Assembly (NCBI RefSeq): GCF_039555335.1
Contig: NC_092642.1
Location: 10,488,752-10,552,751, forward strand
From: Amphiura filiformis
Lineage: Eukaryota; Echinodermata; Ophiuroidea; Amphilepidida; Amphiuridae
DNA: 64,000 nt
Direction: 5' to 3'
The notes under the pieces were generated by a model. That model was not told the DNA's origin, searched no databases, and saw only the letters and a list, made by a program, of their open reading frames with translations. The position numbers and the translations under genes were made by a program. Positions 1 to 64,000 of the stretch are shown piece by piece (within the stretch, counting starts at the first letter, position 1; each line of letters begins with the position of its first letter).

Positions 1-1915
1 AAATTACATTCAACAAAATGATTGAAGAGAAAACACACAAGGCACTAGGCAGACTGTTATAGAATGGAGTATGTAAGATGCCATGTCCATAGCTTCGCAG
101 GAGTTTCCGACTAGCAATCAACATGATCAGCACATTCAGAAAAACACAGTTTAAGAGTGAAGATTGTAGTGAGTAACCAGTCCTTTATAAATGTGCTGGC
201 CACTATCTATTATAATATAGTAGGCTTAAAATATACATTGCGAATTAATTAAGTTATTTTAAAATAAAATGTACATGTAAGTTAACTCAAACCGGCAGTG
301 TATATATCGAAAGCAGTGAAATCGGACATTCCTAAGCGAAGATATTGAGTTCGTAAGTTCTGGTATTACAAAATTGGAAATTGAGATATCGTGGGTAAAA
401 AGCTGAAAAGACAAAAAAACAACGACAACAACAACAACAACAACAACAGAACAAACAGACCAGAACAATTTGGAGTACATGTAATGAATTAAAAGAGTTG
501 ACATGAGATTAGGAATTAATGTTTTCTGCTGTTTCAGTGTGCATGTTCTCATCGTTGATGGTTTGGTGGACTGTCATGTAGATGTAAGCGTGATCCTAAA
601 AATGCCTTTCACATTGACCAAAACTAATTACAAGACCTCTTCTACATTGAGGCTGGCTTTCCCTTTTAAAGGGAATTTTTATTAAGGTTGAGGCAGGTTT
701 GGGGCAAAACTTTGGTCAGAATGTATGTGGATAGTTTAGTTGTCATCAAAGTGATTCAAATAAAATGTTAGTTGGCCTGAAACGGTGCCTCTGATATCTT
801 TGTGTTTTATACACTTAGACATTTATTGATTTGTTTTTTCCGAACCCACAAATATCATGAATATTCTCACGATACTTTTTGAAAACGCGAGCTAATATTT
901 CGTCTTAAATTATATTTATTTCGTCTACGGTGGCAATACTTTGACGTAATTTTATGAGCCTGAGTTTCGATTTGATTCTTTACAACCAACTTTCTCCTGC
1001 GATAATTTGCAACTAGAATGAGGTATTGGGTTCAAGCCCGGCCGTTCTCAAGTGACTTTATCCGCATTTGGTTTCCATACACGCTCTTACAGGTTTTCTC
1101 CGGGTTCGACGGTTTCCTTAAAAATCTGCCCCATATTTAACAATTATTGATCACCCCAAATCTTGTTATAGGTACAATGCAACAATGCAGAATCAACACT
1201 CGCATATAGTCGCGGGTTCAAAACCTGGCCGGTGAAACTTTTTTATATTATTTTTACTTTAGTTTTCGAAGGCGCTATCCCATTTACAATACTTGACTCT
1301 GAATAAAATTGACCTAGCCGTAATCTTAGGGGCGGATGGGAGGGTAAATTGGGGGGGGGGCAGGTTTGCAAGTTGGGCTCATAATTATTGCACAGCCCTT
1401 TAGATGTGATGATAAGATAAAAGCATCCTTGCGTTAATCAAACGTATTGTACAATTCACCGGTATATCAGTCCTTTTAATTACGCTGTAATTGAGAAATT
1501 GGTCGATTTTCAATAATATCAATATGAAGATATCTCAATGAAATTAGCAGAATATGATGTAAGTGTATCATTACATTTCAGATCAACTCAAAATACGATT
1601 GCTTTTATAGTTTTAATATCTTTTAAAACAATATGGAAACTACACCCTGTAGGTACAATTATATTTCGTAAAATATTTCTCTGACCTGACCTACATGTAC
1701 AATAATTTATTTATTTACCCACTGTCAATCAAATAAAATACGTCTGGATAGCGTCGGCTGCATGCCTCGAATCCACACACAAATGAACTAGACCTTTATG
1801 TGATTAAGGCATGGAGGCGTCCCTGGGAGCTAGCAAACAAGAGAATACATAGGCATATCCAATCCATAAGTGTAATCAATGACACATAATAAACAGGCGC
1901 AAAAATCATTTCAAA
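1..1915. other. Intergenic sequence upstream of first ABM-like gene
   Basis: I see no gene here. It holds a short CAA/GTT microsatellite near 421-449, a stretch at about 326-395 that recurs at 4802-4868 (dispersed repeat), a tRNA B-box-like GGTTCAAAACC near 1208, and a G-rich stretch at 1320-1400 ending in the same GCTCATAATTATTGCAC motif that terminates the MITE at 5873-6054. No convincing TATA box or CpG-rich promoter precedes the ATG at 1916. Confidence 0.5.
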
Positions 1916-8936
<7,021 letters not shown>

Positions 8937-9582
8937 TGATGCGAGGCGGGTTTTTTTACAGTAAACTGTTAGATTTTAGTTGACATATAAACACACATAT
9001 CAGAGTCAGGATGTTAGAAGAACGAAACTGAAGATAATGAAGTCCATATGCAGTTATGAAAACATATATTCATTTCGATTTGGATTTGGAAGATACCTTC
9101 TCTTAAATAACAGTATTGCGAACCACCAGCATACATAACTCGATGTAGAGAGTCTTTCCTATTCAGAGGAAATATTGCAATTACACACCTTATTGGCTTT
9201 TAACAATAACCAATGACACTAGCACATATCAGAGAAGATGTAAGAATAGGAGGGAGAACAGAATTATATCCTTGAGATAATCCCGTAGGTAATCCTGATG
9301 CACCTATTCATAGTCCTTTATTCTCAAGTGGTGGGTTAACCAACAATTAACAATGAGAGGACATTCCTGAACCTCGTTCAGTTGGGGATGATTTGAAGTG
9401 ACCGCCAATTATGACCATTTGATATTTAATACCAGGAATGTGAAAAAAAGAAATAATGTAGTGCCAAAATAATGTACCCTTTTACGGAAGGAGCAAAGTT
9501 TAACAAGTTATAACTCCGCTTCTGCAGTACGAATGTCAGCGGCGAATGTCAGGTTATTATTTCCCAGTATTTAAAAAAAAGG
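8937..9582. other. 3' flank of first ABM-like gene
   Basis: This is presumed 3' untranslated and intergenic sequence after the stop at 8934-8936. I see no canonical AATAAA within the first 100 bases and no other gene. Confidence 0.4.
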
Positions 9583-9652
9583 CAGAGGTGGGAATCGATC
9601 TCGGTACCTCCCGGTTAAACAGCACTGTGCAAGACCACTAAGCCAACTAAAT
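9583..9652 (-). ncRNA. tRNA-like SINE head (degenerate)
   Basis: On the minus strand the sequence shows a Pol III A box-like TGGCTTAGTGG and a B box-like GATCGATTCC about 45 bases further on, as in tRNA-derived SINEs. The cloverleaf is not intact enough for a functional tRNA call. Confidence 0.4.
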
Positions 9653-9926
9653 ATCTGTTGTGAGATGTGTGACATTAATCTTTGATATTGCTTAATGGAA
9701 AAAATCGCGGAATTAAATCAGTAATAAAAAAGAAGTAGATTCTTATATAGCGGTCAAATTGGATAAAAGGGGAAATATTCGTCCCTGCTCTAAAGAAAAT
9801 ATAGGGTAGAAAATTATGAAATAAATTTAAATTAAAAATTGAGATTTTATATTTATTTCTTTCACGAGGCGGCATTATCACAGACAAACACTGTATAAGC
9901 TAAAAACTCGACCCTCATCACTAGAT

Positions 9927-9998
9927 GCTGTCATAGCTCAATGGTAGAGCATCAGACTGCTGATATCAATATCGATGGTTCGAGTCCTCCTGCCAGCA
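9927..9998 (+). ncRNA. tRNA-like sequence or pseudogene (tRNA-Ser-GCT-like loop)
   Basis: A near-complete acceptor pairing (GCTGTCA with TGCCAGC, one mismatch) encloses an excellent D arm (GCTCAATGGTAGAGC) and a T loop (TTCGAGT). The anticodon loop reads CTGCTGA, giving anticodon GCT, but the anticodon and T stems have mismatches and the serine long variable arm is absent. It is best read as a tRNA pseudogene or SINE head. Confidence 0.45.
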
Positions 9999-10738
9999 AT
10001 GGTTGTATTTATGATTTTAATGCTACGCTAAAATTTGCTAAATTTTTTTCGTTTATTTATTTATTTATTTATTTATTTGTTTTTGTTTATTTATGTAAAT
10101 AATTTGATATATTTGAAAGAGGTATTTGAGCAATTTGAAATTTTGATTTTATAATCCTATGGGGTCATTTTGAACCCCACCCCTCCCAAATTGCCAAACG
10201 CACAAAACCTATGAGTTTGCATCATACATAATGATCAGTACGTCCATGTCATCATCATAAAAAAACCATTCTATATATACCTGACGCCGGCAACTAGACT
10301 ACTATAAAAAAAATAGTATCACATCTTTCCTGCCCAATCAAAATAATACTTGCAAATAGATCATAGTTTACTAATCTAATGCTGTAATATAGACCTGTAA
10401 TATCACCTGTAATATAGGTGATCATTGTTTACATGGTTTGTTATGGTTGGGATTAGTGTCCGATCTCTGAAATGTAAGGGATTTATTTTGTAATTCAGTC
10501 ATGCATGATTTTACAGAAGGTTCTTTCCAAAACCCAATCGTAATGTAAAGGTCCTTGACCCGATCGACAGCCTCATCCCCCATTTTTCTTCATCAAAACT
10601 AAGATTTTTTCCCGGATTTTTTTTAAGTCCTTGCCCGATCGACATTAGTAATTGCACAATAGAAAGTGTGACAATTTGATTTAAGAAATTGATTGAGGCA
10701 TTTGTATAATGCTGCCACGTAAGAGTGGACAATGGTAA

Positions 10739-10975
10739 GGGACCGTTCACAAACACCCTGAAAATTTTTGACCCTCCTAAGGGGGGCTGAAAAAATGACC
10801 ACAAACTTTCCTAAAAAAAAAATTTAATTTATATGCTTTTCTATGGGGTTGACCCATAATTTTCATGTCAAAAGGGGCCCTGAATTTTTGAGGTGTGTTA
10901 AGGGGAGGCGAACAATTTTCGCGATGAAATTTTGTTGCATCAGCCCCCCCCTTACAAGTGTTTGTGAACGGTCCC
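10739..10975. mobile_element. MITE with TIR GGGACCGTTCACAAACAC and TAA target duplication
   Basis: The left terminus GGGACCGTTCACAAACAC is matched by GTGTTTGTGAACGGTCCC at the right. TAA flanks both sides (10736-10738 and 10976-10978), consistent with a PIF/Harbinger-type MITE. There is no coding capacity. Confidence 0.85.
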
Positions 10976-11162
10976 TAACAATGCATCGCTTCCTATCTCT
11001 TATAGATATGTTGGTCTCGGTGTGGATCAGGATCTGTGAGTACCGAGACTAAAGTGCAAATATATTGATATGCCAATCAAATTAACACCTACATCTGTGT
11101 ACATTATGCAGATAAATGACAGAATGCAGATATGGATTGGATAAATGGAGCACTATAGATAC

Positions 11163-11640
11163 TACAGGTGTCTCTGAAAGAACTGTACCATCAGAAAATT
11201 TCATTTTTGTGTATTTTAAAGCCACGACGAAACAGAAAATAGTGCCAGTTATTGCGTGATCCACATTTTTAGAACGAACAGTCAATTTTCAAAATTCAAA
11301 AATGTATTATATTGCAATACTAAAAATACAATTTGCGACAGTACAGTTCTTTCAAAGTCAAACATAAAAATAACTTTTTCCTAGATGCTTTTTTCATAAT
11401 TTTATTATAATACAAGGTAAAACAAAAGATGTATATTTACAAATCCTAATAAAACAAAGTCAAACATATGAATAACCTTTTTCTTAATGCTTATTTTCAA
11501 TTCTCATAATTTTACTCATAATACAATGAAAAACAAGAGAAATAGATTTTAAAGCCCTAATAAAACAAGGTCAAACATAAGAATAAGTTTTTCTAGATTT
11601 ACAATTTGCGACAGTACAGTTCTTTCAGAGACACATTGTA
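11163..11640. mobile_element. TA-flanked MITE with 20-bp perfect inverted repeats
   Basis: TGTCTCTGAAAGAACTGTAC near the left end is exactly complementary to GTACAGTTCTTTCAGAGACA near the right end. TA dinucleotides flank the outer edges, suggesting a Tc1/mariner-type origin (inference). The interior already contains the AT-rich unit (CAAACATAAGAATAAC...TTTTCATAAT) that forms the minisatellite array to its right. Confidence 0.65.
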
Positions 11641-13890
11641 TAACAACATCATGGCCTACACAATATATTATACTGCAATAACTATAATCTGAGACAGAAT
11701 GAAAAAAGACTAAGTTTGTTTGTTTGTTTGTTTAAATGGTCGCTCCGTGTGGAGACACGCTTGGGTCCTGATGGGACCAGGCTCAAACAAAATGCTCAAG
11801 CCAGGCTAAAAAGCCTATATAAGCATGCTGGCTTGTATGGAAAGAGAAGTGAGAAACAGATTTGTAGACAAAGAACAAGGAAAAGAAGGCCACTCCCAAT
11901 AATCAAGTTAACAATTTTAATGTCAGCCTTTGGGTCAAGAGAAAGGAAGTGCTTCAAACTCCCCACGACCATTGACTGGTTACAAGCGCGTAAATCATAA
12001 TTTTCCTAATTATACAATGTAAAACAAAAGAAATATATTTACAAATTTTAATAAAACAAAGTCAAACATAAGAATAACTTTTTCTAGATGCTTATTTTCC
12101 ATTTTCATAATTTTCCTCATAATACAATGAAAACAAAAGAAATAGATTTTCAAACCCTTATAAAACAAATTCAAACATAAGAACAACTTTTTTCTAGATG
12201 CTTAATTTCAATTCTTATAAGTTACCTCATAATACAATGAAAACAAAAATAGATTTCAAACCCTAATAAAACAAAGTCAAACATAAGAATAACCTTTTTC
12301 TTGATGATTATTTTCAATTCTCATAATTTTCCTCATAATATAATTTTTTTAAATAAAAAAAGAAATAAGCTTTAAAGCCCTAATAAGTCAAACATAACAA
12401 TAACTTTTTCTTAGATGCGTATTTTAATTCTCATACTTTTTATCATAATAAAATGAAAAAACAAAAGATATATTTACCAATCCTAATACAATATCGTGAA
12501 ACATAAGAATAACTTTTTTCTAGATGCTTATTTTCAATTCTCATAATTTTCCTCACAATACAATGTAAAACAAAAGAAAAAATATTTACAAATCCTAATA
12601 TTACAACGTCAAACATAAGAAAGGAGGTTTGTAAATTTCAATTCTCATAATTTTCCTCATAATAGAATTTTAAAAAAAGGAATAGAATTTAAAGCCCTAA
12701 TAAAACAAAGTCAAACATAAGAATAACTTTTTTCTAGATGCTTATTTTCAATTCTCATAATTTTCCTCACAATACAATGTAAAACAAAAAGAAAATATTT
12801 ACAAATCTTAATATTACAACGTCAAACATAAGAAAGGAGGTTTGTAAATTTCAATTCTCATAATTTTCCTCATAATAGAATAAAAAAACAAAAGAAATAG
12901 AAGTTAAAGCCCTAATAAAACAAAGTCAAACATAAGAATAACTGTTTTTAGATGCTTAATTTCAATTCTCATAATTTTCCTCATAATACAATGAAAAACA
13001 AATATATTTACAAATCCTAATAAAACAAAGTCAAACATAAGAATAACTTTTGTCTTGATGCTTATTTTCAATGCTCATAACTTTCCTCATAATACAATGA
13101 AAAAACAAAAGAAATAGATTTTAAAATAGATTTTAACGTCAAACATAAGAAAGGAGGTTTGTAAATTTGAATTCTCATAATTTTCCTCATAATAGAATAA
13201 AAAACAAAACAAATAGAATTTAAAGCCCTAATAAAACAAAGTCAAACATAAGAATAACTTTTTTCTAGATGCTTATTTTCAATTCTCATAATTTTCCTCA
13301 CAATACAATGTAAAACAAAAGAAAAATATTTACAAATCCTAATATTACAACGTCAAACATAAGAAAGGAGGTTTGTAAATTTCAATTCTCATAATTTTCC
13401 TCATAATAGAATTTTAAAAAAGAAATAGAATTTAAAGCCCTAATAAAACAAAGTCAAACATAAGAATAACTTTTTTCTAGATGCTTATTTTCAATTCTCA
13501 TAATTTTCCTCACAATACAATGTAAAACAAAAGAAAAATATTTACAAATCTTAATATTACAACGTCAAACATAAGAAAGGAGGTTTGTAAATTTCAATTC
13601 TCATAATTTTCCTCATAATAGAATAAAAACAAAAGAAATAGAAGTTAAAGCCCTAATAAAACAAAGTCAAACATAAGAATAACTGTTTTTAGATGCTTAA
13701 TTTCAATTCTCATAATTTTCCTCATAATACAATGAAAAACAAATATATTTACAAATCCTAATAAAACAAAGTCAAACATAAGAATAACTTTTGTCTTGAT
13801 GCTTATTTTCAATGCTCATAACTTTCCTCATAATACAATGAAAAAACAAAAGAAATAGATTTTAAAACCCTACAATTTTAAGTAATTCAA
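11360..13890. repeat. AT-rich minisatellite with higher-order organisation
   Basis: Units of roughly 100 bases carry the motifs CAAACATAAGAATAAC, CTAGATGCTTATTTTC and CTCATAATTTTCCTCATAAT. A variant marked by GAAAGGAGGTTTGTAAATT occurs near 12621, 12834, 13151, 13364 and 13577. The spacing 213, 317, 213, 213 implies a higher-order period of about 530 bases. The array is interrupted at about 11705-12000 by unrelated sequence opening with (GTTT)n and having no recognisable gene. Confidence 0.9.
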
Positions 13891-14569
13891 AAGATGGCGT
13901 GAATGTGAGTCAGGCCTGAAAACCTCATACTAAATTCCCCTACGTGCCATACCTGTGTGCCACAGATCTGAAGGCACTGCTACCAAAGCCATTTGTAGTC
14001 AGAAGATCTCCAGCTTGTCCATGCTTTGCTATGCCTTCACAGTTTCTAGAACCATATCTACTGGCGGGACCTTCATTCACACCGCAGTTCACGTTTTGAA
14101 TAGCCTACCAGATGGAGTAGTCGGAGACGTATCTGACAACAGCGCACCATCCTCCAAGAAACTCCAAGAGCAGAGTGTAAGCATCAAGTTATATCATGTG
14201 TCTGAGTTCTTGGCCTGTGTCAACCCGCCTCATGGGCTATATTGTTCACTCCAGCATTTTATTTTTTTTAAAGATGGGGCTATGTAGGCCTATTTAAGCT
14301 TATTTACGCGGTACGCGTAACTCGCAATCCAATGTCCGGAATGAAATTTTGGAAATAAGTTTTATTCTTGGATATCTATTGAACAATACTCTAAAGAGGG
14401 TAAAAATCACGTGTACCCATGACTTTCATTCAAAACTCCTCTGGCAACGATTTAATACGGGCAATAGGTGTAGACTAATAACCTAATTAGTTGAGACAAG
14501 TGTAAACATTTATACAAATGTGCCAAAAAAAATCAGGTTTGAAACAAATAGGCAAATTTCATTTTAAAA
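13890..14569. other. Intergenic sequence without supported gene
   Basis: An open frame at 13955-14287 (110 codons) has no recognisable domain and no splice or promoter support. I see nothing else here. Confidence 0.4.
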
Positions 14570-14962
14570 TAGGGGGGTATAATCTTTTACACCAAAAATA
14601 GGGGGGTTGTAGAATTATTAAGGGCTGGTGACCCAAATTTTTCGCGTGCTGCGCGCGCATTCTTTTGACTTACGATCAAAATGTACGCACAATCTTTAGT
14701 TATATGATTCAAAATTTCTGTGCGCTCCGCACGCCTTCTTTACACTTATGATCAAAATTTTAACGGGCTCTGCACACTTTCTTCGCATTGACGTTTTTGC
14801 CCCCTTCGCGCCTTAGTTCCGGCAATGAATAATTTGTCGTCAGTCTGTGTAGGCGAAACGGAGGGGGGGTCATAAAAATTTTCGACCTGAGATAGGGGGG
14901 AGGTCGTAAAAAATTTAGCCCGCGATAGGGGAGTTATAAAACAATTTACTCCGGTCACCAAC
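14570..14962 (+). repeat. Dispersed repeat family R2, copy 1
   Basis: This stretch and 22730-23085 share order and orientation: TAGAATTATTAAGGGCTGGT, a GCGCGC-rich segment, CCGGCAATGAATAATTTGTC, then a G-run with TCATAAAA and ACTCCGGTCACC. No open frame spans it. It is probably a non-autonomous transposable element of unknown class. Confidence 0.75.
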
Positions 14963-15152
14963 ATATTCATAAATAGACCCGTTGACCCTTGACAACAATC
15001 CTGGGAACGCCGTGTGAACCGTCAAGTTCAACAACAGGCGTGCGTAGAACATGATTGTTTCATAATACAAGTCTGGCCTTGGCAATGATTCGTGAATCAC
15101 AGACGTGTATGAAAGCTTCATAAAAGAAAGGCCTATACATTCATATTAGATA

Positions 15153-15344
15153 ATGGCTGCTCTGGGAGGACCATCGCGTGAGCCACCTATTCTACCTATG
15201 TATATGGTGTTCAACGCTTTTGAGGAAATTCCTGCCCTCCTGATTTCCCGACATTTGTGGAAGGTTGGCAGTATACTGCCAATCATGTAAAAAAGGAAAA
15301 GGGCTTTTTGGTGACACAGCTGCACCGCAACTTAAACCCACAAG
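15153..15344 (+). pseudogene. Exon 1 of second ABM-like gene with one-base deletion
   Basis: The exon is 192 bases; 193 would be needed for its phase-1 junction with exon 2. Comparison with exon 1 of the paralogue places the missing base in the proline-rich segment (ATTCCTGCCCTCCTGATT here against ATTCCACCTCCTCCCGATT there). Downstream of that point the conserved GWQYTANHV and LVTQLHR blocks are in the shifted frame. Confidence 0.8.
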
Positions 15345-15878
15345 GTATGCATGCCCTCCTTACATCATGCATGTATGTCTCATCTCCCTGTTTCATATCC
15401 ATGATTATTGCATTTAATATTTTATTTGCACAAACGTGATTGTAGGCCCAATTTGCCCAGTCGAATTGTTATATCAAAATACTTTTTATTTTGCACATGT
15501 CATGTATATTAAACAATAAATGAAATAAAACGTGGAAGTAAAATATTTCGTTTCATGTATTGAGCTAAAATATAAATTATATTGAATAAAACCCAGCCAG
15601 CCCTGAATTTTACCAGTAGCAGTGTGCTTCTAAACATGATTAAGGTACATCTATAAAGTGAACATGTACAACTTGCCTGCAATTTACTCAGTATGGAATT
15701 CGAATAGAGGGCCTACATTTTATTATTAATACGATTCCGGGTCTAGGTATTGTTAATAATTGCCTTAGATGTGGCTATTAATTAATTAATTAGTTTATTT
15801 ATTTATTAATTAATTAATTAATTACTAATTAATTAATTAATTAATTAATTAATTAATTAATTAATTAATTAATTAATT

Positions 15879-15911
<33 letters not shown>

Positions 15912-18900
15912 TTTCAATTGAAGGAGTACCCTTACAATAAAATCAAAACATAGCTAGAAAATACACTGCAAGCAAAACATTATATAGTGCACGACTACCC
16001 GTAATAAACCAAATTATTATTTCTATCCGTGTAAAACTGCTCTTATTCGAGTTAATACCCAGATAGCAACACTACGTTGGCCCAACGTTGGTCCAGCGTG
16101 AGCGAACTGACCTTTCTACGTTGGGCCAACGTTGCTTTTCGACATTGGCAGCCAACCTCCATAATGTTGGGCCAACGTCGATCCAACATTGACCCAACCG
16201 TAATACAGATGTAATTTGCGACGTTGGGCCAACATCAAATCTTTGATGTTGGGCCAACGTTATTAATCCATCCATTGACCAACGTTGATCCAACCATTAG
16301 CCAACGTACGTTAATCCAACCTTTGGCAAACAAGCCCAAATGAGACAAAATCATGGGAAAAAAAAAAAGTTACTTGTGTATACTATGCTTTTTCCAAGTC
16401 TTAAGTTACTTGGCTCTCTATTTTACAACGCAGACAAATTAACTACCTTTATTTACACAAGTCACTACCTTAATTTTCCAACCGGGGTTCGAACGTTGGC
16501 ATATTTTACAACGCAGACAAATTAACTACCTTTATTTACACAAGTCACTACCTTAATTTTCCAACCGGGGTTCGAACGTTGGCATATTGACCATCAATAT
16601 AAGGTTGGCACAACAACGTTGGACCAACGTTGGCATGCCGACCGTCATTTTAAGGTTGACTGGCTACGTTGGCTCGACGTTGGCCTACCGACCATCATTT
16701 AAGGTTGGCGCTACAACGTTGGCGTTGTCATTTTAATGTTGGCTGGCTACGTTGGATTGACGTTGGCATAACAACGTCGACCCAACCCTGATTCAATGTT
16801 GTCATGTCAACGTTGGTCCAACGTTGGCTTGGCGTCGGCTTACCGACCGCGACCATGCCAACCATTGCCAACGTTGGGGCAACGTTGTCTTGCTATCTGG
16901 GTAATGACATCCTCACATCACTTGACAATGGTCAAATCACAGCTTTGATTCTTCTCGATTTAAGTGCTGCATTTGACACTGTTGACCATAATATTCTTCT
17001 CTCCCGTCTTCACTATTATCTCGGCATTCAAGAGCTTGCCCTGGACTGGTGCAAACCATACCTTACAAATAGGACGCAAAATGTTCGCATTGGCAATGCT
17101 ACTTCTCATTCTACCACTCTTGATTACTCTGTACCTCAAGGCTCTGTACTTGGACCTCGGTGGTTTACCATTTACACCTACCCTGTACGGGATATAATTT
17201 TTCGCCATCAATTGAATTATCATGTTTATGCGAACGACACACAACTTTATTTGTCATTTGAATCTTCTCAACATATTGCTAATTCTGCAATTGCTTCTCT
17301 TGAAATTTGTATCAGTGAAATCCGTAATTGGATGAAATCAAACTTCTTGAAGTTAAATGATGATAAAACAGAATTTCTTCTGTTCGGATCCCACCAACAG
17401 CTCTCTAAAATCAACATTGAAAATGTTTGCATCGGTGACTCTGCAAAATTGCCCTATCTTCCAAAGCACGCAATTTAGGTGCATTTTTTGACACTCACAC
17501 ATGACCATGCAACCTCATATCTCTAATGTCATTGTTCACTGAAAGTTCAGCAACTCAAGGCAAGTACTTATTGATTTATTGATCAAATATTGGTTTTCCC
17601 TCATTTTTGACTGTAACTCCACAACTGTTGTCTGTGCTGAAATAAAATTTCCAGTACAATAGTTGTAGTCCTTGCCCCTATAATATACATATCTTACTTG
17701 TCACCAATGTGCTATAATTTTTGAGAAAAATGCAAAAAATAGGCACAAAATTGGGCAGGTGTAGTACCCCTTAAGATAGGCCTATATCATTATTGTACGG
17801 ATGCGCAGTGTAGCACAAATATACGTAATAATCGCACGAATGTTTATCTCCTAAAACAGGAAAGTTCAAATTCGTCAACCATGCTATCTTCGACGGCCCC
17901 GATTTTGCTGCATTCCGAGGACCATATAACCCAGAATTCAAAGAGGTGACACTCAAAGGGCACGGACCACCTGGACATCAAAAGAAATTCCCAGGTATTC
18001 TTAATAATTATTGAAGCATAATTTCTTCAGAATATTTTATGTTCCCTTGATTAAAAAAAAAACTTTTCAAACCCTAAGCATAGATTAAAGCATTAAGATT
18101 GGATCCCGGAGGGGACTAGAATTAGCCTCTCCAGTTTTATTTGATATAGCTACACCATACCTCAAATCTCATGAATACTTGGCGTAGCATTTAATTAGGC
18201 GCCGCTTCAATTCGCGAAAGTTCGCTTAAGGGGTACTACACCCTCAATAAATGTGTGACTATTTTTTCATTTTTCAAAACCATAACACGCTGGTAATAAA
18301 AGTTATGTATATTAGGGTAAGTGAATCCATTACTACACTGAAATTTCAGTAACCCAAGAGAAGTGGTTCGATACTTATGATAGAAAATGAGGTACCGCTA
18401 GGATGTACCTCATTTCCTATCATATTTACTGAACCGCTTGTCTTGAGTCACTGAAATTTCAGTATAGTAATTGGATTCCTTGCCCCAATAATATACATAA
18501 CCTTTTTTACCAGTGTGTTATTACCTTTTGAGAAAAATGCAAAAATAGTCACAAATTTACCACAGGGGTGTAGTACCCCCTTAAAGTATTTACGTACACA
18601 CGTACAAAATTATTGAAAGACGCCGCAAAGATGCGTGCACGAAAATCTGCGTCATCAAACTGACGTCATTGCCACGCTATGGTGAAAAATGGTATAGATC
18701 AAAATATAAAATCGGGAAAACACCTAATTAATATTTTACAAACCAAAATACAAATGATAAGCGTGTTTTAAAGACAAAATACCTTTACCATTCTTTTAAA
18801 TAGATGACAAAAAGTAATTTACATACATAAGAATCACGAAGATTAATTTTGATATTTCTGATTTTGTTGCTCTGCAAAGGTGGTTATGAAGAGTTTGCAA

Positions 18901-21900
18901 CATCGACTGGCAAACCTTTAGTCCCCTGGCTGCAGCGTGATGATAACTCACTCTGGATCTTAACTGCATTTCATGTAAGTACACAAGGTGTTTTTATAAA
19001 GACTGCACAAAAAGTAACGCAGCTGTTATAAATACACCTATAGCTTCAGAACCAATTATTGTTTTCACAATATTTCAACATAGAAAGAAGGACGATTTAT
19101 TTACGCGCATTTTGATGCTCCGTGTGTCCAATTTCATTAAATATAAAAATCACAGCAGTGTTTTAAAGGTGAATGGTGAATCCAACGGACGAGGACACAA
19201 AACACATTTAGGATCAATAAATGATACAAGAGGATACCTTGAATATGAACAACAGGATAGAAAAAGAGCATGGTATACCAACTTGTTGTGGAGGAACAAG
19301 TAATATACAGACTAGACAGTGTGCGGGGGGACAAAAACAGCAAATGTAGGCATTAGAAGTAAGCAAAGTTCGATAGCCAATTATTACCAGTTCCAAGGCC
19401 CACAGAAGTGCTAAACCTGCAAAAACATTAAGGATCAATGGGAATACAAAGTTACACTAGAACAAGTGGTGAAAATCAATGTGCATATAAAGAGACACGA
19501 TATACCAAACAACCAATGTAGGCACAAAACAGGCAAAATTCGATGACCAAAAATTGCCAATTCCAGAGCCCACAGAAGTGTCAAGAAAACAGTACAAAAG
19601 TACATTGAAGTGATGAAAACCACTGTGCACAATACAGCCAAAATAGCCGACGTTTCGAGTAGATAAACTGCTCTTCTTCAGGGACAGACAACAAAATATA
19701 AAAGCAAAGAACTAAAACTACATGCTGTAGATTTAAAAAAAAATCAAATCAAAAACTGAAGGCAAGTTCAATTAGTATATAACAAACAAGACTCGGTATA
19801 ACTAAGGTTGGCTTATACAAACTCAGAGCGAAATAAGATGCGTCTTAAGGGGTCGAGCTGTATTGTCTCAAATATCTCCGAAATGGGAGAAAACTGCCAT
19901 GTTTGCTGTGAAATTTTGCCTAGCAATATCTATCTCAGGTGCAAAATTTATGTTGCACATGAAAGATTGAAGTCTTTAGATTAATATTTTAGCAATCTTA
20001 ATATTATTAGTTGATAGGAAATTCTTCAAATATGCCTGTACATATAACGACGCATAACAGCCCACGCAGTTTTTTATAGGTGAACTCTTTTCGAGCAGTC
20101 CGTGTTGGACGATGACCCTATCTTTTTGCTGAGGTATTTACAGGACCTTGAAATAAGAATTATGATAGATATTTGCGACTTCGAATGCAACGAAGGCATG
20201 TTCGAAGCTCGTCAATACACAAAATACTACCTGATTTTACACTCTCGTCGACCACTGTCTGGCGCATGTTATTTTTACCTAGCTGGGGGTTTACACCCCC
20301 CCACCCCCCAGCTAGGTATTGTAATCGGTCGGGTTCTTCCGCTGGCAACAAACCACTGTAATCTTCCCGTTTTCTTCCGCTGGCAACAAAGTTAGTACGA
20401 GGAACCCATACTGTAGTAGCTCTGCACAATAGGTAGATAAATAGGGCAGCACCAATACGAAAATGTCATACCGATAAATGATGTGTCTGTTTTGCCCGTT
20501 AGTTAGTACGAGGAACCCATACCGTAGTAGTCTGCACAATAGGTAGATAGATAGGGCAGCACCAATACGAAAATGTCATACCGATAAATGATGTGTCTGT
20601 TTTGCCTGTTATTTTAAGTTTGTGTTGCGAACTACAACAAAGTGAAATTGCACATGTTCTTTTGCTCATCTATCAGGGCACAGTTCTTGAACCCCAATAT
20701 ATTTGTATATTCATTGAATAACCTTCGACAATAATGGGTACAAAAACTCATACCCTGTTCTCAAAATGCAATTATCATCTGTTCGTCATCCAAGCCAAGG
20801 GAAGGTGTGTATGAGAGGATTGATGGCTAATATGATTTTGGAAGGGCTCAGTGGGAATTGAAAGGTTATTGCAAAAAACTTGAATAATAGTGACAGTGAT
20901 TGGTGTACACTCTAAATTAGAAAGACAGAAGCAGTAATGGCATATTTATATACGTTTTTTAAATAGAAATTTGATTTTTGATATGAACCATGCAGGTGTG
21001 TTAAAGGCACTCCTTACAGTAATTGTAGTATAAATTTATGGGTTTAATATTATGTTTACTATTAAAAGTACTAGTATTAGGCTCTGGCTTATCTTTTGAT
21101 TTTGATTTTGCACCCATGTTTTACAGACTTTGGTGGTATGTTTGGAAACAGGGGATTAATGAGCCAGGCTTTAAAATGTTTAGCATTTATTTCTATAATA
21201 TGTCCGACCTCTTTTCTTCTTTGTATTAATGAAAGTGTTCTCTGGCCTCTTTCTTTGTAATGAATGTGTTTTTGGCTTGATTAGTAATTCCAATGTTAGT
21301 ACCGGTATATAAACTATCAGATGTGTTTCCTTTGCAGTAGGAACTTTAATTCTTTCAGTGCCATTATCATGGCAGTTAATATCAAACTCTAACTAGCATT
21401 TGTTTACAGGCTCTATGTTTTGTTTAAGTAAATGATTGTTGAGGGATTTTCTTGTCTTCTGATGTTAGGTTTTTTGTTTTATAGGCCTACTTATATCTTA
21501 GAGTATGTATCTTATTTTGTTTGATTAAAAACATCTTGCATTAAGTTTTATATTTCAGTTCCTAATTTGTGTGGTTTAAAACATTAACAATTGGTGTTCT
21601 TGTATTTTACAGGGAAATTAAACATGGTTTAAGATTATGCGCAACACAAAATAGCTTGCAAATGGAATAGGCCTACATGAATGCGGGACATGAATTCATT
21701 TGTTTTCCTACCTTTTTTTTTTGTTTGTTTATGAAGTTGGGGAAAATAGTATAAAAGGCCTTTAAAAGTCTATAGTAATTGGAAACTGTAAAAGAAGTGC
21801 AAGAACCTGTTCATGATACCTCCGAGTCCACTGGGTATTATACTGTGTGTGTGAAAGCACTAATGTGGTGCCACATTACATTTGATGTATAGTAGTATAT

Positions 21901-24900
21901 ATGTCATGGACTGTAACATTTGAGCTGTTTAACCCCCTTAATGTGCTCTGCATGCTAGCCATATAGCTTCAACATAAAAGTTCTAGTTTTGAGATATTTT
22001 TTCAAAATATCAAGTCTATCTTTAAGAACCACTGAACCAATACCAGGCTTGTTTGTACTCATTTTAATGCATATTTAATGCTGCTTCCAAATATGGTAAT
22101 GAAAATAAACAATTTTAATATGAAATTTTTGGAAAAAAAATGAAACTTGTCGTCTGCAGTCGACACCCGCGTGGAGAGAGAGTTATAGGGTCAATTGGTC
22201 AGGGTATACAAGTAATATTGTAAATCATTTCTATTGCACAACCTTATGCCCTACAACAAGTTAAAACTGCATTTCCAAAAGGTTTCAGTGTTAGATGAAT
22301 TGGTCAGTGTCGTGGTATGATAAATGTTTATAAATGTGTATTGCAGTTAATGGTACCAGTACATTTTATTGTTATCATGGTTATCACCCATTTGCTGTTT
22401 TCTGTAATCATGGTGATCTTGAATGAGAAATACTAGCTAGTACTAACAAGGTAAGACTGATCATAGTTTAATTAATTTAATTCTATTTAGTGATAGTTAC
22501 AGGACTATTCATAAGGTATTGAATAATTCTGGAGACCCTATGCACAAGTATAACCCTCCAACCCTAAGCAACCCTTCAATTATAACCTCTAACCCTAATC
22601 CTCACCGTTTATAAACCTAACCCTAATCCTAACCCTAATTTAAATTTAAATTATAAGGGGCTGGCATTTTCTTTTGAAGGGGGGGTCATGAATATACTGG
22701 GAGTGGGGGCTCATAGAATTTTTAGACCAATTATAGGGGGTTATAATTTTTCAACACCCAAAATAGGGGGTATAGAATTATTAAGGGCTGGTGACTCAAA
22801 CTTTTAGCGCGCTGTGCATGTGTTCTTGCACACAATCTTTCATTATATAATGCAAATATTTTGCGCATATAGCGCGCCTTCTTTACACACACAATTAAAT
22901 TTAACGCACTCCACACACTTTCTTTGCTCTAAAGTTTTGATGCGCTCCTCGCCTTTGTTCCGGCAATGAATAATTTGTCTTGAGTCTGTGTAGGTGGAAG
23001 TGGGTGGGTGGGGGGGGGGGGGGTCATAAAATTTTTCGACCCAAGATAGGAGGGTCATAAACATTTTTACTCCGGTCACCGACCCCCCCCCCCTGACGAA
23101 GAAAAATGACATCCCCTAACCAAACCCTAACCCTAAAACACAGGGTGCATGAGGGTAAACCAGAATTATACCTGCAATAATAATAATTCCTATTCATGTT
23201 TTTAGTCCAAGACACAATGTTTATCATCACCGTTCAACATCTTTATTAACCACTCCCGTTTACTAACTGCTCCTGTTTACTCTACTAGCTCCTGCTAGTT
23301 TTGAATAAAAATAAACACACTATCTGTGGTCATCTTGTGACTCTCATACATTTTGGTCATCAAAAGTATTATGCCCACCCCGCATTTTTTTTCTTTCCGG
23401 AAAATTTATGACCCCTGTATATTTGGGATCCTCCTTCCAACGAAAATGATAGCCCCTAAGGGGTATTTATGGGCTCAAACTCAGTGACAACAAACCTCAC
23501 AACCAGGGGAACATTTTGCAGGGGTCATGTCAAATCTTAGAATTGCTGCATTTTCTGGCAATATGTAGGGGGTACGGGCTCAAACTCAGTGACAATGAAC
23601 TTGATGAGAAGAGTAACATTTTGGAATATTTTGCATGGATCACGTCAAAGGTCAGCTGGGGTCAAATCTTCGCAAATTTCAATATCTAGACATCTGTAAG
23701 CGTACGGCGCTCAATCTCGGCGACAACCTCATGACCAGGGAACATATGTTGGAACATTTTGCAGGAGCAGGTCAAAGGTCAGCTGGGGTCAAATCTTCAA
23801 TTTCAATATCTGGACATCTGTAAGGTGTGCAGGGGCTCAATCTCGGTGACAACCTCATGACCTGGGGGAACATATTGGAACATTTTTAACGGGTCAGCTC
23901 AAAAGACATCGTTCTGGGGCCAAATCTTAGAATTGCGTTATCTGGACATCTGTAAGAGGTACAGGGCTCAAACTCGGTGACAACTCATGACCAGGGGTGA
24001 ATTATGGAACATCTTGCAGGGGTCTGGTTAAAAGGTCATCTGGGTCAAATCTTAGAATTGCATTTTCTGGACATCTGTGAGGAGTACAGGACTCAAAACT
24101 CGGTGACAACAAACCTCATGACAGGGGAACATTTTTGGAACATTTTGCAGGGGTCAGATACCTCCACAACACCAACATGCCCCAGCTAGGTTTGTGGTCT
24201 ATGACCACCATTTGCCTCTAGTGTTACTTTAAATTCAACAAAATTCCAATTTTTTAGGCAAAAAGACTTCTAGAGATACCATCCTGCATGTCCATGTTCG
24301 ATTTATGGTAATACACCAACCAATTTTTAAATATCAATTTGTTTATATTCACGGAAGCCATATTTTGTGCATTTTCGACAGTAACGAGTTAACGCTAATT
24401 TGGTACAAATTTGTCAGTTTTGCCAAAGTTATTTATCCGGTTAACTAACGAATACCAAGGTTCATAGGCGAGCTAATAGCGCTATGTTATTTAATTACTT
24501 TTACTTACGATTTTTATCATGATTCCGTTTGAGAATAAATATAATTCCTTATGGGTCTCCAACTTTGTCTTCAAGCTTTTCTTCACGACAAGCCATGTGT
24601 GCTTGCCAGGCAAGTCAAAAGCAAATTGGGACAAATCGGCACTAAATATGTATCCCGTAACTACATCAATATATCACCCAAATGTCCATGTTATTTAGGA
24701 TACAATGTTAATGTAAATAAATTGTAATATACAATTTTAAAAACAATGTTTAATATGTTCTAACGTGCGTATGCGCGATTCTTTCTCCCGTTTGAGTTTT
24801 AATGTATATACCTGTAATGTATTGACAATCAATTCATAAGAAGCCTGGGGAAAGTTAATACTGCAACACTGCAGCGCTGAAAAACACGGTCAATTCTGTG

Positions 24901-27239
24901 AAAGGATTTGGGATGAAATCGTTCTTGCTTGATTTATTAGGTCTATTAAGGGATCCGGAATGAGCGTTTGAGCGTTTCTGACAATATTTTAGGGACATGA
25001 GAGCAATCAGACGTATCGAATTTTTCGCATTTTGAAAATACGAAGCATTTATGACAAATTATAAAATAATTGATATTTTTCAAAATTTTGATATAATCCT
25101 CAAGTAATTTTATGACAAATTATAATGATTGATATTTTCAAAGTTTTAGTTATAGGAGGTAACGACGATCAATTGAAATTTTGATATTGATCTATTGAAG
25201 ATATGGATTTTTTCCCAAAAGCCCTATTTTTTTTGAAGTGTTTTGGGAAAAAATCCATATTTCAATACGAAAGGTCAAATTTTTCAATTGATCGTCGGCT
25301 TTTCATCCCACCCATACACTTTAAGTATAAATCATCAGATTTATAAAGTTTACTTCGAGTACTGCTAAATATCAAAAATATCAATTTTTAATGATTTGCC
25401 ATAAAATGTGAATTATATTGCGAATTTCAAAAAATCAAAAATTTTTGATATCAGAAGGACATTCTTCGTATTCAGAATGCAATTCGATATGTCTGATGTG
25501 CTCTAATCTCCCACAATAAATACTGTCCAAACGTTCATACCCCAGCTCTTAATGTGACCATGGAAGAAATATCTTTCTTCTTCCATGATGTGACAAAGGA
25601 ACAGGTCTCTAGTTTGATTCCACAACCATTCAAACCGAGCTCGTGTTTTATTGTATCATCGTGTATTAAAATCAGGAAGGATATATGTCGTAAAATGAAC
25701 CGGAACAATATAACAATTATACTGTCACCTGTGTTGAAGGACGGTTCTAAGATACAGGGTGTTCCAGAATGATCTTTACCGTGTTTGAAAACATTAATCA
25801 ACATTGTATTTAATTTGAGTACGGTACGTAAAATACAATGGCATAAATGTCACCTACTTATTGTGTTACTTTCATTGCAAAAACTTCATTCGTTTTGGCG
25901 TGATATTGATATTCTTAAAACTGGATGTTTTGCACCCGGGTTTTGCACGTGTAAAAATTGCATATGTGTAACTTACAACAAAGGCTTCATAAGCACAAGA
26001 CATTGCTGCTTTATCACTATCGCATAGGCCTACTTTGCAATTATGTGTAGACATCATACAGTTGTCATAGGAGATACACCAAATTTGGCACAGATTAAGT
26101 TTTAATCTTTTTCATGTGTTTTCAATATTACGAGGGCTCAGAGCAAGAACTAGCTATGTCCACAATTACATGTTACTGATTTCGGCAACAAATGGATAGT
26201 TAATTCTGCACTCCATAATAAATGCAAGTGACACCCTGTAGCTTAAGATGACAGCGAGCCAGGTTTCAAGATCGATTTCACGACCAGTCATACATATTAC
26301 CTGTTTTATTGTTACCTTATGGAGGCCAGACTTTTATTTGAATGATAATGGCTCTGTCACGCCGTATTGAATACCTCTCTGTACGGAATGTTACATCACA
26401 ATTCAGTATAATTATTCAAGGTTGGTACGCGTGTTCTGTCATCGACTTGACAACAAGCACACCGGTACAAACATTTTGTAAATCGTGGAAAGTCGTATTT
26501 ATGCAAAATGATCAAAAAAATGATACTTTTTAGGTGTTATTCTGTTAGTTTCTGTTTGGCAAATCATAAATGCGTACGTGTTTTGGTCAAAATGGCAATA
26601 ATCTTACTTTTTACCCCTACCCACCTGATATAGCCTATGTACAACCTTAACTTAATAGAAGCTAGTTGACTAGAATTATTTAGCTATACATATTCCACTG
26701 TATATAGCATTGTTGCCGTGATCTGGTTTTTTTTTCTGATGAGCGAAATTACGATTGTATAATTCTCATTACTAAAGTCTGCTATATTAATACAAATGAA
26801 CTTTTCATGCTATTATGTCGTAACAGACTGACATGGCTTACCTTACCATAATTTTATTCGTATAATTCAGGTAAACAAGGAAAAGGCAGCTGCGGTAGCC
26901 GACTTTGAGAAAAACTGGCGAGCACAGAGCGGGGCAGATTTCATCTTAAACGCACCTAAAGAGATCGGTATAACTAAGGTTGGCTTCTACAAGAAGTTTG
27001 TCTCACCCCCGGTTCTGAATTCGTACGATTACTTCTTGAGAGCTGAGATTACTGGAATTGCAAATGACAACAATGCACCTGCCTTAGACTTCCTGAAGAA
27101 ATTAGTAGAGTTCAAATATCCGGGATTGCGTGTGACGGATACGGATACTGCTTTGTATAAGACGGATCCGGAATATATTATTTATCCTGATGCTGGAAGG
27201 AGGGATCTTCCAGAAGGGCACTCGTGGGTTCTTGAATAA
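15153..27239 (+). CDS. ABM-like (dimeric alpha/beta barrel) protein, paralogue 2, four exons, frameshifted
   Basis: Exons are 15153-15344, 17860-17994, 18880-18974 and 26871-27239, with GT-AG introns at the same positions and phases as the first paralogue. Conserved blocks include YMVFNAFEEIP, GWQYTANHVKKEKGFLVTQLHR, HAIFDGPDFAAFRGP, GGYEEFATSTGKPL, ADFEKNW, SGADFILNAPKE and YKTDPEY. Exon 4 is twelve bases longer than its partner's. Exon 1 lacks one base near 15232-15243 relative to paralogue 1, so the ATG frame reaches a stop before the exon ends; exons 2-4 are open. This is either a young pseudogene or a consensus error. Intron 3 (7.9 kb) is filled with repeats. AATAAA overlaps the stop codon, which is probably coincidental. 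The function is unknown beyond the fold-level resemblance. Confidence 0.75.
15780..15912. repeat. (TTAA/TTAT)n microsatellite
   Basis: Compound ATTA/TTAT tetranucleotide tracts lie in intron 1 of the second ABM-like gene. Confidence 0.95.
16058..16901. mobile_element. Foldback element packed with CAACGTTGG palindromes
   Basis: The left end CCCAGATAGCAACACTACG and the right end (reverse complement) CCCAGATAGCAAGACAACG form imperfect inverted repeats of about 38 bases. TA flanks both sides (16056-16057 and 16902-16903). The interior is a long series of near-palindromic units around CCAACGTTGG. A 75-80 bp tandem duplication (about 16425-16580) containing GGGGTTCGAACGTTGGC is also inside. Confidence 0.75.
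16904..17478 (+). pseudogene. Non-LTR retrotransposon (CR1/L2-like) reverse transcriptase fragment
   Basis: The translation contains ILLDLSAAFDTVDHNILLSR, YLTNRTQNVRI, SVPQGSVLGP and YHVYANDTQLYL, then KSNFLKLNDDKTEFLLFG. These are RT palm motifs in order, typical of CR1/L2-type LINEs. The normally invariant YADD reads YAND, so the first catalytic aspartate is lost. The endonuclease domain and the rest are missing. It abuts the foldback element on its left and lies in intron 1 of the second ABM-like gene on the sense strand. It is a dead, 5'-truncated remnant. Confidence 0.9.
17500..17774. mobile_element. Truncated copy of TTAA-flanked GTAGTACC MITE
   Basis: The right half matches the element at 18226-18584, including CCTTGCCCCTATAATATACAT, GAGAAAAATGCAAAAA, and the GTGTAGTACCCCTTAA terminus. 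The left terminus is absent. Confidence 0.65.
18226..18584. mobile_element. Palindromic TTAA-flanked MITE (GTACTACACCC family), complete copy
   Basis: It begins TTAAGGGGTACTACACCC and ends GGGTGTAGTACCCCCTTAA, and the halves are inverted copies with CTGAAATTTCAGT motifs on each side of a CCGCTAGGATGTACC centre. It lies in intron 2 of the second ABM-like gene. An interrupted copy is at 47837-48422 and a truncated one at 17500-17774. Confidence 0.85.
18975..20276. other. Intron 3 of second ABM-like gene, proximal part
   Basis: No exon is seen. A retroelement-like segment near 19645-19690 reads, on the minus strand, CTGAAGAAGAGCAG then CGAAACGTCGGC, a motif common in invertebrate retroelement remnants. 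The pair of related stretches at 19380-19420 and 19545-19585 (CCAGAGCCCACAGAAGTG and a variant) is a local duplication. Confidence 0.4.
20391..20612. repeat. Tandem duplication, period about 111 bases
   Basis: The segment starting GTTAGTACGAGGAACCCATA occurs at 20391 and 20502 and runs through ATGATGTGTCTGTTTTGCC in both copies, with few differences. Confidence 0.85.
22545..22652. repeat. Interstitial telomere-like CCCTAA repeats (degenerate)
   Basis: Several CCCTAA and CCCTAATCC units lie between 22555 and 22650, with another ACCCTAACCCTAA near 23118. They are short and degenerate. Confidence 0.6.
22670..23085 (+). repeat. Dispersed repeat family R2, copy 2
   Basis: It matches 14570-14962 in the same orientation from ATAGAATTATTAAGGGCTGG to ACTCCGGTCACCGAC, including GGCAATGAATAATTTGTC. 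It lies within intron 3 of the second ABM-like gene. Confidence 0.75.
23480..24165. repeat. Minisatellite of about 125-130 bases with GGTCAAAGGTCA motifs
   Basis: Roughly five to six degenerate units share GGTGACAACCTCATGACCAG, GGAACATTTTGCAGG, GGTCAAAGGTCA, and TCTGGACATCTGTAAG. The perfect direct repeat AGGTCAAAGGTCA is at about 23768; weaker versions occur at about 23645, 23893 and 24026. Confidence 0.8.
24192..24945. other. Intron 3 of second ABM-like gene, no feature seen
   Basis: AT-rich intronic sequence. I see no exon or recognisable repeat boundary. Confidence 0.4.
24946..25552. mobile_element. Long palindromic MITE flanked by TTAA, copy 2
   Basis: It begins TTAAGGGATCCGGAATGAGC and ends CCCCAGCTCTTAA. 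It matches the copy at 4090-4756 with several deletions in the left arm. It lies in intron 3 of the second ABM-like gene. Confidence 0.8.
25755..26238. mobile_element. Probable TA-flanked MITE (CAGGGTGT termini)
   Basis: The left end TA-CAGGGTGTTCC and right end GACACCCTG-TA are short inverted termini flanked by TA, as in Tc1/mariner derivatives. Internal similarity between arms is not obvious. Confidence 0.45.
26239..26870. other. Intron 3 of second ABM-like gene, distal part
   Basis: No feature is recognised before the exon 4 acceptor (AATTCAG at 26864-26870). Confidence 0.4.
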
Positions 27240-27291
27240 AGCAAACGAAATACAACAATCTGACACATCGAATGACGCCAAAGTATAGAAA

Positions 27292-27491
27292 NNNNNNNNN
27301 NNNNNNNNNNNNNNNNNNNNNNNNNNNNNNNNNNNNNNNNNNNNNNNNNNNNNNNNNNNNNNNNNNNNNNNNNNNNNNNNNNNNNNNNNNNNNNNNNNNN
27401 NNNNNNNNNNNNNNNNNNNNNNNNNNNNNNNNNNNNNNNNNNNNNNNNNNNNNNNNNNNNNNNNNNNNNNNNNNNNNNNNNNNNNNNNNNN
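27292..27491. other. Assembly gap (200 N)
   Basis: Exactly 200 unknown bases, probably a placeholder length. It lies between the 3' end of the second ABM-like gene and the last P450 exon seen, where the missing P450 exons would be expected. The sequence just right of it (GGTAGTGTGGATTTTAA) matches the reverse complement of about 63595-63640, a dispersed repeat. Confidence 0.97.
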
Positions 27492-27545
27492 CAAAGGGGT
27501 AGTGTGGATTTTAAATGGAATAGCCCAATTCACTGTTACAGTACA

Positions 27546-27560
27546 GCTCTTTTCAGAGCC
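27546..27560 (+). promoter_or_regulatory. Histone 3'-end-like stem-loop remnant
   Basis: GCTCTTTTCAGAGCC folds as GCTCT/AGAGC with a TTTC loop, close to the metazoan histone mRNA hairpin. A purine-rich AGTAAGAAAGG follows about 12-14 bases later, where a histone downstream element would be. The outermost stem pair is lost and no histone frame is visible. A second, weaker hairpin is at 28073-28088. Confidence 0.4.
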
Positions 27561-27593
27561 AAAGATTCTTCAGTAAGAAAGGGGCATCTTCTA

Positions 27594-28071
27594 TTAAAGC
27601 CATAATGTGTGATTTGCATAGAGAACAGATTCCAATTTAAATAGTTAGTTTTCACTGATCACATAATTGTCCCCTTTTAATTTTGAGCTAAACAAATGAG
27701 GTAAATGAAGAAAATTGCCATTTCATTCCAGCGCCTACAATGTGAGTATTAGCTCGCCAATCATATAATTTAATATTGGCGTAGCTTCACACAGCTAGCA
27801 TTAACAAACATGACTTACGACAAATAGCGATATGCACACAGTTTAGCCATCATTGATTCAATAATACACATAATACGCGATGTGTTAAGCCACCACTCTA
27901 TCGGTGAACTCATGGAGAATAAATACTTAAATTATACTGTAATTAAAGCATTTCAGGCTTAGTCTTTCACATGGTATTTTAGTACGCATTGGGCATTACA
28001 ATCATGAAAAGTAGAAATTCAACAAAAATTGAGGGCGTCCCTGTGGAGCAAATCACACATTATGGCTTTAA
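27594..28071. mobile_element. TTAA-flanked MITE (AAAGCCATAATGTGTGATTT termini)
   Basis: The left end TTAAAGCCATAATGTGTGAT and right end ATCACACATTATGGCTTTAA are inverted copies of about 25 bases, with TTAA at both edges. There is no coding capacity. It lies between two histone-like hairpins. Confidence 0.8.
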
Positions 28072-28072
28072 C

Positions 28073-28088
28073 AACTCTTTTCAGAGCC
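28073..28088 (+). promoter_or_regulatory. Second histone-like hairpin remnant
   Basis: AACTCTTTTCAGAGCC retains a four-pair stem (CTCT/AGAG) and the TTTC loop but loses the two outer pairs. It lies two bases beyond the right end of the TTAA MITE and has no histone frame nearby. Confidence 0.3.
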
Positions 28089-28344
28089 GCCAACCTGTGA
28101 GCTGACATGGGGGCAGTCTATTTGAATGACTCTGTACAGTCAGGACAATCAGGAACTTTAGGCATACTATGTAGCCAATGCTAGTATAGTAGGCCTATGC
28201 AGTATGCCAAAGATTTCAGTCACCTTATAATTGAAATGCATTAAAAAAAATATATCTTACATAAATGCAAACGGCCACATTAAGCTGTGATTCACACCAA
28301 ACTTGATCCAAATACTCCATCTTGAAAACTGTATCATAGCTTAC

Positions 28345-28481
28345 AGGTTCCCTTCAGATGTCAACTCATCCACTTCTTCCTGTAGTCTCTTCTGTACATC
28401 TGGATACTTAGCTATGGCATATGATGCAAAGGCCATGGTACTAGATACTGTTTCATAGCCAGCAAAAAAGAACAACAAGCT
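28345..28481 (-). CDS. P450 exon 10, I-helix
   Basis: It encodes [18 protein letters not shown] and a K/EEVDEL-type segment ([15 protein letters not shown]) typical of CYP3 proteins. The acceptor TTTCAG is at 28482-28487 and the donor GTAAGC follows at 28344. It ends in phase 2. It is the last P450 exon visible. Confidence 0.9.
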
Positions 28482-31400
28482 CTGAAAGACATTAAGATCA
28501 CAAGTGCAAAGAACATCTGATCAAGACGAAAGTTAAGCTGCTAAAATAATAATTTATTACCAGATATATGATACCCCGGTATTTGAATTTTATCTTACCT
28601 TTTGTGTAATACCTGTCACACAATAAAAATAATAATTATTATTAGTAATAATTAGTAGTAATTATTAGTAGTAATTATTAGTAGTAATTATTAGTAGTAA
28701 TTATTAGTAGTAATTATTATTAATTATTATTAATTATTATTATTAGTAGTAGTAATTATTAATTATTATTAATTATTATTAGTAGTAATTATTAGTAATA
28801 ATTATTAATAATTCCATCTCAACACAAAATTAATACATAAATTTTTGGTCACAATCTTTATCTGGAGACCGAAAATTTGAGGTAACATCAACTAATTTTG
28901 AGTTGATATCATATGTTAAATTAATTAATTATGAAGTGTACCAAACCAGATGAACTTTCATGCAGGTATCTTCTTCTTTGGGCCATCTTTATCACCAGAC
29001 ATGATACTTGTGTTTTATCTTACCTGTCCTATGAGTTCCCTTTGTGTGAGAGGCATCTTCTTCTTTGGGTCATCTTTATCACCAGACATGACACTTGTGT
29101 TTTATCTTACCTGTCCTATGAGTTCCCTTTGTGTGAGAGGCATCTTCTTCTTTGGGTCATCTTTATCACCAGACATGATACTTGTGTTTTATCTTACCTG
29201 TCCTATGAGTTCCCTTTGTGTGAGAGGCATCTTCTTCTTTGGGTCATCTTTATCACCAGACATGATACTTGTGTTTTATCTTACCTGTCCTATGAGTTCC
29301 CTTTGTGTGAGAGGCATCTTCTTCTTTGGGTCATCTTTATCACCAGACATGATACTTGTGTTTTATCTTACCTGTCCTATGAGTTCCCTTTGTGTGAGAG
29401 GTATCTTCTTCTTTGGGTCATCTTTATCACCAGACATGATACTTGTGTTTTATCTTACCTGTCCTATGAGTTCCCTTTGTGTGAGAGGTATCTTCTTCTT
29501 TGGGTCATCTTTATCACCAGACATGATACTTGTGTTTTATCTTACCTGTCCTATGAGTTCCCTTTGTGTGAGAGGCATCTTCTTCTTTGGGTCATCTTTA
29601 TCACCAGATATGACACTTGTGTTTTATCTTACCTGTCCTATGAGTTCCCTTTGTGTGAGAGGTATCTTCTTCTTTGGGTCATCTTTATCACCAGACATGA
29701 TACTTGTGTTTTATCTTACCTGTCCTATGAGTTCCCTTTGTGTGAGAGGTATCTTCTTCTTTGGGCCATCTTTATCACCAGACATGATACTTGTGTTTTA
29801 TCTTACCTGTCCTATGAGTTCCCTTTGTGTGAGAGTTATCTTCTTCTTTGGGTCATCTTTATCACCAGACATGATACTTGTGTTTTATCTTACCTGTGCT
29901 ATGAGTTCCCTTTGTGTGAGAGGTATCTTCTTCTTTGGGTCATCTTTATCACCAGACATGATACTTGTGTTTTATCTTACCTGTCCTATGAGTTCCCTTT
30001 GTGTGAGAGGTATCTTCTTCTTTGGGTCATCTTTATCACCAGACATGATACTTGTGTTTTATCTTACCTGTCCTATGAGTTCCCTTTGTGTGAGAGGCAT
30101 CTTCTTCTTTGGGTCATCTTTATCACCAGACATGATACTTGTGTTTTATCTTACCTGTCCTATGAGTTCCCTTTGTGAGAGGCATCTTCTTCTTTGGGTC
30201 ATCTTTTTATCACCAGATATGATACTTGTGTTTTATCTTACCTGTCCTATGAGTTCCCTTTGTGTGAGAGGCATCTTCTTCTTTGGGCCATCTTTATCAC
30301 CAGACATGATACTTGTGTTTTATCTTACCTGTCCTATGAGTTCCCTTTGTGTGAGAGGCATCTTCTTCTTTGGGTCATCTTTATCACCAGATATGATACT
30401 TGTGTTTTATCTTACCTGTCCTATGAGTTCCCTTTGTGTGAGAGGCATCTTCTTCTTTGGGCCATCTTTATCACCAGACATGATACTTGTGTTTTATCTT
30501 ACCTGTCCTATGAGTTCCCTTTGTGTGAGAGGCATCTTCTTCTTTGGGCCATCTTTATCACCAGACATGATACTTGTGTTTTATCTTACCAGTCCTATGA
30601 GTTCCCTTTGTGTGAGAGGCATCTTCTTCTTTGGGTCATCTTTATCACCAGACATGATACTTGTGTTTTATCTTACCTGTCCTATGAGTTCCCTTTGTGT
30701 GAGAGGTATCTTCTTTTTTGGGTCATCTTTATCACCAGACATGATACTTGTGTTTTATCTTACCTGTCCTATGAGTTCCCTTTGTGTGAGAGGCATCTTC
30801 TTCTTTGGGTCATCTTTATCACCAGACATGATACTTGTGTTTTATCTTACCTGTCCTATGAGTTCCCTTTGTGTGAGAGGCATCTTCTTCTTTGGGTCAT
30901 CTTTATCACCAGACATGATACTTGTGTTTTATCTTACCTGTCCTATGAGTTCCCTTTGTGTGAGAGGTATCTTCTTCTTTGGGTCATTTTTATCACCAGA
31001 CATGATACTTGTGTTTTATCTTACCTGTCCTATGAGTTCCCTTTGTGTGAGAGGTATCTTCTTCTTTGGGTCATCTTTATCACCAGACATGATACTTGTG
31101 TTTTATCTTACCTGTCCTATGAGTTCCCTTTTGTGAGAGGTATCTTCTTCTTTGGGTCATCTTTATCACCAGACATGATACTTGTGTTTTATCTTACCTG
31201 TCCTATGAGTTCCCTTTGTGTGAGAGGCATCTTCTTCTTTGGGCCATCTTTATCACCAGACATGATACTTGTGTTTTATCTTACCTGTCCTATGAGTTCC
31301 CTTTGTGTGAGAGGTATCTTCTTCTTTGGGTCATCTTTATCACCAGACATGATACTTGTGTTTTATCTTACCTGTCCTATGAGTTCCCTTTGTGTGAGAG

Positions 31401-34400
31401 GTATCTTCTTCTTTGGGTCATCTTTATCACCAGACATGATACTTGTGTTTTATCTTACCTGTCCTATGAGTTCCTTTGTGTGAGAGGCATCTTCTTCTTT
31501 GGGTCATCTTTATCACCAGACATGATACTTGTGTTTTATCTTACCTGTCCTATGAGTTCAGCTTGTGTGAGAGGTATCTTCTTCTTTGGGCCATCATTTA
31601 CAGAGTCATCTCCTGTCTCTGCAGCGTCCATCATTAACTGAAGAAAATCCTTTTTCTGCAAAATAATTCCACATTTCAAATAAGCTTAATTATAAATAAG
31701 TTTACCTACAATAAGGTTCCTATAATATAGATTCAATGATAGAAAATGTATATCATTATCCATGTTTTTTTTTTTGGGGTGCTAAAATTAAACCAGTTTA
31801 ATGTTGCAAAATACTGAAATACAAACTAAACAACCATGGTCAACAATACTCAAATATAAGTTCATACGTGCTGGTGATGTCAATATTGTACATATATATA
31901 TATATATATATACTGGAAAATCCACAAAGGTATTAGCCAAGGATGATAGAGAGTACCCCCGTTTAGTGCGGGAGGCCATCCAGATCAAGAAGAAATCGCC
32001 AGAACTAAATCCCGATCAAGACATGACATACCGTAAACGTTCGCCTAATGGCGCAATGGGTTCCCTTGACATAAGTGGAATTTTAAGCACAACCTATAAG
32101 TGCCCTCCCGAAAAAAATTCCCACCAGCAAATAAGGGCACGGAACTTAAATTCTTGTTGGGATATCAGAGGAGGGAGCTCTCTATTTGCACATGAAATTT
32201 AACCCAAAGCCAAAGGAGCCCAGATCGCCATTAGCTTAACGTTTACTGATATAATAATAAAATTATTTGTCTATTGATCGCTTGCTGATTGTTTGATGGT
32301 GCAGAATATATTTATACATAAATTACTGATAACTCCCATAAAATCTTCATGTGACTGATTACTGAAACACATACCCCAGTTCCTCCACTCTCTGTCCTTA
32401 ATTCAATGGCTTTTCTGACACAATTAGCAAAGAAATCCAGGTTTTCCTTCGGTACCATATCAAATACTCTGAATTTGTTGAGCAATGGGGATAGGAATGG
32501 AAACAATACTGCAAGTCAAAAAGGTGATAAGAACAGTTTGTAACCTATGATTTACAAAGTGCACATGAAAAAATACCATACCCTATAACTATTTTAACAC
32601 CACAGAATGTATATTCGTACTTTTTTGGTGGTATTTATATCGAACATAGTTATATAAGTTATATAGTAATGTGAAAGTAGTATTTCTAGTATTTGAGCGT
32701 GCACATATTATCTAAAATCTATTGTTTAGCGTGCGGGTTTTAGATAATGTATTGTTTAGCGTGCAGGTTTATATAAACATGCACGCGAAGTAGTTCGCGA
32801 AAATAATGCACGGGAGAAGAATACATAACGATGAATAGAAACGGACACTATAGAAGTATATTGTGCGATAATTACAAATCCACAAGCATTAATACACATA
32901 GGCTAGCCGACTTCACCAATTGTTACTAATAAATCACAAGATGGTCAAACCCAACTTTTCTTAACTAGAAATGCAACATAAATGTTGGTGTCACAGGTCC
33001 TATTTCCAACTTTTAGTATGCAGAAAGTACAAAAAAAATACATAAAAGAAAGAATACATAATTGAAGGTGGCCCCTGGAAATTAAAAAATGATGATTTCC
33101 AAGAGTCATGTTGTGTATTGTTGTTGTATATAATAAATGAAACTGTTATATGAATGAAAAAGAAGACTTATTTGTATAGCCCCACAACTATTGCTATGAA
33201 CTGATTGGGTCATATGAAGAAAATATTATCTCTTTTTAAGGCAAATTATAAAAATTAAAATAAACATCTCTATGGCACTGGCATTGGTGGCGTTAGAGAT
33301 CTTTATCACTTTGGACCACAATGGCCTCATCCCAATGGCATAGTTCAATAATTTCAATTAAACAATAATAGTGCAAAATTTGACCTCAAGTTACAGAGAA
33401 TAAGTTTTTGTACACAAATTTTCAAAGGTCATTCAATGAATGTGCAAATGTATTGAGGATAAAGGACTGTGCCTTGATAGATGAGCATGTTTTGGATCCT
33501 AGTGTATGGCAATACTCACTCCTAAGGATAAATCCAATGTTCTTCAAGTCCATATTAATTAACTTTTTGGTGTGATGCAGGAATACATCATCTGGATCTC
33601 TCTGACAGTCTGATTCTAACCCATAAGCACAGCATGCAACAATGTCAAGAACATAGGATCCAAAAACTCTGGAAAGTTTAAAAAAAGAGAATGAATATTT
33701 ATCATAGTGCTGTTAGATATTAAAAGCGCTTCTTTATTTACTACCAAAAAAGCCCCCACCTCAGCTCACTTTTTGAAACTTGGTCCCATTTGTAAGAGGT
33801 ACTGATTTAAGCTTAATCATTATCGAGCAAACTGACATATGAACATTTTGAGAGAGAAATAAATCAGGACTCAGCATGGATTGAACCATGGTCGCTGGAT
33901 TACTGGTCCAGGTCAGTCTTATCCCTGCTGAGGGGGCGTGGCCTAGTGGTTAAGGCATTGGATTGTGAATCCAAGGGTTGAGGATTCGAATCCCGGGTCC
34001 GCCTGAGCTCGGCTGGCTCCTTGTGTCCTTGAGCAAGGCACTTCACTCTACTTGCTAGTGCTTCGGAGGGCACTTTAAGCCGTCGGTCCCGTGTACATGT
34101 ATATTTTCTCACATTAATGCAGTGTGCACATTAAAGAACGTCACAGGCTATCCGAAAAAGAGCAGGGGATCATCCAGGTACTGTTGACTGTACATCAAAA
34201 ATACACTCATCTACTCTAGGTTCCAGAGTAAAAATAAGTACAGCTTGTCTGTACTTGAGTGCGATAATACTCATACATATGAGGGAGGCAGTAATATGGA
34301 AGAAGAAGGTGAAGCACATCCTTCCAAGAATCCTTCTTCATTATTTACTATTTATCAACTTAAAACATTTCCAGAAGTGTTATGTATCTTTTATGTGCAG

Positions 34401-37400
34401 ATGCGATATTAATTTGTAAGCTTTCTGGAATGACCAGAAAGGTTATTATCTTGTTCTTGCATGGTAAACCTATAGCCTGTATATGTTTTGTTTCATAATA
34501 TTAGTTTCATGATTAATGATTGAATTATATGAATATAACAAGTAGGCATGTAAGCACTGATTTGCTGTTCATGTTCAAAATGTGACAAAGTTTCAAAATT
34601 GACTATTGGGCTTTTTAACTTGCAGCTTTTTATACATTGTCAACATTTTTGGGTAGATTTCTGTTCTTTTTATCATGTAGCCAAACAGCTCTACGCTTGG
34701 AAAGTCATCAGGTTTTGAAGAATAAAATGAAAAATAGATGTTTGAAAACTTTATCAGTAATTTATTTTTGAAACTGGCTGGTCACAGCTACTGCGTAACT
34801 CTAATATACTTGGTAAACTCTGATGTGCATTATTGTAGTTTTGTTTATTTTTTTCTTCTCTTAGGATTTTTAAGGGGATGGATGACCCCATGTAAAAATT
34901 TAGGGGGAGGGGGAAGGGTCCCCTCCACCTCCCCATCCTATAGGCACTCAACCTTTATGTTGCTAGGGGTGATTGGTGGCCATTTTAGTCAGAAGTACAA
35001 TTTATTTGATGAAATACTGTAGAAATTTATATATTACATAATAAGAACATTCGATCTAGAGAGACTTACTCTTTAGAGTCAAAACTTTTTCCCTCCTTGT
35101 TCTTTTCATCCAAAATTTCCATCAAGATATCACATTTACTATTCATAGCAGGTACCATCTGAAAATAATAACATGCAAATATGTAAATACATGTATGGAC
35201 CTGCTACTATTTACAACCATACTGATGCATCTATTTACGGGTAACTTTTATGGGAGAAATGTACATAATGCACACAAAAATAACTGTAATGTCCCCACAA
35301 GGAATGATGTTTATGGATGTTAATTTTTGGAATGCATCCATAAATCCAACCACACTTTTAGCATGCATCCATAATCCAAACTAACTTTTAGCATGCATCC
35401 ATAATCCAAACTAACTTTTAGCATGCATCCATAATCCAAACTAACTTTTAGTATGCATCCATAATCCAAACTAACTTTTAGTATGCATCCATAATCCAAA
35501 CTAACTTTAAGTATGCATCCATAATCCAAACTAACTTTTAGTATGCATCCATAATCCAAACTAACTTTTAGTATGCATCCATAATCCAAACTAACTTTTA
35601 GTATGCATCCATAATCCAAACTAACTTTTAGTATGCATCCATAATCCAAACTAACTTTTAGTATGCATCCATAATCCAAACTAACTTTTAGTATGCATCC
35701 ATAATCCAAACTAACTTTTAGTATGCATCCATAATCCAAACTAACTTTTAGTATGCATCCATAATCCAAACTAACTTTTAGTATGCATCCATAATCCAAA
35801 CTAACTTTTAGTATGCATCCATAATCCAAACTAACTTTTAGTATGCATCCATAATCCAAACTAACTTTTAGTATGCATCCATAATCCAAACTAACTTTTA
35901 GTATGCATCCATAATCCAAACTAACTTTTAGTATGCATCCATAATCCAAACTAACTTTTAGTATGCATCCATAATCCAAACTAACTTTTAGTATGCATCC
36001 ATAATCCAAACTAACTTTTAGTATGCATCCATTATCCAAACTAACTTTTAGTATGCATCCATAATCCAAACTAACTTTTAGTATGCATCCATAATCCAAA
36101 CTAACTTTTAGTATGCATCCATAATCCAAACTAACTTTTAGTATGCATCCATAATCCAAACTAACTTTTAGTATGCATCCATAATCCAAACTAACTTTTA
36201 GTATGCATCCATAATCCAAACTAACTTTTAGTATGCATCCATAATCCAAACTAACTTTAGTATGCATCCATAATCCAAACTAACTTTTAGTATGCATCCA
36301 TAATCCAAACTAACTTTTAGTATGCATCCATAATCCAAACTAACTTTTAGTATGCATCCATAATCCAAACTAACTTTTAGTATGCATCCATAATCCAAAC
36401 TAACTTTTAGTATGCATCCATAATCCAAACTAACTTTTAGTATGCATCCATAATCCAAACTAACTTTTAGTATGCATCCATAATCCAAACTAACTTTTAG
36501 TATGCATCCATAATCCAAACTAACTGTTAGTATGCATCCATAATCCAAACTAACTTTTAGTATGCATCCATAATCCAAACTAACTTTTAGTATGCATCCA
36601 TAATCCAAACTAACTTTTAGTATGCATCCATAATCCAAACTAACTTTTAGTATGCATCCATAATCCAAACTAACTTTTAGTATGCATCCATAATCCAAAC
36701 TAACTTTTAGTATGCATCCATAATCCAAACTAACTTTTAGTATGCATCCATAATCCAAACTAACTTTTAGTATGCATCCATAATCCAAACTAACTTTTAG
36801 TATGCATCCATAATCCAAACTAACTTTTAGTATGCATCCATAATCCAAACTAACTTTTAGTATGCATCCATAATCCAAACTAACTTTTAGTATGCATCCA
36901 TATTCCAAACTAACTTTTAGTATGCATCCATAATCCAAACTAACTTTTAGTATGCATCCATAATCCAAACTAACTTTTAGTATGCATCCATAATCCAAAC
37001 TAACTTTTAGTATGCATCCATAATCCAAACTAACTTTTAGTATGCATCCATAATCCAAACTAACTTTTAGTATGCATCCATAATCCAAACTAACTTTTAG
37101 TATGCATCCATAATCCAAACTAACTTTTATTATGCATCCATAATCCAAACTAACTTTTAGTATGCATCCATAATCCAAACTAACTTTTAGTATGCATCCA
37201 TAATCCAAACTAACTTTTAGTATGCATCCATAATCCAAACTAACTTTTAGTATGCATCCATAATCCAAACTAACTTTTAGTATGCATCCATAATCCAAAC
37301 TAACTTTTAGTATGCATCCATAATCCAAACTAACTTTTAGTATGCATCCATAATCCAAACTAAGTTTTAGTATGCATCCATAATCCAAACTAACTTTTAG

Positions 37401-40400
37401 TTTGCATCCATAAAACAAACTAACTTTTAGTATGTATCCATAAAATCCAAACCACCGTTTGGTATGCATCCATTATCCATATAAATCCAACCCAACATTT
37501 GGCATATATTCAAAATCATGATAATAATCCAAACCAACTTTTGGTGTGTATCCATAATCCAAACCAACTTTTGGCATGTATCCATAATCCAAACCAACTT
37601 TTAGTGTGTATCCATAATCCAAACCAACTTTTGGTGTGTATCCATAATCCAAACCAACTTTTGGTGTGTATCCATAATCCAAACCAACTTTTGGAATTTA
37701 TTTCCATAATCTAAACCAGCCTTTGGTGCATCCATATTCCAAACCAACACACCTACCCTACACTCTTCTCTACACGTTATCGAAACGTACACAGTAAGTG
37801 CAATTTATTGGATCAGAAATAAGAATCATTTGATTGACTAATTCATCTAACCAATCCTGATGAGTTTGTTCAACCACAAACAAACCTGTTTCATCTTAGA
37901 TCCACTGAACGTTGGGCTCATATAACTCCTTCCTCTCTTCCAGACTTCACCAGAAGCTTCTATTATAGTGTCGGCCATGTAGGGCATTGAAAATGATTGT
38001 AGCTGCAAATAAGACATTAAATTTAGGAGATTTTTAGAACAGCTTCATCACAAGAACTCCTTCTCTTCATTTATTGCATTTGACATGGTTCTCATAATTC
38101 CATAAACTTTCAACATGCTAGATGCCTACGGTGTCTATAAACATGCATTGTGGGGAAAATTTGGTGCACGAGTTGCTGGCAGGGTCGAACTCGTGAAAAT
38201 TTGGTCACATATACTATCATACTTGAGTGTCCTCAGATATTAATATTGATCAAATGTTCTTGAGGATTTTGACACTGTTTTTGGTTTGACTTTTAAAATT
38301 TTGGCCCAAAAATTTCAAAATGTTTGAACTTCGTTATTTTCTGCCTAAATACAACAGCGGATTAGATTAGCCTGGAAAAAATAGAGACATTGCGATTTCC
38401 AAACATACTATGGAACGTCTATGCAATCTATTCAAAGTCACTCTCCTGTGACAGGATTTTGAATAGATTGCACGGGCATTCAATACATATGCTTGGAAAT
38501 CACAGTCTCTATATTATTAAATTAATAGAGCACTAACATGCTGAAAAAGACAAACATTTTAAACTTAGGATAAATCTATGAGGCTATTTTATAAAGGTAA
38601 GTGACTTGGTGCTGTGAGACGTTTTCATTTTTTATTTGCTATAAATCCTCAGAAATTGATCAGAACATGTTAAACATGTACACTTGCTACCTTTTCTGGA
38701 CATTGGGAAAAAGAAGATATTTATTTGAAGCAAAATATTTACTCTTTTCCTCTTAAAACACATTTCCATCCTAAACAAATTTTATCGCCCCGCTTCACTG
38801 TTGTTTGATGTGATAATTTATTAATTTTTCTAACAAAACATAAATTTTCAATTCTAGACCTAGACAATACCAACAACTATACATTTGTTAGCTATTTGCA
38901 ACATAGATTTTCCCCTCTTTATCAAATTTTCCTGCCTTTTTGTATTACTTTTTATTCTATAAATTATATATTTATGTGCAGATTGAGGGCACCTTTTACA
39001 TATATTTTAAGTTTAATTCAACCCAGTTTATTCCTTTCATTTCATGATAAAATGTTGCTGCGTGGAATCACTACACCTCCTCCACAGTGAGTCTGTTACC
39101 TTCCCAGCATTGAATAAAGCTGATACCCATTTGTATGGATGGGGATAGGCAATAAGGGTGGAAAACCTTGCCTAAGTGGTCAACACCACAGAGACCTGAA
39201 CCCATGACATTGAGCTCCCTCACGATTATGATTCAAAGCCTCAGACCATTGTGCCACTGTGCCCCATATAGTCCCCATAGTCCCCATATACCCACTACTA
39301 ATTTGTTTGTAGCAGAAGTTGAAAATATATTAACAACCAACTTACAGATCTCCTTTGAAAACTTGGAAACTCTTTGATGAAAATCTGTCTGACCATATCC
39401 GCATCTGATATTACTAATGCTGGTGTTTTCCCAAAAGATATGCTGCAGAAACAAAATAACAATACACAAATAACACATGTGAATAAAATATATGTGCCCA
39501 CCACAAGACAAATAATTAAAGTGTCATGTCACTGTGCATGTTTGCTGGTGGTTACGTGACATTTCAATATTGAAAATGTGGACTTTTATACACATATCTG
39601 ACAATTATTGACATCTTGACATCGTACCTATTATCAGGGTTGGCGATTGTTTTTGATTTTTTTTTTTAATAAAAAAAATTTGATTTATTTGATTTAAATT
39701 AGATTTTTTTTTTTTTTTATCGATTTTTTTTTTTTTTTTTTTTTATTCCAAGAACTGCTATACCCCATGGAATGCTAGACATATGTGCAATCCTATCAGA
39801 TATTTACAAAAACTTAAAACATGTTTATACATGTGAAAATTTCAAAGGAAAATTTCAAAGAAAAAAATTGATTTATTTGATTTTTTTTTAATCGATTTTT
39901 TTTTTTATTACAAGAACTGCTATACCCCATGGAATGCTAGACATATGTGCAATCCTATCAGATATTTACAAAAACTTAAAACATGTTTATACATGTGAAA
40001 ATTTCAAAGAAAATTTGGTAAAATCGTTGGGAAAAACCTGTATGCACCTTGAAGATGAATTTTAAGCAATAGATAAAATGACATCATAGAGGTATTACCT
40101 AGCCGGGACACCGGCTAGGTCTTGTGATGCTATCGGATCTTTCTTCTTCTTCTTCTTCTTTCTTCTGGCAACACATTTCAAAATGCTTCTTCTCCTACAT
40201 GTTACATCCTACAATGACGTCACTTGCACATATGCATCGGCTATATCCAGTGTCTATAGGATATTCACAAATTTGGGGTCAAAGGTCATTAAGGGGTCAT
40301 TTCGTATAAAACCAAATATCTTCAAAATGCTTCTTCTCCTACATATTACATCCTACAATGACGTCACTTGCACATATGCATCGGCTATATCCAGTGCCTA

Positions 40401-43400
40401 TAAATTATTCACAGAATTTGGGTCAAAGGTCATTAAGGGGTCATTTCGGTCTGAAAGCTAAAAATATTCAAAAAATCACTGTCTTTACAAATTACATAGC
40501 AGAGTGTTGTCATTAGCACACATGCATTGCTACCAACCAAGGTCTTTGGGGTGTCTACAGTTTCGGGGTAAAAGGTCAGTAAGGGTCGCTTCCGGAAAAA
40601 AAAACAAAAATCATCAAATATGTTCATTTTTTTTTATCTCAAAACGTAACCAGACCAGAGTGATATAAACTTCATATATGCATTAGTGTTACCCGATGTA
40701 TGCACGGTATTTTTATTTTTTGGTCAAAGGTCATTTAGACGTCATTTCGGTTTTAAGCTAAGTAACTTCAAGAATTTTTATCTCCATAACTAAGCATAGT
40801 AGATTTTTTTAATTTAAACTGTAACAATGCATTTTCTCGGTGTATATGAGGGTTTTTTTATATTAGGGTCAAAGGTCATTAAGGAGGTCAAAACGTCAAA
40901 TTTGCAAAAAAATGTTTAAAATTACGGAAAAGTAGTTGTATCTCAGCCTATTAAAGACGGATTAAGCCCCTACATGCTACAGCGATGCACCATTAATGGT
41001 GTGAGATGTCCATAATAGCCGGTCAAAGGTCAAACTTTAAGTTAAGACTGACATTTCCGGCCCGGCTAGGTCCAGATCTGTAACCAGATCTAGTTTTGAT
41101 TGTATCCAAAAGGTTTAGAAGCATGAGAAATGAAGTAAAACAGTCAATTTAAGAATGAAGTTAACTTTAATTGATCAAAAATGGTAAAAATTGAAAAAGT
41201 TGATTTAAATCAGTGATTAAAAAAAATTTTTTTAATCAATTGATTTAAGGCCAGAGTAATGGAAGACACATTCGTTCACGCCCGAATTTGAGATTTCTTG
41301 ATATTTATCAACACTAACATGTATTCTTTCACTTGAAACTGACAAAATACAACTTCCTAATATTTATTATATTTTGCTTGATTTATTTCACTCTTTTCAA
41401 CTCTAAAAAGTCACATGGCTCAAGACAGCTTAGTAAATTGGCGGAAATAATGAGTCAGAAATCTTGCGAATGCGAAATATTGTGATTCTGGCAGCGATTC
41501 GGCGCCAGCGTGACGGCGCAACTCTCTGCGCGTATGTCCGGCATGATCAAAGGCGCATTGGGTATGTTGTTAACGCCAGCAAATGTGATGTAAACAAAAC
41601 AAAAATTTGCAGTGAAAAAGCCACTTAGATTTTTTAATTATTTTGTATTTTGGCGCACTAAAAGCAGACATTATAGATTCATTGGTGCAAAAAGATGCAT
41701 ATTTAGACCATGCACCAGATACAGCTTTTACAAGCGTGAAAGTCTTACCGTTTTAAAATATAAGGACGTTTTGTGCATAATTTTAACATTTTTTTACTAA
41801 AACGTCGATTTCTCAGAGTTCATTTTTGACAATATTGCACAATTTTTGTGACAAGATAAAAAAAAAAATATGCAAGCAAAAGGTAAACATTTTGCACTAT
41901 CGTTTAGAGCACATCAAAGTCTAGGGAAGGTTTTCTCATTTTTTCAAAATATTTGTTTTAAACAAAAATATACACCATTATGTGCAATTTTTAGCTTACT
42001 AGAGTGACAAAATAGTTTTGTTCACATGTTTTTGCAATATTTTGAAAAATAAGACGAATTTCAAAAAAATAAAAAAAACTTTCCCTAAGTTCATATCTCT
42101 TCTCCATGAAAAACTAACTAAAAAGTTTTTACTCCGAACGGATTTTTTTTTAACTTGTCACAAAAAAATTGGGGTAAAAAAAGTGCATTTTTGTGATTTT
42201 TTCAAAAACTTGAGATTTTTGAACAAATCTGACATCACCATGGGATTCCTTGACTCATTTCCTTTCCAAAAATGTATAGTTTTATATACTTTCGACATAC
42301 AATTAAAAAATAATGATGCTCGAAAAGGTCCATGTTCTCTCCCATTACTCTGCCCTTAAATCGTGCCAACCCTGCCTCAATGTTTTTGGCTATTTAGCAC
42401 CTTCAAATCTTACAACTGTGGACACGTGTACATATTAATAAACACAGAAAAAAATTCTGTACTTACCCATAATATTTGCCATACTTCTTTGACCATTTGT
42501 CATATGCTGGAATCATACCCTGTCCCAATAAAATAGGGGAAAATAAACCATAAACAAACATTAAGTACAATGTACATCATCTTGGTGTAGATTAGACCCG
42601 GCCCCCAACTCAACACAAAAGTTGACAAACATGAGAGTTACCAAATTGCGCAGAAAAGGGGTTATTTAGACCAGTAGCAAGGACCGCGAAATTGGCAAAC
42701 TTAGGGGGTATTTAATTTGCACTGTCCATGAAATTTGACAGTGAAATCAGCAAAATAGGGGTATTTAATTTGCACTGTCCACAAAATTTGGATAAAAGGG
42801 GTACTTGAGAAAATCCAGAAATTTTATGTCAATATTTAGTGTCATTGATAAGGGGTGTTTGAAATTCTAATCTTTGAAAATGGGTGTTTGAAATTCTGGT
42901 CATTAAAAACTACAAAAATGGGGTTGTTTTTGGCCAAATCAAGTTGTCCTTGATTTTGCATGAAAAAGGGGGGTAAATTTGATGAAAAATCATTGCAAAG
43001 GGGCCCTTTGAAATATTTGGTAACTCTCATGGTTGTCAACATTTGTGTTGAGTTGGGGCCCGTGAGATTAGACATCCAGTAAATAACATAATAAATCAAA
43101 TTCTGGAAATAAATTTTGCAACTTACATGAGACAGTTGCATCCGGGAACTTCATCTGTCACATGCCTGGGACCAAATTGAAAATCTTCCCTGTCGTTTGT
43201 CACATGACCAATCAGATGCCTAATACTTTATTGCTATACAGTTAATTTACAGCAATTTCTTATGCCCTGTGTTGCATTTTTCCTTATGAACACTGATTTG
43301 TGTCTCCACAATGATAGGGCCTACCAGTGGCGGCGCCAGGAATTTTTTCAGGGGGGCATTGAGGGGGCAAAGTGAATTTCAGGGGGGCAAAATCAATCAA

Positions 43401-45836
43401 TTTTGTGCAAAATTACCGCAAAAAGTGACAATGGGAGTCATTTTGGGTTTTTACTGGGGGGCAACAGGGGGGGGGGCAAGAGTTCTGACTTGGGGCATTT
43501 TGCCCCATCCCAGCAAACACAAAAGCGTTTTTTCGACATCATTCGCAAAAGGTTATAAAAGGTTGTCAGAAAACGTTTAAATGTCGGGTTATATAAAGGG
43601 TATATTAAGAGTATAAAACGTTTTCATAACCTTAAAAACATTTTTGATAATCTACTGCTCAGCAAACAAAAATGTTTTACAGAAAACGTTTAAATGTCGG
43701 GTTATATAAAGGGTATAAAAACGTTTTAATAACATTCCAAAAACATTCTTGAAAACTTGATACAAAACATTCTAAACAAAATGTTATTTTGGGGTTGAAA
43801 AAATATTTTGCGAAAAATGTTTGCCCAAAATATTTTCAATAACGTTTCAAAAACGTTTTCATGACCTTTATATAACCCGACATTTAAATGTTATTAAAAG
43901 GTTTTGAAAAAAACATTTTAAGAACATTTCTGTGTTTGCTAGGTTCAAATATTTTAACATAATATCATGTAAGTATTGACACAATATTTGGCAAAAATGT
44001 TTGCAAAAATAGTTTACAATAACATTTTTTGAAAACATTTAAAAATATTGTTGTAGTGTGTTTTCATACAAAAGCGTTTTAAAACGTTATCATGACCTTT
44101 GTATAACCCGACATTTTAATGTTATTAAAACGTTTTTACCTAAACCAAAAGCCAAAATATAACTTATTTAAAACGTTTTAAAAACGTTTTTGTGTTTGCT
44201 GGGATGCCCCCCATGGCACTGCCACTGGGGCCTACATAGTAAATCCAAGTGTTTAGGGTTTCTGTAACACTTTTTCAACACTGCACAGTTAAGGTATAGG
44301 ACACCTAAACACCAAAGTAAACACAAAAACACGACCTCAAATTCCTAACCACCCTAAATTACCCCCGGGAAATTAACACAAAGCCTCACATTGTGAGTGC
44401 TTTCTTGTTCCTTTAAGACTGGGGAATATACTCACCTGGTATGGCCTAAATACAAATTTGCATCCTCTCCCTGGATGCAGAACCTCCATTAAGTATCAAT
44501 GACTTATAATTTTCATTGTGTCCCCCCCCCCACACTTTCAAAAATGGATTTACGCCCCTGCATTACTGCCCATAGACAGAATGTCTAGAAAGTTTACCTC
44601 AATGCTGTGGGTGGTCTTTCTGTGCTTTTGAATGGGACAGCAGTAACCTTGGCCAATTTTTAGACCAAAATTTAGGATTTTTTAATATGCAGCATATTAT
44701 GCCAGCATAACATGAATTTCTATCGATGGATTTTTATTTCCTTCAGTAAATATTTTCTAAATTTTCATAACATATTAAAAAGACAGAGACCCTTGCTATA
44801 TAATAAGCTACCTAGGTAAGTTTTGAGTAATCATGATGAAAATGATCAAACAGTGCCTATTAATTTGTGTGTGTATGATCAATCACCTGTCACTTGGTAG
44901 TCTTGTAAAATGTCTAATGGCGCTGCCCATGGCCACTCGATGAATTGTTTAATTTGAATTAATCAATTTGATATCATAGACTGCTAAATGTACATACCTT
45001 TCCCATTGCCAAGAAATTTCCAAGAAGTGGAAGTGGACATGGACCTTTAATTCCCATCCTCCAAAAATGTGTTAGACTGTACACCTGATTCCTGGAAACA
45101 AATAAGATTAAAAGTTGATATTTAATTTGTATATACAAGAGAGCCAGTGCAATTATGACGTCTCTAAAAATATCAAAACTTGTTTGGTTCATACTTTAAT
45201 ATAAATTAATTTTAAAACGTTTTTTTTTTTGTTGATGATGAACTTTGGTTGGATATCAGTCAAATTTTATTCATTTTTTATTCTTTGCCAAAAATTACCA
45301 CATATATATTCAACTTTCAAGAAGGTTTTCTGACATTTTAAGCAGAAATAATAAGGTAAATTAGAAGAAAACCACTTAGCTGCTTAACGTTAGAGCATAA
45401 TGGGGAATCATTATCATTATCTTAGGGCCTATACGTTCAAAAAGAAGGAAAAAAGAGGTTTATCAATAATTGACAGTTGACCTATGATAATCCCTATTCA
45501 ATCCTGTGTAAAGCAGGAAACTTAATTATCCCATCAACAAAAATATCAAGATGTCATTTACAAAATTATCCATATCTTGAAAAGTATAGTTGCTATGTAT
45601 ATCATTTTGGTATCATTATAAAGCTTATTGTCCCGTGCATACCTTTTTATTCAAATCATGAAATGTCAAAAATGCGACTTGTTCCTGGTTTTGTCAGAAC
45701 GGGTCACATATGGAAAATAATGAACAAAATTGACTTACACAACCAGCAATGCCAAGCCTGTGTAGATAAGCAGCCATGTCACTGATATTGATTCAGATAC
45801 TGCTTCAACTTGCACCTCTTCCTCTTGTGTATCCAT
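28345..45836 (-). CDS. Cytochrome P450, CYP3-clan-like, ten exons seen, 3' end missing
   Basis: Exons (minus strand, in order) are 45836-45739, 45091-44998, 42519-42467, 39442-39346, 38002-37886, 35158-35070, 33668-33520, 32508-32375, 31655-31545 and 28481-28345. Phases join exactly, giving 1,079 coding bases (359 codons plus two bases). The product has an N-terminal anchor (about 19-35), a Pro/Gly hinge ([13 protein letters not shown]), helix [37 protein letters not shown], and the I-helix oxygen-binding motif FFFAGYET. Order and residues match CYP3A-type enzymes, which are endoplasmic-reticulum monooxygenases. The start is the only ATG preceding the anchor. About 140 residues (ExxR, PERF, heme-cysteine loop) are not found between 27492 and 28344, so the gene is either interrupted by the gap or truncated. 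It is convergent with the second ABM-like gene. Confidence 0.9.
28622..28815. repeat. (ATT/AGT)n microsatellite
   Basis: Interrupted TAATTATTAGTAGTAATTAT-type trinucleotide tracts lie in P450 intron 9. Confidence 0.9.
28964..31585 (-). repeat. 87-bp tandem array carrying exon 9 end and its splice donor, about 30 copies
   Basis: Read on the P450 sense strand, each unit holds codons for [14 protein letters not shown] followed directly by GTAAGATAAAAC and about 30 intronic bases. The rightmost unit merges into exon 9 itself (31545-31655), so the array was seeded from the exon-intron boundary. Units differ by only a few substitutions; two or three indels occur near 30175, 31130 and 31470. The unit is 29 codons long, which produces long meaningless open frames on the + strand. 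Each donor is followed in frame by TAA, so only the exon-proximal donor keeps the reading frame. Confidence 0.93.
31545..31655 (-). CDS. P450 exon 9, source of the 87-bp array
   Basis: It encodes [11 protein letters not shown], an acidic linker, and [14 protein letters not shown] in 37 codons, phase 0 at both ends. The acceptor is TTTTGCAG at 31656-31663 and the donor GTAAGA begins at 31544. It matches the CYP3 segment just before the I-helix. Its last third is what the array repeats, with QAEL here against QREL in the array units. Confidence 0.85.
31915..32055 (+). pseudogene. Retroelement C-terminal (GIY-YIG-like) fragment
   Basis: The + frame reads [20 protein letters not shown] then LNPDQD, which resembles the 'REAIxIxxxxPxLNRDxG' tail common in Penelope-like and related retroelements carrying a GIY-YIG endonuclease. 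Only about 45 residues are recognisable. It follows an (AT)n tract (31891-31912) and lies antisense in P450 intron 8. Confidence 0.45.
32510..33519. other. P450 intron 7
   Basis: I see nothing here beyond a short local duplication near 32720-32770 (TTGTTTAGCGTGC...GTTT twice). Confidence 0.4.
33932..34310 (+). mobile_element. tRNA-derived SINE (His-GTG-like head)
   Basis: The head shows A box TGGCCTAGTGG, an anticodon stem-loop TTGGA-TTGTGAA-TCCAA (anticodon GTG), and B box GATTCGAATCC. It is followed by a body with CCTTGTGTCCTTGAGCAAGG, a core segment shared by many deuterostome tRNA-SINEs, and a tail ending near GGAAGAAGAAGGTG. A second, minus-strand tRNA-like B box (GGTTCAATCC) is just upstream at about 33880. 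It lies antisense to the P450 in intron 6. Confidence 0.8.
34311..35069. other. P450 intron 6, remainder
   Basis: No exon is seen. A G/C-rich MITE-like fragment lies at about 34870-34945 (GGGGATGGATGACCCCATG, GGGGGAGGGGGAAGGG). Confidence 0.4.
35324..37745. repeat. 30-bp satellite, about 80 units, in P450 intron 5
   Basis: The unit on the + strand is CTAACTTTTAGTATGCATCC followed by ATAATCCAAA. About 70 units (35330-37430) are almost identical in strict 30-base register; one unit near 36260 is one base short. Edge units diverge: GCATGCATCC variants at the left, and CCAACTTTTGGTGTGTATCC variants at 37500-37740. Because 30 is divisible by three, the minus strand reads as an endless decapeptide ([10 protein letters not shown]), which I regard as an artefact. 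Confidence 0.97.
38377..38515. repeat. Foldback repeat in P450 intron 4
   Basis: Outer arms AATAGAGACATTGCGATTTC / GGAAATCACAGTCTCTATAT and inner arms GCAATCTATTCAAA / TTTGAATAGATTGC are inverted copies around a short loop. The inner motif resembles the TTGAATAGAT arms of the inverted repeats at 58473-59046. Confidence 0.7.
39062..39266 (-). mobile_element. tRNA-derived SINE on minus strand
   Basis: On the minus strand it starts GGGGCACAGTGGCACAATGG (A box TGGCACAATGG), then B box GGGTTCAGGTC, then CACTTAGGCAAGGTTTTCC, a SINE body motif. It ends close to exon 4 of the P450 (39346-39442) and is in the same orientation as that gene. Confidence 0.7.
39660..40025. repeat. T-rich tract with 160-bp tandem duplication
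   Basis: CAAGAACTGCTATACCCCAT through ACATGTGAAAATTTCAAAG occurs at 39748 and again at 39910, each preceded by oligo-T and ATCGATTTTTT. Confidence 0.85.
40097..41071. mobile_element. Element with palindromic CTAGCCGG ends and six DR1-like sites
   Basis: It opens with the palindrome ACCTAGCCGGGACACCGGCT (40097-40120 in full) and closes with CCCGGCTAGGT (41061-41071). The interior is about six diverged units of 144-156 bases, each containing GGTCAAAGGTCA or a close variant at about 40275, 40420, 40565, 40721, 40865 and 41020. The first two units also share CATCCTACAATGACGTCACT. It lies in P450 intron 3. The head (AGGTCTTGTGAT...TTCTTC...CTGGCAACA) resembles that of 20277-20400. Confidence 0.7.
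41246..42362. mobile_element. Probable 1.1-kb foldback element in P450 intron 3
   Basis: The left end TTTAAGGCCAGAGTAATGGA and the right end (reverse complement) TTTAAGGGCAGAGTAATGGG match as inverted termini. The interior contains further loose inverted segments and oligo-A/T. No coding sequence is recognised. Confidence 0.55.
42592..43070. mobile_element. MITE with about 55-bp inverted repeats in P450 intron 2
   Basis: CCCCAACTCAACACAAAAGT on the left is matched by ACATTTGTGTTGAGTTGGGG on the right, extending through CATGAGAGTTACCAAAT. The interior holds GGGGTATTTAATTTGCACTG twice. Confidence 0.8.
43325..44230. mobile_element. Outer G-rich repeat with nested CCCAGCAAACAC MITE
   Basis: Outer arms: GTGGCGGCGCCAGG...GGGGGGCA on the left and TGCCCCCC...GCACTGCCAC on the right. 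The inner MITE (43509-44203) has termini CCCAGCAAACACAAAAGCG and CGTTTTTGTGTTTGCTGGG and multiple internal AACGTTTT/AAAACGTT inverted motifs plus CGGGTTATATAAAGGGTATA. It lies in P450 intron 2. Confidence 0.75.
44231..44997. other. P450 intron 2, distal part
   Basis: No exon or element boundary is recognised. Confidence 0.4.
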
Positions 45837-47154
45837 GGTGATGGCACCTTCATAAATATAATAACATCAAAATTTATTAAAATATTAGCAATTGTGCATG
45901 TTCACTATCACAGATATTTGTGTGGAAATAATGAGATAAAGATTTCAGATAATTTTGCATGTTTATTGGTCTACGTCATTTCAATACGGCAACAGACGGC
46001 AATGTCATAAGGAAAAACAGACATGTGACGACGGCAACACCTACCGGACGTTGAACGCCCCAGGTAATGCGATTTTGGCTCATATTCGCACCCATGCAGT
46101 ACCATTACAGAAAAAAGGACACAAAATATATTTGCTAGTGCAATATGTATGAATTCTTTTTTAATGGCTTATTCTCAAAATTTCAGTACTGATTCCTATT
46201 ATGCATGATTATGTGTACAATTACACTGCTCCATAGCTAGACCACTATTGTAATTTTGTTCTGGTGTACCAGAACGTAAATAACGAAAGTAAGTAACCAA
46301 ATATTTTGTACATAAACATAATTTCGCCAAAGGTTTCCAGTGGTATAAAAATTTCAAATTTTTTTAGCCTGTGGGGGATGTGGCTGTGGATTACGAAATG
46401 TCCCTTTAACTCGAAAAGGTTGAAAAGGTATTAATCTGTGTTTGCATCCAGGCGTGTCCAAGGTGACAAAAAGTGGGGAGCTAATACGTGAAGCTGCCAA
46501 AAAGAGCCCAAAAATGCAAAAAAGTGCAGAAAGTGCAAAAAATTGGGGCGCCCATGGGCACCCCGGGCACGCCACTCGTGACACGCCTGTTTGCATCTGA
46601 CCTCTTTTTAAGTTTGGCAAAATATTTTTACCTCTCAGCTCCAGACCTTGAGTTTCAGAAAGCAACTTGATACCACGGTTTGAAGAAACGTACGCCAATA
46701 CCACATATAGCAATCACTAGCTAGTACAATTATACAGCAATCCTCTCTTCAGCCATTGATCATCAGCTGATCATGCAGTAACTTGCATCTAGCTCAAGTT
46801 AAATATTCAAAGTGGTGCTACTTCTTTCAGATCTTTTATATCCAAATTTCTGTATTACACCCCAGAAGTGTTATACTAAAATATTGCATCAATCTACTGA
46901 GCATATGGCAATTGATCACAACCAAAAGCTTCCAAAACACACCAAATATGGTAGTATGCCACAGCAAAACATGCCATATATGGCCGTGCACTCAAATAGC
47001 TACACATACTTACCTCAGTAATATTGCAGAGTATATCAGTGATATGAACAGTAGTGTCAATAATTAATCAATGAACTGAATATAAACATAGTTGGCTGGT
47101 GACCTGTGACTAGTCATACAACAATCATATTAATAATGAATCAGTATTCCTTAT
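45837..47154. other. 5' flank of the P450 gene
   Basis: No upstream exon or clear TATA box is recognised on the minus strand. 46190-46440 holds another copy of dispersed repeat R1. The CHKEKQTCDDGNTYRTLNAP frame ending in CCCCAG-GTAATG near 46064 looks exon-like but has no partner exon or recognisable family. Confidence 0.35.
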
Positions 47155-47700
47155 CGTCAGCCTGTAAGTCATTTTTTGTCATTTTGAGAACAAAGTACAA
47201 CATATGTGACCCCTCGGCACAACTGAGCCCTGAAATTGTCAATCATCATTTTTGAGATATTCAACCAAAATATTCTGCTTGAAATTAAATATCAAGTACT
47301 AAAGACATGATATACATCATTTTAAAGCTAATATTAGCTTTAAAATGATGTATATCATGTCTTTAGTACTTGATATTTAAGTAGTGAAAAATCAATAAAA
47401 CAATCAATAAATCCTTTGTTTCCTATTGTTTATTGTTAAGTTCGATGGATCATATCTCAATAGTGGCACTGGCGACATCCAGGCTCAGTTGTGCCGAGGG
47501 GTCACATATGGTTCAAGCATGCATTTAAACATAATTATTCACCAATTTTTACACAAGAACAAATGATAAAGATACTAATAAAATGAAATATTAAATCCAA
47601 AATAATTAGGGTGATTACGTAACTGATAAATGCTTGAACCACATTTTGTTCTTTGTTCTCAAAATTACAAAAAATGACTTGGGCGATTAGCGTAGCAGGC
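47155..47700. mobile_element. Nested MITEs with a perfect 96-bp palindrome
   Basis: The outer element has arms AAGTCATTTTTTGT and TTTTGAGAACAAAG (about 47167-47193), inverted at about 47650-47682. The inner element 47208-47509 has termini CATATGTGACCCCTCGGCAC and GTGCCGAGGGGTCACATATG. Inside it, 47285-47380 is a perfect palindrome with 48-base arms and no spacer. Confidence 0.8.
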
Positions 47701-47836
47701 TAACATTATTCCATTATTAGCTAAGAAGCTACAATAACACTTACCTTAAATGTGGGGATGTGACACAATCTGGTCCATAAAGGCCAAATGAGGCATTTTT
47801 TGAAAATTAAGTTACGACATGTATAGAATTATTACC

Positions 47837-48422
47837 TTAAGGTGGTACTACACTCCTTGATAAATTTATGACTATTTTTACATTTTTCTTGAAAAAATAA
47901 TAACACACTGGTAACAAAAGTTATGTATATTATAGGGGTAAGGAACCCGCAGTTACTACACTGGAATTTCAGTGAGTCAGGTCAAGTGGTACTTTATTTA
48001 TGATAAGAAAAGAGGTATACCGCTAGAATCCCGAGGTACTCAGTACAAATGACCATACTGGGACGTGCCGCAAACATGGGTAGCATTTTCAGCCTTCTGG
48101 TATATCAATGACCACCTTTTCAAAGCCTATTTTGGTATATGAATGGGTCCTTTTTTCACAATTTTCCTTAATCTAGCCAAAATTTTCAAAATTTCCCCAG
48201 TTATGGGTCCACTTCCAAAATCTCAATGGCACGTCCCTACCAAAACCAAACTTGAGTACCCCGGGCTAGAATGTACCTCATTTCTTGACAATGAGCGAAC
48301 CTCTTGTCTTGAATCAATGAAATTTCAGTTAAGTAATTGGATTCCTTGCCACTATGTATTTACTTTTTGAGAAAAATGCAAAATTAGTCACAAAATTTAT
48401 CAGGGGTGTAGTACCACCTTAA
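47837..48422. mobile_element. TTAA-flanked MITE (GTACTACACCC family) interrupted by another element
   Basis: It begins TTAAGGTGGTACTACACTCC and ends GGGGTGTAGTACCACCTTAA, matching 18226-18584. At its centre (48030-48264) lies an element with CCCGAGGTACTC/GAGTACCCCGG termini, flanked by an 8-base direct repeat GCTAGAAT. The uninterrupted copy reads GCTAGGAT there. Confidence 0.8.
48030..48264. mobile_element. Nested CCCGGGGTACTC element with 8-bp target duplication
   Basis: The termini GGTACTC and GAGTACC are inverted, and GCTAGAAT flanks both sides (48022-48029 and 48265-48272). It shares GTTTGGTTTTGGTAG, CATATACCAAAATAGGCTTT and related text with 63676-64000, in the opposite orientation. 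An 8-bp duplication would suit a hAT-type element (inference). Confidence 0.7.
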
Positions 48423-48584
48423 TACAAACATTATAATGAAAAAACATAATGAAAACATTAAAGTCTAGCATACCCCGGAACTTGGTTCTAAAGTTATGAA
48501 ATATTTTGATGTCTATTTTCTTACACCATCAAACAGAAGTTAAACATCATTACTGGAAATAGAATGGGAATAGGCATTTCGAGA

Positions 48585-48826
48585 TCCACAGCCTCATCCC
48601 CCTACCTTTCTCAAAAAAAGTTGAGATTTTTATACCTCTGATTATAATGTTTATGTACCAAAGATTTCTTGCAGATTAATTCGTTTAGCAAAAATATCGT
48701 CAAATTTGAATTTGGTCCTGGTATACCAGAACCAAATTACAACAGTGGTCTGCCCAATCATGCATAACTCGCAAACACAAAATCGGAATCAACTGAAATT
48801 TTGGGAGTAAGCTTTTTCGTGGATAT
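48585..48826 (-). repeat. Dispersed repeat R1, copy split by the LTR element
   Basis: On the minus strand this matches about 2270-2600. Its continuation resumes at 54213-54260 on the far side of the LTR retrotransposon (CATAAAAAGAGAATACTAAG against the complement of CATCCTCTTTTTATG). Confidence 0.8.
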
Positions 48827-49252
48827 TGTAAAAGTATGGGGGTTCCGAAAATGAGGAGGCGTGGGCCGGGATTTTTAAGTCCCTCTGGATATTAATAAAA
48901 ATAAATAAACAGTGCAAATATTCGTACTCTATAAATTGGCTAGTTTTAGCGTGGTTTTACACCAAAACATTTTCGTGCACATAGACAAATAAACAAAGAT
49001 AAATCCAAAATGTAAACAGGGTCATATCTGAAGTAAAATTTGGATCACTTCAAAGCTGCAAAACTATTTTGAACAGACATTAAGATAAACAAACAAAACA
49101 AACCTTTTCTTTCCACAAACAAGACAAAAGTATATCACAAGTTCATATCACAAATAAAAGCAATTGATAGTCCGATTTTTCAGTCAAAAGTCAGTATAGA
49201 AATATAGTTCAGTATTTAGTTAGCATGTTATTAATTGTTCTCTGGCATATAT

Positions 49253-49999
49253 TTATAGTGGAGAAGATGAAAATCGTGAAACAAATGTCCTCCAGACCGG
49301 AATAGAGTTTTTAGATTCTGATGATACACGTGGTGGTTCACGTTCACGATGATAGTCATTTGCAGAAGAAATCTTGCACGGAGAACGAGAGGAGATGGGC
49401 ATCCCAGATGGTGGAGTTGAAATGTCCAAACTCAGTGGTAGTGATGATTCCATGGTCCTACCTGTACACTTGTCAACAGCTGTGGTGGATGAAGTGATTG
49501 GAGCTTCAAGTTCAACTGTTGAATTAGATATTGAAAGTTTTGTATTGCACATTGATGAATCATTTGGTGAAACAGTTTTAGCGGGTCGTTTACAACCATT
49601 TACATGTTTGCCATCAAGACCAGTTACATTCACTGCTTCCGGAGTCCGTCCCAAAATATTGACAATATCAAACATGACTATTTTTCCCTGTCCGACACTA
49701 GTACGTTGGTGTTTTGGGTTCGGTTTAGAAATTCCCGATTTGTGTATAAACACATCTTGTCCATTATCTGTCCTGGTAATGAATCCATAGCCTTTGGTGA
49801 CATACCATTTCACAGCTCCTTCAACATTTCTTGCAGTTGGTACTGGTGTATTATCAGATGGCATAGAAATAATAGGAGTCACAATATCATGCACTATCTT
49901 TGCATTCCTGCATTTACAAGGCCGATGATTCACAAGTTGATTTTCCAGTTCTTTAACTTTGCTTTCCAGTTGCTGTAATCTCTGTAATAAAGTCTCCAT
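49253..49999 (-). CDS. LTR-encoded coiled-coil plus cold-shock-domain (Y-box-like) protein
   Basis: The predicted protein has 248 residues from METLLQRLQQ. Residues 3-22 form leucine heptads (LLQRLQQLESKVKELENQL), a likely coiled coil. Next comes a CKCRNAK basic patch, then a cold-shock domain at about 58-129: GAVKWYVTKGYGFITRTDNG, with RNP1 KGYGFI (69-74) and RNP2 VFIH (83-86), and NPKHQRTSVGQGK and EAVNVTGLDG as in eukaryotic Y-box proteins. The C-terminal half is Ser/Pro-rich and probably disordered. Cold-shock domains bind single-stranded nucleic acid, so this may chaperone or package the element RNA (inference). The frame could be extended 32 codons upstream, but this Met lies after a plausible 5' leader. 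It is the only coding capacity of the element, and an intact reading frame here argues for recent selection or recent insertion. Confidence 0.88.
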   Translation of the reverse strand: METLLQRLQQLESKVKELENQLVNHRPCKCRNAKIVHDIVTPIISMPSDNTPVPTARNVEGAVKWYVTKGYGFITRTDNGQDVFIHKSGISKPNPKHQRTSVGQGKIVMFDIVNILGRTPEAVNVTGLDGKHVNGCKRPAKTVSPNDSSMCNTKLSISNSTVELEAPITSSTTAVDKCTGRTMESSLPLSLDISTPPSGMPISSRSPCKISSANDYHREREPPRVSSESKNSIPVWRTFVSRFSSSPL

Positions 50000-50101
50000 T
50001 GTAAAAACCAATGACGATATATCGATATAAACTGATGACTTGAGACAAAATGAAGGATAAAACAGATGATGACACAGAGATATTTGTTGCAACAATATAT
50101 T

Positions 50102-50110
50102 TATTTTATA
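50102..50110 (-). promoter_or_regulatory. TATA-like box in the 3' LTR
   Basis: On the minus strand TATAAAATA lies about 103 bases upstream of the CSD start codon, the right distance for transcription to begin about 70-80 bases before the ATG. The same box is in the 5' LTR at 52953-52961. This is positional inference only. Confidence 0.45.
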
Positions 50111-51362
50111 TGAAAAGTCCTAAAGCAAAATGGTGGAGGTGGTCTAGCAAGGAACTGGCATGTTGGAGACCAGAGCTAGACTGACAAAACATCCCAGGTC
50201 AAAAACAAAGGGAGCATTATGCTAATTAGTAAATCTCTACTACAACTTTTATTATCACCAAAACATATAAACCATAGGCACTGAGTGGCATTGACCTTGA
50301 TAAAGAGATGGGTGACCTATGCAAATAAGAGCAACATGAGACTGGAAAGTGAAAAGGTCAACTCCCATTACATAATCAGTTTCCAGGCAGAGAACATGAG
50401 ATAGGCACATGTCTTATTAAGCATGACTGGGGTAAAATTGATGTAAACAAACCTTGACTGAACTTGGAACAACTCATGCATTTTTGAGGAAAGAAACACA
50501 AATAATTTGCAATACAAGTAAACTTCCAAAATGAAAACAACATTTGTCACTTCCAACACATTTATGAGGAAGTATACCTTGATTAATAAGATGACACAAA
50601 ATAATAGATAAATTAAGATCAGGTGATGACCTTAATAAAAAGTTTCTAAATTTAGAAATGTTGTCACACTGCAGAACATTTTTCAGTTCTACAATAATCA
50701 TGTCTTTCAAAATGACATATCCAAACAACAAAACTTAATAAACTTTCAAAATATCAAAACAAAACAATGCATAATCAAATTCTGCTGATTGCTATTAATT
50801 AAATAAATTGGTTGTGTACACAATTAGATCAATATTTTTAATGATCCTCAACCAAAAACAATCATAAACCTTTCAGCCAAACAAAATAATATTAATTAGT
50901 GACCAAAGTTGATGACCTTATGAATTTACACTAAGGGCGCATACTACCAAAAACTTTTCAGGGCACATAACACTATAATAACATAAAAATAATACACATC
51001 AAGAAACAGCTGATCGTTAACAATGCAGGGTTTTACATGATTGCAGAAATGATGGATTTGACACCATGCGAAAAGATAAATAAACAAGAAAATTTGGAAA
51101 GTTCAAGACATGTCCTTTAGCAGCCCCATTAATTTTGCGGGAAGAGATCATAAGGTTTTTCAGGCAAACCACACAGAAAATGACCAAGTTTAATGATTGG
51201 CGAAGCATACTACACCCTAAACACAGGCTAGTCCTCTTTAAAAATCATACTGCAGTCACACTCATGCAGTTCCTTTAATTCGTTATCTACATTAACCGTC
51301 AAAATTCTGTGCGAAAAAATACCCTATTTTTGTCTTAATTACTCGGCCCAAATTTTGTTACA

Positions 51363-51374
51363 GAGCCCCCACCG
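51363..51374 (-). promoter_or_regulatory. Candidate polypurine tract
   Basis: On the sense (minus) strand CGGTGGGGGCTC immediately precedes the 3' LTR's TGTAAC. It is G-rich, as expected for a plus-strand primer, but short and not purely purine. Confidence 0.45.
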
Positions 51375-51658
51375 AGGACGATGCCGCCCCGGCATAAAGG
51401 CTGACATCAACAAAAAGGGACAAAATTTGGGCTGCTACACATCCTGTAACTTTAAAAAAATGGGTTAAACAAAACAAGCGTTAACGATCAGTGTAATGAC
51501 ATAATAATAATGATAACAGTACCAGCCAGTACACAATAATAAATGAGCATATAAATTTCTACATATTTCCAAAGGTATAAAAACGATGAAAACAATGTCA
51601 CTTTACACATTTTGCCAACCCATCCCACACAACAAAACAATACTATCCAAAAAACCTC

Positions 51659-51676
51659 ATCCCACTTCTGACACCA
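51659..51676 (-). promoter_or_regulatory. Primer binding site complementary to tRNA-Leu
   Basis: The sense sequence TGGTGTCAGAAGTGGGAT starts three bases after the 5' LTR. It is the exact complement of an 18-base ATCCCACTTCTGACACCA 3' end, as in metazoan tRNA-Leu including the CCA tail (tRNA end recalled, not searched). This identifies the element as a tRNA-primed LTR retroelement and sets its strand. Confidence 0.9.
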
Positions 51677-51679
51677 TTT

Positions 51680-54212
51680 TGTAAAAGTATGGGGGTTCCG
51701 AAAATGAGGAGGCGTGGGCCGGGATTTTTAAGTCCCTCTGGATATTAATAAAAATAAATAAACAGTGCAAATATTCAGTACTCTATAAATTGGCTAGTTT
51801 TAGCGTGGTTTTACACCAAAACATTTTCGTGCACATAGACAAATAAACAAAGATAAATCCAAAATGTAAACAGGGTCATATCTGAAGTAAAATTTGGATC
51901 ACTTCAAAGCTGCAAAACTATTTTGAACAGACATTAAGATAAACAAACAAAACAAACCTTTTCTTTCCACAAACAAGACAAAAGTATATCACAAGTTCAT
52001 ATCACAAATAAAAGCAATTGATAGTCCGATTTTTCAGTCAAAAGTCAGTATAGAAATATAGTTCAGTATTTAGTTAGCATGTTATTAATTGTTCTCTGGC
52101 ATATATTTATAGTGGAGAAGATGAAAATCGTGAAACAAATGTCCTCCAGACCGGAATAGAGTTTTTAGATTCTGATGATACACGTGGTGGTTCACGTTCA
52201 CGATGATAGTCATTTGCAGAAGAAATCTTGCACGGAGAACGAGAGGAGATGGGCATCCCAGATGGTGGAGTTGAAATGTCCAAACTCAGTGGTAGTGATG
52301 ATTCCATGGTCCTACCTGTACACTTGTCAACAGCTGTGGTGGATGAAGTGATTGGAGCTTCAAGTTCAACTGTTGAATTAGATATTGAAAGTTTTGTATT
52401 GCACATTGATGAATCATTTGGTGAAACAGTTTTAGCGGTCGTTTACAACCATTTACATGTTTGCCATCAAGACCAGTTACATTCACTGCTTCCGAGTCCG
52501 TCCCAAAATATTGACAATATCAAACATGACTATTTTTCCCTGTCCGACACTAGCACGTTGGTGTTTTGGGTTCGGTTTAGAAATTCCGATTTGTGTATAA
52601 ACACATCTTGTCCATTATCTGTCCTGGTAATGAATCCATAGCCTTTGGTGACATACCATTTCACAGCTCCTTCAACATTTCTTGCAGTTGGTACTGGTGT
52701 ATTATCAGATGGCATAGAAATAATAGGAGTCACAATATCATGCACTATCTTTGCATTCCTGCATTTACAAGGCCGATGATTCACAAGTTGATTTTCCAGT
52801 TCTTTAACTTTGCTTTCCAGTTGCTGTAATCTCTGTAATAAAGTCTCCATTGTAAAAACCAATGACGATATATCGATATAAACTGATGACTTGAGACAAA
52901 ATGAAGGATAAAACAGATGATGACACAGAGATATTTGTTGCAACAATATATTTATTTTATATGAAAAGTCCTAAAGCAAAATGGTGGAGGTGGTCTAGCA
53001 AGGAACTGGCATGTTGGAGACCAGAGCTAGACTGACAAAACATCCCAGGTCAAAAACAAAGGGAGCATTATGCTAATTAGTAAATCTCTACTACAACTTT
53101 TATTATCACCAAAACATATAAACCATAGGCACTGAGTGGCATTGACCTTGATAAAGAGATGGGTGACCTATGCAAATAAGAGCAACATGAGACTGGAAAG
53201 TGAAAAGGTCAACTCCCATTACATAATCAGTTTCCAGGCAGAGAACATGAGATAGGCACATGTCTTATTAAGCATGACTGGGGTAAAATTGATGTAAACA
53301 AACCTTGACTGAACTTGGAACAACTCATGCATTTTTGAGGAAAGAAACACAAATAATTTGCAATACAAGTAAACTTCCAAAATGAAAACAACATTTGTCA
53401 CTTCCAACACATTTATGAGGAAGTATACCTTGATTAATAAGATGACACAAAATAATAGATAAATTAAGATCAGGTGATGACCTTAATAAAAAGTTTCTAA
53501 ATTTAGAAATGTTGTCACACTGCAGAACATTTTCAGTTCTACAATAATCATGTCTTTCAAAATGACATATCCAAACAACAAAACTTAATAAACTTTCAAA
53601 ATATCAAAACAAAACAATGCATAATCAAATTCTGCTGATTGCTATTAATTAAATAAATTGGTTGTGTACACAATTAGATCAATATTTTTAATGATCCTCA
53701 ACCAAAAACAATCATAAACCTTTCAGCCAAACAAAATAATATTAATTAGTGACCAAAGTTGATGACCTTATGAATTTACACTAAGGGCGCATACTACCAA
53801 AAACTTTTCAGGGCACATAACACTATAATAACATAAAAATAATACACATCAAGAAACAGCTGATCGTTAACAATGCAGGGTTTTACATGATTGCAGAAAT
53901 GATGGATTTGACACCATGCTAAAAGATAAATAAACAAGAAAATTTGGAAAGTTCAAGACATGTCCTTTAGCAGCCCCATTAATTTTGCGGGAAGAGATCA
54001 TAAGGTTTTTCAGGCAAACCACACAGAAAATGACCAAGTTTAATGATTGGCGGAGCATACTTCTCCCTAAACACAGGCTAGTCCTCTTTAAAAATCATAC
54101 TGCAGTCACACTCATGCAGTTCCTTTAATTCGTTATCTAAATTAACCGTCAAAATTCTGTGCGAAAAAATACCCTATTTTTGTCTTAATTACTCGGCCCA
54201 AATTTTGTTACA
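51680..54212 (-). repeat. 5' LTR (sense orientation), CSD frame broken
   Basis: It is almost identical to the other LTR. Relative to it there are single-base losses near 52437, 52493, 52586 and 53531, one inserted base near 51778, and a few substitutions, including a cluster near 54052-54064. Confidence 0.93.
52107..52850 (-). pseudogene. Frameshifted CSD gene copy in the 5' LTR
   Basis: The N-terminal coiled coil and most of the cold-shock domain are intact, through DVFIHKS. A base is missing at about 52586 (CCC to CC), followed by two more single-base losses (GG to G near 52493, GGG to GG near 52437). All three are in short homopolymers, so either real decay or sequencing error could explain them. 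Confidence 0.85.
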
Positions 54213-54216
54213 ATAT

Positions 54217-54730
54217 CTACTAACAAAGGTCATAAAAAGAGAATACTAAGGATCATGAAATCCTTCTTCAAATAACAAAGATTTATGATGCATCCAAATA
54301 TTCAACATCAACATCCACTAAAATGTCTAACTGCCATAATGCTAAATGCTAACAATTCATGTCATATACCTGAAATATAGACTAAAACATACCGTCAGTT
54401 CTTGCAGTACAACTTCCAATATAATCAAACAGCAATTTTGCACACAATAATTGTAGTTCAATACAGAGCAGAGCCTATCACAGTCTTGTCTATATGGATA
54501 TCGATGTTTAAATGATATAAATCCAGGGTCCACTTTCAACATACAATCTGTTTGCCATGCTATTCAATTCTTTTTTCAGGGTCTATGTGACCTTTTTGTA
54601 TACAATCTCATTGGTACCTATTTCTATATTTGTCATGTGACTGTAGGAAGGTTAGGAAGTGTTCATAAATACTTGGGGGGATCAAAAAAAATTTGGGTCT
54701 AAAAAGGGGGGATAAAAAAAAATTCAGTCC
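54217..54730. other. Right flank of LTR element
   Basis: The first 45 bases continue repeat R1. The remainder shows no gene. Confidence 0.5.
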
Positions 54731-54937
54731 TTAAGGGATCTAAAATGAGCGTTTATTGCGTTTCGACAGTATTATTTGTGAGACATGAGAGCACCTCAGA
54801 CCTATCGAATTGCATTCTGAATACTGAAGCATGTCTTTCTGATATCAAATAATTTTCATTTTTGAAAATCACAATATAATACAAATTTTATGACAAATTA
54901 TAAAAATTTGATATTTTTCAAATTTTTGATATATAAC

Positions 54938-57451
54938 TAGGGGGGTGATCTCTGAACCACTTTGTGAGGTATTTTGTCAAAACTTGTGGAAATAGTTGTA
55001 GTGGCATTGTGTTAGTGGGAAAATGCCTTTTGTTTCATCCGATTCGGTTATTTTACCCCCTGGACATGGGGTCTGAAGATATCGAGCTTTTTTGCATGTT
55101 TTAGCACAGGTCATATAGGGCCAATACAATAATTATTTCCATGTTATTTTTGTAACATCACTTGTTATTATTAAATCTTTTACAAAATGGTATCAATGTT
55201 TATTGGAAAGTATCATTCTTTTGATATCAAAAACGGAAAGATCCAACACCCCCACTTGACATAACAATGACGTCATAATATAAAATTTAGATGTCATATT
55301 TGTGGGTTGCACCAATTAAACGCATGGAAGGTGTTACGCAATGCTTTTTTCCACCACACGGAATAAAGGGTGGTGCAATATTTATGTGTACCCCAGGGTC
55401 AATGGGGGGTGGGGGGGGGGTGTGGAGTGGGGGGGGGGCAATGATTTTTTGGCATAAAAAAAAGCATTTTGTGGCAGGTTGAATGGGGACAAGCGATTTT
55501 TGGCAGGTCGAAGAAAGAGGGGGAGGGGCAAGCGATTTTGGCACAGATCTTTTGGGCACCGTTTCTATATTATGCTCATAAAAGGTGTAGGAAAATGTTC
55601 AAATATGCAAAATCACTGTTCTGGCATTATATGATAAGACAATCTAAGGTTTTAAACTTGGGTTCCCCAAAATCATATGTGTAAGGGGGAGGGGGCAAAG
55701 AATCTTTTGTTTTGGGCATGTCAAAGGGTGGTTGGGCAAAGGTTTTTTGGCACGTCGAAAGGGGGTAAAGTTTTTTTGGCACAGCCAAAGGGGGGGGGTG
55801 GGCAAACGATTTTTGGCAGACCATTTTGGGAATTGACCACCCCGGGGTACATATGATTATTGCACCACCCTTATAAGGAATATACTCTTAATTTCAGCGT
55901 CTTGGATCAAGTTTCTACCATAAACAATATGCCCAAATTTGTGTAGGTGTAAAATGTATAGATTAGAATTGGGTATTTTATGTTCCATATTTGAAACAAA
56001 CAATCTTAATTGCAATATTTCGTGCCCAAGAACCAAAACTGGGTGCTATACTCTATAACATTGGGGTACAAATATACAAGTTCCAAAGTTGGCAATAGGG
56101 GTCTGCTTTAATTGCATATTCGTGACTTTCTTGTGATGGCCTTCAAGAGATGTGGCTATTTTCAGAAAAAGAGATGGGTTTTTTTTACTATGCTTGAAGA
56201 ATTTAGGCAAATATGAATAAGTGGCGGATGTATGATTTGTTTATGAATGACATTTGCTGTAATCAAGGAAATGATGCAAATGACTCCATTTCAGTCTAGA
56301 TTGACACCTGGCAAAATCAAATTCACTACATTTTGACGAAAAAATGAAAAAATTTAGACTTCACACATGTGGCCAAAATTTCTTCCAATCAACAAAATAG
56401 AAATGAAATGACCCCAAGAGGTCAAAGTTCCATTGATTTTAGTAGTCAGTATAGTATTATATTATGGGTGATAATTGGTTGCGAGCACATTTATAAGGGA
56501 TCCAATGCTGAAGGTCGGTAGAACCTTCATATGGAACATGGGGAAAGTAAAAGATAATATTCAATAAAATGGCTGAAAATAACTGAACAATTTCCATGTC
56601 AATCTTCAAGGTAAAATTGCCCGTCCCAGGTCACTGTTCAACAATTTTACAGATTTTCATGGCCTCTTGTCATGGATATTTCATTGGTTTCCGACCTCAT
56701 ATAGGGCCACCTCTCAACCGGAGTAGAGTGGGTGGTTACCCAGGCTGATGTACAAGTTGCATCCACCCCCCCACCCCGGTTGGACATTTTTGTTTACTTT
56801 TTTTTAAATCATGACATATTTCGCCACTACCAATGATTACCTACACTGATTTAATTCAATTAGGAAATGTTTACTAATACTCTTGTGGAAGGGGTTGGAT
56901 TAGGGAGTCAAAATGTTTTCCCGCTGCATTTCAGCTAAACTTTATAATTAAGAGATTAAAATTCAGAATCCAACCAACCCCTACCATGAAAATATTTCTG
57001 AATATTCCATCAGAAACATCAGTGATTCTTATTATTCATTAGTCTGAGAGCACTGAAAACAATTATCATAAGTTAAATCACATACTTTATATAGGAGAGC
57101 TTCAAAACACATCTGCCGGTTGCTCGCCAGTTCCGCCCGGTTCTACCGTTTAGATCCGGTTTGCATTGTTCTAAACAATATGGAATGCGGTACAACCGCC
57201 ACTATACTGCCGGTCAACCAGCGGCTGAGTTTTGAAGCCACCCATAAACTTTAATATTTAGCTAACATGCAGCCTATATACTGTACATTACAATGCACTA
57301 AAATGGGCAAAACGGGAAAACTTCAGAAGCCATGTCCAGGGGGTAAAATGTCCGAATTGAATGAAATAAAGGCCATTTTCCCACTCACACCAAGTCACTA
57401 CAATGCTTTTCACAAGTATTTTAAAACTTTTGTCCGAGATCACCCCCCCTA
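54938..57451. mobile_element. 2.5-kb TIR element with 7-bp target duplication, class unknown
   Basis: The left end TAGGGGGGTGATCTC is inverted at the right end (GAGATCACCCCCCCTA, one extra C). ATATAAC flanks both sides (54931-54937 and 57452-57458). I find no transposase. Further MITEs lie inside: 55368-55870 and about 57100-57237 (arms CTTCAAAAC / GTTTTGAAG with GCCGGTTG / CAACCAGCGGC). Confidence 0.8.
55368..55870. mobile_element. G-rich MITE related to the splice-donor MITE
   Basis: The termini GGGTGGTGCAATATTTATG and CATATGATTATTGCACCACCC resemble those of 5873-6054, and the interior repeats GGGCAAGCGATTTTTGGCA-type units. It is nested inside the 2.5-kb element. Confidence 0.7.
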
Positions 57452-58079
57452 ATATAACAGTTCTCGAAGTAAATTATATAAATCTAATGACATATTCTTA
57501 AAGTGTATGTAGCAGGGAGGAAAAGCCGACGGTCAATTGAAAATTTTGACCTTTCATATTGAAGATATGGATTTTTTTCCCCAAAAGACCTAATTTTCTT
57601 TTGGTGTTTTGGGAAAAAAATCCAAATCTTCAATACGAAAAGGTCAAAATTTTCAATTGATCGTCGGCTTTTCATCCCACCTACATACACTTTAAGTATA
57701 AATCATCAGATTTATAAAGTTTACTTCAAGTACTGTTAAATATCAAAAATATAAATTTTAATGATTTGCCATAAAATGTGTATCAAATTGCGAATTTCAA
57801 AAATCAAAATTATTTGATATCAGAATGACATTCTTCAGTATTCAGAATGCAATTCGACATGCCTAATGTGCTCTAATGTCCCACAATAAATACTGTCCAA
57901 ACGTTCATACCCCAGCCCTTAATAAAAAAAAAAAAAAATTTGAGGGTAAAATTCGGGGGTATTAATTAATAATATGACAGAAAATATAATTTGAAGATCA
58001 AATGAGAGGAAGAAGAGGGGAGAGGAACTTGAGATTGCAGTGGAAAATAATGTCCATGATTTTATGTCCATGAGGCCGG

Positions 58080-58200
58080 GGACATATCCCCACAATTGAT
58101 ACACCGCGGGCTATATCTCCAAGTGGCTACACAATTGATACACCACGGGGTATATCCCCTATTGACTATGCAATTGAAATTGATACACCGCAAGCCCACA
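58080..58200. repeat. Short degenerate tandem repeat, unit about 50 bases
   Basis: ACAATTGATACACC followed by GCGGGCTATATC or a variant is repeated three times. Confidence 0.6.
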
Positions 58201-58472
58201 ACATATCCACGGCATTACGTACATGCTGATTTGCAAATCTGAAGTCTTTTTAAAGTGTCGCATTAATGTGGACCAGTTTAACATCAACGTTATAACCTTC
58301 TGACCTGCTGTAGGCCTACCATGCCTATTAAAATCATAATTACAATGAGAGACATGGCAAGAGGGGAATTAAATTGACTACTTCAAACAACAGTGCTCGT
58401 AATTACTGGGGAAACAGGGGGCAAGAGTGCTGACTGGGGGGCATTTCCCCCCATGTGTCGAAGTTACGTAAT

Positions 58473-59475
58473 AATCACTAACTACCATAGCAAAAGATGA
58501 ATACAATTTTTGAATAGATTGCCCTGCACTACAAGCAGGATGCACTCATCACCTGTGTTTGTCTGCAATCATAGAGCGTGTTTATAGTGGCTGTATAGAC
58601 AAGTCATGGTCAGGATTTGGTTGGCCATATTTGGTTCCCCACATGCACCAAACAGGTGTTGTGAGTGCCCAATTGGGTGGATTAAACCCGCTTAAAATTT
58701 GATGTTAGATTCTTGTGTTGTAAGCTGTCATCATTCTTTTGTCTACATGTAACACAGGTAATAATACCCTTCAAAGCCGCATCATCTCACATTTTAGGTG
58801 AGATAGTTGGGTCCCCGTCGCGGATAATGGCTGCCATTGAGGAGTAGTAATGCGTGAAATTGGATTGTCTATACGGATTATACTGCATTAATAATTGATT
58901 CACGCTCATAGAATATACTAATTTGAGTGAGTGATCACCACTTCTTTGACATCTATGGTTCAATGCTTAGGTACTGCATGAATGTTGTAATGCAGGGTGA
59001 TCTATTCAAAATTTGTATTCATCTATTGCTATGGTAATTAATCCTGTTACATCATCACTTGGACAGCATATTGACAGATATGAGTATGATTGGCAGCACC
59101 TACACTTCTAATGAAATAAGATGCATTGATACGCCAAACCTTACATTGGAAAAACTCGCATAATCCCCTGCATTTCAGTTTCTGATCAATAGACGAATCC
59201 AATTTCATGCATTCCTACACCTCAATGGTAGCCATAACTGGGTCCCTGTCAGCTCCATCTCACCTAAAATGTGAAATGATGTGGCCTTGGAGGGTATTTT
59301 AAACTGAATTCTATCACCCATGTTACACATACACAAAAGAATGATGACAGTTTACAGCACAAAAGAATCTAACATCGAATTTCAAGTGGTTTTAATCCTC
59401 CCAATTGGGCAGTCACAACACCAGTTTGGTGCTGCGGGGATCCAGTAATGGTCGACCAAATCCTGACCATGACGT
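58473..59475. repeat. Interdigitated inverted-repeat region
   Basis: One pair of arms (58473-58545 and 59000-59046) matches the MITE at 3376-3621 (ACCATAGCAA...GAATACAA). A second pair (about 58606-58880 and 59190-59475) is inverted over about 280 bases, including GGTCAGGATTTGGTTGGCC / GACCAAATCCTGACC and ATCTCACATTTTAGGTGAGAT-type segments. The two pairs overlap rather than nest, implying insertion followed by rearrangement. Confidence 0.7.
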
Positions 59476-60113
59476 GGCTCGTTGGATTCATCTATAGATT
59501 AAAAGAAAAGATAAAATGGCCCTATGTTCAACATTTCATATGTCAATATCAATCGGAATCAATGGACAGCAACTCATTTTGGTACCAATATATTGCCAAC
59601 TATTTCACAAGAATTTTAAAAAGAGATAGTTTGACCTACCTTTATCAGTCAGGACTTATTGGCAAAGGCTCAAAGGTTGGAATTTGGCCTCCACATGGGT
59701 CAATCACAGAAAAATTATCCAATTATGGTGAAAATGGTCTCAATATGTTTGTCTTGTTATAATAAATAATAAAAGAAATAGTCAGCCTGAGGGTGAGACA
59801 TGAGTCTGTAGATATCAAAAATAGCCTTTTGTAAGTCTGGATGAACATATTTATAATATCTTTGACTTTATTAACAGTGCCAAGTGTGAAATGTGAAGAA
59901 AATAACAATAAAAACAACACAATCTTCTTTTCAACCTTTGAGCATTTATTTAAACAAAATTTACCTTGTAAAAATCATATTACAGTTTCTAAAAGTAATT
60001 TATGTTACGACAGTGGTAATATTATCCTTGGTCTGCAAGGATAACCCCGGGATAACCTTCCAACATTAATGTATTTTCTTCTTTTATCTCATAAACATAG
60101 AGGCAAATTACTA
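59476..60113. other. Intergenic, no supported feature
   Basis: An open frame runs 59448-59762 (104 codons) without a recognisable domain. Nothing else is seen. Confidence 0.4.
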
Positions 60114-60298
60114 TATTTTGGTTCATCTCAAGTTTGGTAGTGACGTATGTGCGTATTTCGCTCGCTGCAGTATCAAATCGCGTGTGTAAAGTTAAACGCC
60201 CAGAGTGTAAACGTACGCGTACATGGGCGGTTTGTTGACACGCTTAAACGCAAAGTAGTGTTGACGTCACTACCAAACTTGAGGTGAACCAAATCATA
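60114..60298. mobile_element. MITE with TTTGGTTCA/CTCAAGTTTGGTAGTGACG inverted ends
   Basis: CTCAAGTTTGGTAGTGACGT on the left is inverted exactly as ACGTCACTACCAAACTTGAG on the right, with GGTTCA/TGAACC outside. The interior is CpG-rich with TACGCGTAC. Confidence 0.85.
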
Positions 60299-62175
60299 TG
60301 AGGGTCCGTCAGTATGTAATGAAAGTTGATCTTTGACCCCACATACAGATTATTTTGATGAAATTTCTTTATGATCTTCTGAAGACTGTGTTGTTTTTCC
60401 TTTCAAAGCACACAGTAGTCTATACAGACACTGCATGCAAATGTGTGGTATCTTGGGATGGATCTAAACAGGCCAAAATCAAAATGAGGTATAGTTATAT
60501 TGATAAGACTTTCCCAGGAATATAAGTAGGGAGATTGCTGACGTTTGAAACAGTGGTAGGGCACAAACTTCCAGATGAAACAACACCCTTTTCAGAGCTA
60601 GACATTTTTGGTGGGTAATTTATAGTGCGTTATCAAATATGTGTTCTTTTGACAAAAACATGTCTTTCCTCTATCAATTGTATTTTGATATTGCAGAAAG
60701 TGGAAATTTAAAATTTCTTACCAGATCTGTTGACTAACCCAACCATTCAAATGGTAGTAATATAAATATAAAATCCCCATGATATCTTTAATTTGCACTG
60801 TTTTGTACTAGCTTATTCGAATGCTTTTACGTAATCAAGTATGTGGCATCATTTATTTTGAAAGATAAAGGTAGAGTCTTTATGTGATCATAAATCAAAA
60901 AATCATTAAAATAATCCTTATATGGGGTTAAAAGTCAATTTACATATTAAACGATCCTCATATATTAATAAATACTGTATATACACACATATATGACAAT
61001 ATTGTTTACATAAAACGAATGTAAAAGCTTGACTTTGGTGTGTTAGAAAATTAACAAGTGTTAAAAAATGATTTATGGACTCAATTTGCTCTTTGAATTT
61101 TTGACTTATTATGAACTATTGAAAAAAAAACCCTATTATTCTGCTTATAAAACACATTCAAATTAAAGTATTTCATGTCATGATTTTATGCAAATAGTAT
61201 TTGATTTCATCATTCATAAAACCACAAAATAAAACCAAGAAAATTATTCATATAATACTACTCTTGCATAATATTTAGAATATTTACAATTTTGTAGTAC
61301 TTGGTACATTTACAAAGATTTATTATCTGTGTACATGAGTAAAAACATTATCAAGATTTCTTTCATGTAAAATGTATTCAAATTTGGGGCATTCACACAA
61401 GGCAATTTGATCCATCACTAACCTTGGCTCATGTTGACTACTTGGTTCATGAAACTATGTGAACCTTCGGAACCAAGTCTCCAATTTTATAAAAATAAAA
61501 CATAAGCTTTAAGAACTGGCCTAGTAAGAACCCTTTTGTAGGGATGTCATATTCTTCCGAAAGTGTAGGGCTGAAATTGAGGAAAAGTTGCAATTTCACA
61601 CTTAGACCCTGTGTTTATACGTAACATGATAGATGTGTAACTATGATCAAGGGGAATGAGTCAGCTGTTGGCAATTTTCAATAAGAAGTTTCTTACATCA
61701 TTTTCTGGCAGCTAACGAATGCTACATTTTGATACAAACCCCATCAAAATCGGAGATCTGGTTATGAGCAATTTATCAATGGCTGAAAACAAAATAAAAC
61801 AAATGAATTTGAACACGCTTTTTGCCAATATCTCAAAATCAATATTAGCAACATCCAACTTATTCCTCTTGATCATGTCACATAATGTGACAGAAACATT
61901 CCATGCCTAGACACAGAGTTTTTATGTCAAGATACACGTATGGAAGATATCTTACCCTTCCCAAAACCATTTGTAACCTCATTTTATCAAATGGCACTCC
62001 CATTACTTTTGAACAGGTTTCCTTTGTTTTCATTTTGAGAATAAACTGGCTAAATATGGGTGGATAGTCAAGAAATAAACATAATTTACAAGATCTGGAT
62101 GGGTCACCTTTGTTTCCAATGGACATTTTATTGTGAAATGTCATTGTACAAGGTACACATTAAAAAAAATTCCAC
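60299..62175. other. Intergenic, no supported feature
   Basis: AT-rich sequence. No open frame with a recognisable domain, no RNA gene and no repeat boundary is seen. Confidence 0.4.
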
Positions 62176-62473
62176 ATAGCCCCTGAATGAAAAGTATTTA
62201 ATTATCTTTGTAATCACTCAAAAAGCATTTTGTGTGAATTTTACATCGAACTAAGTGCTATTAAATTTTTATGAGCCTTTTTATTTTACATGTAAAGTCT
62301 ATGGGGGTAACGATTAGAAATGGATGGCAATATTGAAAAACCCTCCTTTTGGGCCATTTTAGACACTAAAATGCCCATAAAAAAGAATAGCACTTAGTTT
62401 GGATGTAAAATTCACACACAATACTACCTGAGTGAGTACAAACATAATTAAATACATTTCATTCAGGGGCTAT
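62176..62473. mobile_element. MITE with ATAGCCCCTGAATGAAA inverted ends
   Basis: ATAGCCCCTGAATGAAAAGT on the left is inverted on the right as ATTTCATTCAGGGGCTAT. The inner arms (ATTTTACATCGAACTAAGTG / CACTTAGTTTGGATGTAAAA) continue the palindrome. Confidence 0.8.
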
Positions 62474-63675
62474 AGTAAAAACAAAACATGTCCTATACCT
62501 TAATGGTTATGGAACAAAGGTGGGGTGTTCATTGAGGTACATTTTGTCACTATCAACCCATTGCACAGATAGCAAATCAGTACAGAAAATTGAAATGGGA
62601 GAACTGTATTATGGGAAGCCCACGACCCGGTCAACACGAGCGTGTTTTTTTACTGTCGATTATGATTGTGTCATATTTGTATTATGATATAATTAGAACC
62701 ATGTGTCCGCTCAATGCCGTCAGCATACTACAATCTTGTCATCATTCGCAAATAATGAAAATTTCCATCATTGGGCCGGTTTTTAGCATGTTCGTGTCAT
62801 AATTGCCGATTAAAATTACCTGTGTGTACGCATTTTGTCGTTGTATTTATGTTTACTCAATGGACTTTCAAAGACATATTATTTGATGAGACAGGTACCC
62901 TGTTCAATGCTGTATTGATTTGCTCTATTGCATTCACACCCACAAACCTCCTCTCACAGTGAACAGAATTTGTCCAGCGTGATAATACTTGGTGTCACCA
63001 TAGCTGGAACATATAATAGCAGCAACAGATTAATCACTAGTGATCAAATGCTAGTAGCATTTTCACAATTGAACTTTTCGGTAAATCCCATAAGCTTTTG
63101 CAAGTACATCTGTGATGTTGTCAATATTGATGTCACGATGACTTGTAATGTGCAGTAACGATGTTACATAAATGATTGGTGTGACGTCAAATGGAAACAT
63201 TTCAGGTGTATTCGCAAAGGCTTATGAGCAGGGGTAGCGCGAGCACAAAAAATCAAAGGGTCCAATTTAATTTTTCTGGACCATTTGGTACCTGCAAAAC
63301 CAACATTTAAGGGGTTCAATGAGAATTTAAGGAGTCCATCTGTCTGAAACTCTAATTCTTATAATGATTCACGCCTCCATGCATCGTAAGAATAAGGAGA
63401 CCATACAGTTTTTATCGGACCCTTTGGTCACTTTCAACTTGCGATTTAAGGAGTCCAAAATGGCCAAAATTTAAAAAAAAGGAGTCCCTGGACGCGTCAG
63501 ATGCGACCCTGCTTATATGAGATTTACCGAAAAGGTCAATCACAACCAGCATCCAGTAGTGGCAAGCGATGTTGCCTTCAAGTCAACTGGTTGCAATGGG
63601 CTATTCCAGTTGAAATCCACACTACCCCCATGGAAGATTTTGGAAATATCTTCTACAGGGGGAGTATGTTTTTCA
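62474..63675. other. Intergenic, repeat-like but no gene
   Basis: 63200-63500 has loosely repeated TTTAAGGAGTCCA/GGACC motifs. 63595-63640 (GGGCTATTCCAGTTGAAATC) recurs inverted at 27495-27530. No gene is supported. Confidence 0.45.
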
Positions 63676-64000
63676 CCCGGGGGGGTACTCAAGTTTGGTT
63701 TTGGTAGAGACGTGCTGCTGAGATTTTGGAAGTGTACCCATAAATATACCAATTTTTCAAGAAATTTGGACCCATTGATATACCAAAAGTCGACATTTTC
63801 GGCCGAATTTAAATTTTCCCAAAATTTTGAAGATTTTGGCTAGATTAAGGAAAAATTGGGCTGTTTTCCGAAAAAATTGAGAAAATGTTGAAAAAAGGAC
63901 CCATTCATATACCAAAATAGGCTTTGAAAAGGGGCCATTGATATACCAGAAGGCTGAAAATGCTACCCATGTCTGCGCCACGTCCCCGTATGGTCATTTG
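63676..64000. mobile_element. CCCGGGGGGGTACTC element, cut by window end
   Basis: It matches 48030-48264 in opposite orientation, sharing GTACTCAAGTTTGGTTTTGG, CCCATTGATATACCA and AGGCTGAAAATGCTACCCAT. The far terminus is outside the window. Confidence 0.75.

Follow-up and report, generated by a model that had tools for sequence, protein, structure and literature searches.

A young non-autonomous LTR retrotransposon of Amphiura filiformis with a cold-shock-domain gene inside its long terminal repeats

The element and its replication signals

We have described here a young, non-autonomous LTR retrotransposon that occupies positions 48827-54212 of the minus strand (5386 bp, as delimited by repeat alignment) within a 64-kb stretch of the Amphiura filiformis genome, referred to here as the window. 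The original prediction had set its limits at 48823..54216, correctly locating the element but also taking in the target site duplications. These are ATAT on both flanks, as had been proposed, at 48823..48826 (where the left flank ends in GGATAT) and 54213..54216 (where the right flank begins with ATATCT). Direct repeats of about 2.53 kb with TG...CA ends had likewise been foreseen, and we find a 5' LTR of 2533 bp (51680..54212, minus strand) and a 3' LTR of 2536 bp (48827..51362, minus strand), both with TG...CA termini in the minus-strand reading. The two are 99.57% identical, with six substitutions and five one-base indels making up 11 differences over 2537 alignment columns. The interior (51363..51679, minus strand) has the expected length of 317 bp and, judged by frame length, is non-coding in the manner of a TRIM: all frames that touch it have at most 79 codons from stop to stop, and the longest of these extends into an LTR. 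No gag or pol is recognisable in the element, and a blastn search of the 64-kb window (E up to 0.01) returned no second copy and no solo LTR, the sole extra being a 22-bp match to the interior.

The primer binding site lies at 51659..51676 (minus strand) and consists of 18 bases complementary to the 3' end of tRNA-Leu, including the CCA. It had been predicted to lie three bases from the LTR, and the match is exact (18/18), beginning at interior base 4, three bases from the 5' LTR; the next-best places in the window, on both strands, have five mismatches. The tRNA end is that of a presumed tRNA-Leu(CAA), which ARAGORN reads as tRNA-Leu (caa). A text search of open-licence PMC papers for the primer-site string returned none, and DNA queries of IMG/VR with the primer site, the LTR start and the tRNA-Leu gene end each returned zero matches. 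At the other end of the interior, a G-rich stretch, GGTGGGGGC followed by TC, abuts the 3' LTR at 51363..51382 (minus strand) and is a putative polypurine tract, although it is short and does not consist of purines alone. The tract is enclosed by a predicted 13-bp stem (51346..51432, minus strand) in which interior positions 51420-51432 pair with positions 51346-51358 of the 3' LTR. This predicted stem is only mildly unusual, with a folding z of -1.88 (6 of 200 shuffles equal or better); when the rest of the window was cut into 776 pieces of 150 nt, 13 of them had a comparable repeat.

The cold-shock gene and its product

An intact cold-shock-domain (CSD) gene of 248 codons lies within the 3' LTR at 49253..49999 (minus strand), and its match to the Pfam CSD model (8.7e-14) bears out the Y-box-like minus-strand frame that had been read there. 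The frame is open from ATG to stop in the 3' LTR only, the copy in the 5' LTR (52530..52850, minus strand) being broken by a frameshift and 106 codons long as assembled. The expectation that each element carries two copies of the gene thus holds for the DNA, but not for two working genes. Measured from stop to stop, the longest frame in the LTR has 288 codons, as compared with a maximum of 198 in 1000 dinucleotide shuffles. Codon-position asymmetry is 7.27 in the CSD frame, the initial 1243 bases of the LTR giving 4.30-5.91, and values as high as that of the CSD frame occur in 5 of 207 window segments. Beyond the CSD frame, the Pfam scan of the 3' LTR covered all four small sense frames of at least 60 codons and the two antisense frames of at least 100 codons, and in these no curated cut-off was reached (weak matches, E 0.16 and 0.17). 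Because both LTRs are copied from a single RNA during replication, the CSD gene must have been aboard at the last transposition.

The protein is composed of an N-terminal leucine heptad helix, a Y-box-type CSD and a Ser/Thr-rich tail. The helix is predicted to span residues 2-24 (49928..49996, minus strand), and its 7-residue heptad run is reached by 42 of 5000 shuffles. Single-sequence AlphaFold is confident only for this helix, which it places at residues 2-24 with a mean pLDDT of 89 over residues 1-20 and 49 over residues 21-30; the CSD is not modelled (mean pLDDT 38.2). The CSD (residues 60-127; 49619..49822, minus strand) is, as judged from its sequence matches, of the Y-box type and closer to Y-box proteins than to other cold-shock entries: the best Y-box match is to YB-1 (E 1.6e-16), while the best cold-shock entry not named Y-box or nuclease-sensitive element-binding protein has an E-value of 5.8e-9. 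Forty-one of 84 aligned residues are identical to those of zebrafish YB-1, and the CSD retains the presumed RNA-contact residues of YB-1 (W, F, F and H). The tail of YB-1 has alternating basic and acidic repeats, and here these are replaced by a 109-residue tail that includes 36 Ser/Thr and 11 Pro; the N-terminal leucine helix is a further departure from YBX1/YB-1. Capture from a host Y-box gene, as originally proposed, is no more than a candidate origin, since the Y-box matches cover residues 49-140 at most and the N-terminal leucine helix falls outside of them. A protein query of IMG/VR gave no relatives among 30 pattern stretches, and the 53 pattern stretches in bacterial and archaeal genomes yielded one relative, an ordinary Bacillus cold-shock locus.

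Plausible placements of the gene within the LTR

The transcription signals suggest more than one placement of the gene to consider. Upstream of it, a TATA-like box, TATAAAAT, is situated at LTR position 1253 (50103..50110 in the 3' LTR, with a counterpart at 52954-52961 in the 5' LTR, both minus strand), and is overlapped by an AATAAA at LTR position 1258 (50100..50105, counterpart 52951-52956, minus strand); the functions of both are putative. The leader is free of ATG from LTR position 1278 to the CSD ATG at 1364, which is the first ATG after this box and has an A at -3 and a G at +4. A second TATA-like box, CTATAAATA, lies over the CSD stop codon at LTR position 2106 (49252..49259, minus strand).

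We favor, with a confidence no better than even, a non-autonomous and probably Gypsy-dependent element with its Y-box-type CSD gene in R/U5. If the TATA-like box at 1253 is the promoter, transcription would start about 30 bases past it, and the CSD gene would therefore lie in R/U5. The genomic RNA would be about 2.85 kb long, would carry one copy of the gene, with the CSD cistron at its 5' head, and would double as the CSD mRNA; in the 3' LTR, its end would follow the AATAAA at 1258. A helper, probably of the Gypsy type to judge from just two features, the 4-bp duplication and the primer site, would supply reverse transcriptase and integrase in trans. The CSD protein, multimerised through its leucine helix, could coat or stabilise its own RNA and aid its translation or packaging, a ribonucleoprotein role suggested by the domain content. 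We note that the LINE ORF1 protein has a layout analogous to that of leucine helix plus cold-shock domain. Only tentatively would we go further, to an LTR family that has shed gag and pol but, by housing the gene in R/U5, has its own RNA-binding protein encoded at the front of its genomic RNA, the protein then marking that RNA for another element's machinery; were this true, the gene would be carried in both repeats and retained even in solo LTRs.

The LTR anatomy, the target duplication, the primer site, the interior, a frame longer than in any shuffle, its codon-position asymmetry and its CSD matches count in favor of this reading as a whole, as do the 4-bp duplications and the primer sites of Helenus and PbTRIM, which are described below; the TATA-like box, the AATAAA and the ATG-free leader speak for the R/U5 placement. 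Other observations count against the reading. The element is seen at one locus, the ribonucleoprotein role derives from domain content and the CSD is left unmodelled by AlphaFold, asymmetry equal to that of the frame recurs in 5 of 207 window segments, and the putative polypurine tract is short and impure. The 5' LTR copy of the gene, which would stand at the head of the RNA made by this element, carries a frameshift in the assembly, through either decay or sequencing error. The RNA would also encounter further poly(A) motifs before that at 1258 (ATTAAA at 84, 169 and 521, and AATAAA at 1110), and use of these would cost the 3' R. Finally, the TATA-like box at 2106 would place the gene in U3.

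A possible though doubtful alternative concerns function: the gene would be a passenger, a retrocopied or partial Y-box gene that landed in an LTR of an otherwise ordinary non-autonomous element and has been replicated with it to no benefit of that element. This is compatible with either an R/U5 or a U3 location. The frameshift in one of the two gene copies agrees with this, and there is precedent in Helenus, Ajax and Cassandra, for which an origin by SINE insertion into an LTR has been proposed in the available text of PMC10886601. However, the frame in the other LTR is intact from ATG to stop. The CSD, moreover, has diverged from YB-1 at the level noted above, yet keeps the presumed RNA contacts, which suggests time under constraint.

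We consider it less likely than the R/U5 placement that the same element has its CSD gene in U3, an arrangement in which the box at 2106 would be the genomic promoter. The gene would then be expressed either through an internal promoter of its own or off the 3' portion of the genomic RNA. Overlap of this box with the stop codon fits such an arrangement, R/U5 would be about 400 bases, and all AATAAA and ATTAAA motifs of the LTR would then fall in U3. The LTR has no canonical AATAAA or ATTAAA past 2106, although variant poly(A) signals do occur downstream (AATATA at 2110, ACTAAA at 2143 and AAGAAA at 2252), and it is the pre-gene TATA box that has the overlapping AATAAA and the ATG-free leader. 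Least probable by far is that there is no LTR element, and we reject both tandem duplication of a region containing a Y-box gene and an assembly artefact doubling one unit on the LTR anatomy: duplication could give near-identical 2.5-kb repeats and the window is a scaffold with a 200-N gap at 27292-27491, but the gap is more than 20 kb distant, the LTRs differ at 11 places, and TG...CA ends, an ATAT duplication, an exact 18-base primer site and a G-rich tract are not expected of either.

Relationship to known elements and implications

The usual picture of a non-autonomous LTR element is one of cis-acting signals alone, with proteins borrowed from elsewhere. The element described here resembles PbTRIM, an ant TRIM, in being non-autonomous with a non-coding interior, a tRNA-Leu primer site and 4-bp duplications, of which ATAT is the commonest in PbTRIM; PbTRIM differs in its total length of 480-781 bp and its LTRs of 152-184 bp, with no coding capacity reported in the available text (PMC3532108), whereas the element here is 5386 bp long with 2.5-kb coding LTRs, well above the total of less than 1000 bp that defines a TRIM. 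LARDs are likewise large non-autonomous LTR elements, but they typically have LTRs of about 4.4 kb and an interior of 3.5 kb, according to the part of that paper at hand (PMC3532108), and the interior here is 317 bp.

Parallels are also offered by Cassandra, Helenus and Ajax (TRIMp3), in which the LTR contains a 5S- or tRNA-derived insert taken to be a Pol III promoter (available text of PMC10886601). As here, the LTR of a non-autonomous element houses sequence of cellular-gene origin, which is copied along with it. The same text describes animal Helenus with 4-bp duplications and a primer site similar to those of autonomous Gypsy elements only, an insect Gypsy that uses tRNA-Leu, and Ajax with a tRNA-Leu primer and 5-bp duplications (PMC10886601). 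The difference is that the insert here is a protein frame and the element shows no 5S- or tRNA-derived sequence; ARAGORN calls no tRNA within it and Rfam gives zero matches (E up to 1) over 48700-54300, and we therefore reject a Pol III promoter of this type. Use of tRNA-Leu by Steamer-type elements is not confirmed by PMC11046912, in which the primer of a mussel Steamer-like element is tRNA-Asn.

The rarity of genes in LTRs, as originally claimed, needs qualification: captured RNA-gene sequences in LTRs have been published, in Cassandra, Helenus and Ajax, and the twist here is a protein gene in the LTR of a non-autonomous element. The mouse mammary tumor virus (MMTV) superantigen is also encoded by a frame inside an LTR, but MMTV is an autonomous retrovirus and the frame lies in U3; in the present element the gene is probably in R/U5, no gag or pol is recognised, and the protein is of an RNA-binding type. 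Among the open-licence PMC papers listed by our literature searches, no title or abstract opening mentions an LTR element with a gene of the cold-shock or Y-box type.

A CSD is a plausible cargo for a retroelement, given that HIV replication is reported to have Y-box-binding protein 1 as a cofactor (PMC6040738). If other genomic copies are built alike, the repeat ends would, unusually, be the carriers of a protein gene, and an RNA-binding protein in the LTR, if real, would illustrate a way in which parasites of this sort may compete for a helper. If this reading is true, the element would also provide a naturally occurring example of a host-like protein gene housed in a repeat that persists even as a solo LTR, and it could spread a promoter-plus-gene unit through the genome.

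Element structure and coding content

The minus-strand feature at 48827–54212 is, to near certainty, a complete LTR retrotransposon, as judged from its paired repeats, ends, flanks, and primer site. Repeat alignment defines a 5' LTR of 2533 bp (51680–54212) and a 3' LTR of 2536 bp (48827–51362), both with TG...CA ends and differing by six substitutions and five one-base indels over 2537 aligned columns, and ATAT is present on each flank. The repeat coordinates leave a 317 bp interior that opens with AAA followed by an 18-base primer site, an exact complement of the 3' end of tRNA-Leu including the CCA; the paired repeats, ATAT duplication, interior length and primer site three bases from the LTR are all as originally noted. 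ARAGORN types the tRNA-Leu sequence used for this match as tRNA-Leu with anticodon caa. No second good primer-site match was found elsewhere in the window, the best having five mismatches over those 18 bases; the sole tRNA that ARAGORN reports in the window is tRNA-His (gtg) at 33930–34005. Abutting the 3' LTR, the last bases of the interior form the G-rich tract GGTGGGGGCTC. Two short G-rich arrays with similar-looking units lie about 50 kb apart at 5922–6008 (31-bp units) and 55734–55794 (29-bp units).

No gag or pol was recognized in the element by frame lengths in the interior and Pfam searches of the scanned 3' LTR frames. No frame longer than 79 codons touches the 317 bp stretch, and the 3' LTR frames scanned besides the cold-shock-domain (CSD) frame (four small sense frames of at least 60 codons and two antisense frames of at least 100 codons) have no Pfam match at the curated cut-off. 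With reverse transcriptase and integrase unrecognizable in the element, we infer that both must be borrowed.

Other features of the window include a reverse transcriptase fragment at 16792–17478 (Pfam RVT_1, 4.9e-18) near a perfect 83-bp tandem pair (16419–16588), and a DUF7153 fragment at 26832–27239 (Pfam, 1.7e-10) adjoining the 200-N assembly gap at 27292–27491. A perfect, spacerless 48-bp inverted repeat at 47285–47380, possibly MITE-like, has longer imperfect inverted repeats nearby (47166–47680 and 47824–48435), and 55366–55872, with 34-nt arms that are 88% complementary and 439 nt apart, is possibly another such element. Tandem arrays comprise thirty copies of an 87-bp unit (28964–31600, 97% matches), where more than two frames are open and the longest spans 733 codons between stops, and about 72 copies of a 30-bp unit (35321–37479, with a more diverged part extending to 37748), with long open frames on the minus strand; a satellite-like array at 11995–13872 has reported periods of 212 and 317.

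The CSD gene and its history

The Y-box-like frame predicted within the LTR is present, and in the 3' LTR its 248 codons are open from an ATG at 49999 to a stop at 49253 on the minus strand. Measured between stops the frame spans 288 codons, whereas the longest frames of 1000 dinucleotide-shuffled LTRs average 96 codons and never exceed 198. Codon-position asymmetry is 7.27 in this frame and 4.30–5.91 over LTR positions 1–1243, although five of 207 window segments are as asymmetric as the frame. Pfam identifies a cold-shock domain (8.7e-14). Among solved structures, Y-box proteins score highest (YB-1, 1.6e-16), and the leading entry under a different name is 'Cold shock protein 2' (5.8e-9). 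The Y-box-type domain and the overall character of the window point to an animal genome. Identity to zebrafish YB-1 extends to 41 of 84 aligned residues. In the alignment to the solved structures, the RNA-contact residues W, F, F, and H of YB-1 are all retained. The N-terminus carries a leucine heptad with a run of seven, matched by 42 of 5000 shuffles, and residues 1–20 are modeled without an alignment as a confident helix (mean pLDDT 89), the remainder of the model being unusable; the C-terminal 109 residues include 36 Ser/Thr and 11 Pro.

The prediction of two gene copies per element holds in that both LTRs contain the gene, but only the 3' copy is intact. One-base deletions between 52437 and 52586 frameshift the 5' copy as assembled, which stops after 106 codons, through either decay or sequencing error. 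Both LTRs of a retrotransposon derive from one RNA, and the gene was thus aboard at the last transposition. With six substitutions across about 2530 bases, the insertion must be recent. A 221-base stretch early in the LTR (positions 73–293) holds five of the six substitutions, a tightness equaled by only 0.145% of random placements. This crowding is suggestive of exchange with a second, diverged copy, or of an assembly that mixes haplotypes. In the gene, three of the five indels sit close together, but 8.65% of random placements are as tight and the grouping lacks significance.

Position of the gene within the LTR

Two placements of the gene are plausible, depending on which TATA-like box is the promoter. 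We favor, from sequence motifs, the box TATAAAAT at LTR position 1253 (element sense), which would probably put the gene in R/U5. This box is overlapped by AATAAA at 1258, and from 1278 onward the first ATG is the start codon of the gene at 1364, flanked by A (-3) and G (+4). A transcript begun in the 5' LTR would then start without the AATAAA and reach that signal in the 3' LTR, and the genomic RNA would measure roughly 2.85 kb (computed from the assumed ends) with one CSD cistron at its head. The R/U5 placement has against it the earlier poly(A) signals in the 3' LTR (ATTAAA at 84, 169, and 521, and AATAAA at 1110), which would shorten this RNA if used. The less favored placement, which retains a fair minority of the probability, is in U3, with the promoter at a second TATA-like box at 2106 over the gene's stop codon; however, only variant poly(A) signals (AATATA, ACTAAA, and AAGAAA) and no canonical one follow position 2106.

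Related elements and a possible role for the protein

The LTR of MMTV carries a gene for a protein, the superantigen. Cellular RNA-gene sequences have been described in the LTRs of Cassandra (5S), Helenus (tRNA-like), and Ajax (5S) (PMC10886601). Searches of titles and abstract starts of open-licence papers found none that describes an LTR element carrying a cold-shock or Y-box gene. Searches of IMG/VR by protein, primer-site DNA, and LTR start found no relatives, and the only match in bacterial and archaeal genomes was a Bacillus cold-shock locus. The element is too large for a TRIM (<1 kb), and its 317 bp interior does not fit the 3.5 kb interior of a LARD, as these are sized in PMC3532108. 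In bivalve TRIMs, no primer site can be assigned unambiguously (PMC6934838). The ant PbTRIM has a tRNA-Leu primer site and 4-bp duplications, most commonly ATAT, and its own helper is described as unknown (PMC3532108). According to a published survey covering non-autonomous elements, animal families of Helenus make 4-bp duplications and have a primer-site region similar only to autonomous Gypsy elements, among them an insect Gypsy with tRNA-Leu (PMC10886601).

The CSD protein is probably multimeric through its leucine helix, and may coat its own RNA, favoring stability, translation, or packaging. This role is proposed from the domain content and from the reported status of Y-box protein 1 as an HIV cofactor (PMC6040738).
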